NCBI RefSeq assembly: GCF_026015985.1
Contig: NZ_CP110389.1
Coordinates: forward strand, 2,450,001-2,514,000
DNA length: 64,000 nt
Reading direction: 5' to 3'
Source: Rhodopseudomonas sp. P2A-2r
GTDB taxonomy: Bacteria; Pseudomonadota; Alphaproteobacteria; Rhizobiales; Xanthobacteraceae
Shown here: positions 1-64,000 of the stretch, piece after piece
Layout of the letters: the number at the start of each line of letters is the position of its first letter
Numbering within the stretch: the first letter of the stretch is position 1
Position numbers and translations under genes: made by a program
The notes under the pieces: model-generated
What the model was told of the DNA's origin: nothing
What the model saw: the letters and a program-made list of their open reading frames with translations, nothing else
Database searches by the model: none

Positions 1-645
1 CCGGCTTCGAGCGAGCGCACCTTTCGTATCGCAGCAACCGATAATCCGGCGGCGATCCTGGCGCCGGATCTCATTCCCTTTGTGAAAGCGCAGGCGCCTC
101 ATGTCCGTCTGGCGTTCGTGCTGCCCGACAAGACGCGGATCTTTTCGGATATGGAACAGGGGCACTTCGATATCTTCGTCGGCGCAGCCGACGATGTTGC
201 GGACGGTCTGATGGGCCGCACCTTGCTGGACGACCACTTTGTCACCGCGCAGCGAGTGGGACATCCGCGGGGCAAGCAGCCGCTGACGCTGGACGAGTTC
301 TGCGCGCTCGACCACCTGCTGATTTCGACGTCCGGCGGCCGCTTTGCCGGAATGGTCGATGAGGCGCTGGCGGCGCTTGGGCGATCGCGCACGGTGTCCG
401 TCTCGGTCCAGAGTTACGCCCTCGCCCCGGTGATCCTTGCGAGCAGCGATCACATCTGCACCTTGCCGTATCGCTTTCTGGCACGGTTTGCCGGTTCGCT
501 CGAGCTGTTCGAGCCGCCGCTGGCGCTGAACGATTTCAGTCTCAGCGCCTTCTGGCACGATCGCACGCGCAACGATCCAGCCCATATCTGGCTGCGCGAG
601 CAGCTGTTCCGGGTCGCCGGTGCGGAGGGCCGCACCAACGCGTAG
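1..645 (+). CDS. LysR-family transcriptional regulator, C-terminal part (5' end outside window)
   Basis: The reading frame is open from base 1 and ends at the TAG at 643-645, so only the effector-binding part (about 214 residues) is present. The visible protein begins with a FRIAATDNPAAIL-type strand, as in the start of the LysR substrate-binding domain, and follows the NodD/LinR-like pattern (LAFVLPDKTRIFSDMEQGHFDI, then VGAADDV..GLMGRTLLDD). The HTH domain must lie upstream of the window. It is convergent with the downstream metallo-hydrolase gene (51 bp gap), so it need not regulate that gene. The ligand cannot be told from sequence. The family call is firm; the role is unknown. Confidence 0.85.
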   Translation, partial: PASSERTFRIAATDNPAAILAPDLIPFVKAQAPHVRLAFVLPDKTRIFSDMEQGHFDIFVGAADDVADGLMGRTLLDDHFVTAQRVGHPRGKQPLTLDEFCALDHLLISTSGGRFAGMVDEALAALGRSRTVSVSVQSYALAPVILASSDHICTLPYRFLARFAGSLELFEPPLALNDFSLSAFWHDRTRNDPAHIWLREQLFRVAGAEGRTNA

Positions 646-695
646 CGCGACGGTCAGAGAGACTGACCGTCGCTGCTTGGTGATGGGGAGTCCGC

Positions 696-1676
696 TTATT
701 GCCCGGCGCGATTGCGATATTCGACAGGGAACCAGCCGAACTTGCCATGACCGTCGGCACGCACGTGTCCGACGCCGGGGAACGGCAGATGCGGGGCGGC
801 GATCAATTGACGGTCGCCGGCGAACTGCGCGAATGCGGTCTGACGGACCGAGGCTGCCTTGGTCGGATCCTGATCGTAGACGATGGTGATCGAGGGCTTC
901 GGAAATTGCACGGCGGCGACATGGATGATATCGCCGACGAAGATGATGGACTGGCCTTCGCTGGTGACATTGAAGAATGCACTTCCAGGCGTGTGGCCCT
1001 GATGAATGGTCGCGACCACGCCCGGAAGAATCGTCGCACGATCCGCAAATGGCTTCACCTTGCCGGCCTTGTCGTAGACGCCGATCGTCTTGGCGGCCTC
1101 ATCGAAATACTTCTGCGCGTAGCCGGTCCTGGCGGCGTTGGATGGGTCGAGGAAGAAATCGATGTCGGGCTTTCCGACGTGAACGGTCGCGTTGGGAAAG
1201 GTTCTTCGCCCATCCACGACAAGTCCGCCGGTATGGTCGGTATGGATGTGGGTGATCAGGATATCGGTGATATCCTCCGGGGTGGTGCCGATCGAGGCAA
1301 GGCTGTCGACCAGCTTGCCACCATAGCCGGGCCCGAACAATTGCCCAGATCCGGTATCGACAAGAATGCGCCGTGCGCCGTCCGTGATGAGAAAGGCGTT
1401 GATCGAGGCTTCGACGGGATTGTCGAGAAACGACCGGTGCAGCAGGTCGTCGACCTCGGCGGGCTTCGTGTGGGTGAGAAGCTGATGGAGATCCTGCGGC
1501 ACGGTGCCGTCGGACAGGGCAACGATGTCCAGCTTGCCGAGCGGAAAACGGTAGGTGTCGGGGACCTGTTGATGGGAGACGGCGGCGGGGAGGGCCGGGG
1601 TTTCGGCCCACGCCGGTGGCGCCAGGCCGATCGTGCTGGCAATGGCGATGCTGTGGACGAATGAACGGTAGCTCAT
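696..1676 (-). CDS. Secreted metallo-beta-lactamase-fold hydrolase
   Basis: This 326-residue protein starts with a Sec-type signal peptide (hydrophobic stretch up to PPAWA-ET, about residue 25), so it is probably periplasmic. The MBL-fold zinc ligands are all visible: HIHTDH in ILITHIHTDHTGG, the later His in HQGHTPGS, the Asp in FVGDIIH and the His in AAPHLPFPG. Family members include lactonases, sulfatases and phosphotriesterase-like enzymes, and the substrate here cannot be assigned. The ATG at 1676 has a good ribosome site (AGGAG, about 8 bases upstream). It is a single gene, separated from the BMP transporter operon by a 253 bp gap holding a terminator and two small palindromes. Confidence 0.85.
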   Translation of the reverse strand: MSYRSFVHSIAIASTIGLAPPAWAETPALPAAVSHQQVPDTYRFPLGKLDIVALSDGTVPQDLHQLLTHTKPAEVDDLLHRSFLDNPVEASINAFLITDGARRILVDTGSGQLFGPGYGGKLVDSLASIGTTPEDITDILITHIHTDHTGGLVVDGRRTFPNATVHVGKPDIDFFLDPSNAARTGYAQKYFDEAAKTIGVYDKAGKVKPFADRATILPGVVATIHQGHTPGSAFFNVTSEGQSIIFVGDIIHVAAVQFPKPSITIVYDQDPTKAASVRQTAFAQFAGDRQLIAAPHLPFPGVGHVRADGHGKFGWFPVEYRNRAGQ

Positions 1677-1741
1677 ATTGCTGCTCCTGATGAGGCTTCT
1701 TCGTCGCCTTCAGGTAGTCGGCTGAACCAAGTCTTTGAAAT

Positions 1742-1779
1742 CAAACGTTTGGATGGGACCTATCGACCAAGCCGATAGG
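1742..1779. promoter_or_regulatory. Two small palindromes upstream of the MBL-hydrolase gene
   Basis: CAAACGTTTG (1742-1751) is a perfect 10 bp palindrome. CCTATCG-N7-CGATAGG (1759-1779) is a perfect 7 bp dyad. Both lie 65-105 bp upstream of the start codon at 1676 and could be operator sites. No regulator can be tied to them from sequence. Confidence 0.3.
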
Positions 1780-1875
1780 CAGCCGGCGCGTGGATAACAT
1801 CGCGCGCTCCATGCCGGAAGCGGCGAAAGCCGTAACCGGGCTTTGGTGGAAGGTGGTGCTCCATCCTGTTGAATG

Positions 1876-1902
1876 AAAAAGTCCGGGCATCGCTACCCGG
1901 AC
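1876..1902 (-). terminator. Rho-independent terminator of the first BMP transporter operon
   Basis: Read on the minus strand the site is GTCCGGG, an 8-base loop, CCCGGAC and then TTTTT. It lies 28 bases past the stop codon of the BMP-family binding protein gene, the last gene of the minus-strand operon that runs from 6634 to 1930. Stem, loop and T-tract are all directly visible. Confidence 0.85.
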
Positions 1903-1929
1903 CGATCGCAATCCTCAAGTGGCTGGATC

Positions 1930-3011
1930 TTACTTGCCGCCGGGGACCTTGTCGTCGATGCCCCTGACGTAAAAGTTCATGCCGAGCACCTGGCCGTCGG
2001 CGAGATGGTCGCCGTCCTTGCATTCGATTTCCTTGCCGTCCTGGCCGAGCACCGGGCATTTGAACGGCTTGATAGTGCCGGCGATGATGCCGGCCTCGGT
2101 GTCTTCAGCCAGCTTTTTCACGTCGTCGGGCATGTTGGTGTAGGGCGCCATCACCACCATCTTTTCCTTCAGGCCATCCCAGGTGTCTTCCGACTTCCAG
2201 GTGCCGTCGAGTTCGGCCTTGACGCGTTTGATGTAATACGGCGCCCAGTTGTCCATGATCGAGGTAAGCTGGGTCTTCGGTCCGAACTTGATCATTTCGG
2301 AGTCCTGTCCGAACGCCAGCTTGCCGCGTTCGGAGGCGATCTGCATCGGCGCCGGGCTGTCGGTGTGCTGCATGATGATGTCGGCGCCCTGGTCGAGCAG
2401 CGCCTTGGCGGCGTCGGCTTCCTTGCCCGGGTCGAACCAGGTGTTGGCCCAGATGATCTTGACCTTGATGTTCGGGTTGATGGTCTGCGCGCCCAGGATC
2501 GTGGCGTTGATGCCGGAGATGACTTCCGGGATCGGGAATGAGCCGATGTAGCCGAGCACGCCGGACTTCGACATCTTGGCGGCGATGATGCCCTGGATGT
2601 AGCGGCCTTCATAGAAGCGGCCGGAATAGGTCGAGACGTTGGCGGCGCGCTTGTAGCCGGTGGCGTGCTCGAAGTGAACGTTCGGATATTTTTTGCAACC
2701 TTCAGCGTCGGCTCCATGTAGCCGAACGAAGTGGTGAAGATCAGCTTGTTGCCGGCGCGGGCCAGCTGCTCGATGGAGCGCTCGGAGTCCGGACCCTCGC
2801 TGACGTTCTCGAGATAGGTGGTCTCAACCTTGTCGCCGAATTCCTTGATCATGGCGAGGCGCGCCTGGTCATGCTGGTAGGTCCAGCCGAGATCGCCGAT
2901 CGGACCGAGATAGATAAAGCCGACTTTGAGTTTTTCGGCGGCGTTCGCACCGAGCATACTGGCCGCGGCGGTGACGATCACCGTTGTCGCAGCGAGGACG
3001 ATCTTTCTCAT
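1930..3011 (-). pseudogene. BMP-family ABC transporter substrate-binding protein, one-base frameshift
   Basis: This is a periplasmic binding lipoprotein/BMP-family protein (PnrA/Med type), the solute receptor for the permeases and ATPase encoded just upstream (3084-6634). The N-terminal part (3011 to about 2690) has a signal peptide ending near SMLGANA-AEKLKVGFIY, and the C-terminal part continues in another frame from KYPNVHFEH through MSKSGVLGYIGSFPIPEV to the stop at 1930. The two join exactly if one T (A on the coding strand) is added to the T6 run at 2689-2694, giving LKVAKKYPNVHF, the usual BMP motif. Apart from this shift the gene is full length (about 360 residues) and in its normal operon position, so a base-calling error is the likelier explanation. 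Family knowledge suggests a nucleoside, purine or related ligand. Confidence 0.85.
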
Positions 3012-3083
3012 GGGTCTCTCCGGTTACCAAGGGGTGGACTGATGATCCCGCAGCGCGCGCTCCCCTCGCGCACCGCAGTTCGT

Positions 3084-4001
3084 CTATCGATCGGGAACGA
3101 ACACCGTTCCCAATGCCGCGGGCGCGGTCGAGCCGCCGGTACGCGCGCGCGAAATCAAGACCAGGACGATGACCGTCGCCAGATAGGGCAGCGCTGACAT
3201 CAACTGCGAGGGAATGCCGATGCCCCAGCCCTGCGCGTGCAGCTGCAGGATCGTGACTGCGCCAAACAGGTAGGCGCCGATCACCAGGCGGCCCGGCCGC
3301 CACGACGAGAACACCACCAGTGCCAGCGCGATCCAGCCGCGCCCGGCGGTCATTCCGGGAATGAAGAACGGCGTGTAGGCGAGCGGCAGATAGGCGCCGG
3401 CGAGGCCCGCGCAGGCGCCGCCGAACATCACCGCATAGAGGCGGATCCGCAGTACCGGATAGCCCAGCGCATGGGCTGAGATATGATTGTCGCCGGCCGC
3501 ACGGAGGATCAGGCCGGCACGGGTGCGATACAGGAACAGCCAGACCGCGACGACCAGCAGCAGCGACAGATACACAAACCCATCCTCGCCGAACAGGATG
3601 CGGCCGACGAACGGAATGTCGGTCAGGCCGGGAATATAGAGGTGGGGAGCCGTCGCAATCCGCTCGCCGACGAAGCCGGCGCCAATCAGCCCGGACAGAC
3701 CGATACCGAGGATGGTCAGCGCCAGGCCGGTGGCGACCTGGTTGACGGCGAGGCCAAGCGCCATCGCGGCGAAGATCAGCGACAGCGCTGTGCCGGCCAG
3801 CATGCCGCAGATCGCACCGACGATGGTGGAGCCAGTCAGCAGCGTGCCGCCGAAGCCGCATGCGGCGCCCATGATCATCATGCCCTCGACGCCGAGATTG
3901 AGCACGCCGGCGCGCTCGGTGATCAACTCGCCGGTGGCAGCGATCAACAGCGGCGTCGATGCGGCAAGCACCGACAGGATGATGGCTTCAAGCAGTCCCA
4001 T
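3084..4001 (-). CDS. ABC transporter permease, BMP/nucleoside type (YufQ/NupQ-like)
   Basis: This 305-residue inner-membrane permease of the BPD_transp_2 family has many hydrophobic segments and the family motif GELITERAGVLNLGVEGMM near its N-terminus. I start it at the ATG at 4001 (MGLLEAIILSVL) rather than an in-frame ATG 69 bases further upstream, because this start overlaps the preceding permease gene by 14 bases and begins directly with a membrane helix. It forms a heterodimeric channel with the product of 3988-5079. It is the third gene of a four-gene operon (ATPase, permease, permease, binding protein). Confidence 0.88.
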   Translation of the reverse strand: MGLLEAIILSVLAASTPLLIAATGELITERAGVLNLGVEGMMIMGAACGFGGTLLTGSTIVGAICGMLAGTALSLIFAAMALGLAVNQVATGLALTILGIGLSGLIGAGFVGERIATAPHLYIPGLTDIPFVGRILFGEDGFVYLSLLLVVAVWLFLYRTRAGLILRAAGDNHISAHALGYPVLRIRLYAVMFGGACAGLAGAYLPLAYTPFFIPGMTAGRGWIALALVVFSSWRPGRLVIGAYLFGAVTILQLHAQGWGIGIPSQLMSALPYLATVIVLVLISRARTGGSTAPAALGTVFVPDR

Positions 4002-5079
4002 CGGCGGCCTTCCGTTGCGGCATGATGAGCCTGATCCGATAAAGAATGAGGGAATCGCAGGCCAGCACATAGAACAGCAGGATGCCCTGGAACACCTTCG
4101 TCATATCGAGGGGGATCTTCATGGCGATCTGTGCCTGCTCGCCGCCGATGAAAGTCAGCGCCAGGAAAAGACCTGCAATTAATATTCCAATCGGGTTGAG
4201 CCGTCCGAGGAACGCAACGATGATCGCGGTGAAACCATAGCCCGGCGAAATTCCGGGCTGCAGATGTCCAATCGGTCCTGCCACCTCGATGATCCCCGCC
4301 AGTCCAGCCAGTGCGCCCGAGATCGCGAAGGTCAGCAGGATCAGCCGGTTGGATTTGAAGCCGCCGAACCGCGCGGCGCGCGGCGCTGCGCCGACCACGC
4401 GTATTTCAAAGCCCTTGATGGTGCGGCCGAGCAGCACCGCCGCGCCGGCGACCACAAGCAGGGTGATCGCCACGCCCAGATGCAGCCGGCCGCCTTCGAT
4501 CAGCAGCGGTACGGTCGCCACCGGATCGAATTCGGCTGTGGTCGGGAAATTGAAACCGGCGGGATCGCGCCACGGACCGCGCACCAGATAGTCGAGCAGC
4601 AGCTCTGCGACATAGACCAGCATCAGGCTGACGAGAATTTCGCTGGCGCCGAACCGCACCTTGCATATTGCCGGGATCAGCGCGTAGAGCGCCCCCGCCG
4701 CAGCCCCAAACAGCAGCATCAAAGGCAGGACCCACGGTCCGGCATCGCTGCCATGGGTCACCACCGCCAGCCAGCTGCCGGCAACGGCGCCGACCAGGAA
4801 CTGGCCCTCGGCGCCGATGTTCCAGACATTGGCCAGATAGCACAGCGACAGGCCGATCGCGATTATCACCAGCGGCGCGGCCTTCACCGCGATCTCCTGC
4901 AGCGAGTAGCTGTCGGTGAGCGGGGTAATGAAATAGACGGCCAGGGCGGCGAGCGGGTTCTTGCCGAGCAACGCGAACAGGATGCTCATGGTCACCACGG
5001 TCAGGCCGATGGCGATGAGCGGCGAGATCAGGGCGATGGCGGTGGAGCGTTCCGCGCGCTTTTCAAGCACCAACTGCAT
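3988..5079 (-). CDS. ABC transporter permease, BMP/nucleoside type (YufP/NupP-like)
   Basis: This 363-residue permease of the BPD_transp_2 family is longer than its partner, as is usual for the first permease of BMP-type importers. Visible family motifs are CYLANVWNIGAEGQFLVGAV and the GYGFTAIIVAFLGRLNPIG stretch near the C-terminus. Its start overlaps the end of the ATPase gene by 17 bases and its end overlaps the next permease gene by 14 bases, so translation is probably coupled. With the ATPase at 5063-6634 and the BMP protein it makes a complete importer. The ligand is probably a purine, nucleoside or ureide, inferred from the family and from neighbouring catabolic genes. Confidence 0.88.
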   Translation of the reverse strand: MQLVLEKRAERSTAIALISPLIAIGLTVVTMSILFALLGKNPLAALAVYFITPLTDSYSLQEIAVKAAPLVIIAIGLSLCYLANVWNIGAEGQFLVGAVAGSWLAVVTHGSDAGPWVLPLMLLFGAAAGALYALIPAICKVRFGASEILVSLMLVYVAELLLDYLVRGPWRDPAGFNFPTTAEFDPVATVPLLIEGGRLHLGVAITLLVVAGAAVLLGRTIKGFEIRVVGAAPRAARFGGFKSNRLILLTFAISGALAGLAGIIEVAGPIGHLQPGISPGYGFTAIIVAFLGRLNPIGILIAGLFLALTFIGGEQAQIAMKIPLDMTKVFQGILLFYVLACDSLILYRIRLIMPQRKAADGTA

Positions 5080-6634
5080 CGGCCGGCTCCTTTGGCGGAA
5101 GACTGCTGCCGCCCATCAGCAGGCCTAGCTTTTCGCGCGTGGCGTCGGCAGTGACCAGCGCCTCTGACAGGTGGCCGTGAAACATCACCGCGATGCGGTC
5201 GGCGATTTCTGCGAGTTCGTCGAGGTCCTGGCTGGTCACCAGGATAGCACAGCCCTCGGCGGCGAGATCGAGCAGTGCTTGGCGGATCACCGCGGCGGCG
5301 CCGGCATCGACGCCCCAGGTCGGCTGGCTGACCACCAGCACCACGGGATTGCGCAGGATTTCGCGGCCAACGATGAATTTCTGCAGATTGCCGCCGGACA
5401 GGCTGCCGGCCTCCGGATCGCGCTTGGCCTTGCGGACGTCGAATGCGGTGGTGGTGCGATCGACCGTCGACAGCGTTGCCGCCGTATTGATAAAGCCATG
5501 CTGCACCATGCCCGAGGCCGCGTGGCCTGTGAGCAGCGCGTTCTCCGACAGCCGCATCCGCGGCGCGGTGCCGTGGCCGAGGCGCTCCTCCGGCACGAAG
5601 GCGGCACCGAGTTTTCGCCGCGCGGTGATCGACAGATGCCCTGCGGCATGGCCGTCGATGACGATAGTGCCGGGATCCTTCGATAGGCGTTCGCCGGACA
5701 GCGCCGCGAACAGTTCATCCTGGCCATTGCCGGCGACACCGGCGACGCCGAGAATCTCGCCGCCCTTCAACTCGAATGAGATGTTCTGAAGCCGGACGCC
5801 GTGCGGGTCATCCGGCTCGAGGTTGAGCGCGTTGACAAGCAGCCGCGGCACGGTGGTCTTGCGTCCGGCCGGCGCCTTCACCTGCTTGATATCGGCGCCC
5901 ACCATCATCCGCGCCAGCGAGGCGGCGGTCTCGCGACCCGGCATACAGGTGGAGACCTTCTTGCCGCCGCGTAGGATGGTCGCGGTGTCGCACAGCCGCT
6001 TCACCTCTTCAAGCTTGTGGCTGATGTAGAGCACCGCGCGGCCTTCCGACCGTAATCGCTCCAGCACGACGAACAACTGGTCGGACTCCTGCGGCGTCAG
6101 CACCGCGGTGGGCTCGTCGAGAATCAAGAACTTTGGATTCTGCATCAGCGCGCGCACGATTTCGATGCGCTGGCGCTCGCCCACGGACAGTTGCCAGACC
6201 TCGCGCTTAGGGTCGAGCGGCAGCCCGTAGACCCGGGAGACTTCCTCCAGCCGTGCCGACATGTCCTTGAAGGTCTCCTTGCCGTCGAGGCCGAGTGCGA
6301 CGTTCTCCGCAACGGTCAGATTGTCGAACAGGGAAAAGTGCTGGAACACCATGCCGATGCCGCGGGCACGCGCATCGTGCGGGCCGGACAGCACCATTTT
6401 CTGGCCCTGCCACAGCATCTCGCCTTCGCTCGGCTGGATCAGCCCGTAGACGGTCTTGACCAGGGTCGATTTCCCGGCGCCATTCTCGCCAAGCAAGGCA
6501 TGGATTTCCTGCGGCCAGATCTCGATATCGATGGAGTCATTGGCGAGAAAATCGCCGTAGCGCTTGGTGAGACCGATGGTCTGCAGCAGGGCCGTCTGGC
6601 CGGCCCGCGGATTTGAAGGCGTCGGATCTAACAT
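5063..6634 (-). CDS. ABC transporter ATP-binding protein with two ABC domains (YufO/NupO-like)
   Basis: This 523-residue cytoplasmic ATPase carries tandem ABC domains like the sugar/nucleoside group (RbsA, YufO). The first domain has a full Walker A (GENGAGKST), signature LSVGERQRIEI and Walker [12 protein letters not shown]. The second has a degenerate Walker A (GVAGNGQDELFAAL) but an intact signature LSGGNLQKFIVGRE, as is usual in this group. It is the first gene of the minus-strand operon, and the promoter should lie in the 571 bp gap shared with the divergent Tsx-like channel gene. A paralogous ATPase is at 8905-10437. Confidence 0.92.
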   Translation of the reverse strand: MLDPTPSNPRAGQTALLQTIGLTKRYGDFLANDSIDIEIWPQEIHALLGENGAGKSTLVKTVYGLIQPSEGEMLWQGQKMVLSGPHDARARGIGMVFQHFSLFDNLTVAENVALGLDGKETFKDMSARLEEVSRVYGLPLDPKREVWQLSVGERQRIEIVRALMQNPKFLILDEPTAVLTPQESDQLFVVLERLRSEGRAVLYISHKLEEVKRLCDTATILRGGKKVSTCMPGRETAASLARMMVGADIKQVKAPAGRKTTVPRLLVNALNLEPDDPHGVRLQNISFELKGGEILGVAGVAGNGQDELFAALSGERLSKDPGTIVIDGHAAGHLSITARRKLGAAFVPEERLGHGTAPRMRLSENALLTGHAASGMVQHGFINTAATLSTVDRTTTAFDVRKAKRDPEAGSLSGGNLQKFIVGREILRNPVVLVVSQPTWGVDAGAAAVIRQALLDLAAEGCAILVTSQDLDELAEIADRIAVMFHGHLSEALVTADATREKLGLLMGGSSLPPKEPADAVGA

Positions 6635-7205
6635 TCGCTGTCACGGGTGAGAGGACGCTCTTCGTCGATAGTGTGCCAAATCGGAATGCAGCGTAAATCC
6701 CGAAAAAGCGCCAGTCTCTGCTTAGCGCTTCAGCAAAATCCAGTCTCTGTGATTCCCGCCAGCCACGCCCCGCCTTGTACCAAATCCCACCCATGAAGAC
6801 GGGCTGCGAATGGTGCGCGGTTGTTCACTCCGGAAATGTGTTGCCAAATTATTACATGCTGCCGCCATCGGAACTCGCGCTCTCTCGGTTCGCCCAAAAT
6901 ATGGGCCAAGAAGATTTTGCTTCATATGTGCGCAATCGCGACGTGGTTATCGCAAGACGCCTGCGTCAGAACGTCGCAAAAACCTGTGTTTGCAGGGATA
7001 AGCTCCCGTCCCGGTGAGGTGCATTGCGAACGGGCAGCTCCTGCCGACTCCTCTCCAATTTCCAGAAATTACTGATCCAGTTGGATTTTTTGCCGCCTTC
7101 CGCAGCAGCGGCTGGAGAAAGTTGAGGCTTTTCCATGGCAGCGATTGCAGCAAGTGTTTCCTCCGGGCCGCGACCACCAATGTATGCAACCTGGGGAAAG
7201 ACCTG
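6635..7205. promoter_or_regulatory. Divergent intergenic region, BMP operon 1 / Tsx-like channel
   Basis: This is a 571 bp stretch without a convincing gene. It separates the minus-strand importer operon from the plus-strand channel gene, so it should hold both promoters. Short open frames in it have no family features or ribosome sites. I see no strong sigma-54 site, riboswitch or long inverted repeat. The channel gene start at 7206 is preceded by GGGGAAAG, a good ribosome site. Confidence 0.4.
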
Positions 7206-8255
7206 ATGTCCTATAGCTACCGCGAAATTGCAGCGGCGACCGTGCTGTCGCTTGCCACCCTTGCTCCGATCGGCCACGCACGTGCCGCCGACATGGCGTC
7301 GTTCCCGGTCAAGGCAAAGCCGATCGCCGATCTGCCGTTCTTCCTGGTCAACGACAATCGCGTGACATTCGCCTATCAGTTCACGGCGACCCAACCGGGC
7401 AGTGCGGCGAAGACGGCAAAGCAGGTTTACGCCTTTACCCACTTCGACGTCTGGGCCTATGGCACCAACTTCTTCAACATCGACCTGCTGAAGTCCGACA
7501 GGGCCGATCCCGCCGGTCCGTGCCTTGGCAACACCCCCGTCACCGGTTGCGCCGGCGCCACCGAGATCTACGGCCTGATCCGCAGCACGTTCGGCTTCAA
7601 CGAAATCTTCAACACCAAGACTTTCTCCTACGGACCGTTGCGCAACGTGTCGTTCGTGATCGGCGCCGATGCCAATACGGAAAACCGCTTCTTCGGCGCT
7701 GCCAAGCGCGACATCGTCGCCGGTCTGCAGTTTGCCTTTAACCTGCCGTACAAGGGCTTCTTCAACGTCAATCCGCTGTACTACAAGGAAATCAACCACA
7801 ACGCCTACTCGCAGTGCGGCCTGTTCGGGCCGGGCGTTGCTGGCGTGACGTGCAACTCCGACGGAAACACCGAGTTCAAGGGGACCTGGGCTGTCGAATT
7901 GAATTACTACATGGATCTGGGCTTCCTGCCGCCGAGCCTGCAGTACTTCGCGATCAGCGGTCGCGCCGGGTTCTACGGCCCCAAGGGCAACGAAGCCAAT
8001 CCGCTGCCCTTCAACGCGGTCACCAACACCAGAACCAGAACGGAAATCAACAGCGAGCCGATCCGTCTGACCTTCGACGCCAGCAAGGCGATCTGGGGTG
8101 AGAAGTACACCCACAACGTCGATCTCTGGGTTGCCTACCGTTACTGGGACAACAAGTTCGGCCTGGATCACGCTGTCAGTGCCGCCTGCACCGGCGCCGT
8201 GGCCGGCGCGTGCACGGAAAAGTCGCTGTACTCGGGCATCTCGGTCAAGTTCTGA
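7206..8255 (+). CDS. Tsx-like outer-membrane channel protein
   Basis: This 349-residue protein has a signal peptide (TVLSLATLAPIGHARA-AD), and the mature part has alternating hydrophobic/aromatic strands with a C-terminal Phe (SLYSGISVKF), typical of an outer-membrane beta-barrel. The segment FDVWAYGTNFFNIDLLKSD resembles the nucleoside-specific Tsx channel family. I chose the ATG at 7206 because of the ribosome site GGGGAAAG and because the signal peptide follows directly. Lying between two BMP-type importers, it could be their outer-membrane entry port for purines or related compounds. That role is inferred. The barrel nature is well supported, the Tsx family call less so. Confidence 0.65.
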   Translation: MSYSYREIAAATVLSLATLAPIGHARAADMASFPVKAKPIADLPFFLVNDNRVTFAYQFTATQPGSAAKTAKQVYAFTHFDVWAYGTNFFNIDLLKSDRADPAGPCLGNTPVTGCAGATEIYGLIRSTFGFNEIFNTKTFSYGPLRNVSFVIGADANTENRFFGAAKRDIVAGLQFAFNLPYKGFFNVNPLYYKEINHNAYSQCGLFGPGVAGVTCNSDGNTEFKGTWAVELNYYMDLGFLPPSLQYFAISGRAGFYGPKGNEANPLPFNAVTNTRTRTEINSEPIRLTFDASKAIWGEKYTHNVDLWVAYRYWDNKFGLDHAVSAACTGAVAGACTEKSLYSGISVKF

Positions 8256-8279
8256 TCGATCCGACTACGTGACCTGATG

Positions 8280-8309
8280 AATGGCGCCGCGCACAATCGC
8301 GGCGCCATT
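8280..8309. terminator. Perfect hairpin between convergent genes (likely bidirectional terminator)
   Basis: AATGGCGCCGCG, a six-base loop and CGCGGCGCCATT form a perfect 12 bp stem. It sits 24 bases after the stop of the Tsx-like gene and 27 bases before the stop of the convergent deaminase gene. T-tracts are very short, so it may slow polymerase or protect mRNA ends rather than act as a strong intrinsic terminator. Confidence 0.55.
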
Positions 8310-8336
8310 TGCATGTGACAGCGGCGATCGGGACGC

Positions 8337-8843
8337 TCAGCCCTTTTTGTCCCACACGCCGACATGAAGCGCTGCGGCTTCGTCCTCTAGCAACGGGCCG
8401 ACCACGTCGATGCTCCGCTGGCCGGTGGCCAGCACGTCGCGGCACGGCATGTCCAGAGTCGGATTTTCCGGATGGTTGCCCGTGAAGTCGCGCAGCCGCT
8501 GTTCGCTGAGGCCATAGACGAGGCGCCCGATTCCCGCCCAGTACAGCGCGCCCGCGCACATGACACAGGGTTCCGCGGATGAGTACAGCGTGCTGCCTGC
8601 GAGAACATCAGGGCTGAACGTCGTGCAGGCCTGGGTGCAAAGCAGCCGTTCGGCATGGGCCGTGCCGTCATGGGACGGCATATAGCCGTTCTCTGCCTCC
8701 ATCAGAACCGTGCCGCCGGCGTCCACCAGCACCGCACCGAACGGGTGGTTGCCGTTCGTCATCGCGCGGCGGCCGACATCGAACGAACGGCGAAGGAAGC
8801 GTTCGTCAAGTTCGGTCTTGCTCAAGCCTGCGGTCTGGCCCAT
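8337..8843 (-). CDS. Nucleoside deaminase of the cytidine/guanine deaminase fold
   Basis: This 168-residue zinc hydrolase has the deaminase motifs HAE (in GTAHAERLL) and PCxxC (in SSAEPCVMCAGALYWA), with NHPFGAVLVD as the usual first strand. The family deaminates guanine, cytosine, related bases or tRNA adenosine. The YWAGIGRLVYG stretch and the operon setting favour a free purine or pyrimidine base, for example guanine to xanthine. It is the last gene of the second BMP importer operon, 61 bases after the ATPase gene. Substrate specificity is inferred from context only. Confidence 0.8.
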   Translation of the reverse strand: MGQTAGLSKTELDERFLRRSFDVGRRAMTNGNHPFGAVLVDAGGTVLMEAENGYMPSHDGTAHAERLLCTQACTTFSPDVLAGSTLYSSAEPCVMCAGALYWAGIGRLVYGLSEQRLRDFTGNHPENPTLDMPCRDVLATGQRSIDVVGPLLEDEAAALHVGVWDKKG

Positions 8844-8904
8844 CGCGTTTCTCCTGCATGTTCCGCATTGGAATATGCCGGGACGGCGATGTCCAGTCGT
8901 GGGC

Positions 8905-10437
8905 TCAGTGGCCGGCCATATGACGGCCGATGTCGGTGAGGTCGGCTTCGCTGGCGCGCGCCTCGTAGACGAAACGGCCGTGGAACATCACCACCAGCCG
9001 ATCGGACAGTTCGAGGAGTTCGTCGAGGTCCTCGCTGACCAGCAGAACCGCGGCGCCGCGGTTGCGCGCCGCCATGATCTCGGCACGGATCTGCGCCACT
9101 GCCGCGAAATCGAGGCCGAAGCAGGGATTGGCCGCGATCAGCACCTCGACGTCGCCGCCCAGCTCGCGCGCCAGCACCGCGCGCTGCACATTGCCGCCGG
9201 AGAGCGCTGCAATCGGCGTGTCCGGGGTGCGGGTCTTGACCTTGTAAAGCCCGATCTGCTTCTCCGCATTGCTGCGAAAGGCGGCGCGGTTGAGCCACCA
9301 GCCGCCGCTTGCATAGGGGGCACGGTCGAATTCGCGGAAGGCGAGATTGTCGGCGACGCTCATGCCGCCCACGCAGGCGTTTTTCAGCGGCTCCTCGGGG
9401 AGCAGGGACATCCTGTGCAGGCGCATCTCATCGCGGCTGGCGTGATAGACTTCGCCGGCAACGCGCATTTCGCCGCCTGAGGCGTCGCGCTGGCCGGCCA
9501 GCATTTCCACGAGCTGGCGCTGGCCATTGCCGGAGACGCCGGCGATGCCCACGATCTCGCCGGCGCGCACGGCCAGCGAGACATCGTGGACCGCGACGGC
9601 ACCGGCATCGTCAAGTGCGCTAAGCCCGTCGAGTTCGAGCCGGGTGGCACCGACGGCGCCGACCCGCGCCGGCTGCACTGTCAATTCTTCGGCGCCGATC
9701 ATCATGCGCGCCATGGCATCGGAACTGAGATCGGCGACCTTGCCGGCACCGGCCAACTTGCCACGACGCAGGATGGTCACCTCATCGGCGAAAGCCCTGA
9801 CCTCGCGGAACTTGTGGGTGATCATCAGGATGGTCAGGCCGTCATCGACCACCATCTTCCGGAGCATGCCCAGCACTTCATCGGCCTCATTGGGCGTCAG
9901 CACCGAGGTTGGCTCGTCGAGGATCAGGAAGCGGCGCTTCAGGTAGAGCTGCTTGAGGATCTCGCATTTCTGCCGCTCGCCGGCCGAGATGTCGGAAACG
10001 CGCGCGTCGAGCGGCACCTTGAACGGCATGCCGGCGAGAAAGGTCTCCAGCTCGCGATTTTCCTTTTTCCAGTCGATCACCCCCGGCACGTCGTCGCGCG
10101 CCATCACCAGGTTTTCCGCAACCGTCATGGCGGGGACGAGTGTAAAATGCTGATAGACCATGCCAAGGCCGAGTGCATGGGCGTCCTTGGGATTGGATAG
10201 TGCGGCCTCACGGCCGCCGACCAGCACCTGGCCTTCGGTCTGGTGATAGTAACCCATGATGCATTTGACGAGCGTGCTCTTGCCGGCGCCGTTCTCGCCG
10301 AGCAGGGCGTGGAACGAGCCCGGCTGCACCTTCAGTTCGACGTTGTCGAGCGCTGCGAAATCGCCGAACCGCATGGTCATGCCGAGCGCGTCGACGCCGA
10401 GCGGTCCGTCGGGGACGAACGGTGCGCCGATGATCAT
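8905..10437 (-). CDS. ABC transporter ATP-binding protein, two ABC domains (second BMP-type importer)
   Basis: This 510-residue ATPase has the same tandem layout as the one at 5063-6634. Domain 1 has Walker [10 protein letters not shown], signature [11 protein letters not shown] and Walker [12 protein letters not shown]. Domain 2 has a degenerate Walker A ([14 protein letters not shown]) and signature [14 protein letters not shown]. Its start overlaps the stop of the upstream amidohydrolase gene by 4 bases (10434-10437), so the two are translationally coupled. That places the hydrolase inside the transporter operon. It powers the permeases at 11154-13186. Confidence 0.92.
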
Positions 10438-11141
10438 GACAGCGCCTCGATCATCGCCGCCGAAGTGGCAACGGCGCCGAACACGCCGCCCTGCATCTTG
10501 ATCATCTTAAGCGCGTGCTCGTGATTGCTCTTGTCGGTGGCGGCGCAGCAGTCCTCGATCAGCACGCACTCAAAACCGCGGTCGTTGGCCTCGCGCATGG
10601 TGGTATGGACGCAGACGTCGGTGGTGATGCCGGTGAGAACGAGGTTGTCGATGCCGCGCAGCCGCAGTATCAGTTCAAGATCGGTGGCGCAGAACGAGCC
10701 CTTGCCAGGCTTGTCGATGATCGGCTCGCCCGGCATCGGCGCCAGTTCGTCGATGATCTCCCAGCCCTTTTCGCCGCGCACCAGCACCCGGCCGCACGGG
10801 CCGTCGTCGCCGATGCCGGCACCGATCTGGCGCGAGCGCCAGCGCTTGTTGTCGGGCAGGTCGGAGAGGTCCGGACGATGGCCCTCGCGGGTATGAATGA
10901 TGTGAAAGCCTCGGGCGCGCATCACGGCCAGGAGTTTCCTGATCGGTTCGATCGGCGCGCGGGTCAGCGAGAGGTCGTAGCCCATCTTGTCGACATAGCC
11001 GCCGACGCCGCAGAAATCGGTCTGCATGTCGATGATGACGAGCGCCGTGTTGTCCGGACGCAGATCGCCATTCCATGGCCAGGCATAGGGCTCTGACCTG
11101 ACAAAGCGTTCGGTCGATGTCGTTGGCACAGCAGCGTCCAT
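10434..11141 (-). CDS. biuH: Biuret-hydrolase-like cysteine amidohydrolase (isochorismatase fold)
   Basis: This 235-residue enzyme of the isochorismatase-like cysteine hydrolase family is, from memory, strikingly like the biuret hydrolase BiuH of Rhizobium leguminosarum along its whole length ([48 protein letters not shown]). The expected triad is present as Asp38, Lys144 and Cys177, each two residues later than the BiuH triad Asp36/Lys142/Cys175. Biuret would be split to allophanate and ammonia. A ureidoacrylate or other carbamoyl-amide substrate is the main alternative. The gene lies between the permease and ATPase genes of a BMP importer, so uptake and hydrolysis of the same compound are probably linked. 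No allophanate hydrolase gene is in view. Confidence 0.8.
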
Positions 11142-11153
11142 GGCCTGCTCCTG

Positions 11154-12080
11154 TTATCGCGTGATCGAGAGTTCGGCGGGCGCGCCGGTCAGGGTGCGCT
11201 TCGGCGAACAGGTGATGATCATGATCACCAGCGTGAGGATGTAGGGTGCGGCGTTGAACAGGTGATAGCCGGCGGTGACGCCGACCGACTGCAGCGCCGG
11301 TCCGAGCGCCGCGGCGCCGCCAAAGGCGAGCGAGGCCCACAGGCACAGCATCGGATCCCAGCGCGCAAAGATCACCAGCGCCACCGCGGTGACGCCCTGG
11401 CCGCTAGACAGGCCCTCGTTCCAGCTGCCGGGATAGAATAGCGACAGGAACGAGCCGCCGACGCCGGCGAGGAAGCCGCCGCACATGGTGGCGCGCAGGC
11501 GAATGAGGTTGACCGAATAGCCCATGGCGCGCGCGGCATCAGCGCTTTCGCCGGCGGTGCGGATCAACAGGCCCCAGCGCGTCGTCTTGAAGGCCCAATA
11601 GAGAACCGGCGCCAGCGCGACGCCAATCAGGAACAGCGCGTTGATCTGCAGCGCTTGACGGACCTGCGGGATGTCGCTCCAGAAGCCGAAATCGATCGCC
11701 GGCAACCGTGCCGCGGTCGGCTCGATCAGCGGCTTGCCGAGATAGAAGGCAAGGCCGGTGCCGAACAGCATCAGCGCGATGCCGACGGCGACGTCGTTGA
11801 CCCGCGGCAGCGAGCAGATGCCGGCATGCAGCGCGCCCAGCAGGGCGCCGGTCACGCCGGCGGCGAGCACGCCGAGCCAGGGCGAACCGGTGAGATAGGA
11901 AATGCCATAGGCGCTCATGGCGCCCATCACCAGCGTGCCCTCGAGGCCGAGGTTGATGCGGCCGGAGCGCTCGGTGATGCATTCGCCGAGGCTGACGAAC
12001 AGAAACGGCGTTGAAATGCGGATCGCGCCGCCGAGCACCGCGAGCGGCACCGTCCAGTATCCGATATCGCCGGCTGCCAT
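11154..12080 (-). CDS. ABC transporter permease (second BMP-type importer, YufQ-like)
   Basis: This 308-residue BPD_transp_2 permease has the motif GECITERSGRINLGLEGTLVMGA near the N-terminus, matching the GELITERAGVLNLGVEG motif of the first importer's permease. Multiple hydrophobic segments span the protein. It starts within the stop region of the preceding permease gene (12080), and 12 bases separate it from the biuret-hydrolase-like gene, consistent with one transcript from 14292 to 8337. It pairs with the product of 12080-13186 in the inner membrane. Confidence 0.88.
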   Translation of the reverse strand: MAAGDIGYWTVPLAVLGGAIRISTPFLFVSLGECITERSGRINLGLEGTLVMGAMSAYGISYLTGSPWLGVLAAGVTGALLGALHAGICSLPRVNDVAVGIALMLFGTGLAFYLGKPLIEPTAARLPAIDFGFWSDIPQVRQALQINALFLIGVALAPVLYWAFKTTRWGLLIRTAGESADAARAMGYSVNLIRLRATMCGGFLAGVGGSFLSLFYPGSWNEGLSSGQGVTAVALVIFARWDPMLCLWASLAFGGAAALGPALQSVGVTAGYHLFNAAPYILTLVIMIITCSPKRTLTGAPAELSITR

Positions 12081-13186
12081 CAGGATTTTCCTTTCAGAAA
12101 GCCGATCCGGCCATACAGCGCGTCAGAGGCCAGCACAAAGACGAAGATCATGCCCTGCAGCACGAACACCGAGGCGTCCGGCAGCCCCAGTCTTCGCTGC
12201 AGCAAGCCGCCGGAGGCGCTGATGCCGCCGAGCAGGATCGCGACGGGAATGATCGCCAGCGGATTGTGCCGCGCGAGGAAGGCGACAAGGATGCCCGTAA
12301 AGCCGTAACCGGCGGCGAGGTTGGCGTTGGTGCGACCCTGCACGGCGGCGACCTCGACCATCCCGGCGAGACCTGCTGCGCCTCCGGCGAGGAAGCAGGT
12401 GATCATGATCAACCTGCCGACGGAGAGGCCCACGAGCTTCGCTGCGCGAACATTGCCGCCGGCGACGCGCGCGGCGAAGCCGAACACGGTGTGATAGATC
12501 AGCACATAGGATGCGATCGCCGCGATCAGGCCGAAGACAAAGCCCCAATGCACGTCGGTGCCGGGAATTGAACCGATCATGTTGGCGGCGCCGATCTCGC
12601 GGCTTGACGGCTTGTTGAGGCTGGCGGGATCGCGCATCACGCCTTCGACGAGCTGATTGAGGATCGCCAGCGCGATATAGACCAGCAGCAGGCTGGAGAT
12701 GGTTTCGTTGACGCCGCGGTAGTGGCGGAGGCCACCGGCCAGCGAGATCCACAATCCACCGCCGGCGACACCGGCCAGCACCATGCCGATCTGGACAACG
12801 AGCGGCGGCGCGGCCTGCAGCAGCAGCGCGGCCGAGGTCGCAGACAAAGCTCCCATCAACAGCGCGCCTTCGCCGCCGATGATCACCATGCCCAATTGCG
12901 CCGGCAAGGCCGTGCACAGTGCGGTGAGGATCAGCGGTGCGGCCTTGGTCAGCGTGTTCTGCCACGAGAACCAGGTGCCGAAGGCGCCCTGGTACATGTA
13001 GAAATACAGGTCCAGCGGGTTCTTGCCGAACAGCGCGACGAACACGCCGAACAAAGCGAGGGCGCCCACCAGCGCCCCCGCCGGAATCAATATGTATTCG
13101 ATCGTGCCACCATGGCGTTGGCGAAACCCGGGTCTCGCCGCGCGCGATGAAGCCATGGCCAGGGAATCGCCAACGCCGGCTGTCAC
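12080..13186 (-). CDS. ABC transporter permease (second BMP-type importer, YufP-like)
   Basis: This 368-residue BPD_transp_2 permease has the motif CTALPAQLGMVIIGGEGALLMGAL and the C-terminal NLAAGYGFTGILVAFLARHNPL stretch typical of the longer BMP-importer permease. Its start overlaps the stop of the BMP binding-protein gene by 4 bases (13183-13186), and it abuts the next permease gene at 12080. The N-terminus has about 30 mostly polar residues before the first membrane helix, so the start could be slightly downstream. The ligand is unknown, but the genes in the operon suggest a purine, ureide or biuret-like compound. Confidence 0.88.
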   Translation of the reverse strand: MTAGVGDSLAMASSRAARPGFRQRHGGTIEYILIPAGALVGALALFGVFVALFGKNPLDLYFYMYQGAFGTWFSWQNTLTKAAPLILTALCTALPAQLGMVIIGGEGALLMGALSATSAALLLQAAPPLVVQIGMVLAGVAGGGLWISLAGGLRHYRGVNETISSLLLVYIALAILNQLVEGVMRDPASLNKPSSREIGAANMIGSIPGTDVHWGFVFGLIAAIASYVLIYHTVFGFAARVAGGNVRAAKLVGLSVGRLIMITCFLAGGAAGLAGMVEVAAVQGRTNANLAAGYGFTGILVAFLARHNPLAIIPVAILLGGISASGGLLQRRLGLPDASVFVLQGMIFVFVLASDALYGRIGFLKGKS

Positions 13187-14292
13187 GAAGTGGCTCCGAT
13201 GACGCCCTCGATCAGATAGTCCATCTTTTCCAGTTCGGGATCCTTCTGGCCGCGCTCGGTGCCGGCGCCGATCACTTCCTTGCCCTTGTTGTCCTTCAGC
13301 GGCCCCTTCCAGATCGTATAGGTGCCGGCCATCAGCTGCGCCTTGATGTCGTCGGCGTGCTTGCGCGCTTCAGCGGAGACGGCTTCACCATACGGCGAGC
13401 ACTTGACGACTTCTTCCTTGAGGCCGCCGCGGTAGAAATTCGGAATACCTTCGCCGGAGGCGATCATCTTGAGGAACTTGGGATACAGCGCCTCCCAGTT
13501 CCATTCGGCGCCGGTGAGATAGGCCTTTGGCGCCAGCGGCGACTGGTTGACGTGATAGCCGCACACCATGGCGCCGCGCCGCGCTGCGTTCTCGACCATG
13601 GTCTTCGGACCATCGACATGGCAGGTCAGCACGTCGACGCCCTGGTCGATCAGGCTGTTGGTGGCTTCGGCTTCCTTGACCGGCATCGACCAGTCGCCGG
13701 TGAAGATCACCTGCGTCGTGGCCTTGGGGTTGGCCAGCTTCGCGCCGAGGGTGAAGGCATTGATGTTGCGCAGCACCTGCGGGATTGGCTTGGCCGCGAC
13801 GAAGCCGAGCTTGCCGGTCTTCGAGGTATGGCCGGCGACGATGCCGGAGATGAACTGGGCTTCGTCGATATAGCCGAAATAGCTGCCGGCGTTCTTCGGA
13901 TCCTTGTCGCTCCACAACCCGCCGCAGTGCTCGAAGACGACCTTCGGATATTTCTTGGCCATTTTGACCATATGCGGATTGTAGTAGCCGAACGACGTCG
14001 GGAACAGCAGCGAAGCGCCGTCGAGATTGATCATGGACTCCATGGTCTTCTCGCAGGCGTCGGTCTCAGGGACCTTTTCCTCCTCGACCACCTTGATGCC
14101 GGGCATCTTCTTCAGTGCCGCAGCGGCCAGAGCGTGGGCCTGATTGTAGCCGTAGTCGTCGCGCGACCCGACATAGATGAAGCCGATGGTGGTGTCGGCC
14201 GCGGCCGCATGCCGGATGCCAAGTGTCGAGCCGAGCGTGAGGGCGGCACCGCCCTGCAGCAGATGGCGACGTGAAATCTTGCCGAAATCCAT
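13183..14292 (-). CDS. BMP-family ABC transporter substrate-binding protein
   Basis: This 369-residue periplasmic receptor has an N-terminus that looks like a twin-arginine signal (KISRRHLLQGGAALTLG, cleavage after HAAA), unlike the Sec-type signal of the first BMP protein. Family motifs are IGFIYVGSRDDYGYNQAHA, LLFPTSFGYYNPHM and KTGKLGFVAAKPIPQV. It is the first gene of the six-gene minus-strand operon 14292-8337 (binding protein, two permeases, biuret-hydrolase-like enzyme, ATPase, deaminase). It faces the plus-strand allantoate-amidohydrolase-like gene across an AT-rich divergent promoter region. Confidence 0.9.
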   Translation of the reverse strand: MDFGKISRRHLLQGGAALTLGSTLGIRHAAAADTTIGFIYVGSRDDYGYNQAHALAAAALKKMPGIKVVEEEKVPETDACEKTMESMINLDGASLLFPTSFGYYNPHMVKMAKKYPKVVFEHCGGLWSDKDPKNAGSYFGYIDEAQFISGIVAGHTSKTGKLGFVAAKPIPQVLRNINAFTLGAKLANPKATTQVIFTGDWSMPVKEAEATNSLIDQGVDVLTCHVDGPKTMVENAARRGAMVCGYHVNQSPLAPKAYLTGAEWNWEALYPKFLKMIASGEGIPNFYRGGLKEEVVKCSPYGEAVSAEARKHADDIKAQLMAGTYTIWKGPLKDNKGKEVIGAGTERGQKDPELEKMDYLIEGVIGATS

Positions 14293-14731
14293 TGGTTGCT
14301 CCCCTTCGGCGGGCTGGCCGCCGCTCAGTTCGTGGCTGCGCCGGTCGACGAGCCGCGGACAGGTTGTCGCAAGCTTCGTGCCAATGGTCCGAGAATGGGC
14401 ACGTCTTTTTATCTAATTGATATTACTAATATAAATTTATTTCAAAAGACGTTATCGCGGGTTTTCAAATTAGGATTGGCTAAATAATAATCGGTTTCAT
14501 TTTATTGTATGCAACTGAGTTGTGCAGATTATAGGGTTCGATGACCATAAGGACTGGCTGCGGCCGGCTTGATAATCAGGGCTGCCGGGAACGCAGCTCT
14601 CCTGTTATCGATGGGAACCGAGACGGCGGATTCGCCCGATCGAAGGCCCGGGATCTTGTCTCTGGGCTTGTCCTCACCCCGCTCAGGATCTGCGTGCCGT
14701 CAAGGGCGCGTCGCACCGGAAAAGTATTGCG
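14293..14731. promoter_or_regulatory. AT-rich divergent promoter region with possible operators
   Basis: This 439 bp region lies between the minus-strand BMP operon and the plus-strand amidohydrolase gene. Around 14405-14545 it is clearly AT-rich compared with its surroundings, as expected of a promoter core. TTGTATGCAA (14505-14514) is one base from a perfect palindrome of the TTGTATACAA type often bound by GntR/FCD regulators. CAACTgAGTTG (14512-14522) overlaps it. No GntR gene is in the window. Between 14545 and 14731 I see no gene. Confidence 0.45.
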
Positions 14732-16012
14732 ATGGAAACCAAAGTCGTCGGGCCCACCGGGATGTCGCTCGGTGACGAGATCGTCGGTCGTATCGACGCC
14801 CTGGCCGCCATTTCGGAGACCGCAACTAATCTCACGCGGATTTTCCTGACGCCCGAACACCGCGCCGCCGGCGAGCTGATCATGGGCTTGATGCGCGACG
14901 CCGGGATGTCGGCGCATCTCGACGCGATCGGCAATGTCTGCGGCCGCTACGAGGGCGACCGGCCGGGCCAGCCTTGCCTGATGCTCGGCTCCCACTACGA
15001 CACCGTGCGCGACGCCGGCAAATGGGACGGGCCGTTGGGACTGATCACTGCGATTTCCTGCGTCGCTGACCTGCACCGTCGCGGCCGACGGCTGCCCTTC
15101 GCCATCGAGGTCACCGGATTTGCCGACGAGGAGGGCGTGCGCTTCGCGTCCACGTTGCTTGGCAGCCGCGCCATTGCCGGCACGTTCGATGAGAGTGCGC
15201 TCGGCAGCAAGGACAAAGCGGGCGTCAAGATGCGGGAGGCGATGACGGCGTTCGGGCTCGATCCCGACCACATTGGTGCCGCGGCCCGCGCGCCGAGCGA
15301 ATTGCTGGCCTATGTCGAACTGCATATCGAGCAGGGACCGGTGCTGGAGTCGAAGAACCTGCCAGTGGGCGTCGTCACGGCGATCTCCGGGGCGACCCGG
15401 CTGGCGGTGGAGTTGCACGGCATGGCCGGCCATGCCGGCACGGTGCCGATGGCGCTGCGCCGCGATGCGCTGGCCGGCGCTGCCGAATGCATCGTCGCCA
15501 TCGAGGAATTCTGCAGCAGCGATCGCGACGGGCTGGTCGGCACGGTCGGCTACATCAACGCCATGCCCGGCGCCACCAATGTCATTCCCGGGATGGTGTC
15601 GTTCACCATCGACATCCGCACGGCCAGGGATTCCTTTCGCAAGCTGGCGGTCGCCGACATCGTCCGCCACATCGAGGAAATTGTGAAACGGCGCAAGCTG
15701 GGGCTGGAGATCAACGTTACCCACGAGAACCGCACGGTGCCCTGTGCGCCATGGCTGCAGCAGCAGGTTGCCGACGCCGTCGCTGCCGAAGGCTATCGTG
15801 TGTTCGAACTGCCGAGCGGCGCCGGTCATGATGGCATGGCGATGATCGATATCGCCGATGTCGCCATGCTGTTTGTCCGTTGCCGCGGCGGAATCAGCCA
15901 CAATCCCGCCGAGCATGTCGAGACGGCAGACGCCGACGCCGGCGCCCGCGTCTTGCTGCGCCTGATCGAGAATTTCCGGGCGAAATCCAATCCTGTCGTC
16001 CCGGACAAGTGA
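14732..16012 (+). CDS. Allantoate amidohydrolase-like M20/hydantoinase-carbamoylase family enzyme
   Basis: This 426-residue zinc-dependent amidohydrolase carries the binuclear metal-site motifs [18 protein letters not shown] and [11 protein letters not shown], the His in [10 protein letters not shown], the dimerisation-domain GHAGTVPM and the C-terminal [11 protein letters not shown]. The HYDTV form is typical of allantoate amidohydrolases (AllC), which split allantoate to ureidoglycine/ureidoglycolate, CO2 and ammonia. N-carbamoyl-amino-acid hydrolase is the main alternative. It starts a plus-strand unit with the DapA-family gene one base after its stop, and is divergent from the BMP importer operon, which fits ureide catabolism. 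Confidence 0.78.
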
Positions 16013-16013
16013 C

Positions 16014-16889
16014 ATGAGCGATTTCCACGGCGTTTTTCCATACCTGGTGTCACCGATCGATGCGGCCGGTCAGATCCGCACCGACGTGTTGGCGCGGCTA
16101 TGCGACGATCTGATCAAATCAGGCGTTCACGGCCTGACGCCGCTCGGCTCCACCGGCGAATTCGCTTATCTCAACCGCCGGCAGCGCAAAATCGTGGTGC
16201 AGACCACCGTCGAAGCAGCCGCGGGCCGCGTGCCTGTGGTCGCCGGCGTCGCATCGACATCCACTGCGGACGCGGTCGCGCAGGCGAAGTACTATCAGAA
16301 GCAGGGCGTCGACGGCATTCTCGCCATCCTGGAAGCCTATTTCCCGCTCAAGGATGCGCAGATCGAATCCTATTTCCGCGCCATCGCCGACGCGGTTGAT
16401 ATCCCCGTGGTGATCTACACCAATCCGCAGTTTCAGCGCTCCGACCTCACCCTCGACGTGGTCGCGCGGCTCGCCGAGCATCCGCTCATCCAGTACATCA
16501 AGGACGCCTCCACCAACACCGGACGGCTGCTGTCGATCATGAATCGATGCGGCGACCAGCTGCAGGTGTTCTCGGCATCGGCGCATATTCCCGCGGCGGT
16601 GATGCTGATCGGCGGTGCCGGCTGGATGGCCGGTCCCGCCTGCGTTGCGCCCCGGCAGAGCGTCGCGCTCTACGATTTCTGCAAGGCCGACCGCTGGGAC
16701 GAGGCGATGGCGCTGCAGCGCCGGTTGTGGCGGCTCAACGAAGCTTTTGCGCGCTACAACCTCGCGGCCTGCATCAAGGCCGGCCTGTCGATCCAGGGCT
16801 ATGACGTCGGAGACCCCATCGCGCCGCAGGCGGCGTTGAGCGATGACGAACGCAAGGTCATCGAGGCGGTGCTGCGCGACATCGAATGA
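16014..16889 (+). CDS. DapA (dihydrodipicolinate synthase)-family lyase/aldolase
   Basis: This 291-residue class I aldolase-fold enzyme has the N-terminal PYLVSPID strand, the GSTGEFAYL motif, the VVIYTNP segment with the active-site Tyr, and the Schiff-base Lys in QYIKDAS. It is probably not the housekeeping DapA: the position beside a carbamoylase and the divergent C-terminus fit a catabolic 2-oxoacid aldolase/lyase of the NAL/KDG/DHDPS superfamily. It follows the amidohydrolase gene with one base between stop and start codons, so the two are coupled and may act in sequence. The substrate is unknown. Confidence 0.8.
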
Positions 16890-17031
16890 CGTCTTTTTCC
16901 GCAGCGTGGCACGATTCTTTGGTCTGACCGCCTGCGATTGCCGCATTCCGTGTTGCCGCGACTGACTGTTGGCTGGCGCGCGGTTTTTCGGTTAGAAACA
17001 ACCAGCCCCTGCCTGCTCGAAGGACAACCTG

Positions 17032-19353
17032 ATGAATATTCTGCCCGGCAACATGCGTTTCGGTGCGGGTCTCCCCGTCAAGCGTGTCGAAGATCAACGT
17101 TTGCTGACCGGGTTGGGCCACTTCATCGACGACAAGCCGGAAGACGGCGCGCTGTGGCTCTATGTGCTGCGCTCGCCCCATGCCCATGCGAAGATCACGG
17201 CCATCGACGCCGCCGCCGCCAGGGCGATGCCGGGCGTCGAAGCGATCTACACCGGTGCAGACCTGGTCGCGGCCGATGTCGGCACGCTGCCGACCCTGCA
17301 GGTGTTCAAGCGCGCCGATGGTTCGGCCATGACCTTCCCGCCGCGCCGGCTGCTGGCGCATGAGGTGGTGCGCTTTGCCGGCGAGCCGGTGGCCGCGATT
17401 GTAGCCACGTCGAAGGCCCTGGCACAACTCGCCGCCGAAGCCGTGGTCGTCGACTATGAGGTGATGCCTGCGGCAGTCGATCCGACGGCCGCCATCGCGC
17501 CGGGCGCACCGGTGGTGTGGCCTGACGCGCCGGACAATATCGCAGCCGTCATGAGCTATGGCGATGCGGCCAAGGTCGAGCAGGCCTTCGCTGGCGCCAA
17601 GCACGTGGTGTCGCTCGACATCACCAGCCAGCGGCTGATCCCCTCCGCCATGGAGCCGCGCAGCGCCATCGCCGAAGTTGACAAGAAGGGACGGCTGACC
17701 CTGCATGTGCAGTCGCAGACGCCGGCATCGACCCGCGATATTCTGGCCGATGCCATTTTGAAACGTCCGAAGGACAGCATTCGCGTCGTCGTCAGCGACA
17801 TCGGCGGCGGCTTCGGTCAGAAGACCAGCCTCTATCCCGAAGACGGCATCGTTGCCTGGGCCGCGGTGACGCTCAACCGCAAGATCCGCTGGCGCGGCGA
17901 TCGCACCGACGATTTCGTCGGTGGCACCCATGGCCGCGACCTGACCTCGACCGCCGAGATCGCGCTCGATGCCAAGGGCCGCATCCAGGCCTATCGGGTG
18001 CGTTCGCTGGGCGGCACCGGCGCCTACCTGTCCGGCACCGCCGTGGTGATTCCGCTGGTGCTCGGCCCGTTCGTGCAGACCAGCGTCTATGACGTGCAGC
18101 TGGTGCATTACGACATCAAGGCCGTGATGACGCATACGGCGCCGGTTGGTGCCTATCGCGGTGCCGGACGGCCCGAGGCGGTGTTCATCATGGAGCGGCT
18201 GATGGATGCCGCGGCGCGCCAGATCGGCATGGATCCGCGCGCGATCCGCAAGGTCAATTACATCAAGCCGACGCAGCTGCCCTACAAGAACGCCGTCGGC
18301 CAGACCTATGACAGCGGCGCCTTCGCGCACATGCTGGACCGCGCCTGCGAACTGTCGGACTGGGACGGTTTTGCCGCGCGCAAGAAGGCGGCGAAGAAGA
18401 AGGGCCTGCTCTACGGTCGCGGCCTGACCAGCTACATCGAATGGACCGGCGGTCCCGGCACGAAGGAAACCGTCACCCTGCACGCCACGGCGGAGGGCCG
18501 CGTCATCCTGCATTCCGGCACCCAGGCCATGGGGCAGGGGCTGGCGACCACCTATTCGCAGATGGTGGCGGAGTCGCTCGGCATCGGCATCGACAAGATC
18601 GATGTGATCCAGGGCGACACCGACGTCATCACCGGCATGGGCAGCGTCGGCTCGCGCTCGCTGTTCGTCGGCGGCACCGCGGCGGTGGTGTCGGCCGTGG
18701 ACCTGATCGCCAAGGCGCGCGAGAAGGCCGCCAACATGCTGGAAGCCTCGGTCGATGACATCGAATATGCCGGCGGCTTCCTCACCGTGGTCGGCACCGA
18801 CAAGCGCGTCGGATTGTTCGAGATCGCCAAGGCCGAGAAGGGCGCCCGGCTCAGCGTCGAATCCACCGGCGAAGCCGACGGTCCGACGTGGCCGAACGGC
18901 ACCCATATCTGCGAGGTCGAGATCGATCCCGAGACCGGCATCACCAATGTGGTGAAATACACCACGGTGGACGATGTCGGCGTTGCGGTGAACCCCATGC
19001 TGGTCACCGGCCAGGTTCACGGCGGCGTGGTGCAGGGCATCGGCCAGGCGCTCTATGAAGGCGTGCACTACGACGCCGAGGGACAATTGCTGACCGCCAG
19101 CTATCAGGACTACTGCATCCCGCGCGCTTCCGACGTGCCGCCGATCGCCGTGACGCTGGACGGCTCGGCGCCGTGCGTCACCAATCCGCTCGGCGCCAAG
19201 GGCTGCGGCGAATCCGGCGCCATCGGCGGCCCGCCCTGCATCACCAATGGCGTGCTTGACGCGCTGAGCGGGCTTGGCATCACCCAGCTCAACACACCGC
19301 TGTCGCCGCTGAAAGTGTGGGAAGCGATCCGGGGCGCCAGCTCTCCGGCATAA
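17032..19353 (+). CDS. Molybdenum hydroxylase large subunit (xanthine/aldehyde oxidase, form II CoxL-like), orphan
   Basis: This 773-residue subunit of the xanthine dehydrogenase/aldehyde oxidase family shows the a/b hammerhead domain (GAGLPVKRVEDQRLLTGLGHFIDD) and the molybdopterin-cytosine-dinucleotide motifs GGGFGQKTSLYPED, GAYRGAGRPEA and MGQGLATTYSQM. The catalytic Glu is in GAKGCGESGAIG. AYRGAGRPE rather than the AYRCSFR loop marks a form II, non-CO-dehydrogenase enzyme. The usual FAD subunit and 2Fe-2S subunit genes are not adjacent, so it must borrow them or use another electron carrier. Its location suggests hydroxylation of a purine or heterocycle, or oxidation of an aldehyde with the neighbouring dehydrogenase. 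Confidence 0.87.
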   Translation: MNILPGNMRFGAGLPVKRVEDQRLLTGLGHFIDDKPEDGALWLYVLRSPHAHAKITAIDAAAARAMPGVEAIYTGADLVAADVGTLPTLQVFKRADGSAMTFPPRRLLAHEVVRFAGEPVAAIVATSKALAQLAAEAVVVDYEVMPAAVDPTAAIAPGAPVVWPDAPDNIAAVMSYGDAAKVEQAFAGAKHVVSLDITSQRLIPSAMEPRSAIAEVDKKGRLTLHVQSQTPASTRDILADAILKRPKDSIRVVVSDIGGGFGQKTSLYPEDGIVAWAAVTLNRKIRWRGDRTDDFVGGTHGRDLTSTAEIALDAKGRIQAYRVRSLGGTGAYLSGTAVVIPLVLGPFVQTSVYDVQLVHYDIKAVMTHTAPVGAYRGAGRPEAVFIMERLMDAAARQIGMDPRAIRKVNYIKPTQLPYKNAVGQTYDSGAFAHMLDRACELSDWDGFAARKKAAKKKGLLYGRGLTSYIEWTGGPGTKETVTLHATAEGRVILHSGTQAMGQGLATTYSQMVAESLGIGIDKIDVIQGDTDVITGMGSVGSRSLFVGGTAAVVSAVDLIAKAREKAANMLEASVDDIEYAGGFLTVVGTDKRVGLFEIAKAEKGARLSVESTGEADGPTWPNGTHICEVEIDPETGITNVVKYTTVDDVGVAVNPMLVTGQVHGGVVQGIGQALYEGVHYDAEGQLLTASYQDYCIPRASDVPPIAVTLDGSAPCVTNPLGAKGCGESGAIGGPPCITNGVLDALSGLGITQLNTPLSPLKVWEAIRGASSPA

Positions 19354-19356
19354 CCG

Positions 19357-19429
19357 GTAGGATGGGTTGAGCCCTTGCGAAACCCATCGGCAGCGGATGA
19401 TGGGTATCGCTTCGCTCCACCCATCCTAC
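19357..19429. repeat. Palindromic intergenic repeat (GTAGGATGGGT type)
   Basis: GTAGGATGGGT at 19357-19367 is the reverse complement of ACCCATCCTAC at 19419-19429, with further pairing inside (AACCCATC / GATGGGTA). It is a known style of dispersed palindrome in Bradyrhizobium-group genomes. It lies between the hydroxylase and alcohol dehydrogenase genes. Confidence 0.8.
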
Positions 19430-19469
19430 GACATCAACAAACAACAAGAACCAAAAAGGAGAACACGCC

Positions 19470-20537
19470 ATGAAGAGCTACAAGGTCACCGATTTCAACG
19501 CGCCGCTGCAGGAAGTCGACGCGCCCATCGTGCAGCCGACCGGCACGCAGGTGCTGATCAAGGTGCAGGCCGCAGGCGTCTGCCACAGCGACCTGCATAT
19601 CTGGGAGGGCGGCTACGATCTCGGCCACGGCCGCAAACCGCTTTCTTTGAAGGATCGCGGCGTGTCGCTGCCGCGCACCATGGGCCACGAGACGGTCGGC
19701 GAGGTGCTGGCGTTCGGTCCGGATGTGACCGAGGCCGACAAGCACGCGCTGAAGGTCGGCGACATCGCGCTGGTCTATCCCTGGCTCGGCTGCGGCAAGT
19801 GCGCCGTCTGCCTCAAGGGCGAGGAGAACATGTGCCTGAAGCCGAATTCGCTCGGCGTGCATTGTGACGGCGGCTATGCCGACCACATGATCGTGCCGCA
19901 TCCGCGCTACCTGATCGACCTCAAGGGCCTCGATCCCGTCACCGCCGCGCCTTACGCCTGCTCGGGCGTCACCACCTTCAGCGCGCTGAAGAAGGTCGAG
20001 CACGATCTCGGCAACACCATAGTGATCATCGGCGCCGGCGGTCTCGGCCTGATGGCGCTGTCGCTGCTGAAGGCGATGGGCGGCAAGGGCGCCATCGTGG
20101 TCGACATCGATGCCCGCAAGCGTGAAGCCGCAGAAAAGGCCGGCGCGCTCGGCTCGGTGGATGGCGCGGCACCCGACGCGCTGGAGCAACTGGCGAAGAA
20201 GGCCGGCGGCCCGATCATGTCGGTGATCGATCTGGTCGGGAATGCAGCCACGACACAGCTCGGCTTCGATTGCCTGTCCAAGGGCGGCAAGCTGGTGATC
20301 GTCGGCCTGTTCGGTGGCGGCGCCACCTTCGCCCTGCCGCTGATCCCGATCAAGGCAATCACCATCCAGGGCAGCTATGTGGGCAATCTCGGCGAGACCC
20401 GCGAGCTGCTCGATCTGGTGCGGACCAAGAAGATCGCACCGATCCCGGTCACGCCGATGCCGTTCGCGAAAGCCAACGATGCGCTCAACGACCTCAAGCA
20501 GGGCAAGTTGGTGGGGCGCGCGGTGCTGACGCCGTAG
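19470..20537 (+). CDS. Zinc-dependent alcohol dehydrogenase (MDR family)
   Basis: This 355-residue medium-chain dehydrogenase has the catalytic zinc ligands in AAGVCHSDLH and MGHETVGE. The structural-zinc cysteines are in CGKCAVCLKGEENMC, and a Rossmann fold has VIIGAGGLGLMAL. It should oxidise an alcohol or hydroxy compound with NAD(P)+. A strong ribosome site (AAAAAGGAGAAC) precedes the ATG at 19470. It lies 117 bases after the molybdenum hydroxylase gene, separated by a palindromic repeat, so co-transcription is possible. The two could form an alcohol-to-aldehyde-to-acid route, but this is inferred. Confidence 0.88.
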   Translation: MKSYKVTDFNAPLQEVDAPIVQPTGTQVLIKVQAAGVCHSDLHIWEGGYDLGHGRKPLSLKDRGVSLPRTMGHETVGEVLAFGPDVTEADKHALKVGDIALVYPWLGCGKCAVCLKGEENMCLKPNSLGVHCDGGYADHMIVPHPRYLIDLKGLDPVTAAPYACSGVTTFSALKKVEHDLGNTIVIIGAGGLGLMALSLLKAMGGKGAIVVDIDARKREAAEKAGALGSVDGAAPDALEQLAKKAGGPIMSVIDLVGNAATTQLGFDCLSKGGKLVIVGLFGGGATFALPLIPIKAITIQGSYVGNLGETRELLDLVRTKKIAPIPVTPMPFAKANDALNDLKQGKLVGRAVLTP

Positions 20538-20689
20538 CGGCGGCACCACAGACGCTTGTGACCGTCTTGCGCGCACCGGGGCTTGTGAACCGCATGCGGC
20601 GTCCGTTTCAAGGCACCGGTCCGACCGCCACCCGCGCGTTGTTGCGTGGCGACAATGCGTCCGAGCCGTGATCTGTCCTTCCCTCTACA

Positions 20690-20896
20690 GGCAGGGCTAT
20701 CGCGTATGGTTGTGGGACACTCCAGGCTCTCCACGTCGTCCCCGCGCAGGCGGGGACCCATACGCTCAAGCGCCGAGGCGGTAGCGCTTTTGTCTCCGCG
20801 CTTTAAACTTCAAAGCCGGTGTTGATGGGTCCCCGCCTGCGCGGGGACGACTCCGTACTTGATCTGCGCGCCAAAGCCATAGGCGATAGCCCTGCC
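20690..20896. repeat. Nested inverted-repeat element (outer 20 bp arms, inner perfect 27 bp arms)
   Basis: Outer arms 20690-20709 and 20877-20896 are 20 bp inverted repeats with one mismatch. Inner arms 20735-20761 and 20825-20851 are a perfect 27 bp inverted repeat (GTCGTCCCCGCGCAGGCGGG and the seven bases after it). Each inner arm is itself a CCCCGC-GCAG-GCGGGG hairpin. The centre contains no gene. The flanks 20538-20689 and 20897-21209 also hold no gene I can support. Confidence 0.85.
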
Positions 20897-21209
20897 CCAC
20901 AGGGGAGGGCGAGCTGACAGGTCAGGTTAAAGGGGTGGGCACGACCCGTTTACCCATTTGCAACGGCGACATTGCAGGCCGTCGTGCCGGATCGCGATCC
21001 AGGTGCAGGACGCGAGGGCGGCGGTGCGATGATGGCGGTGACAGGGATGGTTGACTCGGTGCGCTCATTGAGTGGTGCGAGAGCGTGGCGGAGTGGGGCT
21101 GCCCGATACGTTGGCGCACGGTTCGCCGGAAGCCGGCGCGAGGCGATCATGATCCGGTCAGTTGCCGCTGCCGACGGGACGCCGAGAGAGACCGGCAGTC
21201 CGACCGGTC

Positions 21210-21581
21210 TTATTTTTCCTCGTCGGCGATGGCTTCCATCAGAACGACCATCTGGCGCTGCACCGTCTGACTCTTGATCCGGCTATAGGCTCGCAGCAGG
21301 CGAAGGCTGAACGCGCTGTCCAGAAACAGCAGGCTTTCCACTTCGCGCGTCTTGCCGTCACCATCGTAGAAGAACGTGACGGGCACATCCAGGGCGGTCG
21401 CAATCTGTTGCAGGCGAGCGGCGCCGACGCGATTAACACCTTTTTCGTATTTCTGGACCTGCTGGAAACTTACTCCGAGCTGCTCGCCCAAGTCTGCCTG
21501 CGAGATCTTCTGTTCAACGCGACGGAGACGGATTCTCTTGCCCATCTCGATGTCGGGTTTGCCGGCGCTACGTTGCTTCAT
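21210..21581 (-). CDS. XRE-family transcriptional regulator
   Basis: This 123-residue cytoplasmic DNA-binding protein has a Cro/CI-type helix-turn-helix at about residues 14-65 (GKRIRLRRVEQKISQADLGE, then LGVSFQQVQKYEKGVNRV). After it comes FYDGDGKTREVESLLFLDS and a helical tail (LRLLRAYSRIKSQTVQRQMV). This layout is common in small alphaproteobacterial regulators with a short C-terminal helix. It stands alone, 48 bases beyond the stop of the frameshifted LysR gene on the same strand. Target genes are unknown. Confidence 0.88.
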   Translation of the reverse strand: MKQRSAGKPDIEMGKRIRLRRVEQKISQADLGEQLGVSFQQVQKYEKGVNRVGAARLQQIATALDVPVTFFYDGDGKTREVESLLFLDSAFSLRLLRAYSRIKSQTVQRQMVVLMEAIADEEK

Positions 21582-21629
21582 TCTTCACCATTCAGTTGGT
21601 TGATTCGGACAGTGTTATTGTTTTTTTGA

Positions 21630-22692
21630 CTAAAGCCAGTCGGCCCGGAAGCCTTCGAACTGGTTTATCAGATTATCCCCTTTATATACGGACTTGAGAT
21701 CATTGGGATGAATGAATTCGTCTCGAAACCAGGGAAATCGAACGGGGTTAAAAGATTCGACGATCCAGTCGATCATGCGGCGAATCCGTGGTATTCGGCT
21801 GCTGTCAGGGTGGTACGATAGCCAGATATCAAACGGCCGGCACAAATCCAGCTCGAGCGGGACGATCTTCCCGCCCAGTGCGAAAGCATATGACGGCAGC
21901 AATCCTATTCCGGCCCCTTTTGCAACAGCCCAATAGTTTGCGCTGCTCACATTGGTACGCATCACAAGCAAATCCTGCTGTGGTACCCCGGGAAACCAGC
22001 TGTCGAAAATTTCCTTGGCAGCGGTCTGGTCAGCGAACTGCATGACAATCCGGTGCTTGATCAACTCCTGATACGTTTTCGGCGTGCCAAATGTTTCAAG
22101 ATATTTCGAGCTCGCGAAAAACATCACATGGAGCCGTCCGAGCTTGACCACCTTGACGTCCAGTGCGGTCGGCCGCGACAGCTGGATGGCGACGTCGGCC
22201 TCGTGGCGCTGAACATCGGCCGACTTCATGGCGCAATGCAGGTCGACGAGAATATTGGGGAACGATTGCTGAAACTCCACCAGGCGTGGCGCCAGCCAGA
22301 ACGTTCCCAGCCCCTCGGTGACGGCGACGCGCACCTCGCCCGACAATGTCTGCGTGACGGAGTTGCGGGCCCGCAGCAGATCGAACGAAGCGGACTCCAT
22401 TCGCTCGACGGCTGAAACGACCAGCTTGCCTTCATCGGTCAACCGTGTGCCGTGGACGTCGCGCGTGAACAGCGTTGCGCCAATCTGCCGTTCGAAATCG
22501 TCGATCTCGCCGGCGCACGAGATTGATCGACTGGCCGATTCGCTCTGCGGCCGAACGGAAACTGCCGCACCGGACGACTTCGAGGAAAATCCTGGCCGCA
22601 TCCCAGTCGCCCAGACGATGTGGGCCACCGCTAGGGTGTTCTTCCTGAGGAACGCCCCTGTCCGCCAACTGACGCATACACCCATCCTCCAC
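21630..22692 (-). pseudogene. LysR-family regulator with a one-base frameshift in the HTH domain
   Basis: The HTH start (DWDAARIFLEVVRCGSFRSA, then AERIGQSINLVRR) is read in one frame from about 22692. The rest (IDDFERQIGATLFTRDVHGT, then a complete effector domain ending RADWL) is read in another frame to 21630. Removing one G near 22512 restores the family motif VRRRIDDFE. All downstream sequence is intact, so this may be a base-calling error rather than a dead gene. It is divergent from the GNAT/hydrolase operon starting at 22745 and is its natural candidate regulator. The exact start is uncertain (22692 or 22677). Confidence 0.8.
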
Positions 22693-22744
22693 GGCCCTAG
22701 TCTTGCCAGATCAAGAGAAAGTTCACAACTTTGGATGGATCTCC

Positions 22745-23992
22745 ATGACCGCGCATGCACCGACGCCGATCCGCGCGACGCCGACCTATCCGCCGGCCGT
22801 TCACCCCGCCAAGCACCCGCTCCCCGCAGACAATCTTGAAGACTTCGCCAGGGAGGTCGTGGTCTTCACGATGCCGCCCGGCGACGTCGGCCGCTTGATG
22901 GAGCGCGCTGAAAGCGATCTTCCGGGGCTGGCCTCGCTCGCGGCCGCGTTGCGCGTCATGGCACACAACCCGGATTCGGTATGGGCCATCGCACGGCGAA
23001 GCGACCCGTTGAAAAGCGCAAGCGCGGAAGGCTTCGTCGGATTTCTGATGCTGAACGCGGAAGGTTTGCGGCGACTGGTCGCGGGCAGCTTTGACGCGAG
23101 CGATCCGGACCTCGATCTGCTGTGCCGCCAGAACGAACGCCCCGCTGGTATTTATTTATGGGCTATGTGGGCGCGCAATAACCTCGTCGCCGGTATCCCG
23201 TTAGCGTTCGAGAAGATGTTCACGCCGCTGACCAGGGATGCCGACATCTATGCGCGGGCCGTGACGCAGGATGGCAAGCGACTGCTGGAGACCATGGGAT
23301 TTCGACCCGGTGCGGTGTTCGAGAACCTCAGCCACCCCGGCCTGCACAGTCTGCCGAGGTCAGGCGTACCGGCCGACGCGCCGCTCTACGATCGCTATGG
23401 CCAGGGACGTCCCGACAAGGCGATCTCGGTGACCGTTGCCCGCTCCATGGAAGACCTGATGCGGGTCGTCGCGATCCGCAGCGCCGTCTATATCGCCGAG
23501 CAGGAATGTCCCTATCTCGAGGAATTCGACGGCAACGATTTCAGCTCGACGCATCTGCTGGCCTACGTCGGCAACGAGCCGGTGGGCTGCCTGCGCATCC
23601 GCTATTTTGCCGACTTCGCCAAGATCGAGCGTCTCGCGGTGCGCAAGGAATTCCGCAAGATGCGGATCTCGCCGCATCTCGTCGAGGCGGCTATCGAGCT
23701 GTGCCAGGCCAAGGGCTATCAGCGGCTGTACGGGCACGCACAGAAGCGGCTGGTGAAATTCTGGTCGCAATTCGGATTCAGGACGTTCGAAGGCGGCCAG
23801 GAGCTGGTGTTCTCTGATTTCGACTATGTCGAGATGCAGATGATGACCGAGCGGCGTCCCAATGCCATCACCATCGGAGTCGATGCCTATCTCACCATCC
23901 GGCCGGAGGGGCAGTGGCACCGGCCCGGCGTGCTGGAAAAGTCGCGAGCACGTCCGGTAACCCGTCCCTCGATCGACAGGGGCGCCGCGTGA
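22745..23992 (+). CDS. GNAT-family N-acetyltransferase (two-domain)
   Basis: This 415-residue protein has a GNAT domain in its C-terminal half: VVAIRSAVYIAEQECPYLEEF, then HLLAYVGNEPVGCLRIRYF, the acetyl-CoA-binding segment IERLAVRKEFRKMRISPHLV, and the YGHAQKRLVKFWSQFGFRTF tail. The N-terminal half (residues 30-215) looks like a second, degenerate acyltransferase-like domain. I start at the ATG at 22745. An in-frame start 42 bases further upstream is possible. Its stop overlaps the GTG start of the next gene by 4 bases. The acceptor substrate is unknown. The protein resembles the acyl-homoserine-lactone-synthase-like GNAT group only in general fold. Confidence 0.8.
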   Translation: MTAHAPTPIRATPTYPPAVHPAKHPLPADNLEDFAREVVVFTMPPGDVGRLMERAESDLPGLASLAAALRVMAHNPDSVWAIARRSDPLKSASAEGFVGFLMLNAEGLRRLVAGSFDASDPDLDLLCRQNERPAGIYLWAMWARNNLVAGIPLAFEKMFTPLTRDADIYARAVTQDGKRLLETMGFRPGAVFENLSHPGLHSLPRSGVPADAPLYDRYGQGRPDKAISVTVARSMEDLMRVVAIRSAVYIAEQECPYLEEFDGNDFSSTHLLAYVGNEPVGCLRIRYFADFAKIERLAVRKEFRKMRISPHLVEAAIELCQAKGYQRLYGHAQKRLVKFWSQFGFRTFEGGQELVFSDFDYVEMQMMTERRPNAITIGVDAYLTIRPEGQWHRPGVLEKSRARPVTRPSIDRGAA

Positions 23993-24594
23993 CCTCCGTC
24001 GTCAGCCTCAGGGTCTTTGCGAACTCGGCCAGCGTGCCCACGGTTGTGCTCGTCGACATGCAGCAGGAATATCTCGCCGCGCCGCGCATGCTGGCGATCC
24101 CCGATATCGATCTGGCGCTGGCGAATTGCGAGCGCGTCCTTCTGCATTGTCGCAAGGTCGGGCTGCCGGTGGCCTTCATGCGGTCGCTCGGGGAGTCCGC
24201 CTTCTTCAACCGCGCATCTCCGTTCGGCCGCTGGATCGAGGGCTTCGAGCCGCAGCGCAACGAGATGATCTTCGAACGCAGCAACCCGTCTTGCTATTCC
24301 AGCGAGTTGTTCACCTCCATGATGAGCCAAAGTCCGGGCGGCTTCGTGCTGGCTGGTTTCGCCGGAGAATCCGCCTGCCTGTCGACGCTGGTCGATGCCT
24401 ATCATCGCAAGCACAAGGCGACGTTTCTGCACGACGCTTCGGCGAGCCACGCGCTGGACGAAGTGCCAGCCGCCGAGGTTCACCGCGCCGTTTCCAAAAT
24501 ATGCGGTCTGTATGGAGAGGTCTATGAAACAACCAACTGGATTGCCTCAACTCTACCTCGCAAGCTCGGGCAAGGGAACAAGACCGGTGGTTGA
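23989..24594 (+). CDS. Isochorismatase-fold cysteine hydrolase-like protein
   Basis: This 201-residue protein of the isochorismatase-like family starts at the GTG at 23989, overlapping the stop of the GNAT gene (GTGA). The catalytic Asp (VVLVDMQQEY) and Cys (LAGFAGESACLSTLVDAY) are present. Where family members carry the catalytic Lys, this protein has FERSNPS, with no Lys. It may therefore be a divergent or non-hydrolytic member. It is translationally coupled to the GNAT gene and to the small protein that follows. A joint role in making or removing an acylated amide is possible, but not shown. Confidence 0.78.
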   Translation: MTSVVSLRVFANSASVPTVVLVDMQQEYLAAPRMLAIPDIDLALANCERVLLHCRKVGLPVAFMRSLGESAFFNRASPFGRWIEGFEPQRNEMIFERSNPSCYSSELFTSMMSQSPGGFVLAGFAGESACLSTLVDAYHRKHKATFLHDASASHALDEVPAAEVHRAVSKICGLYGEVYETTNWIASTLPRKLGQGNKTGG

Positions 24595-24826
24595 TACGGA
24601 CACGCGCCTGCGTTCGGTTATGGCCAGGCTAGAGGAATGCCAGAACATTCTCGCTGAATCGGGTGAGCGCGAAACCCTGCAGCTGGTTGCCATGACCATC
24701 CTGCAGCTGCGGATGCGGCTGCATCACATCGGCGACGCCGAACTGAAGGCGCTGTGCGATGCCATCGAGCCCGAGCCTGTGGAGGAGTCGGATCTGTGGC
24801 GGGTCTCGGGCGAACTCGGCTCCTGA
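24524..24826 (+). CDS. Small conserved-type protein of unknown function (100 aa)
   Basis: The start ATG at 24524 lies inside the end of the hydrolase gene and has a very good ribosome site (GGAGAGG, 4 bases upstream), which decides this start over other in-frame candidates. The protein is mainly helical (LRSVMARLEECQNILAE, LQLVAMTILQLRMRLHHI) with an acidic C-terminus and no Cys or catalytic pattern I recognise. The overlap of about 70 bases with the upstream gene indicates coupled translation, so it is likely a partner or regulator of the two enzymes. The function is unknown. Confidence 0.65.
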   Translation: MKQPTGLPQLYLASSGKGTRPVVDTDTRLRSVMARLEECQNILAESGERETLQLVAMTILQLRMRLHHIGDAELKALCDAIEPEPVEESDLWRVSGELGS

Positions 24827-24841
24827 ACGACGCGAGCGGGG

Positions 24842-26089
24842 CTACAGGTTGCTGTCGGTGATCGCTGCATAGATCATGGTGCGGAGTTCACGCCGCACCG
24901 GATAGGCGCTGGATGGCAGCACCTGCGTCATGAAGACGACAATCAGATCTTCCGCCGGATCGATCCAGAATGATGTGGTCGCCGCGCCACCCCAGGCATA
25001 TTCGCCGGCGCTGCCGGGGATCATGGTGAGCGCCGGCTTCATTGTCACGGAGAAGCCGAGGCCGAAGCCGACCCCGGCATAGGTAGCCTCAGAGAACAGC
25101 GATTTGGACATCTCGGTGAGGTCGCGACCGCCCGGAAGATGATTGGCCGTCATCAGCGCCAGTGTCTTAAGTCCGATCAGGCGGACGCCGCCGAGTTCGC
25201 CGCCGTTCAGCAAAGCGCGGCAGAAAGTGAGATAGTCCGCCGCCGTCGAACATAGTCCGCCGCCGCCGGAGATCAGCGATGGCGGCGTCAGGAACGAACT
25301 GGTGGTGGGGTCGTCCTGCAGGACCATGCCGCCACGGCCATCGGCTGCGTAGCAGGCGGCGAGGCGATGCGCCTTGGCCGCCGGCACGTGGAAGCCGGTG
25401 TCGGTCATGCCCAGCGGATCGAAGATGCGCTCCTGGAGAAATTGCTCGAACGGCTGGCCGGCGATCACCTCGATGAGATGACCGAGCACGTCGGTGGCCA
25501 CCGAGTAGTTCCAGGCGTCGCCCGGAGAGAATTCCAGCGGGATCTTGGCAAGGTCGTCGATCATCGACTGCAGCGTGCCGGCCTTCTCGATCTCGCCGAT
25601 CTTCTGCGCGCGATAGGCGGCGTCCACATTGGTGCGGTTCTGGAAACCATAGGTCAGGCCGGAGGTGTGGCGCAGCAGATCGATGATGAGCATCGGCCGC
25701 GCCGGCGGTCGGGTCTGGAACAGCGGTGCCATACCGGCCTGGAAGACGCCGAGATCCTTCCACGCCGGAATGTACTTGTGCACGGGCTCGTCCAGCGCGA
25801 CGCGGCCTTGCTCCACCAGCATCATGAAGGCCACCGAGGTGATCGGTTTGGTCATGGAATAGATGCGGAAGATGGTGTCGTCCCGCACGGGCGTCCTGCG
25901 CTCGAGGTCGGCGAAGCCTTGCACCGCGCTGTGCAGCAGCTGTCCGCGGCGCCAGACCAAGAGCTGCGTGCCGGGAAACCGGCCGGCGTCGAGGTAGCGC
26001 CGCTTCAGGTGGTCCTCGACGCCAGCGAGGGCCGCGACGGACATTCCCGCGTCAGTGACAGCGGATGGGCTCGGATTTGGGGACTGCAT
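24842..26089 (-). CDS. Serine beta-lactamase-family (class C-like) hydrolase/esterase
   Basis: This 415-residue protein of the beta-lactamase/DD-peptidase/esterase (EstB-like) family has the SxxK motif SMTK (in FRIYSMTKPIT), the YxN-equivalent Tyr in WNYSVATDVLG and the C-terminal GSAGEYAWGGAATTSFWIDP stretch. No clear signal peptide is seen, so it may be a cytoplasmic esterase rather than a penicillin-recognising enzyme. I prefer the ATG at 26089; starts at 26185 and 26047 are also in frame. It is convergent with the small-protein gene (15 bp gap). The substrate is unknown. Confidence 0.85.
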   Translation of the reverse strand: MQSPNPSPSAVTDAGMSVAALAGVEDHLKRRYLDAGRFPGTQLLVWRRGQLLHSAVQGFADLERRTPVRDDTIFRIYSMTKPITSVAFMMLVEQGRVALDEPVHKYIPAWKDLGVFQAGMAPLFQTRPPARPMLIIDLLRHTSGLTYGFQNRTNVDAAYRAQKIGEIEKAGTLQSMIDDLAKIPLEFSPGDAWNYSVATDVLGHLIEVIAGQPFEQFLQERIFDPLGMTDTGFHVPAAKAHRLAACYAADGRGGMVLQDDPTTSSFLTPPSLISGGGGLCSTAADYLTFCRALLNGGELGGVRLIGLKTLALMTANHLPGGRDLTEMSKSLFSEATYAGVGFGLGFSVTMKPALTMIPGSAGEYAWGGAATTSFWIDPAEDLIVVFMTQVLPSSAYPVRRELRTMIYAAITDSNL

Positions 26090-26220
26090 CGCGGCATCGC
26101 TCCACGTGGACGGAATGACCGTGTTTATGACTCCGGCGCGGCCGCTGTCCAACACGTATTTGCGCGCCGTGGTCCTGCCGACCAACCGACGACGGAGGGG
26201 CTGGCCGAGGTGCTCGGCCG

Positions 26221-26748
26221 TTAGCTCTTGTTGCTCCAGTCGCGCTGCCCGAGGTCATGCATCGCCTCCAGAAAGAGCTGGTCGAACTGGAATGGCGGTG
26301 CCGTGATCGGCTGCTCGCCGGCAGCAAGGGCCGTGTCATGGAAAGCGCGGCCCAGCGCGCCCAGGCGCTCGGCGAAGACGTCGATGCCGTCGCGTTCGGC
26401 GCTGCCGATGACGGCGGACAGCGCCGCTTTGATGCGTGCGATCTGGTCATCGACCGCGGCAATCCTGGCGGCCACCGCATCGATCTCGACTTCGGCCGTG
26501 CCGGTGCTCGAGATGGTGGCCAGCGCCGCGGCGTTGCCGCGGTCCCGCAACATGCCATCGTGCAGCGCGTCGAGCTTGCTGCGAAACGCGTCGAGATGGT
26601 CCACTGCGGCGGCTGCATTGGCTTCAAGGTCGGCCCTGGCCTGCGAGAGGATCGCCGCCGCGGCGACCACGACGGCGGCCTTCAGTGCGGTCGCGGCAGC
26701 GCGGAGCGCGGCTGAAACCTGTTCCGTGTTCACCTGAATTCTGGCCAA
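26221..26748 (-). CDS. Hypothetical helical, Ala-rich protein
   Basis: This possible gene of 175 residues starts at a TTG (26748) and ends 131 bases before the beta-lactamase-family gene start on the same strand. The product is very rich in Ala with long predicted amphipathic helices (QVSAALRAAATALKAAVVVA, IDAVAARIAAVDDQIARIKA), which fits a coiled-coil protein. The C-terminal part (FQFDQLFLEAMHDLGQRDW) is less repetitive and looks like real coding sequence. Competing plus-strand frames across the same bases look like shadows. No family was recognised and there is no clear ribosome site, so confidence is modest. Confidence 0.45.
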   Translation of the reverse strand: MARIQVNTEQVSAALRAAATALKAAVVVAAAAILSQARADLEANAAAAVDHLDAFRSKLDALHDGMLRDRGNAAALATISSTGTAEVEIDAVAARIAAVDDQIARIKAALSAVIGSAERDGIDVFAERLGALGRAFHDTALAAGEQPITAPPFQFDQLFLEAMHDLGQRDWSNKS

Positions 26749-26974
26749 TGGCGCGGTCCGATCATGCTGTGTCCGGCGCGATAGCTAGCACTTTTGCGTA
26801 GCCGTGAGGGCTGTTCACGGGCGTGGAATAGTACCGTGGACCATGCTGCTTATTCCGAGTGCAGCGCACAACAAATAAGCGGAGCGCAACCTTTCGATGC
26901 GGCGCTCCCAGCCATGGGGTCGGCCCGAAAGTCCTAACACGCTGTAAAACCTCAATATCTGTCGACCCCACGCT

Positions 26975-26990
26975 TGGCACGAACTTTGAA
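26975..26990 (+). promoter_or_regulatory. Possible sigma-54 promoter for the nitrate assimilation operon
   Basis: TGGCAC-N5-TTGAA matches the -24/-12 consensus TGGCAC-N5-TTGCW with the correct spacing and one mismatch in the -12 GC. It lies 178 bases before nrtA, leaving a leader of about 165 bases. Nitrogen-regulated (NtrC-type) expression would fit the operon's function. The rest of the gap 26749-27167 shows no gene. Confidence 0.45.
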
Positions 26991-27167
26991 TAGTTCTTAG
27001 CGACGCCATTGAAGCCGTCAAATCAATCACCCGCATTGCACTGCCATCATGGGGCTCCCCCAGACGCGCCGCTATGTCCGTTCGCCTTCGCGTTCAGAAG
27101 CGCATCGTGACGGGGAGGCCGCGATGGCGATGCAGGCCGCATCAGGCTTGAAAGGACGACCGCAGAC

Positions 27168-28478
27168 ATGACGAAGTCAGAGACCCAGACGCCCCGCCGC
27201 AATCTGAGCCGCCGCCAGCTTCTCAAGGCCGGTGCCGGAACCGCGGCGTTGCTTGCGGCCGCCAAACTGAATTTCCCGGCCGGCGCCTTTGCGCAGGGCG
27301 CTGGCCCGGAAGTGAAGGGTGCCAAGCTCGGCTTCATTGCGCTGACTGACGCCGCGCCGCTGTTCGTCGCCAAGGAAAAGGGGATCTTCGCCAAGTACGG
27401 CCTGCCTGACACCGAAGTGCTGAAGCAGGCGTCATGGGGCACCACGCGCGACAACCTGGTGCTCGGCTCCGAAGGCAACGGCATCGATGGCGCGCATATC
27501 CTGACGCCGATGCCCTATCTGATCTCGTCGGGCAAGGTGACCCAGAACAATGTGCCGACGCCGATGTACATCATGGCGCGGCTCAATCTCAACGGCCAGA
27601 GCATCTCGGTCGGCAAGGAATACGCCGACCTCAAGATCGGTCTCGACACCAAGCCGTTCAAGGAAGCGATCGATAAGAAGAAGGCGTCCGGCAAGTCGGT
27701 GAAGGCGGCGATGACGTTCCCCGGCGGCACCCATGACCTTTGGATTCGCTATTGGCTCGCCGCCGGCGGCATCGATCCCGACAAGGACATCGAGACCATC
27801 GTGGTGCCGCCGCCGCAGATGGTCGCCAACATGAAGGTTGGCACCATGGACTGCTTCTGTGTCTGCGAGCCGTGGAACCTGCAGCTGATTCACCAGAACA
27901 TCGGCTACACCGCGCTGACCACCGGTGAACTCTGGAACAAGCATCCGGAGAAGTCGCTGGGCATGCGCGCCGCCTGGGTCGACAAGTATCCGAAGGCCGC
28001 CAAGGCGCTGCTGATGGCGGTGATGGAAGCGCAGCAGTTCTGCGAGAAGGCCGAGAACCGCGACGAGGTCGCTGCCATCAACGCCAAGCGCCAGTGGATC
28101 AATTGCCCCGTTGAAGACGTCACCGATCGCGTCAAGGGCAAGTTCGATTACGGCACCGGTCGCGTCGTCGAGAACTCGCCGCACATCATGAAGTTCTGGG
28201 ACGATTTCGCGTCCTATCCCTATCAGAGCCACGACCTGTGGTTCATGACCGAGGATATCCGCTGGGGCAAGTACGACGCCGGCTTCGATTCCAAGGCGCT
28301 GATCGCCAAGGTCAACCGCGAAGACCTGTGGAAGGAAGCTGCCAAGGAGATGGGTGTCTCCGCCATGCCCACCTCGACATCGCGCGGCAAGGAGACGTTC
28401 TTCGACGGCAAGGTGTTCGATCCGGAAAATCCCGCCGCCTATCTGAAGTCGCTCGCTATCAAGCGCGTCGAGGCCTGA
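27168..28478 (+). CDS. nrtA: Nitrate ABC transporter substrate-binding protein (NrtA-like)
   Basis: This 436-residue periplasmic receptor of the NrtA/CmpA/SsuA family has a twin-arginine signal (NLSRRQLLKAGAGTAALLAA, cleavage near GAFAQ). Family segments include KLGFIALTDAAPLFVAKEKG, QASWGTTRDNLVLGSEG, TFPGGTHDLWIRYWLAAGGI and VGTMDCFCVCEPWN. It binds nitrate (possibly nitrite) and delivers it to NrtB/NrtD, encoded directly downstream. As first gene of nrtA-nrtB-nrtD-globin-globin-flp-nasC, it is preceded by a long leader and a sigma-54-like promoter. Confidence 0.9.
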   Translation: MTKSETQTPRRNLSRRQLLKAGAGTAALLAAAKLNFPAGAFAQGAGPEVKGAKLGFIALTDAAPLFVAKEKGIFAKYGLPDTEVLKQASWGTTRDNLVLGSEGNGIDGAHILTPMPYLISSGKVTQNNVPTPMYIMARLNLNGQSISVGKEYADLKIGLDTKPFKEAIDKKKASGKSVKAAMTFPGGTHDLWIRYWLAAGGIDPDKDIETIVVPPPQMVANMKVGTMDCFCVCEPWNLQLIHQNIGYTALTTGELWNKHPEKSLGMRAAWVDKYPKAAKALLMAVMEAQQFCEKAENRDEVAAINAKRQWINCPVEDVTDRVKGKFDYGTGRVVENSPHIMKFWDDFASYPYQSHDLWFMTEDIRWGKYDAGFDSKALIAKVNREDLWKEAAKEMGVSAMPTSTSRGKETFFDGKVFDPENPAAYLKSLAIKRVEA

Positions 28479-28524
28479 GGTCATGTCGCGCGGAAGCCAT
28501 GCTTTGATCACGGAGAACAATGTG

Positions 28525-29416
28525 ATGAACGTGCAAGCCATCAAGACGGAGCCCGCGGCGGCACTGGTGACGACGTCGGCACCGATCGTTGCGCTCGCAC
28601 CAAAGCGGCCTCCGCGCCTCGACAAATATGCTAAGGCGGCGAAGGCGACCGCAGTCCGCGTGATCCCGCCGCTGATCGTGGTCACGTTACTGATGGTGTT
28701 CTGGGAGCTGGTGTGCCGGCGCGCGGGCTCGACCCTGCCGCCGCCGTCCAAGGTCTACAAGGACACCAAGGAGTTGATCTTCGATCCGTTCTTCGACAAT
28801 GGCGGCATCGACAAGGGACTGTTCTGGCATCTCTCCGCCAGTCTGCAGCGGGTGTTCCTCGGCTACTCCCTGGCGGCGGTCGCCGGCGTGGCGCTCGGCA
28901 CGCTTGTCGGCCAGTCCGTCTGGGCCATGCGCGGCCTCGATCCGATCTTCCAGGTGCTGCGCACGATCCCCCATTGGCATGGTTGCCGCTGGCGCTCGCC
29001 GCGTTCCGAGACGGGCAGCCCTCGGCGATCTTCGTGATCTTCATCACCTCGATCTGGCCGATCATCATCAACACCGCCGTCGGCATCCGCAACATCCCTC
29101 AGGACTACCGCAACGTTGCCGCGGTCGTGCAGCTCAACCCGATCGAGTTCTTTACTAAGGTAATGCTGCCTGCGGCCGCGCCTACATCTTCACCGGCCTG
29201 CGCATCGGCATCGGCCTGTCATGGCTCGCCATCATCGCGGCGGAAATGCTGATCGGCGGCGTCGGTATCGGCTTCTTCATCTGGGACGCCTGGAATTCCA
29301 GCCACATCAGCGAGATCATTCTGGCGCTGTTCTATGTCGGCATCATCGGCTTCGTGCTCGACCGCGCCATTGCCGGTCTCGGGCATCTCGTCACCCACGG
29401 CACCTCGGCACAATAG
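28525..29416 (+). pseudogene. nrtB: Nitrate ABC transporter permease (NrtB-like) with two one-base frameshifts
   Basis: The permease reads in three successive frames. The first (from the ATG at 28525, with GGAGAAC upstream) runs to FQVLRTIP. The second (PLAWLPLALAAFRDGQPSA to FFTKVMLPAAAP) begins at the C5 run 28968-28972, where one C is missing. The third (YIFTGLRIGIGLSWLAIIAA to GHLVTHGTSAQ) begins near 29180, where another base is missing. Together they give a complete NrtB-type protein of about 297 residues with the EAA-loop region intact. Since the flanking operon is intact and the shifts are single bases, sequencing or assembly error is likely. If real, nitrate uptake by this system would be lost. 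Confidence 0.85.
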
Positions 29417-29426
29417 GGATCATGTC

Positions 29427-30221
29427 ATGAAGCCGTATCTCAAGCTCGACCACATCGACAAGGTGTTCACCCGCGGCGCCGCCTCGACCGAGGTGCTGAA
29501 GGACATCAACCTCAACATCGCCAAGGGCGAGTACGCCTCGATCATCGGCCATTCCGGCTGCGGCAAGTCGACCTTGCTCAACCTCATCGCTGGCCTCACC
29601 AAAGTCACGTCGGGGGTGGTGCTGCTGGAGGACCGCGAGGTCAATTCGCCCGGCCCGGATCGTGCCGTGGTGTTCCAGAACCACAGCCTGCTGCCGTGGC
29701 TCACCGTCTACCAGAACGTCCAGCTCGGCGTCGACAAGGTGTTCGCGAAGTCGAAGACAAAGGCCGAGCGCGAGGCCTGGATCATGCACAATCTGAATCT
29801 CGTGCAGATGACCCACGCCAAGGACAAGCGCCCCTCCGAAATCTCCGGCGGCATGAAGCAGCGCGTCGGCATTGCCCGCGCGCTGGCGATGGAGCCGAAG
29901 GTGCTGTTGCTCGACGAACCGTTCGGCGCGCTCGACGCACTCACCCGCGCGCATCTGCAGGACTCGGTGATGGCGCTGCACCAGAAGCTCGGCAACACCA
30001 TCGTCATGATCACCCATGACGTCGACGAGGCCGTGCTGCTGTCCGACCGGATTGTCATGATGACCAACGGTCCCAGCGCCACCATCGGCGAGGTGCTCGA
30101 CGTGCCCCTCGCGCGTCCCCGCAAGCGGCTCGATCTGGCCACGGATCCCGTCTACCTGAAGTGCCGCAAGCGCGTGCTTGAATTCCTCTACGAACGGCAT
30201 CGCTTCGTCGAAGCGGCGTAG
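29427..30221 (+). CDS. nrtD: Nitrate ABC transporter ATP-binding protein (NrtD-like)
   Basis: This 264-residue ATPase has Walker A GHSGCGKST, Q-loop VFQNHSLLPWLTV, signature ISGGMKQRVGIARAL, Walker B VLLLDEPFGALDALT and switch His in MITHDVDEA. This is the single-domain NrtD/SsuB type, not the NrtC type with a fused binding domain. The ATG at 29427 is preceded by AGGGAT and lies 10 bases after the NrtB stop. It energises nitrate uptake. The short C-terminal extension (KRVLEFLYERHRFVEAA) is normal for the group. Confidence 0.92.
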   Translation: MKPYLKLDHIDKVFTRGAASTEVLKDINLNIAKGEYASIIGHSGCGKSTLLNLIAGLTKVTSGVVLLEDREVNSPGPDRAVVFQNHSLLPWLTVYQNVQLGVDKVFAKSKTKAEREAWIMHNLNLVQMTHAKDKRPSEISGGMKQRVGIARALAMEPKVLLLDEPFGALDALTRAHLQDSVMALHQKLGNTIVMITHDVDEAVLLSDRIVMMTNGPSATIGEVLDVPLARPRKRLDLATDPVYLKCRKRVLEFLYERHRFVEAA

Positions 30222-30293
30222 CGTCCTAGGACTCTTGACATTGGGGAGCAATGCGAATGAATGCGGCTCTGAGTTCCAGGACAGCTGCACGCC

Positions 30294-30719
30294 ATGAATC
30301 GCCCGATCGATCTGACTCGCGACGAAATCATCTGCGTGCAAACCTCGTTCGACCGGATGTGGCCGAAATCCGCGTTGATGGTCGATTTGTTCTACGCACG
30401 GTTGTTCGAGACGGTGCCCGAAACACAACCGCTGTTTCGCAGCGACATGACGCAGTTGAAGCACAAGTTCATTGCGACGCTCGCGGTGATTGTCGGCAGT
30501 CTCGACAATATGACGGGGTTGCTGTCTTTGGTCGGCAAGCTTGCCAAAGACCACGTGCACTATGGCGTACTGGAAATGCACTACGCGCCGGTCGGCGACG
30601 CGCTGTTCTGGAGTCTGGAACAGGGCCTCGGATCACATTGGACGCCGGACGTCGAGGCGTCCTGGCAGAAGCTCTACGCATTTCTGTCGGCGCGGATGAT
30701 CGTCGCAGCGTATCGGTAA
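30294..30719 (+). CDS. Single-domain globin (Bjgb-like), first of two
   Basis: This 141-residue globin of the Vitreoscilla/flavohaemoglobin-head type has the B-helix Tyr in MVDLFYARLFE, the proximal His in LAKDHVHYGVLEMHY and the VGDALFWSLEQGLG segment before the G/H helices. It is 69-140 bases from its neighbours in the nitrate assimilation operon. Bjgb in B. diazoefficiens lies in the same position and detoxifies nitric oxide made during nitrate assimilation. A similar role is likely here. It is clearly diverged from the second globin next to it, so the duplication is not recent. Confidence 0.85.
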   Translation: MNRPIDLTRDEIICVQTSFDRMWPKSALMVDLFYARLFETVPETQPLFRSDMTQLKHKFIATLAVIVGSLDNMTGLLSLVGKLAKDHVHYGVLEMHYAPVGDALFWSLEQGLGSHWTPDVEASWQKLYAFLSARMIVAAYR

Positions 30720-30804
30720 CGTCGCGTTGGACTCAACGACAGGCTGAACTATTGCTCGCGCGACGCGACCTACAGGCTCACCTTCACATCAAGGGAGAGC
30801 TACG

Positions 30805-31230
30805 ATGAATCCATCCCAGATAATTTTAGTGCAGGACAGCTTTGCAAAGGTCGCGCCGATTGCCGACCAGGCGGCCGTGCTGTTCTACGACCGGTTGTTC
30901 GAGATTGCGCCAGAAGTGAAACCGATGTTTCACGGCGCGGACATGGCGGAGCAGCGCCGCAAGCTGATGGCGACGCTCGGCGTGGTCGTCACCGGGTTGA
31001 CGCGCCTCGAAACCGTGCTGCCCGCGGCCAGTGCGCTGGCCAAGAAGCACGTGAGCTACGGCGTCAAGGACGAGCACTATCCGATTGTCGGCGCCGCGCT
31101 GCTATGGACTCTCGAAAAAGGCCTCGGCGACGCCTGGACGCCCGATGTCGCCGAGGCCTGGACCGCCGCCTATGGCACGCTGTCCGGCTACATGATCTCC
31201 GAGGCCCACGCGGCCCAGGCAGCCGAGTAA
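30805..31230 (+). CDS. Single-domain globin (Bjgb-like), second of two
   Basis: This 141-residue globin has the Tyr in AVLFYDRLFEIAPEVKPMFH, the proximal His in LAKKHVSYGVKDEHYP and VGAALLWTLEKGLGDAWTPD. A very good ribosome site (AAGGGAGAGC) precedes the ATG at 30805. It ends 9 bases before the flavoprotein gene, which could reduce it: in B. diazoefficiens the flavoprotein Flp serves both Bjgb and NasC. Of the two copies, this one is closer to textbook bacterial globins. Nitric oxide detoxification is the likely role, by analogy. Confidence 0.88.
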   Translation: MNPSQIILVQDSFAKVAPIADQAAVLFYDRLFEIAPEVKPMFHGADMAEQRRKLMATLGVVVTGLTRLETVLPAASALAKKHVSYGVKDEHYPIVGAALLWTLEKGLGDAWTPDVAEAWTAAYGTLSGYMISEAHAAQAAE

Positions 31231-31239
31231 GGAAACAGT

Positions 31240-32457
31240 GTGAGCGAACCGCTGGTCATCATCGGCAACGGCATGGCGGCAGCAAGGCTGGTCGACGAAC
31301 TCGCCAGATGCGCGCTCGGCCGCTACGCCATCGCCGTGATCGGCGACGAACCGCGGCTCGCTTACAACCGCGTGCTGCTGTCGTCGGTGCTAGCCGGCGA
31401 GGCGACGTCGCAGGAAATCGAACTCAGGCCGGCATCGTGGTGGCGCGACCGCGGCGTCACGCTGAAATACGGCGCGATGGCCACCGGGATCGACATGGCC
31501 GCGCGCGAAGTGACGATGGCCAACGGCAAGCGCGTGGCATTTTCCAAGCTGGTGATCGCCACCGGCTCGTCGGCACTGCGGCTGCCGGTGGCGGGCGGCG
31601 ATCTTCCCGGCGTGCATACGTTTCGCGATAGTGGCGACGTCGACCTGCTGCTCGATCTGGCCGCAGGGAAGAAGCGCGTGGTGGTGGTCGGCGGCGGCCT
31701 GCTCGGACTCGAGGCTGCCTATGGTCTCGCCAAGGCCGGCGCATCGGTGACCCTGATCCACCTGATGGACCGGCTGATGGAACGCCAGCTCGATGCCCGA
31801 GCCGCTGCGCTGCTGAAGACGCTGGTGGAACGCAAGGGCGTGACGATCCTGCTCGAAGCCAACACATCAAAGATCCATGGCACCGACCGCGTCGAAGGCG
31901 TCGAACTGAAGGACGGCCGCAGGCTCGACGCCGATGCGGTGATCTTCGCCGCCGGGATCCGTCCCAACGCGACGCTGGCGACGGAGGCCGGCATTCCCGT
32001 CAATCGCGGCATCGTCGTCGACGACCGGATGGCGACGGGATCGGACGGCGTCTATGCGCTCGGCGAATGCGCCGAGCATCGCGGCACCTGCTACGGACTC
32101 GTCGAGCCGGCCTATGAGCAGGCGAAGGTGCTGGCGCGGCATCTTGCCGGCGGCGTCGCGTGTTATGAAGGCAGCGTGCTCGCCACCAATCTGAAGGTCT
32201 CCGGCGTCAGCGTGTTCTCCGCCGGAGATTTTCTCGGCGCCGACGGCAGCGAAGCCATCGTGCTCAACGATATCAGGCGCGGGACCTACAAGAAGCTGGT
32301 GATCGCCGATAGCCGCCTGACCGGCGCCGTGCTGGTCGGCGATACCCAGGATGCGCTGTGGTATCTCGAACTGATCCGCGGCGGCGCTGATATCTCCGAC
32401 ATGCGCGGCGATATCATGTTCGGCCGTTCTTTGGCCACCCGCGCCGAGGCGGCGTGA
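31240..32457 (+). CDS. NAD(P)H/FAD oxidoreductase feeding nitrate reductase and globin (Flp/NasB-like)
   Basis: This 405-residue pyridine nucleotide-disulfide-type oxidoreductase starts at a GTG. The FAD Rossmann motif is VIIGNGMAAARLVDEL at the N-terminus, the NAD(P)H motif is VVVVGGGLLGLEAAYGLA, and YALGECAEHRG is the second FAD-binding stretch. It resembles the N-terminal half of NirB and the stand-alone Flp of B. diazoefficiens, which passes electrons from NADH to NasC. Its stop TGA overlaps the ATG of the nitrate reductase gene (TGATG), so the two proteins should be made in similar amounts. Confidence 0.88.
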   Translation: MSEPLVIIGNGMAAARLVDELARCALGRYAIAVIGDEPRLAYNRVLLSSVLAGEATSQEIELRPASWWRDRGVTLKYGAMATGIDMAAREVTMANGKRVAFSKLVIATGSSALRLPVAGGDLPGVHTFRDSGDVDLLLDLAAGKKRVVVVGGGLLGLEAAYGLAKAGASVTLIHLMDRLMERQLDARAAALLKTLVERKGVTILLEANTSKIHGTDRVEGVELKDGRRLDADAVIFAAGIRPNATLATEAGIPVNRGIVVDDRMATGSDGVYALGECAEHRGTCYGLVEPAYEQAKVLARHLAGGVACYEGSVLATNLKVSGVSVFSAGDFLGADGSEAIVLNDIRRGTYKKLVIADSRLTGAVLVGDTQDALWYLELIRGGADISDMRGDIMFGRSLATRAEAA

Positions 32458-35165
32458 TGACGGCGATCGATCCTTCCTTGCGCACCACAAGAACCACGTG
32501 CCCCTATTGCGGCGTCGGTTGCGGCGTATTGGCTACGCCGGATCGAAGCGGCGGCGCGGCGATCGCCGGCGATCCCGATCATCCCGCGAATTTCGGCCGG
32601 CTGTGCTCGAAGGGGTCGGCGCTCGGCGAGACGCTGGGCCTCGGCGAACGATTGCTGCATCCTATGCTGCGGGGCGAGGACGGCCTTGCGCAGGTGCCGT
32701 GGGACGAGGCGCTGGATCACGTCGCCGATGGCTTTCGCAAGGTCATAGCCGCGCATGGGCCCGATGCGGTGGCGTTCTATCTGTCCGGCCAGATCCTCAC
32801 CGAGGATTACTACGTCGCCAACAAGCTGATGAAGGGCTTTATCGGCAGCGCCAATGTCGACACCAATTCGCGGCTGTGCATGTCGTCGTCGGTGGCGGGC
32901 CATCGCCGCGCCTTCGGCTCGGATACTGTGCCGGGCTGCTACGCCGATCTCGATCAGGCCGATCTGCTGGTGCTGGTCGGCTCCAATGCGGCATGGTGCC
33001 ACCCTGTGCTGTACCAGCGCATGCTGGCCAACAAGCAGACGCGCGGTGCGCGCATTGTCGTGATCGACCCGCGGCGGACCGATACGGTGGGCGAGGACGA
33101 CCTGTTCCTCGGGCTGAAGCCCGGCAGCGACACGGCGCTGTTCAGCGGGTTGCTGGCGCATCTGGCGGACAGTGACGCGCTCGACCGGGACTACATCGAG
33201 CGGCACACGTCCGGCTTCGACGCCGCGCTGGCGCGGGCCAGGAGCATGGCGGGCAGTGCGGCTGCCACGGCGCTGGCGACCGGGTTGAGCGAAGCCGACA
33301 TCGCCGCGTTCTTCCATCTGTTTCGCAAGACGCCGCGCGTGGTCACGTTGTATTCCCAAGGCGTCAACCAGTCGGCCCAGGGCACGGACAAGGTCAATGC
33401 CATCATCAATTGCCATCTCGCCACCGGGCGGATCGGCAAGGTCGGCGCATCGCCGTTCTCGCTGACCGGCCAGCCCAATGCCATGGGTGGCCGCGAGGTC
33501 GGAGGTCTCGCCAACCAGCTCGCCGCCCATATGAATTTCACGCCGGTCGAGATCGATCGTGCCAGGCGGTTCTGGAAGGCGTCCGATATGGCCACCCATG
33601 AAGGGCTGAAGGCCGTGCAGATGTTCGAGTCGATCGAGCGCGGCGAGATCAAGGCGTTGTGGGTGATCGGCACCAATCCGGCGGTGTCGTTGCCCGACGC
33701 CAATGCCGCGCGCGCCGCCTTGAAGAAGCTCGACCTGTTCGTGGTGTCGGAGAACGTCAGGTCCAACGACACTGCGAATGCCGGCGCGCATGTGCTGTTG
33801 CCGGCGCTGGCCTGGGGCGAAAAATCCGGCACGGTGACCAATTCGGAGCGGCGGGTGTCGCGACAGCGCGCGTTCCTGGCCGCGCCCGGCGAGGCCCGGC
33901 CGGACTGGTGGATGATCAGCCAGGTCGCCAGGCGGCTCGGCTTCGGCGGCGCCTTTGCCTACAACTCCGCCGCGGATATTTTTCGCGAGCACGCGGCGCT
34001 GTCGGCATTCGAGAACAATGGCACGCGCGATTTCGATCTCGGCGGATTGGCGAAGGTGTCGGACGAGGGCTTCGATGCGCTGGCGCCGGTGATGTGGCCG
34101 CTGCGCGCCGCCGACAGCCGCGCCGACTCGCGCTTTTTCGCCGATGGAGCCTTCTACACCAACGACCGCAAGGCGCGCTTCATCGCACCGGAGGTGCCGG
34201 CACTGCGCAGCGAGACCAGCGTGGCGCGGCCGTTGCGGCTCAACACCGGCCGGGTGCGCGACCAGTGGCACACCATGACCCGCACCGGCATGAGCCCGCG
34301 GCTCGGCCAGCATCTGCCGGAGCCCTTCGTCGAGATTCATCCCGACGATGCGGCGCAGGCGGGCGTGGTCGATGGCGGCCATGCCACGCTGGCGACGGAC
34401 TACGGAAGCTGCATCCTCAAGGTGGCGGTCAGCGATCGGCAGCAGCGCGGCATGCTGTTCGCGCCGATCCACTGGAGCGACGAGACCGCGTCGTCGGCGC
34501 GGGTCGGCGCGATGGTTGCGCCGTTCACCGATCCGTTCTCCGGCCAGCCCGAGAACAAGGCGACGCCGGTGTCGATCGCGCCGATGATCTATGCGCAACG
34601 CGGCTTCATCCTGTCACGCAAGCCGCTTGACTTGCCTGAGCCAGCGCTGTGGACGCGGATCGCTGTCACGGGCGGCGTCGGCTATGTCATCGCGGACAAT
34701 TCCGATCTCGCGACGTGGAAGCAATGGCTTGAGCCGTTGCGCGGCGACGACGTCGCCGAATTCGAGGACACCGCCCGTGGCGTGTTCCGCGCGTCGTCGT
34801 TCGTGGATGACCGGATCGAGATCTGCCTGTTCATCGGCCCGGCCGCGGATAACGTCGAATGGGATGCCGTCAAGGCGCTATTTGCGGCGGAGGTGGTCAG
34901 CGACGAGCAACGCCGCATGCTGCTGTCGGGCAAATCCGCCGACGGCCATGCCGGTGCCGGCCCCATCGTCTGCGCCTGTTTCGGCGTGGGCCGCACCACC
35001 ATCTGCGACGCCATCGCCGCGGGGGCGGCGACGGCGGCGGAGATCGGCGCGCAGCTCAAGGCCGGCACCAATTGCGGCTCGTGCATTCCCGAGCTGAAGC
35101 GGATGATTGCCGGGGCGGAGGTGGCACCGGCAGAGACGCACAAGCGGGTTGTGGCGACGAATTAG
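32457..35165 (+). CDS. nasC: Assimilatory nitrate reductase, molybdopterin catalytic subunit (NasC/NasA-like)
   Basis: This 902-residue cytoplasmic enzyme reduces nitrate to nitrite. The N-terminal 4Fe-4S cluster motif is CPYCGVGCGV and GRLCSKG. The molybdopterin-guanine-dinucleotide domains follow (NSRLCMSSSVAGHRRAFGSD with the Mo-ligand Cys, ALWVIGTNPAVSLPDANAAR, RVRDQWHTMTRTG). The C-terminus carries a BFD-like 2Fe-2S domain (VCACFGVGRTTICDAI, TNCGSCIPEL), as in NADH-linked assimilatory enzymes. Electrons should come from the flavoprotein encoded just upstream. A GTG three bases earlier is an alternative start. No nitrite reductase gene is in the window. Confidence 0.93.
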   Translation: MTAIDPSLRTTRTTCPYCGVGCGVLATPDRSGGAAIAGDPDHPANFGRLCSKGSALGETLGLGERLLHPMLRGEDGLAQVPWDEALDHVADGFRKVIAAHGPDAVAFYLSGQILTEDYYVANKLMKGFIGSANVDTNSRLCMSSSVAGHRRAFGSDTVPGCYADLDQADLLVLVGSNAAWCHPVLYQRMLANKQTRGARIVVIDPRRTDTVGEDDLFLGLKPGSDTALFSGLLAHLADSDALDRDYIERHTSGFDAALARARSMAGSAAATALATGLSEADIAAFFHLFRKTPRVVTLYSQGVNQSAQGTDKVNAIINCHLATGRIGKVGASPFSLTGQPNAMGGREVGGLANQLAAHMNFTPVEIDRARRFWKASDMATHEGLKAVQMFESIERGEIKALWVIGTNPAVSLPDANAARAALKKLDLFVVSENVRSNDTANAGAHVLLPALAWGEKSGTVTNSERRVSRQRAFLAAPGEARPDWWMISQVARRLGFGGAFAYNSAADIFREHAALSAFENNGTRDFDLGGLAKVSDEGFDALAPVMWPLRAADSRADSRFFADGAFYTNDRKARFIAPEVPALRSETSVARPLRLNTGRVRDQWHTMTRTGMSPRLGQHLPEPFVEIHPDDAAQAGVVDGGHATLATDYGSCILKVAVSDRQQRGMLFAPIHWSDETASSARVGAMVAPFTDPFSGQPENKATPVSIAPMIYAQRGFILSRKPLDLPEPALWTRIAVTGGVGYVIADNSDLATWKQWLEPLRGDDVAEFEDTARGVFRASSFVDDRIEICLFIGPAADNVEWDAVKALFAAEVVSDEQRRMLLSGKSADGHAGAGPIVCACFGVGRTTICDAIAAGAATAAEIGAQLKAGTNCGSCIPELKRMIAGAEVAPAETHKRVVATN

Positions 35166-35172
35166 CATTCAC

Positions 35173-35297
35173 TGTCGTCACCCGGCCTGCGCGCACTTGC
35201 GCGTCAGGACCGGGTGACCCAGTACACTCCGGCCATTCTGAGTTTGCTGGGCCGCCCGGTCCTAGCGCGCGAGTGCGCGCAAGGCCGGGCGATGACA
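35173..35297. repeat. Long inverted repeat of about 50 bp arms after the nitrate reductase gene
   Basis: The arm 35173-35222 is the imperfect reverse complement of 35247-35297 (about 42 of 50 positions agree, with two one-base gaps). The arms carry TGTCGTCACCCGGCC and a GCGCGCACTTGCGCG core. It fills most of the 158 bp between nasC and the convergent permease gene. It is a dispersed-palindrome type element and could also end transcription from both sides. Confidence 0.8.
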
Positions 35298-35323
35298 GCG
35301 GTGTTTGTGGCGCGTTCGTGCAA

Positions 35324-36136
35324 CTATTTCACCGCCCCCGCCGTCAGCCCTGCCACGATCTGGCGCTGCGCGAATACGGTGAGGAGCAGCACCGGAAAGG
35401 TGACGATCAGCGCCGCCGCCGCCAGCGGCCCCCAGCTCAGCTGGTCGAAAGAGATCATATTGTAGACCGCCACCGGTAGCGTGCGGGTCTCGCGGCCGGC
35501 CAGCACGATGCCGAAGACGAAATTATTCCATGAGAAGATCACCGACAGGATGAAGGCGACTGCAATGCCCGGCCGCGCGATCGGCAGCGCGACATGGCGG
35601 AACACCTGCCAGCGGGTGGCGCCGTCGATCACCGCCGATTCCTCGAGCTCCATCGGCGTGGTCTCGAAATAGCCGATCATGATCCAGATCACGATCGGGA
35701 CGGTGACCACGAGATGGATGATGATCTGCGGCCATAGCGTGCCGAGCAGGCCGAGCCACTGGAACAGCAGGAACAGCGGGATCAGGTAGGACAGGCCGGG
35801 CGTGATGCGGGCGATCAGGATCACCACCGCCGCCTTGCGGGCGCGCATGCGGGCGATGCCGTAACCGGCGGGCACGCCGACCAGCAATGCGAACAAGGTC
35901 GCCGAGCCGGTGACGATCAGCGTGTTGAACAGATAGGTCACGAACCGCTTGGATTCCAGAACCGCGGCGTAGTTGCCCCAGTTGAAGCGGGTGGGGATGA
36001 ACACCGGCGGATAGGAGGCGTTGTCGATCTCGAACTTGATCGACAGCGACAGCATCCACAGGAAGAACAACACGGCTGGCGACACGATGACGAGGATCGC
36101 AAAGGTCAGGCCGATCTTGTTGAGAAGTGTCCGCAT
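35324..36136 (-). CDS. Carbohydrate-type ABC transporter permease (MalG-like)
   Basis: This 270-residue inner-membrane permease of the CUT1 group has six predicted membrane segments and the EAA loop ELEESAVIDGATRWQVFRHVALP. It is the last gene of a minus-strand set (binding protein, MalF-like, MalG-like), 2 bases after the preceding permease gene. No ATPase gene of the MalK type follows, so the system must share one encoded elsewhere. The solute is probably a sugar, polyol or glycerol-phosphate-like compound, from family membership only. Confidence 0.88.
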   Translation of the reverse strand: MRTLLNKIGLTFAILVIVSPAVLFFLWMLSLSIKFEIDNASYPPVFIPTRFNWGNYAAVLESKRFVTYLFNTLIVTGSATLFALLVGVPAGYGIARMRARKAAVVILIARITPGLSYLIPLFLLFQWLGLLGTLWPQIIIHLVVTVPIVIWIMIGYFETTPMELEESAVIDGATRWQVFRHVALPIARPGIAVAFILSVIFSWNNFVFGIVLAGRETRTLPVAVYNMISFDQLSWGPLAAAALIVTFPVLLLTVFAQRQIVAGLTAGAVK

Positions 36137-36138
36137 GA

Positions 36139-37074
36139 TCAGGCGCTGCCTCCGGCGTCATTCCAGTGGGTGCGCTGGCGCAGGTGCAGCAGGGCGCCGG
36201 CCAAAGCGATGATCAGCGCGAAGAACACCACCACGATCGCCGAGGCGTAGCCGACGTCGTAATAGACGAAGGCGACGCTGTAGAGATAGAGGTTGATGGT
36301 TTCCGAGGCGCTGCCGGGGCCGCCCTGGGTGATCGCGAAGATGATGTCGAAACTTTTCACGGCATCGATCATGCGGATCATCGCCGCGATGAACAGGAAC
36401 GGCATGATCATCGGCAATGAAATATAGCGAAAGGTCTGCCACGGCGTCGCGCCGTCGATCTGGGCACTTTCATAGGGCTCGGAGGGAATCGCGGAGAGGC
36501 CGCCGAGCACGATCAGCATCACCAGCGGCGTCCATTGCCAGGTCTCTACCAGCACCAGCGACGGGATCGCCGTGGCCGGGTGGAATACCCACAGCGAGGG
36601 CGGCAGGCCGACCAGCGACAGCAGGTAGTTGAGAATGCCGAGCTGGGGATGGAACATCATGGTCCACACCAGCGCGATCGCCACCGGCGTGGCCATCATC
36701 GGCAGGATGAACAGCCCTCGGAAAAAGCCGCGCAGCGGGAATTTCGTGTTGAAGATTACCGCGGCCAGCGTGCCGAGGATCAGCGGCAGCGCCACCGACA
36801 GCGCCGTATAGACGAGGGTATGCCAAATCGACTCGACGAAACGCGCATCGGTCGGCAGCCGCAGATAGTTGGCAAAGCCGACGAAGGTCGGCGGTGAGCC
36901 GACCTTCCATTCATGCAGGCTCATCCAGATCGTGTAGGCCCAGGGAAAGATGATGACCGCCAGCACGACGAGCATTGCCGGGATCACGAACGGCCAATAG
37001 GAGATCGGCCGCCACTGCGCCTTCGCTGTCTCTACCCGGACCGCGGTCGTCTGGGCTGCGGTCAGTTCGCTCAC
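36139..37074 (-). CDS. Carbohydrate-type ABC transporter permease (MalF/UgpA-like)
   Basis: This 311-residue permease of the CUT1 group has an N-terminal helix (SYWPFVIPAMLVVLAVIIFP) and the loop motif EPYESAQIDGATPWQTFRYISLPM, the conserved EAA signature that contacts the ATPase. The start is a GTG at 37074 that overlaps the natural stop of the binding-protein gene (GTGA), so the two are coupled. Its partner is the MalG-like protein at 35324-36136. The closest matches would be in sugar or sorbitol/mannitol-type importers. Confidence 0.88.
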   Translation of the reverse strand: MSELTAAQTTAVRVETAKAQWRPISYWPFVIPAMLVVLAVIIFPWAYTIWMSLHEWKVGSPPTFVGFANYLRLPTDARFVESIWHTLVYTALSVALPLILGTLAAVIFNTKFPLRGFFRGLFILPMMATPVAIALVWTMMFHPQLGILNYLLSLVGLPPSLWVFHPATAIPSLVLVETWQWTPLVMLIVLGGLSAIPSEPYESAQIDGATPWQTFRYISLPMIMPFLFIAAMIRMIDAVKSFDIIFAITQGGPGSASETINLYLYSVAFVYYDVGYASAIVVVFFALIIALAGALLHLRQRTHWNDAGGSA

Positions 37075-38390
37075 GTTTTTCGCTGCGCTCCAGGATCGGC
37101 CGGAACTGTTCGTGGGCCTTCTTCAACTCCGTGGCCGGATCGGCGCCCGACAAGGTGGCCGTGACGGCGGCGCCGACCAGGTCGCGGAATTCGGCGACCG
37201 GCACGATGACCGGAAGGCCGAGCTTGCTGATCTTGGCCGAGGCGATCACCGAATCCAGCCACTCCTGGTTCTTGACGCCCTTGCGCACCGTTTCGTCGTT
37301 GAGGATCGAATTGCGGAACGGCACGCCGCCGCCGCTCTGCAGGAGCCGCGCGCCCATGGTCTTCGATACTGCCCACTGGCAATACAGATAGGCAGCTTCC
37401 TTCTTGGTGCTGGTCTTGGCAATGCCGATGCCGTCGCCATAGGCGGCGGAATACTGGCCCTTGGGGCCGGCCGGAACCACCGTGTAGCCGATCTTGCCGA
37501 CCACACGCGAAGCGTTGGGGTCTTCGATGGGGGGCCCAGCCGACACCGTCGATCCACATCGCGGCGCGGCCCTGCGTCAGCGTCGCCATGGATTCCATCC
37601 AGTTGAAGCCGGCGACGCCGGGCGGCGCGGACTTGGTCATTAGCCGCTGATACATCTTGGTGGCCTCGATGGCTTCCGGCCCGTCGGTCAGGATGTTGCC
37701 CTTGGCATCGAGAAACTCGCCGCCATAGTTGAGGAAGAAGTTCGTCCACAGCGTCATGTTGGCGTTGCGCAGCCCGCGGCCGGTGAAGCCATAGATGCCG
37801 TTGGCGGGATCGTTGAGCTTTTCGGCGGCGGCGGCCATTTCGTCGAAGGTCTTGGGCACCGCGATGCCCTTCTTGGCGAACATCTCTTTGTTGTAATAGA
37901 GGATGAAATAGTCGACCGACCACGGCAGCGAATGCATTTCGCCTTTTTCGTTCTGAGCGAATTGCAGGCCGCCGGCGGAGAAATCGTCGACCCGCAGATC
38001 CGGCGCGGTCAGGTTCGGATCCTTCATGAAGCCGGTAAGATCGGCAAGCCAGCCGGCCTTTTCGAACTGCCGCTTCTGCACGTGGTAGCTGACGTGGACG
38101 ACGTCGAAACTGGGCTTGCCGGACGTCAGCTCGATGACCGCCTTCTGGCGCTGCTGCTGCTCGGGGATCACCTCGGATTCAACCTTGATGCCGGTCAGGT
38201 CGGTGAATTCGGATGCGTACTTCTGCAGCAGGTCGCCGCGCGGCCCCTTGATCAGGTTGGCCTCGATGGTGGTGCCCGAGTATTTTTTCCAGGCGGGATC
38301 GGCGAAGGCGGGAAATCCGGTGAGACCAAGCGCGCCGGTAGCGAGCGTTCCCTGCAGCAAGGCGCGACGGGTCGGGCCGTAAAGAGCCAT
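37071..38390 (-). pseudogene. Sugar-type ABC transporter substrate-binding protein with compensating frameshifts
   Basis: This is an about 440-residue extracellular binding protein (SBP_bac_1 family) with a twin-arginine-like signal (PTRRALLQGTLATGALGLTG). Frame 1 covers residues 1 to about 288, ending AAMWIDGVGWA. The family sequence then continues in another frame (PPIEDPNASRVVGKIGY to FRPILERSEK), so a shift lies in the G6 run 37529-37534. A second shift in the A5 run near 37080 would bring the gene back to frame and end it at SEKT-stop, overlapping the GTG of the permease gene. Two compensating homopolymer shifts in an otherwise intact gene suggest sequence error. It feeds the MalF/MalG-like permeases. 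Confidence 0.82.
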
Positions 38391-38545
38391 GTGTCATCCT
38401 CCCTGAACCGCCGGTGCCGGCGGTGATGTCCGGTCGCTCCCCGTTTGCCGGAGATGCGCCTGCAGGAGTCATAGCATGATGGCGAGGAGGAACAAGGTGG
38501 ACGATGGGAGGAAAGGGAGACGGCGGGGATGATCTCTCTGCGAGT

Positions 38546-38588
38546 CGTCTCCGAAGGCAAGAACGCAGGTCCTGCCTTCGCGGAGACG
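38546..38588. repeat. Inverted repeat between IclR gene and sugar-binding protein gene
   Basis: CGTCTCCGAAGGCA at 38546-38559 pairs with TGCCTTCGCGGAGACG at 38573-38588 (one bulge). It lies 64 bases past the stop of the IclR gene and may end transcription of that operon. The remainder of 38391-38651 shows no gene. Confidence 0.6.
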
Positions 38589-38651
38589 AGCACACAAGAA
38601 CATTTGCGGCGGCTCGTGTTCACTGAGATTGCTGCTGGCCTCGGCTTGCGC

Positions 38652-39437
38652 CTATTCGTGCACAGCATGCCCGAGGCGATGAGAGATCTCATCCGTGCAG
38701 GCCAACAGCGCTTCGGCCACGGGGCTGCTCCAGCCTACATCGAAGGTGCCGACTGCGCCCATCGCCGTTACCGACAGTACCACGGCGCCGCTGTGATCGA
38801 ACACCGGCGCGGCGAACGCATTGACGCCGCGCAAGGGCTCGCCGACCGCGCGCGCCAGCCCGCGCGTACGCACATCGGCGAGGGCCTTCTCGACGGCCGG
38901 CCCTTTGACGGTCCGGTTCGGGTCATAGCCGATGGACAGCCGGTCGAGATTTTCGGCAAGCGCGGCGGCGATCGTCGCTTGTGGCATGAACGCTGCGAAG
39001 ACGCGGCCGGTGGCGGTTTCCAGAAGCGACACCGTCGATCCGACCCGCATGGCGATATGAACGGGATGGCTGGGCTCCTCCAGCCGGACCACGGTCGGGC
39101 CGTGAGTGCCCCAGATCGCCAGCGACACGGCGTGGTCGATCTTGCCGGCGAGCGCTGTGATTGCCGGCGTGGCCACCCGGACCGCGGAGAGGCGCCGCAA
39201 GGTGACGATACCGAGTTCGAGCGCCAGGGCGCCGAACTCGTAACGGCCGCTTGCCGGGTCCTGTTCGATCAGTCCGATGCGCGAGAAGCTGACAAGATAG
39301 GGATGCGCCTTGGCCGGCGACATGCCCGCCTCGCGGGCGAGATCGCGGAGCATCATCGGTTCGCCGCTACGGGTGAGCGCCTGCAGCAACTCGCCGCCGA
39401 CTTCGATCGATTGGATGCCGCGACTGTCTTTGCCCAT
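38652..39437 (-). CDS. IclR-family transcriptional regulator
   Basis: This 261-residue protein has an N-terminal winged HTH (IEVGGELLQALTRSGEPMML, LAREAGMSPAKAHPYLVSFS) and a C-terminal effector-binding GAF-like domain (RVFAAFMPQATIAAALAENL, GLARAVGEPLRGVNAFAAPV). It is 12 bases downstream of the SDR gene and is the last gene of the operon starting with the binding protein at 43150. IclR proteins usually control the aromatic or sugar-acid catabolic operon they sit in. The repeated AGCGAA motifs over the promoter at 43203-43245 are its plausible binding sites. Confidence 0.9.
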   Translation of the reverse strand: MGKDSRGIQSIEVGGELLQALTRSGEPMMLRDLAREAGMSPAKAHPYLVSFSRIGLIEQDPASGRYEFGALALELGIVTLRRLSAVRVATPAITALAGKIDHAVSLAIWGTHGPTVVRLEEPSHPVHIAMRVGSTVSLLETATGRVFAAFMPQATIAAALAENLDRLSIGYDPNRTVKGPAVEKALADVRTRGLARAVGEPLRGVNAFAAPVFDHSGAVVLSVTAMGAVGTFDVGWSSPVAEALLACTDEISHRLGHAVHE

Positions 39438-39449
39438 TTCCGCTGCAGC

Positions 39450-40217
39450 CTACACGGCCAGGAAGCCGCCATCCACCGGCAAGATTGCGCCGCTGATGTA
39501 CGACGCCATCTTGGAGGCGAGGAACACCACAGGGCCGACCAATTCGTCCGGCTGGCCGACGCGGCCAAGCGGCGTACGCCCGAGAAAACCGGCCAGCCGC
39601 GCCGGATCGTTGCGCGTGCCTTCCGTCATGGCGGTCTCGATCACGCCGGGCGCGATGGCATTAACGCGAATGCCGTCGCGAGCCAGTTCGCGCGCCAGGG
39701 CCTGGGTCAGCAATTTGACGCCGCCCTTGGACGGCGAATAGCCCAGGGTGTCCGCGACGCCGACGAACGACGCGATCGACCCCAGATTGATCACCGTGCC
39801 CTGGGTTGCGCGCAGTGCCGGCAGGAACGCGTGGGTGACGTTGAACACGCCATTCAGATTGACGTCGAGCACGCGGCGCCAGTTTTCTGGCGCGCGTGGC
39901 GAGTCGATGCCTTCGCGAATGATGATGCCGGCATTGTTGACCAGGATCGAAACCTCGCCGGCGCTCTGCCGGATCGTTTCCGCCAGCTGCCGGCACGCGT
40001 CGACGTCGGTCACATCGAAGCGATGGTCCCATGACCGCCGACCCGTTGCGGCGACCTCGCTCGCGGTACGTGCTGCGGCGTCGCCATCTATATCGGTTAC
40101 CACAACGTCGGCGCCATGTGCGGCGAGGCCGATGGCAATGGCGCGGCCGTTGCCGGCGCCGGCTCCAGTGACGAGCGCGAGCTGACCTTTCAGCAGATCC
40201 GGTGCGAAGGTGATCAT
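39450..40217 (-). CDS. Short-chain dehydrogenase/reductase (SDR)
   Basis: This 255-residue classical SDR has the cofactor motif VTGAGAGNGRAIAIGLA, the NNAG motif (ILVNNAGII), catalytic Ser in INLGSIASFVG, the YxxxK motif YSPSKGGVK and the C-terminal GAILPVDGGFLAV. The Asp after the second strand (VVTDIDGDAA) favours NAD(H). The gene overlaps the flavoprotein gene by 4 bases (40214-40217), so the two products probably act on the same pathway, such as alcohol/ketone and ring desaturation steps. The substrate is unknown. Confidence 0.9.
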   Translation of the reverse strand: MITFAPDLLKGQLALVTGAGAGNGRAIAIGLAAHGADVVVTDIDGDAAARTASEVAATGRRSWDHRFDVTDVDACRQLAETIRQSAGEVSILVNNAGIIIREGIDSPRAPENWRRVLDVNLNGVFNVTHAFLPALRATQGTVINLGSIASFVGVADTLGYSPSKGGVKLLTQALARELARDGIRVNAIAPGVIETAMTEGTRNDPARLAGFLGRTPLGRVGQPDELVGPVVFLASKMASYISGAILPVDGGFLAV

Positions 40218-41938
40218 GCGGCCACCGCGGGGGTGCCGGCGAGGTGGCGGCCGGCGATATAGCCGAAAGTGAGCGCGGGGCCGAGCGTGATCCCGGCGCC
40301 AGGATAATTGCCGCCCATAATGCTCGTCATGTCGTTTCCCGCCGCATACAGCCCGCTGATCACTTGGCCGTCGGCATCGAGCGCGCGGGCATGGGCGTCG
40401 GTTTTGACGCCCGCATAGGTCCCGAGGTCGCCGATCACCATCTTGATGGCATAAAATGGCGCTTGCGCCAGCGGCGCGACGCAGGGATTCGGGCCTTGCT
40501 CGGCGTCGCCTTGGTAACGGTTGTAGGCACGCGAGCCCTTGCCGAAGGCCGGATCGCGCCCTTCGGCTGCTGCCGCATTGAACCTCGTCACAGTCGTTAC
40601 GAACGCATCGACATCGATGCCTGCCGTAGCCGCCAGCTCCTGCAGCGTGGCACCCTTCAGCAGATAGCCGGATCGCAGATAGTCGCCGATCGGCATTGGA
40701 AACGGCGGGATGCAGCCAAGGCCATAGCGACGCAGTGCCCGATGGTCGCAGACCAGATAGGCCGCGATCTCTTCGCCGGGCTTTGCCGCCTTCATCATCT
40801 TCTGCACGAAGTCGTGGTAGGAATTACCCTCGTTGGCGAAGCGGTTGCCATCGCGCATCACGGCGATCACGCCCGGCTTGGCGCGATCGATGAAGTGCGG
40901 CATCACGCCTTTGCTGCCGTCCCTGCGGGTCGTGACGGATACCGGAACCCACGCGGCTGCATTGGGCAGGCTGTCTTCGACGCGCCCGCCTGCGGATTCC
41001 GCCAGACGCAGGCCATCCCCAGTATTGCCGGTCGGTCCCGGCGAGGTGTGCTCGTAACCTGACGGGGCGTGCGGAAACATGGCCTTGCGCCGCTCGATGT
41101 CGTGAGGGAAGCCGCCGCAGGCCAGAACCACACCACGTCGTGCGACGATGCGCATGCGCCTGCCGTTGCGTTCGATCACGGCGCCGCGGACCGCGCCATT
41201 CTGCATGATCAGCTCGCGCACGGGCGACGACAGCCACAGGGGAATCTTCAGATCGAAGGCCGATTTTGCCAGCCGGCCGGCGAGGGCGTTGCCGTTTGTC
41301 AAGGTCATGCCGCGGCCATAGCGCAGCACGTTCATGAGATGGCGAGTCAATCGTTTGGCGACATAGACGGCGGAGGTCAGCGACCGCGTTGCACGCATGA
41401 AGTGGATGATGTCCTTGCCGGAACCCAGCATGATCCCGAACACCGTCAGCTCAGGCAATGGCGCGCCGATATCCTTGATGTGGTCGCCGAGCTCGCGCCC
41501 GTCGAACGGTCGCGCGACCATCGAACGCCCGCCCTGCTTGCCGCCGGGTGCTTCGGCGTCGTAATCGGGAAAAGTCAGCGGCATGTCGAAGCGCACCGCA
41601 GTCTTGGTGGTGAAGAAATCGACCGCCTCCGGCCCGGCTTCGAGAAACGCATCGACGCGCGCGGCATCAAAGCTGTTGCCGGCTTCGTGACGCAGATAGG
41701 TGCGCGCCTCGTCCGGCTCCTCGACGATGCCCCAGGCGCGCGCCAGCGACGTGCCGGGAATCCATAGCCAGCCGCCGGAGCGCGCGGTGGTGCCGCCAAA
41801 CCGCGCTTCCTTCTCGACGATGAGGACATCGAGACCGCCGTGCTTCGCGGTGATCGCCGCCGACATGCCGGAGGCGCCGGAGCCGGCGACGAGCACGTCG
41901 CATTCGTAGGTCTCGATGGCGGTTTGGGGATCGGTCAT
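40214..41938 (-). CDS. FAD-dependent dehydrogenase (3-ketosteroid dehydrogenase/fumarate reductase-like)
   Basis: This 574-residue flavoprotein has the N-terminal FAD motif VLVAGSGASGMSAAITA, then IVEKEARFGGTTARSGGWLW, typical of the KstD/FrdA group, and the C-terminal GLYAAGNDMTSIMGGNYPGA and GITLGPALTFGYIAGRHLA stretches that close the FAD site. It could desaturate a ketosteroid-like or alicyclic ring or reduce a double bond. It lies 6 bases after the binding-protein gene and overlaps the SDR gene, making an uptake-plus-catabolism operon controlled by IclR. The substrate cannot be assigned. Confidence 0.87.
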   Translation of the reverse strand: MTDPQTAIETYECDVLVAGSGASGMSAAITAKHGGLDVLIVEKEARFGGTTARSGGWLWIPGTSLARAWGIVEEPDEARTYLRHEAGNSFDAARVDAFLEAGPEAVDFFTTKTAVRFDMPLTFPDYDAEAPGGKQGGRSMVARPFDGRELGDHIKDIGAPLPELTVFGIMLGSGKDIIHFMRATRSLTSAVYVAKRLTRHLMNVLRYGRGMTLTNGNALAGRLAKSAFDLKIPLWLSSPVRELIMQNGAVRGAVIERNGRRMRIVARRGVVLACGGFPHDIERRKAMFPHAPSGYEHTSPGPTGNTGDGLRLAESAGGRVEDSLPNAAAWVPVSVTTRRDGSKGVMPHFIDRAKPGVIAVMRDGNRFANEGNSYHDFVQKMMKAAKPGEEIAAYLVCDHRALRRYGLGCIPPFPMPIGDYLRSGYLLKGATLQELAATAGIDVDAFVTTVTRFNAAAAEGRDPAFGKGSRAYNRYQGDAEQGPNPCVAPLAQAPFYAIKMVIGDLGTYAGVKTDAHARALDADGQVISGLYAAGNDMTSIMGGNYPGAGITLGPALTFGYIAGRHLAGTPAVAA

Positions 41939-41944
41939 GTCGTC

Positions 41945-43150
41945 CTACTTTTTCAGCAGCGGGCACTTCGATTCGGAGACCGGTCGGAAGGCGTCCTCGC
42001 CTTTGACGGTCTTGACGATATCGAGGTAGTCCCAGGGCTCCTTCGACTCCGACGGCTTCTTGACCCGGGCCAGATACATGTCGCGGATGACGCGGCCGTC
42101 CTCGCGCAGCTTGCCGCCGTGTACGAAGGTGTCTTCGATCGGAATTGCGCGCATTGCCGCCATTACCTTGGCGGGATCGTCGGTGCCAGCCGCCTTGATG
42201 GCCTTCAGGTAGTGCAGCACGGAGCCGTAGACGCCGGTCTGAATCATGGTCGGCATCACGTTGGTCCGGGCAAAGAACTTCTTCGACCAAGCCCGCGTCT
42301 TGTCGTTCATGTTCCAGTACGACGCTGTGGTGAGATAGGTGCCTTGCGCGGCTTCAAGCCCGATGGCGTGAACGTCGGTGTCGAACATCAGCAGGCCAAC
42401 CAGTTTCTGGCCGCCTTTGCCAAGACCGAATTCACCAGACTGCTTGATCGAATTATCGGTGTCCTGGCCAGCATTGGCGAAGGCCACAACTTCGGCTTTC
42501 GAGCTCTGAGCCTGCAGCGCGAAGGAGGAAAAGTCGGCGGTATTGGTTGGGTGGCGCACGCTGCCGAGCACCGTGCCGCCGCCTGCCTTGATGAAGCGCG
42601 TGGCGTCCTGTTCGAGCTGGTTGCCGAAGGCATAGTCAGCCGTAATGAAAAACCATGATTTGCCGCCCTCGGCGATCACAGCCGAAGCGGTGACCTTCGA
42701 CAGCGCATAGGTATCGTAGGTGAACTGTACAGTGTTCGGGCTGCACAGCTCGTCGGTGATCGAGCTGGCACCCGGACCCGACAGTAGCGCAATCCTGTTG
42801 CGCTCACGGGCGAGATTGTGAACGGCGATGGCAATCGCCGAGTTCGGAATATCGGCGATGGCATCGACCTTGCCTGCGTCGAACCAGTTGCGCGCGATCT
42901 GGACGCCGACATCCGACTTCATCTGGTGGTCGGCGCTGACGATCTCGATCGGCTTGCCGAGAACGGTGGGCCCGAATTCCTCAACCGCCATTTTCGCGGC
43001 TTCGACCGAACCGGGACCGCTGTTGTCGCGTCCCCAGCTCGAGAGGTCCGTGAGCACGCCGATGCGGACCACGTCGTCGGAAATCTGTGCGGAAGCGGCG
43101 GATGTCCAAAGCGTGAGCACGGCTGCGCACACCAGCAACTGGCGTTTCAT
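41945..43150 (-). CDS. ABC transporter substrate-binding protein, branched-chain amino acid/aromatic type
   Basis: This 401-residue periplasmic binding protein (Peripla_BP_6, LivK-like) has a Sec signal peptide (LLVCAAVLTLWTSAASA-Q) and the family start VVRIGVLTDLSSWGRDNSGP. In soil alphaproteobacteria this subfamily often binds aromatic acids or other carbon compounds rather than amino acids. No LivH/M/G/F genes adjoin it, so it must use permeases encoded elsewhere. It is the first gene of the flavoprotein/SDR/IclR operon, and its promoter region carries repeated AGCGAA motifs. Confidence 0.88.
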   Translation of the reverse strand: MKRQLLVCAAVLTLWTSAASAQISDDVVRIGVLTDLSSWGRDNSGPGSVEAAKMAVEEFGPTVLGKPIEIVSADHQMKSDVGVQIARNWFDAGKVDAIADIPNSAIAIAVHNLARERNRIALLSGPGASSITDELCSPNTVQFTYDTYALSKVTASAVIAEGGKSWFFITADYAFGNQLEQDATRFIKAGGGTVLGSVRHPTNTADFSSFALQAQSSKAEVVAFANAGQDTDNSIKQSGEFGLGKGGQKLVGLLMFDTDVHAIGLEAAQGTYLTTASYWNMNDKTRAWSKKFFARTNVMPTMIQTGVYGSVLHYLKAIKAAGTDDPAKVMAAMRAIPIEDTFVHGGKLREDGRVIRDMYLARVKKPSESKEPWDYLDIVKTVKGEDAFRPVSESKCPLLKK

Positions 43151-43202
43151 ATGTCTCTCTCCCCAATGCGGCCTTTTGCCAGGCCTTCATTCGATCGTCG
43201 CC

Positions 43203-43245
43203 AGCGAATTAGTTATTAGCGAAAGAGTTTGTCAATAGCGAATTA
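43203..43245 (-). promoter_or_regulatory. Promoter region with three AGCGAA direct repeats
   Basis: AGCGAATTA occurs at 43203-43211 and 43237-43245, and AGCGAA again at 43218-43223. A perfect minus-strand -35 box TTGACA (43230-43235) lies between the second and third copies. The copies therefore surround the promoter of the operon starting at 43150 and could be binding sites for its own IclR regulator. Confidence 0.5.
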
Positions 43246-43340
43246 TGACAGGGCGTGCTTGCGGCAACGCGATAGCGTCTCGCGTGCAGTGCGATGTTCA
43301 GCCGACGAGGAATGCAGATAGTTTGGCGCGGCTTGTACCG

Positions 43341-44270
43341 CTATTGCCGCTTATGACTCGCATTCACCGCGATCGCCGCAGCCGCGGTGCGGTTCTCGAC
43401 GCCGAGCTTGGCGTAGATCTGCTCCAGGTGCTTGTCCACGGTGCGTGGGCTGAGACCGAGGATCTGCGCGATGTCGCGGTTGCTCTTGCCCTTGCTGAGC
43501 CAGGTCAGCACCTCGCCCTCGCGACTGGTGAGGCCGAGCTCCTTGCTGAACTCCGCCGGCACACTGGCGGTGGATTCCTTTGCGAGGCGCAGCAGGAATT
43601 CGTTGGGGCCGACCTTGCCCATATATTGCAGCCGCAACTGATCGTTATGAGGAAAGGACGCCGAAGTCCCCGCCTTCGAACCGGATACGCCGCTTTGTGC
43701 CTGGCGGAGCCACTGCAGCAAGGGCGGCGGCAATACCAGATCGTCGTCGACGCCAGCGGCGAGATTATCGGCCAGCAGCTTTTGCGCCTGCGGGGTTGCC
43801 CACAGAATGCTGCCATCGCCATCGACCGCCAGCAGGAAGCGACCGGAGACGTCGAGCGCCGTGCGCGCGCTCTGGGTCAGCCGCGCATTGGCAAGATGGA
43901 CGCGGATCCGCGCGATCATTTCCTCGATCACGATCGGCTTGGTCACGTAGTCGACGCCGCCGACTTCAAGGCCGCGCACGATGTGTTCGGTCTCGGCAAG
44001 CCCGGTCATGAAGATCACCGGCACGTCGCTGATCCCGGCGTCGCGCTTCAGGCGGCGGCAGGTCTCGAAGCCGTCCATGCCGGGCATCACGGCGTCGAGC
44101 AGGATGATGTCCGGGGTAATCTGTTCGACGATGCGCATCGCTGCGGCGCCGTCCATAGCCACCATCACGGTCATGCCGGCGCCGTCCAGCGCGTCGGTGA
44201 GGAGCCGCAGGGTCTCCGGGGAATCGTCCACGACGAGCGCGATGTCGCGCTTTTTCGGATCAATGTTCAT
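43341..44270 (-). CDS. LuxR/NarL-type response regulator paired with the NCS1-kinase fusion
   Basis: This 309-residue protein has an N-terminal receiver domain (ALVVDDSPETLRLL, phospho-Asp in IILLDAVMPGMDGF, Lys in YVTKPIVIEE), a middle PAS-like segment (GRFLLAVDGDGSILWATPQA) and a C-terminal LuxR HTH (LTSREGEVLTWLSKGKSNRD, SPRTVDKHLEQIYAKLGV). The start overlaps the end of the fusion kinase gene by 11 bases, so they form a coupled two-component pair. It is the likely activator of the urea/amide uptake operon on the other side of the kinase gene. Confidence 0.92.
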   Translation of the reverse strand: MNIDPKKRDIALVVDDSPETLRLLTDALDGAGMTVMVAMDGAAAMRIVEQITPDIILLDAVMPGMDGFETCRRLKRDAGISDVPVIFMTGLAETEHIVRGLEVGGVDYVTKPIVIEEMIARIRVHLANARLTQSARTALDVSGRFLLAVDGDGSILWATPQAQKLLADNLAAGVDDDLVLPPPLLQWLRQAQSGVSGSKAGTSASFPHNDQLRLQYMGKVGPNEFLLRLAKESTASVPAEFSKELGLTSREGEVLTWLSKGKSNRDIAQILGLSPRTVDKHLEQIYAKLGVENRTAAAAIAVNASHKRQ

Positions 44271-47200
44271 GGCTGTGCAACGTCTTCAGCGTGGCCATGT
44301 ACTGGTCGAGATCGAAGCGGTCGACCAGCGAGCGCATCTGCGCCACGAAGTCGGCCTGCTCGGGATGATCGCTGTCGATCTCGTCGAGCTTCAGCTGGAT
44401 GGCGCGGATGTAGCCCATCTGGCCGAGGCTCATGAGCTCTTCCACATGCCTGACGGCGGGGCGTGGGCCGCTCGGTTTCCAGGGCGCGACCGGAAGCTGG
44501 CCGCGCTCGTATTGCCATTCGATTTTCAGGAGTTGTCCGATCAGTTCGAGCAGGCGGGGGATATCGATCGGCTTCATCAGGTAGCCGTCGTGAAATGGCT
44601 GCGCCAGCGGCGCACCGTGCGCCTCCAGCGCGCTGGCCGAGACCATCAGGATGCGCGCCTGGTGGTGACCGGTCGCGCGCAGGGTTTCCGCTACAGTCCA
44701 GCCGTCCATGCCGGCCATGGAAATGTCGAGCAGGAACAGGTCGGGCCGGCAATGCTGCGCCAGATTGAGGCAGGCGGGGCCGTCAGGCGCACTGAGGAGA
44801 ATGAAGCCCAGCGGCGTCAGCACTTCGCGCACCAGGTCGCGCTGGGTCGGATCGTCGTCGGTGATCAGGATCGTCTTGCGCGGGCCGTGATAGCCGAAGA
44901 TCGGCGCATCCACCGGTGCAATCCGGGTCGGGTTGGTGACTTCCGACAGCAGCATCTTGACCCGGAAGGTGCTGCCGGCGCCCACCATGCTGGTTACGCG
45001 GATGTCGCCGCCCATCACGCCGGCCAGGAGCTTGCTGATGGTCAGCCCGAGACCGGTGCCGGTGTGCGGTTGCGACACGCCCAGCGCGCCGCGCTCGAAC
45101 GGCGCAAAGATGCGCTCCAGGTCGTCGGCGCGGATGCCCGGACCGGTGTCGATCACCTCGAACTCGGCGACCGGGCTGCGATAGTGGATGACGAACTGGA
45201 CGCTGCCGGCTTGCGTGAACTTGATGGCGTTGGACAGGAGATTGATCAGGATCTGGCGCAGGCGCTTCTCATCGGCATAGACCACTAGCGGCAATACGCC
45301 CGGCCGCCGGAACACGAAATCGATGCCCTTCGCCGTGGCCTGCAGGCGGAACATGCCGACCAGCTGATCGAGAAAATCGGTGAGGCGGACCTCGTCGCGC
45401 GACAGATACAGCCGACCGGCTTCGATCTTGGAGATATCCAGAATGCCGTCGATAAGCCCCGACAGATGGTCGGCGCTGCGCTTGACGACCCGGACCTGGT
45501 CGCGCGGCTTGTCCAGCAGGCTGGCGTCCTGCTCCAGCAACTGCGCGTAGCCGCTGATGGCGTTGAGGGGCGAGCGCAGTTCGTGGCTGAGGCCGACGAC
45601 GTAGCGGCTTTTCGCCAGGTTGGCGGATTCCGCCACTTCCTTGGCGCGCTGCAACTCGGCGTCGGTGCGCTTATGGGCATCGATTTCCTGCATCAGCAAT
45701 GTGGTCTGGCGCAGCGTCTCGGCCTCGGCGGCGCGGCGGCTCTGTTGCGCCAGCACGAACAGCCAGGCGACCACGCCGATGATGATGGTCAGCGCAAAGA
45801 ACACTTTCCACAGCACATCGGAGATCTGCAGGTTATCGGCGTGTGCCGACGCCGAAGTCTGCAGGTAGATCAGCGCCAGCGTCAGCGCGACCAGTCCGGC
45901 CGACAGGGCGAATACGCCGAGGTAATGGCCGAGCTGCGAGTTGATCCGCGCATAGATCGGCTCCGGCAGCAATTTTCCCAATGCCACCGAGACCTGCGCC
46001 TGGATCCGCGCATGTGGCTTGCAGAGGTCATGGCAGCGGGCATCCAGCGAACAGCACAGCGAGCAGATCGGGCCTGCGTAGGCTGGGCAATGCGCCATGT
46101 CCTCGGGTTCGAACGAATGCTCGCAGATACAGCAGGGAATCACCGGCAGGTTCTGCCAGGCGCGCTTCGGCTTTCGCGCGATGTAGTATTTGCCGTCTGT
46201 GGCCCAGGCGATGACGGGGGCGGTTACCAAAGCCGTGACCAGCGCGACGAACGGCGACAGCGCCTTCGCGGTAGAGCCGAACAGGCCGTAGAAAGCGCTG
46301 ATCGAGACCACGGTGGCGACCAGCATGGCGCCGACGCCGACCGGGTTGATGTCGTAGAGATGCGCGCGTTTGAATTCCATGTGCTGCGGACGGAGCCGGA
46401 GCGGCTTGTTGATCACGAGGTCCGCGACCAGCGCGCCGACCCAGGCGATGGCGACGTTGGAATACAGCGCCAGCGTCTGTTCGAGCGCCTTGTAGACGCC
46501 GATCTCCATCAGCAGCAGCGCCACAAGCACGTTGAACACCAGCCAGACCACGCGGCCGGGATGGCTGTGGGTGAGGCGGGAGAAGAAGTTCGACCAGGCG
46601 ATCGAGCCGGCATAGGCGTTGGTGACGTTGATCTTGATCTGCGACAGGATCACGAAGGTCCCGGTCAGTGCCAGCGCCAGGTCCGGCTGCGACAGCACAT
46701 AGCGGAAGGCCTGCAGGTACATATGCGCGGGTTCTGCGGCATGTTCGGCGGTGACGCCGTGGCTGAGCGCGAAATAGGCCAGGAACGAACCGGCCAGCAG
46801 CTTCAGCGCGCCGACCACGATCCAGCCGGGGCCGGCGCACAGCATCGCCACCCACCACGAAGCCTTGGCGCTGCGGCGCTCGCGCGGCAGGAAGCGCAGG
46901 AAATCGACCTGCTCGCCGATCTGGGCGACCAGCGAGAACACCACCGAGGCGGCGGTGCCGAACAGCAGCAGATCGAGATGCCCCGCGGGGTCGCCGTGTT
47001 CGCCGGGAAACTTGGTCCATTCGACGAAGGAGTCGCGGCTGCTCCAGGCTATCGCCGCGAAGGGCAGGATATTGAGGATGAACCACAGCGGCTGGGTCCA
47101 CAGCTGGAAACGGCTGATCAGCGTGATGCCGTAGATCACCACCGGGATGATCACCACTGCGGAAATCAGGTAGCCGATCGGGCGCGGGATGTCGAAGCAC

Positions 47201-47649
47201 ATCTCCAACGCGGTCGCCATGATGACGGCCTCGATGGCGAAGAAGATGAACGTGAAGGAGGCGTAGATCAGCGAGGTGATGGTCGAGCCGATATAGCCGA
47301 AGCCCGCGCCGCGGGTCAGCAGATCGATGTCGATGCCGCATTTCGCCGCCTGGTACGCGATGGGCAGGCCGCAGCAGAAGATAATCAGGCTGACCACCAG
47401 GATCGCTGCGGTGGCATTGGTGACGCCGTAGTTGATGGTGATGGTGCCGCCGATGGCTTCCAGCGCCAGGAATGAGATGGCGCCGAGCGCGGTATTGGCG
47501 ACCCGGGTCGATGACCAGCGGCGCGCGCTCTTTGCGGTGAACCGCAGCGCGTAATCCTCAAGAGTCTGGTTGGCGACCCATTGATTGTACTGGCGCCTGA
47601 CGCGGTCGATCCGCTGTCGCCCTGCCACATTCCGCTCCTGACCAGTCAC
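44260..47649 (-). CDS. NCS1 transporter-histidine kinase-receiver fusion (hybrid sensor kinase)
   Basis: This 1129-residue inner-membrane protein has four parts. Residues about 25-500 are an NCS1/CodB-like permease (NQTLEDYALRFTAKSARRW, TINYGVTNATAAILVVSLI, many membrane helices). Residues 506-543 are a soluble module with nine Cys. Two more membrane helices and a coiled coil lead to the HisKA domain (His689 in GLSHELRSPLNA) and HATPase (N box INLLSNAIKF, DTGPGIRADD, TGTGLGLTISK). Residues about 925-1040 are a receiver (phospho-Asp975 in LFLLDISMAGMDGW, Lys in YLMKPID). The start is GTG. A transporter-like domain probably senses urea, an amide or a nucleobase-like ligand for the paired LuxR-type regulator. 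It is divergent from the urea/amide importer. CbrA (SLC5-type) is a known analogue with another transporter family. Confidence 0.9.
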   Translation of the reverse strand: MTGQERNVAGRQRIDRVRRQYNQWVANQTLEDYALRFTAKSARRWSSTRVANTALGAISFLALEAIGGTITINYGVTNATAAILVVSLIIFCCGLPIAYQAAKCGIDIDLLTRGAGFGYIGSTITSLIYASFTFIFFAIEAVIMATALEMCFDIPRPIGYLISAVVIIPVVIYGITLISRFQLWTQPLWFILNILPFAAIAWSSRDSFVEWTKFPGEHGDPAGHLDLLLFGTAASVVFSLVAQIGEQVDFLRFLPRERRSAKASWWVAMLCAGPGWIVVGALKLLAGSFLAYFALSHGVTAEHAAEPAHMYLQAFRYVLSQPDLALALTGTFVILSQIKINVTNAYAGSIAWSNFFSRLTHSHPGRVVWLVFNVLVALLLMEIGVYKALEQTLALYSNVAIAWVGALVADLVINKPLRLRPQHMEFKRAHLYDINPVGVGAMLVATVVSISAFYGLFGSTAKALSPFVALVTALVTAPVIAWATDGKYYIARKPKRAWQNLPVIPCCICEHSFEPEDMAHCPAYAGPICSLCCSLDARCHDLCKPHARIQAQVSVALGKLLPEPIYARINSQLGHYLGVFALSAGLVALTLALIYLQTSASAHADNLQISDVLWKVFFALTIIIGVVAWLFVLAQQSRRAAEAETLRQTTLLMQEIDAHKRTDAELQRAKEVAESANLAKSRYVVGLSHELRSPLNAISGYAQLLEQDASLLDKPRDQVRVVKRSADHLSGLIDGILDISKIEAGRLYLSRDEVRLTDFLDQLVGMFRLQATAKGIDFVFRRPGVLPLVVYADEKRLRQILINLLSNAIKFTQAGSVQFVIHYRSPVAEFEVIDTGPGIRADDLERIFAPFERGALGVSQPHTGTGLGLTISKLLAGVMGGDIRVTSMVGAGSTFRVKMLLSEVTNPTRIAPVDAPIFGYHGPRKTILITDDDPTQRDLVREVLTPLGFILLSAPDGPACLNLAQHCRPDLFLLDISMAGMDGWTVAETLRATGHHQARILMVSASALEAHGAPLAQPFHDGYLMKPIDIPRLLELIGQLLKIEWQYERGQLPVAPWKPSGPRPAVRHVEELMSLGQMGYIRAIQLKLDEIDSDHPEQADFVAQMRSLVDRFDLDQYMATLKTLHSHEH

Positions 47650-47720
47650 GCTACGCAGTTGCGCCTTGGCAAAAACCTACGTCGCCATTTTGCGGTGCAG
47701 TATACGCGTTCTCACGTATC

Positions 47721-47733
47721 TGTGCATCGCACA
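47721..47733. promoter_or_regulatory. Dyad in the kinase/importer divergent promoter
   Basis: TGTGC-ATC-GCACA is a perfect 5 bp dyad located 72 bp from the kinase start and 55 bp from the importer start. In the 138 bp divergent region it is the clearest candidate site for the LuxR-type regulator. Nearby ACGT-containing tracts (TACGCG, CACGTA) may also matter. Confidence 0.35.
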
Positions 47734-47787
47734 ACTTCACCCATGCTTGCCTTACCAATAGGCGTCCTCGAAACAGGTGGGGTTGAC

Positions 47788-49047
47788 ATGTCAGACGAGA
47801 AGAAACCGGGCCTACATTCGCCGTTGCGGCGAAAATTGCTGATGGGCATGGCGGCGCTGCCCGCATTGACGATGCTTCCGCGCCCATCTTTTGCGCAGTC
47901 GCCTGCGACTTCGGCGGTCAACACCACCGGCCTGGCGGTGACCGATACGGAAGTCACCGTCGGCATCCTGCATTCCGCGACCGGCACCATGGCGATCTCG
48001 GAAACCGGCTCGATCGAGGCCGAGAAGCTGGCCATCGAACAGATCAACGCCATGGGTGGCGTGCTCGGTCGCAAGATCAAGTTCATCCAGGAAGACGGCG
48101 CCTCGGACTGGCCGACTTTCGCCGAAAAGGCCAAGAAGCTGCTGGTCAACGACAAGGTCGCCGCCATCATGGGCTGCTGGACCTCGGCGTCGCGCAAGGC
48201 CGTGCTGCCGGTCATGGAGCAGTATAACGGCATGCTGTATTACCCGACCTTCTACGAAGGTCTGGAGCAGTCCAAGAACGTGATCTACACCGGCCAGGAA
48301 GCCACCCAGCAGATCCTCGCCGGCATCAACTGGATCACCAAGGAGAAGGGCGCCAAGTCGTTCTACTTCATCGGCTCCGATTACATCTGGCCGCGCACCT
48401 CGAACAAGATCGCGCGCAAGCACATCGAGAACATGCTCAAGCTCAAGGTCGTGGGCGAAGAGTATTTCCCGCTCGGTCACACCCAGTTCAATTCGGTCAT
48501 CAACAAGATCAAGCTGACCAAGCCGGACGTGATCTTCACCGACGTGGTCGGCGGCTCCAACGTCGCCTTCTACAAACAGCTCAAGGCCGCCGGCATCGAT
48601 CTCAACAAGCAGACGCTGCTGACCATCTCGGTCACCGAGGACGAAATCGACGGTATCGGCGGCGAGAACATCGCGGGCGCCTATGCCTGCATGAAGTACT
48701 TCCAGTCGCTGAAGAACGACAACAACGCCAAATTCGTCCCGGCCTTCCACAAGATGTGGGGCGAAAAGACCGTGATCGGCGACGTCACCCAGGCTGCGTA
48801 TCTGGGACCGTGGCTGTGGAAGCTCACCGTCGAGAAGGCCGGCTCCTTCGACATCGACAAGGTCGCAGCGGCGTCGCCCGGCATCGAGTTCAAGGGCGCG
48901 CCGGAAGGCTATGTGCGGATCCACGAGAACCATCACCTGTGGTCCAAGACCCGCGTCGGCAAGGCGCGTCTCGATGGCCAGTTCGACGTGGTCTACGAGA
49001 CCGCCGACCTGGTCGAGCCGGATCCGTTCCCCAAGGGCTACCAGTAA
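47788..49047 (+). CDS. urtA: Urea/short-chain amide ABC transporter substrate-binding protein (UrtA/FmdD-like)
   Basis: This 419-residue periplasmic receptor has the UrtA/FmdD/AmiC-type start VTVGILHSATGTMAISETGS and the segments NDKVAAIMGCWTSASRKAVL and YYPTFYEGLEQSKNVIYTGQ. The signal region has a twin-arginine-like start (LRRKLLMGMAALPALTMLP). I chose the ATG at 47788, which directly precedes the signal; in-frame codons upstream lack one. It is the first gene of urtABCDE-fmdA-fmdB. Because formamidase genes follow, the physiological ligand could be formamide or acetamide as well as urea (compare FmdD of Methylophilus). Confidence 0.9.
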   Translation: MSDEKKPGLHSPLRRKLLMGMAALPALTMLPRPSFAQSPATSAVNTTGLAVTDTEVTVGILHSATGTMAISETGSIEAEKLAIEQINAMGGVLGRKIKFIQEDGASDWPTFAEKAKKLLVNDKVAAIMGCWTSASRKAVLPVMEQYNGMLYYPTFYEGLEQSKNVIYTGQEATQQILAGINWITKEKGAKSFYFIGSDYIWPRTSNKIARKHIENMLKLKVVGEEYFPLGHTQFNSVINKIKLTKPDVIFTDVVGGSNVAFYKQLKAAGIDLNKQTLLTISVTEDEIDGIGGENIAGAYACMKYFQSLKNDNNAKFVPAFHKMWGEKTVIGDVTQAAYLGPWLWKLTVEKAGSFDIDKVAAASPGIEFKGAPEGYVRIHENHHLWSKTRVGKARLDGQFDVVYETADLVEPDPFPKGYQ

Positions 49048-49093
49048 GAGCCTCACTTCTCCCAGACGCGGACGACCTATCCGCGAAAAACGA

Positions 49094-49117
49094 CCCCGCG
49101 TCGCTTGCGACGCGGGG
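49094..49117. repeat. GC-rich perfect hairpin between urtA and urtB
   Basis: CCCCGCGTCGC-tt-GCGACGCGGGG is a perfect 11 bp stem, 46 bases after the urtA stop and 24 bases before the urtB start. Such hairpins after a binding-protein gene often stabilise its mRNA or lower downstream expression. Confidence 0.75.
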
Positions 49118-49141
49118 ACCCTTCCCACGGAGGACGGATCC

Positions 49142-50068
49142 ATGTTCGGCGAGTATTCGATTGGCGATCTCGGCGCCATTTTCGCGATGCAGGGTTTTGC
49201 CGGGCTGATCCTGTTCTCGGTCTATGTGCTGATGGCGCTCGGCCTCGCGATCATTTTCGGCCAGATGGGCGTCATCAACATGGCGCACGGCGAATTCATG
49301 ATCCTCGGTGCCTACGTCACCTGGATGACTTCGAACTTCTTTCAGACGTTTTTGCCGTCGCTGTTCTCCGGCTACTTCTTCGTCGCCATGATCCTGGCCT
49401 TCATCGCCTCCGGGGCGCTGGGCATGCTGGTGGAATGGGCGCTGATCCGGCATCTCTACAAGCGCCCGCTGGATACGCTGCTGGCCACCTGGGGCCTCAG
49501 CCTGATCCTGCAGCAGGCCTATCGTTCGATCTTCGGGGCTCGCGAAGTCGGCGTCGAACTGCCGCAGTGGATGATGGGCTCGCAGCGCGTGACCGACACC
49601 ATCGAAGTGCCGATCAATGGCATCTTCGTGATGGGGCTGACGCTGCTGATCACCATGGCGGTCGCCTGGATCATGTACAAGTCGCGCTGGGGCCGCCAGG
49701 TCCGCGCTGTCGTGCAGAACCGCGTGATGGCCGGCGCCGTCGGTATCAATACCGAGCGTGTCGACTGCTACACGTTTGGCCTGGGTTGCGGCATTGCCGG
49801 CATCGCCGGATCGGCCTTCACCATGATCGGCTCGACCGGGCCGACCTCCGGTCAGCTCTACATCGTCGACACCTTCCTCGTCGTGGTGTTCGGCGGCGCC
49901 GCCAGCCTGGTCGGCACCATCGCCTCCGCCTTCACCATCTCGCAGGCGCAATCGACCATGGAATTCTTCATGTCCGGTTCGATGGCCAAGGTGCTGACCC
50001 TGCTGGCCGTCGTCGGAATCCTGATGCTGCGCCCGCAGGGCCTGTTTGCTCTCAAGGTCCGCAAGTAA
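49142..50068 (+). CDS. urtB: Urea/amide ABC transporter permease (UrtB/FmdE-like)
   Basis: This 308-residue LivH-type permease has the segment GLAIIFGQMGVINMAHGEFM near the N-terminus, characteristic of UrtB, and NRVMAGAVGINTERVDCYTF later. The ATG at 49142 has a good ribosome site (ACGGAGGAC). The family's longer UrtB proteins carry an extra N-terminal periplasmic domain, which is absent here, as in the FmdE type. It pairs with UrtC (next gene, 19 bp downstream) to form the channel for urea or short amides. Confidence 0.9.
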   Translation: MFGEYSIGDLGAIFAMQGFAGLILFSVYVLMALGLAIIFGQMGVINMAHGEFMILGAYVTWMTSNFFQTFLPSLFSGYFFVAMILAFIASGALGMLVEWALIRHLYKRPLDTLLATWGLSLILQQAYRSIFGAREVGVELPQWMMGSQRVTDTIEVPINGIFVMGLTLLITMAVAWIMYKSRWGRQVRAVVQNRVMAGAVGINTERVDCYTFGLGCGIAGIAGSAFTMIGSTGPTSGQLYIVDTFLVVVFGGAASLVGTIASAFTISQAQSTMEFFMSGSMAKVLTLLAVVGILMLRPQGLFALKVRK

Positions 50069-50087
50069 CCATAAAGGGCTGAAGCCA

Positions 50088-51233
50088 ATGTCCGACAATG
50101 CGCGTCTCGTCAATCGGCCGGAACTTCTCGGCATCCTCGCGCTCGCAGTCCTGCTGGTGGTGATCCTGCCGCTGACGCTCGACGTGTTCCGTCTCAACCT
50201 GGTTGCGAAGTACCTCACATATGCGTTCGTGGCGGTCGGGCTGGTGATCTGCTGGGGCTATGGCGGCATTCTCAGCCTCGGCCAGGGCGTGTTCTTCGGC
50301 CTCGGCGGCTACTGCATGGCGATGTTTCTCAAGCTTGAAGCGTCCAGCCCGGAAAACACCAAGATCCAGTCGACGCCCGGTATTCCGGATTTCATGGACT
50401 GGAATCAGATCACCGAACTGCCGTTCTTCTGGAAGCCGTTCCACAGCCTGACCTTTACCGTGATCGCCATCATCGTGGTGCCGGCATTCTTCGCCTTCGT
50501 CATCGGCGCCGCCATGTTCAAGCGCCGCGTCGGCGGCACCTATTTCGCCATCATCACCCAGGCGGTGGCGGCGATCCTCACCATCCTGATCGTCGGCCAG
50601 CAGGGCTACACCGGCGGCATCAACGGCATGACCGACCTGCGCACCCTGAAAGGCTGGGACATCCGTCCGGACCACGCTAAGATCGTGCTGTATTTCTTCG
50701 AGGTTGCCTGCCTGTTCGGCTGCATCTTCGTCGCCCAGTTCATCCGTCGCTCCAAGCTCGGCCGCATCCTGGTGGCGATGCGCGACAAGGAGGACCGCGT
50801 GAGGTTCTCCGGCTACAGCGTCGCCAACTTCAAGATATTCGCCTTCTGCGTCGCTGCAATCTTTGCGGCGATCGGCGGCGCCATGTTCGCGTTGCAGGTC
50901 GGCTTCATGTCGCCGTCCTTCGTCGGCATCGTGCCGTCCATCGAGATGGTGATTTACACGGCGGTCGGCGGCCGGCTGTCGATCCTCGGCGCGGTCTACG
51001 GCACGCTACTGGTCAACTTCGCCAAGACCAGCTTCTCGGAATCCTTTCCCGAACTCTGGCTGTTCGGGCTCGGCGGCCTGTTCATCGCGGTGGTGCTGGC
51101 ATTCCCGAACGGGCTTGCCGGGATCTGGAGCGATTACGTGCAGCCGCGCATCGACCGGCTGCTGCGCAGGAAGGATTCGAAGAAGAACGGCTGGACCGAT
51201 ACCTCGGTCGCCGATGGCGCCCCGGCAGAGTGA
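50088..51233 (+). CDS. urtC: Urea/amide ABC transporter permease (UrtC/FmdF-like)
   Basis: This 381-residue LivM-type permease has AFVAVGLVICWGYGGILSLG as the family N-terminal motif, RVGGTYFAIITQAVAAILTI, and the C-terminal TAVGGRLSILGAVYGTLLVN. The ATG at 50088 follows a GAAGCC stretch; an ATG 42 bases upstream overlaps urtB and is less likely. Its stop lies 10 bases before the urtD start. The long C-terminal tail with charged residues is cytoplasmic. With UrtB it forms the membrane channel. Confidence 0.9.
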   Translation: MSDNARLVNRPELLGILALAVLLVVILPLTLDVFRLNLVAKYLTYAFVAVGLVICWGYGGILSLGQGVFFGLGGYCMAMFLKLEASSPENTKIQSTPGIPDFMDWNQITELPFFWKPFHSLTFTVIAIIVVPAFFAFVIGAAMFKRRVGGTYFAIITQAVAAILTILIVGQQGYTGGINGMTDLRTLKGWDIRPDHAKIVLYFFEVACLFGCIFVAQFIRRSKLGRILVAMRDKEDRVRFSGYSVANFKIFAFCVAAIFAAIGGAMFALQVGFMSPSFVGIVPSIEMVIYTAVGGRLSILGAVYGTLLVNFAKTSFSESFPELWLFGLGGLFIAVVLAFPNGLAGIWSDYVQPRIDRLLRRKDSKKNGWTDTSVADGAPAE

Positions 51234-51243
51234 GGAGACGAAC

Positions 51244-51999
51244 ATGCTGATCGGTCACCAGCCCAAGGATTTCCTGCTCGCGGTGGAGGGACTGACTGTG
51301 TCATTCGATGGCTTCAAGGCCGTCAACGACCTCTCCTTCTACGTCGAGGAGAACGAGATCCGCGTCATCATCGGGCCCAACGGCGCCGGCAAGACCACGG
51401 TGCTCGATCTGATCTGCGGCAAGACCAAGGCCACGTCGGGCGCCATCCATTTTCGTGACAAGGACCTCACGAAGATGAAGGAGAACCAGATCGTCCAGGC
51501 CGGTGTCGGCCGTAAATTCCAGACGCCGTCGATTTATGACGATCTCACCGTGTTCGAGAATCTGGAGATTTCCTTCCCGCGCGGCCGCAGCGTGTTCGGC
51601 GCGCTGACCTTCAAGCGTGACGCGGTGGTGCGCGACCGGGTCGAGGAAGTCGCCGAGATGATCTTTCTCAAGGATCGCCTCAACATGTCGGCCGAATTGC
51701 TCAGCCACGGCCAGAAGCAGTGGCTGGAGATCGGCATGCTGCTGATCCAGGACCCGGACCTCCTGATGCTCGACGAACCGGTCGCCGGCATGAGCGTCAG
51801 CGAGCGCATCAAGACCGCCGAATTGCTCAACACAATCATCAAGAACCGGTCGGTTCTGGTGATCGAGCACGATATGAAGTTCGTCGAGGACATCGCCCAC
51901 AAGGTCACAGTCCTGCACCAGGGCCAGATACTGTCGGAAGGCTCGATGGAGAAGGTCAAGAACGACCCGAAGGTCATCGAAGTTTATCTGGGGCATTGA
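51244..51999 (+). CDS. urtD: Urea/amide ABC transporter ATP-binding protein (UrtD-like)
   Basis: This 251-residue LivG-type ATPase has Walker A GPNGAGKTTVLDLI, Q-loop VGRKFQTPSIYDDLTV, signature LSHGQKQWLEIGMLL, Walker B LLMLDEPVAGMSV and the switch His in VLVIEHDMKFVE. The LSHGQKQWLEI signature form is characteristic of UrtD. The start has a strong ribosome site (GAGGAGA). A 200 bp gap filled by a compound palindromic repeat separates it from urtE, which is unusual, as these two genes normally adjoin closely. Confidence 0.92.
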   Translation: MLIGHQPKDFLLAVEGLTVSFDGFKAVNDLSFYVEENEIRVIIGPNGAGKTTVLDLICGKTKATSGAIHFRDKDLTKMKENQIVQAGVGRKFQTPSIYDDLTVFENLEISFPRGRSVFGALTFKRDAVVRDRVEEVAEMIFLKDRLNMSAELLSHGQKQWLEIGMLLIQDPDLLMLDEPVAGMSVSERIKTAELLNTIIKNRSVLVIEHDMKFVEDIAHKVTVLHQGQILSEGSMEKVKNDPKVIEVYLGH

Positions 52000-52040
52000 G
52001 GATGATGATGCGGTTTGAACTTGCGACAAGCGCGGTTTCA

Positions 52041-52164
52041 CCTCTCCCCGCTTGCGGGGAGAGGTCGGATCGCGCGCGCACCGCGCGCGATCCGGGTGAG
52101 GGGAGTCCGAGAGTCTCTCTGGCTGCCCCTCACCCCAACCCTCTCCCCGCAAGCGGGGAGAGGG
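52041..52164. repeat. Compound palindromic repeat between urtD and urtE
   Basis: Four hairpins lie side by side or nested: CCTCTCCCCGC-tt-GCGGGGAGAGG (52041-52064), GGATCGCGCGCG-cac-CGCGCGCGATCC (52067-52093), GGGTGAGGGG/CCCCTCACCC (52094-52103 with 52126-52135), and CCCTCTCCCCGC-aa-GCGGGGAGAGGG (52139-52164). This is a dispersed repeat type of the Bradyrhizobium group inserted inside an operon. Confidence 0.85.
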
Positions 52165-52199
52165 AGCTTACGGCGCCGTTGGATACTTTGGAGGCCATC

Positions 52200-52889
52200 A
52201 TGCTTGCGATTAACGATCTCCACGTCGCCTACGGCCAGAGCGAGGTGCTGCACGGGCTCAACATCGCTGTGCAGCCCAACGAGATCGTCGCGATCATGGG
52301 CCGGAACGGCATGGGCAAGACCACGCTGATGAAGTCGCTGATGGGCATCGTGCCGACCAGAAGCGGTTCGGTAAAGATGGAGGGCGCCGAACTCAGCGGG
52401 TTGAAGAGCTATGAGCGGGTCTACAAAGGACTAGCCTACGTGCCGCAGGGCCGCATGATCTTCTCGCATATGACGGTCAAGGAGAATATCGAGACCGGCC
52501 TCGTCGCCTCCGGCGAAAAGGACGTGCCGGCCGATCTTTATGAGCTATTTCCGGTGCTGCTGGAAATGAAGGGCCGCCGCGGCGGCAACCTGTCCGGCGG
52601 ACAGCAACAGCAGCTCGCCATTGCGCGTGCGCTCGCCACCAAGCCGAAGGTGCTGCTGCTCGATGAGCCCACCGAAGGCATCCAGCCGTCGATCATCAAG
52701 GAGATGGCGCGGACGCTGAAGCGCATCCGCGACACCAAGGGCCTGTCGATCATCGTGTCCGAACAGGTGCTGAGTTTCGCGCTCGACGTCGCCGACCGCG
52801 TGCTGGTGATCGAGAACGGCGAGATCGTCCGCGATGAGGCACGCGAGGGGATCGATGCCGCGCAGATCGCCAAATACCTGTCCGTTTAA
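52200..52889 (+). CDS. urtE: Urea/amide ABC transporter ATP-binding protein (UrtE-like)
   Basis: This 229-residue LivF-type ATPase has Walker A GRNGMGKTTLMKSL, signature LSGGQQQQLAIARAL, Walker B VLLLDEPTEGIQPSI and the switch residues IIVSEQVLSFAL. The GRNGMGKTT form is typical of UrtE. The ATG at 52200 has a good ribosome site (GGAGGCC). It forms the ATPase heterodimer with UrtD. Despite the repeat upstream it keeps the normal operon order and is followed 49 bases later by fmdA. Confidence 0.92.
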   Translation: MLAINDLHVAYGQSEVLHGLNIAVQPNEIVAIMGRNGMGKTTLMKSLMGIVPTRSGSVKMEGAELSGLKSYERVYKGLAYVPQGRMIFSHMTVKENIETGLVASGEKDVPADLYELFPVLLEMKGRRGGNLSGGQQQQLAIARALATKPKVLLLDEPTEGIQPSIIKEMARTLKRIRDTKGLSIIVSEQVLSFALDVADRVLVIENGEIVRDEAREGIDAAQIAKYLSV

Positions 52890-52938
52890 TTATTCGCCAG
52901 CCTATTCGCCAAGCCGTGTAACCGAAGGGGAGCTATCG

Positions 52939-54168
52939 ATGCCAGAGACCATCATCAAGGTCGATTTGACGCAGTCGGCCTATGACAACGACATGATCCA
53001 CAACCGCTGGCATCCCGACGTGCCCATGGTGGCGTGGGTCAATCCTGGCGATGATTTCATTGTCGAGACCTATGACTGGACCGGCGGCTTCATCAAGAAC
53101 AACGATTCCGCAGACGACGTGCGCGATATCGATCTGTCGATCGTGCACTTCCTGTCCGGCCCGATCGGCGTCAAGGGCGCTGAGCCGGGCGATCTCCTGG
53201 TCGTCGATCTGCTCGATGTCGGTCCGATGAAGGACTCGCAATGGGGCTTCAACGGCTTCTTCTCCAAGCAGAATGGCGGCGGCTTTCTCACCGACCATTT
53301 CCCGCTGGCGCAGAAGTCGATCTGGGACTTCAAGGGCATGTTCACGTCGTCCCGGCACATCCCGGGCGTGAACTTTGCAGGGTTAATCCACCCCGGCCTG
53401 ATCGGCTGTCTGCCAGATCCGAAACTGCTGTCGACTTGGAATACACGCGAACAGGCGCTGATCGACACCAACCCGACCCGCGTTCCAGGCCTCGCCAATC
53501 CGCCGTTCGGCCCGACCGCCCATATGGGCCGGCTCAAGGGCGAAGCCCGCGACAAGGCCGCGGCCGAAGGCGCGCGCACCGTACCGCCGCGCGAACACGG
53601 CGGCAATTGCGACATCAAGGATCTGTCGCGCGGCTCGAAAGTGTACTTCCCGGTCTATGTACCGGGCGGCGGTCTCTCGATGGGCGATCTGCACTTCTCG
53701 CAGGGCGATGGCGAAATCACCTTCTGCGGCGCCATCGAGATGGCGGGCTGGCTGCATATCAAGGTCGAGGTCATCAAGGACGGTGTGGCGAAATACGGCA
53801 TCAAGAATCCGGTTTTCAAGCCGTCGCCGATGACGCCGAACTACAAGGACTTCCTGATCTTCGAAGGCATCTCGGTCGATGAGGCCGGCAAGCAGCATTA
53901 CCTCGACGTCCACATCGCCTATCGTCAGGCGTGCCTGAATGCGATCGAGTATCTGAAGAAGTTCGGCTATTCCGGCGCCCAGGCCTATTCGATCCTCGGC
54001 ACAGCGCCGTGCCAGGGCCACATCTCCGGCGTTGTCGACGTGCCCAATGCCTGCGCCACGCTGTGGCTGCCGACGGAGATCTTCGACTTCGATATCAATC
54101 CGTCGTCGCTGGGCCCGATCAAGCACATCGACGGCTCGATCCAGATGCCGCTGTCGCAGGACAAATAA
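52939..54168 (+). CDS. fmdA: Formamidase (FmdA/AmdA acetamidase-formamidase family)
   Basis: This 409-residue cytoplasmic amidohydrolase splits formamide (and more slowly acetamide and similar short amides) to ammonia and the acid. Length and motifs match FmdA of Methylophilus methylotrophus: NRWHPDVPMVAWVNPGDDFI, GAEPGDLLVVDLLDVGPM, PPREHGGNCDIKDLSRGSKV and SMGDLHFSQGDGEITFCGAI. The ATG at 52939 has a ribosome site (AAGGGGAGC). Its place after urtABCDE ties uptake of amides or urea to hydrolysis. A REP-like hairpin lies just after its stop, before fmdB. Confidence 0.93.
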   Translation: MPETIIKVDLTQSAYDNDMIHNRWHPDVPMVAWVNPGDDFIVETYDWTGGFIKNNDSADDVRDIDLSIVHFLSGPIGVKGAEPGDLLVVDLLDVGPMKDSQWGFNGFFSKQNGGGFLTDHFPLAQKSIWDFKGMFTSSRHIPGVNFAGLIHPGLIGCLPDPKLLSTWNTREQALIDTNPTRVPGLANPPFGPTAHMGRLKGEARDKAAAEGARTVPPREHGGNCDIKDLSRGSKVYFPVYVPGGGLSMGDLHFSQGDGEITFCGAIEMAGWLHIKVEVIKDGVAKYGIKNPVFKPSPMTPNYKDFLIFEGISVDEAGKQHYLDVHIAYRQACLNAIEYLKKFGYSGAQAYSILGTAPCQGHISGVVDVPNACATLWLPTEIFDFDINPSSLGPIKHIDGSIQMPLSQDK

Positions 54169-54173
54169 ACGAC

Positions 54174-54220
54174 GTCGTTCCGGGCGCGGTCGCATTCGTA
54201 CGACCGCGTCCCGGAATGAC
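54174..54220. repeat. REP-like hairpin between fmdA and fmdB
   Basis: GTCGTTCCGGG and CGCGGTCG on the left pair with CGACCGCG and CCCGGAATGAC on the right around an 8-base centre. It starts 6 bases after the fmdA stop and ends 18 bases before fmdB. It probably stabilises or ends the long upstream mRNA. Confidence 0.75.
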
Positions 54221-54237
54221 CAGCGAGGAAGAATGAA

Positions 54238-54579
54238 ATGCCGGTCTATGAATATCTCTGCGACGACTGCGGTCCCTTCACCGAGATGCGGCCGATGGCT
54301 GAATGCGATGAGCCGCATGACTGCCCGCAATGCGCTGCTACGGCACCGCGGGTGATCCTCACCGCGCCGGCATTTTTCTGCATGCCCTCGGCTCAGCGCA
54401 AGGCGCACGCCACCAACGAGCGCAGCTCCCACGCGCCGAAGACCGTCGCCGAATACAAGGCATCGCACGCGCCGGGCTGCGGCTGCTGCTCCGGCAAGAA
54501 GCCGTCACGGCTGGTCGCCAAGACCAGAAGCGGCGGCAAGAGCTTCCCGACGGCGCGGCCGTGGATGATCAGCCACTGA
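54238..54579 (+). CDS. fmdB: FmdB-family zinc-ribbon protein
   Basis: This 113-residue protein has an N-terminal FmdB/CxxC zinc ribbon: YLCDDCGPFTEMRPM and HDCPQCAATAPRVI supply two CxxC pairs. A less conserved basic tail contains another Cys cluster (GCGCCSGKK). FmdB was proposed as a regulator of formamidase synthesis in Methylophilus. Its molecular role is still unclear. The gene follows fmdA after a hairpin, so it is probably the last gene of the amide operon. Confidence 0.88.
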   Translation: MPVYEYLCDDCGPFTEMRPMAECDEPHDCPQCAATAPRVILTAPAFFCMPSAQRKAHATNERSSHAPKTVAEYKASHAPGCGCCSGKKPSRLVAKTRSGGKSFPTARPWMISH

Positions 54580-54703
54580 CCCGAGGCCGCGGCAATCGTT
54601 TGCGCGACATCTTCCGCCAGATCGGCTAGATATGGCTTCACGCGCACTGCCTCGTGGGGGCGGTGGCGCGTTGCGACGGCGTTGCGGCAGACCAGAGGCA
54701 CTC

Positions 54704-55543
54704 TTGAGGCAGCACAAATTCGGAGCGAGCGGCCCGTCCGTGCCGGTGATCGGGCAGGGCACCTGGTACATCGACCGCGGTGATCGGTCGGAGGCTATTG
54801 CTGCGCTGCAGCGTGGCCTCGACCTTGGCATGACCCATATCGACACTGCGGAGATGTATGGCGACGCCGAGCCGGTGGTGGGCGAGGCCATCGCCGGCCG
54901 GCGCGACGAGGTGTTCCTGGTCTCCAAGGTGCTGCCGAACAACGCCTCGCGGCAGGGGACCGTCGCCGCCTGCGAACGCTCGCTGAAGCGGCTGCGGACC
55001 GACCGGCTGGACTGCTACCTGCTGCACTGGCGCGGCCAGATCCCCCTCGCGGAAACCGTTGCCGGCCTCGAAGACCTCGTTAGCGCTGGCAAGATCCGCA
55101 GTTGGGGTGTCAGCAATTTCGACGCCGGCGATCTCCATGCGCTGAGCAAGGTCGCGGCCAAGGGCAGCATCGCCTGCAATCAGGTGCTGTATCACCTGCA
55201 GGAACGCGCCATCGAGCACGCGGTCATCCCGTGGTGCGAGCAGCATGGCGTCGCGGTGGTGGCCTATTCGCCATTTGGCCACAACGACTTTCCCTCGCCG
55301 CGTTCCGCCGGCGGCAAGATCCTGCAGCGCATCGGTGATGCCCACGGTGCCACGCCGCATCAGGTCGCGCTGGCTTTTCTCACACAGCGGTCATCGTTGT
55401 TCGCCATTCCCAAGGCGGCGTCGGCCGCGCATGCGGAGGACAATGCGGCTGCCGGCGCGCTGGAGTTGAGCGCGGCCGAACTTGCTGTCATCGGCGAGGC
55501 GTTCCCGCTGGGGCGCGAGCCCGCGAGTCTGCCGATGCTGTAG
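54704..55543 (+). CDS. Aldo/keto reductase
   Basis: This TIM-barrel oxidoreductase of about 279 residues has the AKR pattern: GLDLGMTHIDTAEMYGDAEP with catalytic Asp and Tyr, FLVSKVLPNNASRQGT with the Lys, DCYLLHWRGQIPLAE with the His, and GKIRSWGVSNFDAGDLHAL. The cofactor-binding AIPKAASAAHAEDN is near the end. I favour the TTG at 54704, preceded by AGAGGCA, because upstream in-frame sequence from an ATG at 54632 is Arg-rich and unlike the family. It is probably NADPH-dependent. The substrate is unknown and no clear functional link to the fmd genes is seen. Confidence 0.85.
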   Translation: MRQHKFGASGPSVPVIGQGTWYIDRGDRSEAIAALQRGLDLGMTHIDTAEMYGDAEPVVGEAIAGRRDEVFLVSKVLPNNASRQGTVAACERSLKRLRTDRLDCYLLHWRGQIPLAETVAGLEDLVSAGKIRSWGVSNFDAGDLHALSKVAAKGSIACNQVLYHLQERAIEHAVIPWCEQHGVAVVAYSPFGHNDFPSPRSAGGKILQRIGDAHGATPHQVALAFLTQRSSLFAIPKAASAAHAEDNAAAGALELSAAELAVIGEAFPLGREPASLPML

Positions 55544-55728
55544 TGCGATCTGATATGCTGCGCTGCACTTGAGGTAAGATCGTCAGCGTTCGCCCGCTGC
55601 GTGCATATCCGAGTCCTGTTATCGTCACTTGTCGCGCGTTCGCGAACGTCGTTTTGTGAGGTGGCATTCGATTCGGCTCCCGTGGTGCGCGGTGAGCTTC
55701 ATTGCCAGCCACGTGAACGGTTCCCCTA

Positions 55729-56682
55729 GTGACAAGCCATTTTCCGCCGCCGAAGATCGTCGGAGCTCCCGCACCGCTCCACCGTCATACCGATCGGCCG
55801 TTCCGTGGCATCACGATGATCATCGCCTCGACGTTGTTTCTCGCGGCGTCCGATGCGATGGCCAAATATCTTGCACGCAGCCTGCCGGCGCCGGAGGTCA
55901 CCTGGATCCGCTTCCTGGTGTTCGTGCTGATCATGCTGCCGATCGTTCTGGCGCCATCCGCGGGCAACCCGATGCGTTCGGCCCGGCCGCTGGTGCAGGT
56001 GTGGCGCGGGCTGGCGCTGCTGAGTTCGTCGATCTTCTTCATCACCGGGCTGAGCTATCTGCCGATCGCCGAAGCCGCAGCGACGGCCTTCATCGCGCCG
56101 GTGTTCGTCACCGGACTATCCATTCTGTTTCTTCGCGAGAAGGTCGGCATGCGGCGCTGGATCGCCACGACGCTCGGCCTCATCGGCGTGCTGGTGGTGG
56201 TGCGGCCCGGGACATCGGCCTTCCACCCCGCGGCAGTGTTTCCGATCCTCTCCGCGCTCGGCTGGGCGGCGGCCCTGGTCCTGACCCGCAAGATCACCGG
56301 CGTCGATCGGGCGATCACGACCATGGCCTTTTCGGCCGTCACCGGCTTCCTGGTGATCAGCGTCATCGTCCCGTTCTACTGGGTCACGCCGAGCTGGCCG
56401 CAGATCCTGCTGGGCGTCGGCATTGGCGTGTCCTCGACCCTGGGCCACTGGATCGTCGTGCTGGCCTTCCGTTATGCCGATGCCTCCGTGCTGGCGCCGT
56501 TCTCCTATGTCCAGCTGGTCTGGGTCACGCTGCTCGGCTTCGTCGTGTTCGGCGAAGTGCCTGATGTCTGGACCTTCGTGGGAGCGGCGATCATCATCTC
56601 CAGCGGCGTCTATACCGCGCATCGCGAGCGCCTGCGCCGGTTGCGGCCGGCGCTGCCGGCCGAGCCCTATCCGAGCGCATGA
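55729..56682 (+). CDS. DMT-superfamily (EamA) membrane transporter
   Basis: This 317-residue inner-membrane protein has about ten predicted helices and two EamA repeats (first from GITMIIASTLFLAASDAMAK, second from FPILSALGWAAALVLTRKIT). The motif SYLPIAEAAATAFIAPVFVT closes the first repeat, typical of the RhaT/EamA family of exporters for amino acids or metabolites. The start is a GTG at 55729. The 3' end overlaps the convergent Lrp/AsnC gene by 16 bases. The direction of transport and the substrate are unknown. Confidence 0.85.
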   Translation: MTSHFPPPKIVGAPAPLHRHTDRPFRGITMIIASTLFLAASDAMAKYLARSLPAPEVTWIRFLVFVLIMLPIVLAPSAGNPMRSARPLVQVWRGLALLSSSIFFITGLSYLPIAEAAATAFIAPVFVTGLSILFLREKVGMRRWIATTLGLIGVLVVVRPGTSAFHPAAVFPILSALGWAAALVLTRKITGVDRAITTMAFSAVTGFLVISVIVPFYWVTPSWPQILLGVGIGVSSTLGHWIVVLAFRYADASVLAPFSYVQLVWVTLLGFVVFGEVPDVWTFVGAAIIISSGVYTAHRERLRRLRPALPAEPYPSA

Positions 56683-57173
56683 CCCGCATCGTCCTCCGCG
56701 GCGATGCTGTTCACACCGGCAGCGCGATGGAATATTTCACCTGGCTGAGAGCGAAGCTGGATCTCGATCGAGGCGATGCCGTCGAGCCGGGTCAGTTTTG
56801 TTTTCAGGAAGGTCTCATAGGATGACAGGTCGGCGGCGACCACGCGCAACAGGTAGTCGCGGTTGCCGGTCATCAGGTAGCATTCCAGCACTTCCTCCCA
56901 GCCGGAGATCGCTTTCGCAAAGCGCTCGAGGTCTTCCTCCTTCTGCCTGACAAGCTTGATGGAAATGAACACGCTGACATGCAGGCCGAGCGACTTCTGG
57001 TCGACCAGCGCCATGTAGCGGGCGATGACGCCGCGCTCCTCCAGCAGCTTGACCCGGCGATGGCACGGCGACACCGACAGCCCGACCCGTTCGGCGAGCT
57101 CCTGCATGGTGATGCGGCTGTCGGTCTGCAGCACGCCGAGAATTTTGCGGTCGATGGCGTCGAGGTGCGACAT
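56667..57173 (-). CDS. Lrp/AsnC-family transcriptional regulator
   Basis: This 168-residue protein has an N-terminal HTH (LDAIDRKILGVLQTDSRITM, then ERVGLSVSPCHRRVKLLEER) and a C-terminal RAM ligand-binding domain (VSVFISIKLVRQKEEDLERF, CYLMTGNRDYLLRVVAADLS). It is divergent from the transketolase/E1-like gene at 57321, with 147 bp between the starts. Lrp-type regulators in this position typically sense an amino acid and switch on its breakdown, as MdeR does for the E1-like MdeB in Pseudomonas putida. Confidence 0.9.
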   Translation of the reverse strand: MSHLDAIDRKILGVLQTDSRITMQELAERVGLSVSPCHRRVKLLEERGVIARYMALVDQKSLGLHVSVFISIKLVRQKEEDLERFAKAISGWEEVLECYLMTGNRDYLLRVVAADLSSYETFLKTKLTRLDGIASIEIQLRSQPGEIFHRAAGVNSIAAEDDAGHALG

Positions 57174-57320
57174 TGGGATGAATCCACGGAATTGACGATC
57201 AGGCAGCTATTTTATCCCAATAATGCGGCCTTTGTCGCGATGATTTGAGAAGTTTCGCCTGATGGAGCGGGTAAACTGGCGGTCACCACAACCGGTCGAA
57301 TCCGGTCCAGGGAGCACACC

Positions 57321-59715
57321 ATGCCGATCGACCAAAACCGTCTGCAAATCCTCACCGCGCTGGCGCGAAAGGTGCTGTGGCTGTCGTCCTGGACCATCCA
57401 CAACGCCAACCACATCCGGCCCAACCATGACGGCCTCAAGGTCGGCGGCCATCAGGCGTCGTCGGCCTCGCTGGCGACGATCATGTCGGCGCTGTATTTC
57501 TCGGTGCTGAAGCCGGAAGACCGCGTCGCGGTGAAGCCGCACGCCTCGCCGGTGTTTCACGCCATCCAGTATCTGTTCGGGAACCAGACCCGTGCAAAGC
57601 TGGAGAATTTCCGCGGCTTCAAGGGCGCGCAGAGCTATCCGTCGCGCACCAAGGATATTGACGACGTCGATTTCTCCACCGGCTCGGTCGGCCTCGGCGT
57701 GGCGCAGACGTTGTTCTCCTCGCTGGTGCAGGACTATGTCAGCGCGCATGGCTGGATGAAGGATCGCCCCGAGGGCCGCATGATCTCGCTGGTCGGCGAT
57801 GCCGAGATGGACGAGGGCAACATCTTCGAGGCGCTGCTGGAGGGCTGGAAGCACGGCCTGCGCAACACCTGGTGGATCGTCGACTACAACCGCCAGAGCC
57901 TCGACGCCGTGGTGCGCGAGGGGTTGTGGGAAAAATTCGAATCCATGTTCCGCAATTTCGGCTGGGACGTGGTGATCGTGAAATATGGCCGGCTGATGCA
58001 GGACGCTTTCTCCGAGCCCGGCGGCGCGGCGCTGAAGCACTGGATCGATACCTGTCCGAACCAGATGTATGCGGCGCTGTGCTTCCAGGGCGGCGCGGCG
58101 TTCCGCAAGCGGTTGCGCGACGAGATCGGCGACCAGGGCGACGTTTCGGCGCTGATCGAGCGGCGCAGCGATGACGAGCTGCTGGCGCTGATGTCCAATC
58201 TCGGCGGCCACGACATGGCCAGCATGATCGAAGCCTTCGAGTCGATCGACCACGATCGCCCGGTGTGCTTCATCGCCTACACCATCAAGGGCGTCGGCCT
58301 GCCGTTCCAGGGCCACAAGGACAACCATGCCGGCCTGATGACGCCGACGCAGATGGAGACATGGCGCGCGCACCAGAGCATTCGGCCCGGCCATGAGTGG
58401 GACAAATATGAGGGGCTGTCGCAGGATACCGCTTCGCTCGATGCGTTCCTGAAGCAAGTGCCGTTCGTGCAGCAGGGCAGGCGGCGCCTGTCGGCCGATG
58501 TGATCGACGTGCCCGACCATCTTGCCTTCAAGCCCGCGCCGTCGATGTCGACGCAGCAGGGCTTTGGGCTGGTGCTCAACGAACTGGCGCGCGGCGACAG
58601 CGAGTTGGCGTCGCGCATTGTCACCGCATCGCCGGATGTCACCGTCTCCACCAATCTCGGCGCCTGGGTCAACCGCCGCGGCCTGTTCGCGCGCGCCGAA
58701 AAGGCCGACCTGTTCCGCAGCGAGAAAATCCCGTCGACCTTCAATTGGGACTTCTCGCCCAAGGGCCAGCATATCGAACTCGGCATCGCCGAGAGCAATC
58801 TGTTCATCCTGATGTCGGCGCTCGGCCTGTCGTCGTCCATCAACGGCGTGCGGCTGCTGCCGATCGCGACGCTGTACGATCCCTTCATCAGTCGCGCGCT
58901 CGATCAGCTCAACTACGCCTGCTATCAGGATGCGCGTTTCATGGTGGCAGCCACGCCGTCGGGCGTCACGCTGGCGCCGGAAGGCGGCGCGCATCAATCC
59001 ATCGCCACGCCGCTGATCGGCATCTCGCAGGATGGCCTTGCGGCCTTCGAGCCGGCCTTTGTCGACGAACTCGCTGTCATCACGGGCTGGGGCTTTCAGC
59101 ACATGCAGCGCGAATTGACGGACGGGGGACGCGGAGAGCGGCATGCGCTCGGGCGGTTCGGTGTATCTGCGGCTATCGACGCGCACGATCGAGCAGCCCG
59201 CCCGGATGATGACGCCGGAATTGCAGCAGGGCATCACCGACGGCGCCTACTGGCTGCGCAAGCCGGGGCCGAATTGCGATCTGGTTGTGGCCTATACCGG
59301 CGCCGTCGCTCCCGAGGCGATCGAGGCCGTGGGTCTGCTCGGCGACAGCCGCAGGGATGTCGGCCTGCTGGCCATCACGTCAGCGGATCGGCTGCATGCG
59401 GGCTGGACCGCCGCGCGGAAAATGCGGCGTGGCCGGCGCGGTGCTCCGTATCTCAGTCACATTGAAAAACTGTTGTCGTCGCTGCCGCGCGACTGCTCCA
59501 TCGTCAGCGTGATCGATGGCCATCCGGCGACATTGGGCTGGCTCGGCGGCGTCTGCGGCCATCGCATGGAGGCGCTCGGCGTCGAACATTTCGGCCAGAC
59601 CGGCACCATCCAGGATCTCTACCGCCACCACGGTATCGACGCCAACGGCATCGTCGACGCCGCCGAAGGCCTCAGCGCCGGCGCACCGGTGCTGCACCGG
59701 AAAATGGCGGTGTGA
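57321..59715 (+). pseudogene. Transketolase/2-oxoacid dehydrogenase E1-like protein, one-base frameshift
   Basis: This thiamine-diphosphate enzyme of about 797 residues resembles homodimeric E1 (AceE/MdeB-type) and transketolase. ThDP/Mg motif is LVGDAEMDEGNIFEALLEGW, followed by WWIVDYNRQSLDAVV. The pyrimidine domain (NWDFSPKGQHIELGIAESNL, with the Glu activator) and TLAPEGGAHQSIATPLIGIS come later. Reading shifts at the G5 run 59124-59128: with one G removed, ELTDGDAESGMRSGGSVYLR restores the frame, which then runs to VLHRKMAV. It is probably a sequence error, since the C-terminal domain is intact. With the divergent Lrp gene, a 2-oxobutyrate or other 2-oxoacid substrate is plausible. Confidence 0.83.
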
Positions 59716-59950
59716 GACCATGGGTCGCATGGGCATGCGATGCTCGGATCGGATGCAATTTTGTCCAGCAGGTATTTGCTTCGCGTGTAAATCCACAATG
59801 TGCGTCACGAAAAGCCGTTGTTTGATTGAAAAATAGTCAGGACGAGCAAGTGCGCCGCCAAGTTTACCGAAGTTTATGCGTATTTGGATGATCTCCAAGA
59901 TGCGGCCGTCGTCATCGTTTGTTTAAGCATTGCGCAAAGGCTGACTGGTA

Positions 59951-61774
59951 GTGTCTCGCGATATTACCTTCGGGATTGCCATGCTCGGATTACTGGACTT
60001 CAATTTCTACAATTCTTGGTTGTTTGTCCTGCTGTTGCCCGCAGTCGCGGTGGCCATTGCGGCGATCCTTCTGGTCGCGCGATATCGCCGCAGCTTTCGC
60101 GAGCGCGAGATGCAGCTGCATGCGGCCATCAGCAACAGCGAGCAGGGGTTCTGCATGTTTGGCCCGGATGGCCGGCTGCAACTGTGGAATGAGAGCCTGC
60201 TGCAGATCTACATGATCCCGCCGGGCCAGGTGCTCTCCGGCCGCTCATTCGAAGAGCTTGTGGACGTCGGCCGTGCGGTCGGCAGCGAAGCGCGCGAACT
60301 CAGGGATCTTGTCGAACTGCGCGACTCGATCGCGAGCGGTGAAGCATCGAGCCTCACCATCGAATTGCTCGATGGCCGTCACGTCAAGATCTTGCAGAGG
60401 CCGATGCCCAACGGCGGCTGGATGGCCACGCATGAGGATGTGACTGACCGCAAACAGGCGGAAGCGCGCTTCGCCTATGTCGCGCTGCATGACCTGGTGA
60501 CTGGATTGCCCAACCGGGCCGCGCTCCATCACCGGATTGCGGAAAACCTGAAGACGGCAAAGGACAATAATGCACGCTTTGCCGTGATCCGCCTCGGCAT
60601 CGACCGTTTCAAGGAAATCAACGACGTGTTCGGGCAGTCCGCGGGAGACGCGGTGCTGGCCGAGATGGCGAGACGCCTCGGCGAGAGCTGCGAACCGGGG
60701 TTTCTGGCACGGCCGGGCGGCGACGAGTTCTCGATCGTGACGCCGCCGGATCAGGCCGCCTCCGCGATGGAGGACATCTTCAGTCGGCTCGCTGTGATTT
60801 GCGACAGCGAATTCCATATCGACGGCCAGGATATCCGTGTCGGCTCGACGGCTGGCGTCAGCGTCTATCCTGACGATGGCGAAGACAGCGAAACCCTGAT
60901 TGCGCATGCCGACATCGCGCTGTACCGCGCGAAGGCGGAAACACGCGGCACCGTTCGCCGGTTCGAGTCGGCGATGGACCGGCAGATCCGGGAGAAGCGC
61001 GCTTTGCAACGCGACCTTGCGGTTGCGCTCAAGAACGGCGAGTTCGAGATCTACTATCAGCCGCAGGCGACGGCGCAGGGCCAAGCCGTCGGCTTCGAGA
61101 CGCTGCTGCGCTGGCACCATCCCGTCCGGGGCATGGTCTCGCCTGGAATTTTCATTCCGCTCGCCGAAGAGACGGGACTGATCGGCGCGATCGACGAATG
61201 GGTGCTGCGCACCGCCTGCGCCGAGGCGGTCGCGTGGCCGAATCCGCTGGCCATCGCCGTCAATTTTTCACCGCTCGATTTCCGCCATCTCGACGTGCCC
61301 GAACTGATCCGGTCGGTGCTGCTCGAAACCGGCCTGGCACCGGCCCGGCTTGAGGTCGAGATCACCGAGGGCGTGCTGATCGACGATTTCGATTCGGCGA
61401 TTGCGATCCTGCGCCGGATCAAGGATCTCGGCGTGCGCATCGCCATGGATGATTTTGGCGCCGGCTATTCCTCGCTGTCCTATCTGCAGGCGTTCCCGTT
61501 CGACAAGATCAAGATCGATCAGACCTTCATCGCAAAGCTCGATTCCAATGTGGACTCCGCGTCGATCGTCGAGGCCATCCTGGGTCTCAGCCGTGCGCTG
61601 CGGCTTCCGGTTATCGCCGAAGGCGTGGAGACCCAAAGCCAGCTTGCCTTCCTCACACGTCACGGCTGTGACGAAGTTCAGGGCTACCTGATCGGGCGGC
61701 CGCAGCCTGTCGCGCACTACCGCGACGTGATGAACGACGTCGCCGCCGTGGCGCGGGTCGGCGCTGTGGCCTGA
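59951..61774 (+). CDS. PAS-GGDEF-EAL protein (cyclic-di-GMP turnover)
   Basis: This 607-residue membrane-anchored protein has one N-terminal helix (NSWLFVLLLPAVAVAIAAIL), a PAS domain from about residue 60 (AISNSEQGFCMFGPDGRLQL), a GGDEF domain with intact active site (LARPGGDEFSIV), and an EAL domain (FETLLRWHHP, LEVEITEGVLIDD, MDDFGAGYSSLSYL, VIAEGVETQSQL). The diguanylate cyclase site looks active. The EAL signature reads ETL but keeps the other catalytic Glu and Asp residues, so phosphodiesterase activity is also possible. The start is a GTG at 59951, with an ATG at 59981 as alternative. It stands alone between two metabolic genes. Confidence 0.9.
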   Translation: MSRDITFGIAMLGLLDFNFYNSWLFVLLLPAVAVAIAAILLVARYRRSFREREMQLHAAISNSEQGFCMFGPDGRLQLWNESLLQIYMIPPGQVLSGRSFEELVDVGRAVGSEARELRDLVELRDSIASGEASSLTIELLDGRHVKILQRPMPNGGWMATHEDVTDRKQAEARFAYVALHDLVTGLPNRAALHHRIAENLKTAKDNNARFAVIRLGIDRFKEINDVFGQSAGDAVLAEMARRLGESCEPGFLARPGGDEFSIVTPPDQAASAMEDIFSRLAVICDSEFHIDGQDIRVGSTAGVSVYPDDGEDSETLIAHADIALYRAKAETRGTVRRFESAMDRQIREKRALQRDLAVALKNGEFEIYYQPQATAQGQAVGFETLLRWHHPVRGMVSPGIFIPLAEETGLIGAIDEWVLRTACAEAVAWPNPLAIAVNFSPLDFRHLDVPELIRSVLLETGLAPARLEVEITEGVLIDDFDSAIAILRRIKDLGVRIAMDDFGAGYSSLSYLQAFPFDKIKIDQTFIAKLDSNVDSASIVEAILGLSRALRLPVIAEGVETQSQLAFLTRHGCDEVQGYLIGRPQPVAHYRDVMNDVAAVARVGAVA

Positions 61775-62068
61775 CAAGGCCCGCGCGCGTTTTGTTGCAC
61801 TGCGAGATGCAGGCGCCGTTCCGCCTCTTTCTGCAGGGGAGGGGCGGCACTTTCGCAGCCCTGCGATCACAACATCCCCCAATGAGCGCCATAGCCTTGC
61901 TCCGATCACCGCTCTGACTTTATATGCGGCGGCCGCTGCGACGCGGTGCCCCGCAGATGGCGGGTTCATTTCCGGGGATGCCCGTGCGAAGATGCTTGCC
62001 GGACGCTCCGCGCGTTTCCTGACGATCTCCTGAATAACAAAGTTCAAAGTCCAAGAAGAGGTTACGCT

Positions 62069-63499
62069 ATGGTCAACCGCATGCAATTCTACATCGATGG
62101 CGCCTGGGTCGATCCCGTCGTCAAGAAGTCGACGCCCGTCGTCAACCCGGCGACCGAAGAAGCGATGTACGACGTTGCGCTGGGCTCCAAGGCCGACGTC
62201 GACAAGGCTGTCGCCGCTGCCCGCCGTGCCTTCGAGACGTTCTCTCAGACCTCGCGCGAGGAGCGCGTCGCGCTGCTGGAGAAGATCGTTGCGGTGTACA
62301 AGACCCGCATGAAGGACATCGGTGCCGCCGTCTCGGACGAAATGGGCGCGCCGCTGCCGATGGCCGAGAAGCTGCAGGCCGGCGCCGGCCTCGGCCACAT
62401 CATGTCGACGCTCGAGGTGCTGAAGAATTATCATTTCGAGGAGCCGCTCTGCTCCGCCATGGTGGTCCGCGAACCGATCGGCGTGGTCGGCATGATCACC
62501 CCGTGGAACTGGCCGCTCAACCAGATCGCCTGCAAGGTGGCGCCTGCGATCGCCGCCGGCTGCTGCATGATCCTGAAGCCGTCGGAATTCACCCCGACCT
62601 CGGCCTTGATTTTTGCCGAGATCCTGCATGAGGCCGGCGTGCCCAAGGGAGTGTTCAACCTCGTCAACGGCATGGGCCCTGAAGTGGGCGCGGCCATGAG
62701 CGAGCATCCGGACATCGACATGATCTCGTTCACCGGCTCGACCCGCGCCGGCATCGATGTCGCCAAGCGTGCTGCACCCACGGTCAAGCGCGTCAGCCAG
62801 GAGCTCGGCGGCAAGTCGCCGAACATCATCCTCGACGGCGCCGACCTGCAGAAGGCGGTGACCGGCGGCGTCGCGCACATGTTCAACAATTCCGGACAGT
62901 CGTGCAACGCGCCCTCGCGGATGATCGTGCCGGCGGCGAAGATGAAGGAAGTCGCCGAGATCGCCAAGGCGCAGGCCGACAAGACCAAGGCCGGCGATCC
63001 CCGCGCCGAGGGCACCGTGATCGGTCCCGTGGTCAATCGCGGCCAGTGGGACAAGATCCAGGGCCTGATCCAGAAGGGCATCGAGGAAGGCGCCACCCTG
63101 GTCGCCGGCGGCCCCGGCCTGCCGGAAGGCGTCAACAAGGGCTTCTACGTCCGTCCGACGATCTTTGCCGACGTCACCGAGAACATGACCATCGCGCGCG
63201 AGGAAATCTTCGGGCCGGTGCTGGTGATCATCGGCGCCAAGGACGAGGCCGAAGCCGTCCGCATCGGTAACGATACGCCTTACGGTCTGGCTGGCTACGT
63301 GTCCGGCCCGACGGTCGAGGCGGCACGGAAGGTCGGGCGCCAGCTGCGGGCCGGCAACGTCAACCTGCAGGGCGTGCCCAACGACCGCACCGCGCCGTTC
63401 GGCGGCTACAAGCAGTCCGGCAACGGCCGCGAATGGGGCAAGTACGGTCTCGAGGAATATCTCGAAGTCAAGGCCATCGCCGGCTTCAACGCGGCGTAA
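62069..63499 (+). CDS. Aldehyde dehydrogenase family protein
   Basis: This 476-residue NAD(P)-dependent aldehyde dehydrogenase has the nucleotide-binding segment GVVGMITPWNWPLNQIACKV, GSTRAGIDVAKRAAPTVKRV, the catalytic Glu in QELGGKSPN and catalytic Cys in NNSGQSCNAPSRM, and the C-terminal TAPFGGYKQSGNGREWG. I start at the ATG at 62069, with the ribosome site AAGAAGAGG; upstream in-frame codons are unlike the family. The natural aldehyde is not predictable. The gene stands alone and ends in a strong terminator at 63529. Confidence 0.92.
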   Translation: MVNRMQFYIDGAWVDPVVKKSTPVVNPATEEAMYDVALGSKADVDKAVAAARRAFETFSQTSREERVALLEKIVAVYKTRMKDIGAAVSDEMGAPLPMAEKLQAGAGLGHIMSTLEVLKNYHFEEPLCSAMVVREPIGVVGMITPWNWPLNQIACKVAPAIAAGCCMILKPSEFTPTSALIFAEILHEAGVPKGVFNLVNGMGPEVGAAMSEHPDIDMISFTGSTRAGIDVAKRAAPTVKRVSQELGGKSPNIILDGADLQKAVTGGVAHMFNNSGQSCNAPSRMIVPAAKMKEVAEIAKAQADKTKAGDPRAEGTVIGPVVNRGQWDKIQGLIQKGIEEGATLVAGGPGLPEGVNKGFYVRPTIFADVTENMTIAREEIFGPVLVIIGAKDEAEAVRIGNDTPYGLAGYVSGPTVEAARKVGRQLRAGNVNLQGVPNDRTAPFGGYKQSGNGREWGKYGLEEYLEVKAIAGFNAA

Positions 63500-63528
63500 G
63501 CGACACATCCAGGTTGCATGAGTTGCAG

Positions 63529-63565
63529 CGCCGGGACGGGAGTTATCCCGTTCCGGCGTTTTTTT
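63529..63565 (+). terminator. Rho-independent terminator of the aldehyde dehydrogenase gene
   Basis: CGCCGGGACGGG, a six-base loop and CCCGTTCCGGCG form a 12 bp stem with one G-T pair, followed directly by seven T. It begins 30 bases after the stop codon at 63497-63499. Confidence 0.92.
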
Positions 63566-63745
63566 GTGCGCAAGCGTCTGCCGGCTTCGCTGTAGTGTGG
63601 CCGCGCAGCGACGACCGCGTGTCACAATCGCCGACGCCGTTAACACCTCGTTTAGAATGTCGGACTCGGCATCGCCGCATATACGACTCCGTTAGAACAT
63701 CGCAGCGCATGTTCCAGACGAGATGTTTGTCGATTGAGCTCGGAT

Positions 63746-64000
63746 ATGATTTGGACGGCCGGAAGACGGAAATGGGCGAAACTGCGCGGCCGCTTTGCCG
63801 CGATGCGCCACGTCATGTCATCGACGCCGGGTCTGATCGGATCGGACTACGCGACGAGGGAGCAGGCGTGGGAAATGCTGGAGGGGCTGTTCAGCCCTTT
63901 CGCGCATGGATTGACGGCCGCTGCCATCGCGATCATCGCCTGGTATAACTGGTATGCCGACGGTTCGTTGGCCTCCATGGCAGCTGTTGCTATCGCTTCA
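63746..64000 (+). CDS. N-terminal part of a membrane protein (3' end outside window)
   Basis: An open frame starts at the ATG at 63746 and stays open for 85 codons to the window edge. The product starts basic (MIWTAGRRKWAKLRGRFAAM), has a short amphipathic linker (SDYATREQAWEMLEGLFSPF) and then a hydrophobic helix (AAAIAIIAWYNWYADGSLAS). This is like the membrane anchor of signalling proteins such as diguanylate cyclases, but no signalling domain is reached before the edge. Function is unassigned. The gap 63566-63745 holds no other gene. Confidence 0.55.
   Translation, partial: MIWTAGRRKWAKLRGRFAAMRHVMSSTPGLIGSDYATREQAWEMLEGLFSPFAHGLTAAAIAIIAWYNWYADGSLASMAAVAIAS

Follow-up and report, generated by a model that had tools for sequence, protein, structure and literature searches.

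Histidine kinases with a transporter-type membrane domain have been described for the SLC5 family, CbrA and RpuS being the examples in the available parts of the accounts (PMC13022988, PMC9100948). In Ks-Amt5, according to the accessible portion of its description, a kinase is fused to Amt and serves as an ammonium sensor (PMC5764959). The fmd cluster of Methylophilus methylotrophus encodes a formamidase and a binding-protein-dependent importer of short-chain amides and urea, and the available text reports induction by formamide and urea (PMC10781810). In Ectopseudomonas guguanensis G3, the third set of urtABCDE genes (set III) is accompanied by a hybrid kinase and a LuxR-family regulator, with fmdA at a neighbouring locus number, as given in the part of the paper at hand (PMC13296017), and the accessible section of a paper on P. 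pseudoalcaligenes mentions a formamidase without naming a kinase of this kind for it (PMC6368324). The original prediction held that an NCS1-kinase fusion wired to urea and amide genes is little described. This agrees with our literature search, which covered subscription journals thinly, leaving an earlier description possible, and in which no account of an NCS1-kinase fusion or of a urea-sensing kinase was found.

The kinase and its neighbours in the window

The window, the whole stretch of 64,000 nucleotides analysed, comes from Rhodopseudomonas sp. P2A-2r; the features considered here are collected in Table 1. The reading frame of the kinase on the minus strand (44260-47649) is open for 1129 codons. 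The GTG at 47628 is the probable start, giving a protein of 1122 residues, with 47649 as the alternative. Pfam recognizes only HisKA, HATPase_c and receiver domains in the product of 44260-47628, which together with the His and Asp sites make it a hybrid histidine kinase; an SLC5 (SSS) transporter domain was not recognized in it. Among its closest relatives is a Tardiphaga sp. protein that matches at 94% across the first 655 residues. In the genome itself no second copy of the membrane domain was found, the remaining 59 matches being to the kinase or receiver part.

Table 1. Features of the kinase locus in the window
Feature	Position	Strand	Basis
Response regulator, partner of the kinase; REC (Asp59) and LuxR-type HTH	43341..44270	-	PF00072, PF00196
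NCS1-like domain/hybrid histidine kinase gene	44260..47628	-	ORF, start, Pfam domains, predicted fold
Receiver domain with Asp975	44539..44871	-	PF00072 and residue position
HATPase_c	44950..45273	-	PF02518
HisKA with His689	45415..45612	-	PF00512 and residue position
Two further hydrophobic helices, residues 572-630, into HisKA	45760..45936	-	Predicted structure
Cys-rich module, residues 505-544, eight invariant Cys	46018..46137	-	Alignment of relatives
NCS1-like domain, residues 41-494	46168..47529	-	Profile-profile comparison and fold
Palindromic predicted operator TACG-N8-CGTA	47703..47718	.	Conserved in gaps; window copy TACGCGTTCTCACGTA
urtA, urea/amide-binding protein	47788..49047	+	TIGR03407, 540.7 bits
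urtB permease	49142..50068	+	TIGR03409; start by inspection
urtC permease	50088..51233	+	TIGR03408; start by inspection
urtD ATPase	51244..51999	+	TIGR03411; start by inspection
urtE ATPase	52200..52889	+	TIGR03410; start by inspection
fmdA formamidase	52939..54168	+	NF045496, 761 bits; PF03069
fmdB zinc-ribbon protein	54238..54579	+	TIGR02605, NF053663; PF09723

The nature of the membrane domain depends on the method by which it is approached. The first 500 residues gave no match to Pfam PF02133 at E <= 1, and a PF02133 search of the genome matched two other genes only, not the kinase. A search of the PDB with a sequence profile of the sensor (31 relatives) returned zero chains at E <= 10. 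By contrast, hhalign of the sensor against a profile of three PF02133 proteins scored 99.2% (E 1.2e-19) over residues 41-494. The predicted structure of residues 1-660 (pLDDT 75.5, pTM 0.74; residues 1-39 and 425-431 poor) found CodB as the best hit of a fold search and then Mhp1, ahead of other LeuT-fold families. The likeness to these two NCS1 transporters lies in the fold of residues 29-519, whereas the domain of the kinase differs from both in being 16% identical in structural alignment, in falling under Pfam detection and in its fusion to a kinase; this identity is too low for ligand-site residues to be mapped onto the sensor. Since the profile comparison and the predicted fold both lie nearest CodB and Mhp1, the first ~500 residues are assigned as NCS1-like, though divergent, and the term NCS1-like is used because PF02133 itself gives no match. 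The opposite view, that Pfam's silence means there is no NCS1 domain, was rejected on the same two grounds. An NCS1 profile match over the first 500 residues had been expected; the expectation failed for PF02133 and held for the profile-profile comparison and the fold. Within the domain, Q243, E246, Q247, D249, K339, N341 and N344 are almost invariant.

About 12 membrane helices, counted from the list of predicted helices and arranged in a presumed topology, precede a stretch with nine Cys residues, eight of them invariant among relatives. This Cys module may bind metal. Its fold search yielded only weak, short, zinc-finger-like matches, a list that leaves room for a known fold. Residues 492-660, in the position that a STAC domain takes in SLC5/STAC kinases, form a Cys hairpin followed by helices when modelled alone and have no clear PDB match. 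The helices predicted at 572-601 and 606-659 recur in this separate model; their sequence suggests that they lie in the membrane, and in the predicted structure the second continues as a long helix toward HisKA. Pfam, the profile-profile comparison and the predicted structure thus bear out a one-gene fusion of an NCS1-like domain, a Cys-rich module behind it, a histidine kinase and a receiver, as the original prediction had it, with the nine Cys and the signalling residues, His689 in HisKA and Asp975 in the receiver, in place.

The product of 43341-44270 combines a REC domain with a GerE/LuxR HTH, as in response regulators of the NarL/LuxR type, and its gene overlaps that of the kinase by 11 nt. 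On the other side, 159 nt separate the kinase start from the ATG of the divergently oriented urtA (47788). UrtA-E of the window all score above the NCBIfam cut-offs for a urea ABC transporter operon. The overlap, the strands and the NCBIfam and Pfam assignments confirm the arrangement that had been claimed, a kinase gene coupled to a LuxR-type regulator gene and divergent from urtABCDE-fmdA-fmdB.

The complete importer also bears on what the membrane domain does. The protein might be a true transceptor, its NCS1-like domain also carrying urea or an amide and its kinase reading the transport cycle, as proposed for CbrA, which is called a transceptor in the available part of that account (PMC13022988). 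The whole transporter fold is kept in the predicted structure, and the NCS1-like TM8 stretch N-x2-N-x-Y-A-G-S-x-A-W-S-N varies little among relatives, both of which fit such a protein; however, with a complete ABC importer alongside the kinase a second carrier is not needed, and we regard transport by the sensor as possible but doubtful.

Several observations concern genes outside this set. A stand-alone NCS1-type transporter (L063:4949-9373), a PF02133 member 30% identical to the sensor domain, has as neighbours a UrtA-like binding protein and a gene encoding carbon-nitrogen hydrolase domains; it is possibly an amide carrier and a relative of the sensor's ancestor. Two flanking genes of the window were rejected as parts of the system: the downstream solute-binding gene (41945-43150) occurs in no row among the neighbourhood matches listed, and the aldo-keto reductase (54632-55543) in one row at 74% identity (L070) and a few at ~30%. 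Window positions 40214-43150 encode a solute-binding protein of the amino-acid type and an FAD-dependent oxidoreductase of the ketosteroid-dehydrogenase type, both apparently unrelated. At 32454-35165, 12 kb from the urea genes, lies a gene for a molybdopterin oxidoreductase that contains a BFD [2Fe-2S] domain and may be an assimilatory nitrate reductase.

Partners of the kinase in other bacteria

A search with residues 1-660 at E <= 0.001 gave raw matches, weak stand-alone transporters included, in 48 of the 199 genomes sampled from the order and in 60 of the 398 sampled from the phylum. Strong matches (E < 1e-100) occur in 52 of the 398 phylum genomes, including one kinase of a short type (G376) and one truncated at a contig edge (G401). 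The kinase is present in all 38 genomes with a window-type UrtA (best UrtA >= 70% identity) and in 14 of the 360 others, a co-occurrence to which no probability is attached because the genomes are related. The loci examined further number 169, made up of 89 stretches around strong order and phylum hits and the best 80 of 595 named matches; the window's own copy and weak stand-alone-transporter hits and fragments (including G259, G413, G463 and G372:C40) were left out of the counts. Since some loci occur in both sets (L179 and L073 are apparently the same contig), the 123 rows with less than 90% identity are the safer base.

With the best 80 of 595 named matches included, UrtA, FmdA or urease genes are visible in 164 of the 169 loci, UrtA in 153 and FmdA in 97. 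In the five loci with none of the three, just 0-922 nt of sequence precede the kinase; one of these loci (L189) nevertheless has the palindrome described below. One recurrent partner operon is urtABCDE-fmdAB; the other is a distinct urtABCDE set, often accompanied by urease, with a UrtA ~36-42% identical to that of the window. Window-type Urt is found with FmdA in 93 loci (one also with urease) and without FmdA in view in 10; the second Urt type is found with urease in view in 20 and alone in view in 30. Seven loci have urease without UrtA in view (three of them, L136, L140 and L146, with other Urt subunits) and four have FmdA without UrtA. In Rhizobium (L229) the second-type UrtA-E all exceed the NCBIfam cut-offs and are followed by urease gamma; other second-type loci carry UreD and UreC (L205, Devosia), UreD (L217, L139) or UreE (L149). 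Of 18 second-type loci alone in view that were extended, urease appeared in four and was not found within the added stretch in 14, and all 17 genomes of such loci that were checked have urease elsewhere. A search of 19 second-type loci without urease in view for another conserved enzyme found only Urt, kinase and regulator. In 159 of the 169 loci the regulator gene lies directly beside the kinase gene and in the same orientation.

The recurrent linkage of homologous fusions to urt and fmd genes, which had been predicted, is borne out by these counts. With the co-occurrence in 38 of 38 genomes it also supports the view of the fusion as a likely sensor for urea and amide scavenging, its scope now widened to urtABCDE-urease. 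A link to formamidase only was rejected, many loci carrying urease instead. Two kinds of abbreviated protein were also seen. Short kinases of 878-897 residues (L111, L112, L113, L148) have FmdA nearby, without Urt and without an adjacent regulator of the usual kind; they form a branch of their own in the tree, and the one that was scanned has no receiver. A frame of 623 codons (L062:6842-8713) contains only the last part of the Cys module, the helices and the kinase and receiver domains; no NCS1-like domain was found upstream, and the frame is possibly a decayed or shortened relative.

A quick tree was built from the 123 rows, of which 72 have window-type Urt, 36 the second type, 7 only urease and 3 only FmdA, and 5 are unplaced. 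Its well-supported branches require that the second Urt type was gained or lost as a partner at least five times. Four genomes (G338, G402, G422, G553) each contain two kinases, one next to window-type Urt-FmdA and the other next to urease genes. Yet in residues 1-660 a single column, 350 (Ile/Leu), is diagnostic of the partner (70% in each group; 72 versus 43 rows). With so many changes of partner and one diagnostic column, a ligand common to both groups is the simplest reading. Urea suits this role better than formamide alone because the sensor also pairs with urtABCDE-urease operons. By analogy with M. methylotrophus, as far as its available description goes (PMC10781810), urea would be the substrate common to Urt-urease and the formamidase cluster.

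A different signal has to be considered for the same neighbourhood. Urea is an end product of purine breakdown, and the kinase might sense another nitrogen-scavenging cue, such as allantoin, hydantoin, ammonium or nitrogen status, and merely control urt. Such a cue would suit the known NCS1 carriers, which take nucleobases, hydantoins and allantoin (PF02133 description), but the genes conserved nearby are those for Urt, FmdA and urease, and recurrent purine-breakdown genes were not seen in the 19 loci inspected for conserved neighbours. We therefore consider a cue other than urea or a short amide unlikely.

A palindrome between the kinase gene and urtA

Reading of the gaps between urtA and the kinase gene brought to light a palindrome with the consensus TACGTCA-NN-TGACGTA. 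Gaps were counted in 135 loci; in the other 34-35 of the 169 the gap could not be measured or the contig is missing there. Exact TACG-N8-CGTA occurs in 105 of the 135 gaps, compared with 0.3 on average in dinucleotide shuffles, and divides into 75 of 103 window-type and 30 of 32 second-type gaps. Spacers of 4-7 and 9-13 occur in 0 or 1 of the 135. The 16-mer with at most one mismatch is present in 67 of 135 gaps and in no shuffle. After thinning to less than 90% identity the dyad remains in 67 of 94 gaps (46 of 71 window-type, 21 of 23 second-type). The dyad occurs at 2.76 copies per kb within the gaps, compared with 0.011 per kb in the remainder of these loci. It was found in alphaproteobacteria (the window, Rhizobium), betaproteobacteria (Achromobacter, L213; Burkholderiales, L214) and gammaproteobacteria (Pseudomonas; Methylomicrobium, L203), with two copies in four Pseudomonas loci (L211, L215, L233, L235). 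In two loci (L143, L151) it precedes urtA although urtA is not beside the kinase start, which ties the site to urtA. The exact palindrome is missing from 30 of 135 gaps, including the Alcanivorax and Marinobacter loci listed.

The controls were 20 regions upstream of urtA from genomes without the full kinase, none of which has the palindrome; they belong to second-type or more distant UrtA, one (L262) being only 383 nt long, and no window-type UrtA without the kinase was found to serve as a control. The palindrome could belong to another regulator, the kinase-LuxR pair controlling the operon weakly or not at all. FmdB is termed a putative positive regulator in the available account of M. methylotrophus (PMC10781810), none of the seven urease-only and four FmdA-only loci has the exact palindrome, and binding of the LuxR-type regulator to it is a prediction. 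Against this stand the contrast between 105 of 135 kinase-linked gaps and 0 of 20 kinase-free controls and the presence of one site before both operon types, fmdB being found in just one of them. Ownership of the site by another regulator thus appears quite improbable.

In the window a copy of the palindrome would be expected 0.08 times in 64 kb. The genome contains six matches to TACGYNNNNNNRCGTA, and the five besides the window copy sit inside open frames of 332-654 codons. A second UrtA-like gene, ~7 kb from a urease alpha gene and outside the window (G000:C1:5672434-5680437), has no palindrome match, which argues that urea handling is not wholly under the kinase system. For the kinase gene, a sigma-70-like match spans the window palindrome; speculatively, the overlap would allow negative autoregulation of the kinase gene. 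By eye, TTGTGC/GATGCA-like arms flank the palindrome at window 47670-47740 and in several alphaproteobacterial gaps, perhaps as a second site or promoter element.

Proposed signal transfer and comparison with known systems

Because it sits beside urea and amide uptake genes and shares a DNA site with them in many bacteria, the kinase probably signals when to scavenge. From the observed anatomy, gene linkage, co-occurrence, partner changes and conserved palindrome we propose, with fair confidence, a receptor for urea and/or urea-sized short amides that derives from an NCS1-type transporter and drives the LuxR-type regulator at the palindrome controlling urt and the genes behind it. Urea or a short amide would bind to the NCS1-like domain and change its shape. 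The anatomy suggests that this change would be relayed by the cytosolic Cys module, the pair of extra helices and the long helix as far as HisKA, from which phosphate would reach the REC-LuxR regulator either directly or via the fused receiver. Conservation of the site predicts that the regulator binds TACGTCA-NN-TGACGTA before urtA and governs urt together with the downstream genes, which encode formamidase in one branch and urease in many loci of the other. Whether these loci amount to a dedicated, widespread urea-sensing two-component system, with one NCS1-derived receptor, Urt plus formamidase or urease according to lineage, and one operator in alpha-, beta- and gammaproteobacteria, we consider evenly balanced.

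Urea is a major fertilizer and a common nitrogen source. With the proposal, urea and amide scavenging in rhizobia, methylotrophs, pseudomonads and marine bacteria gains a receptor, a regulator and a DNA site that can be tested. If it is true, NCS1 joins the transporter folds recruited as kinase-coupled receptors, and the loci in which different enzyme modules stand behind a common sensor and operator serve as a natural experiment on the receptor's ligand.

Among described loci, set III of E. guguanensis G3 is probably the same system as that of the window; the available part of its description gives neither an NCS1 domain nor a role nor an operator (PMC13296017). The fmd cluster of M. methylotrophus shares the formamidase, but the accessible description names no kinase (PMC10781810). 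The palindrome between the kinase gene and urtA is new here. The SLC5/STAC histidine kinases CbrA, CrbS and RpuS likewise join a transporter-fold membrane domain to a kinase that controls nutrient-use genes, and the available portions of their accounts mention neither NCS1 nor urea (PMC13022988, PMC9100948). The window kinase differs from them in that its membrane domain is NCS1-like and not SLC5, its linker contains a Cys-rich module and two extra helices, and its predicted target is urea and amide scavenging. Ks-Amt5, too, is a histidine kinase in which a transporter module has been recruited to sense a nitrogen compound; it has the Amt fold, with no receiver in the part of the description available (PMC5764959), whereas the system of the window combines an NCS1-like fold with a hybrid kinase, a LuxR-type regulator and a conserved predicted operator.
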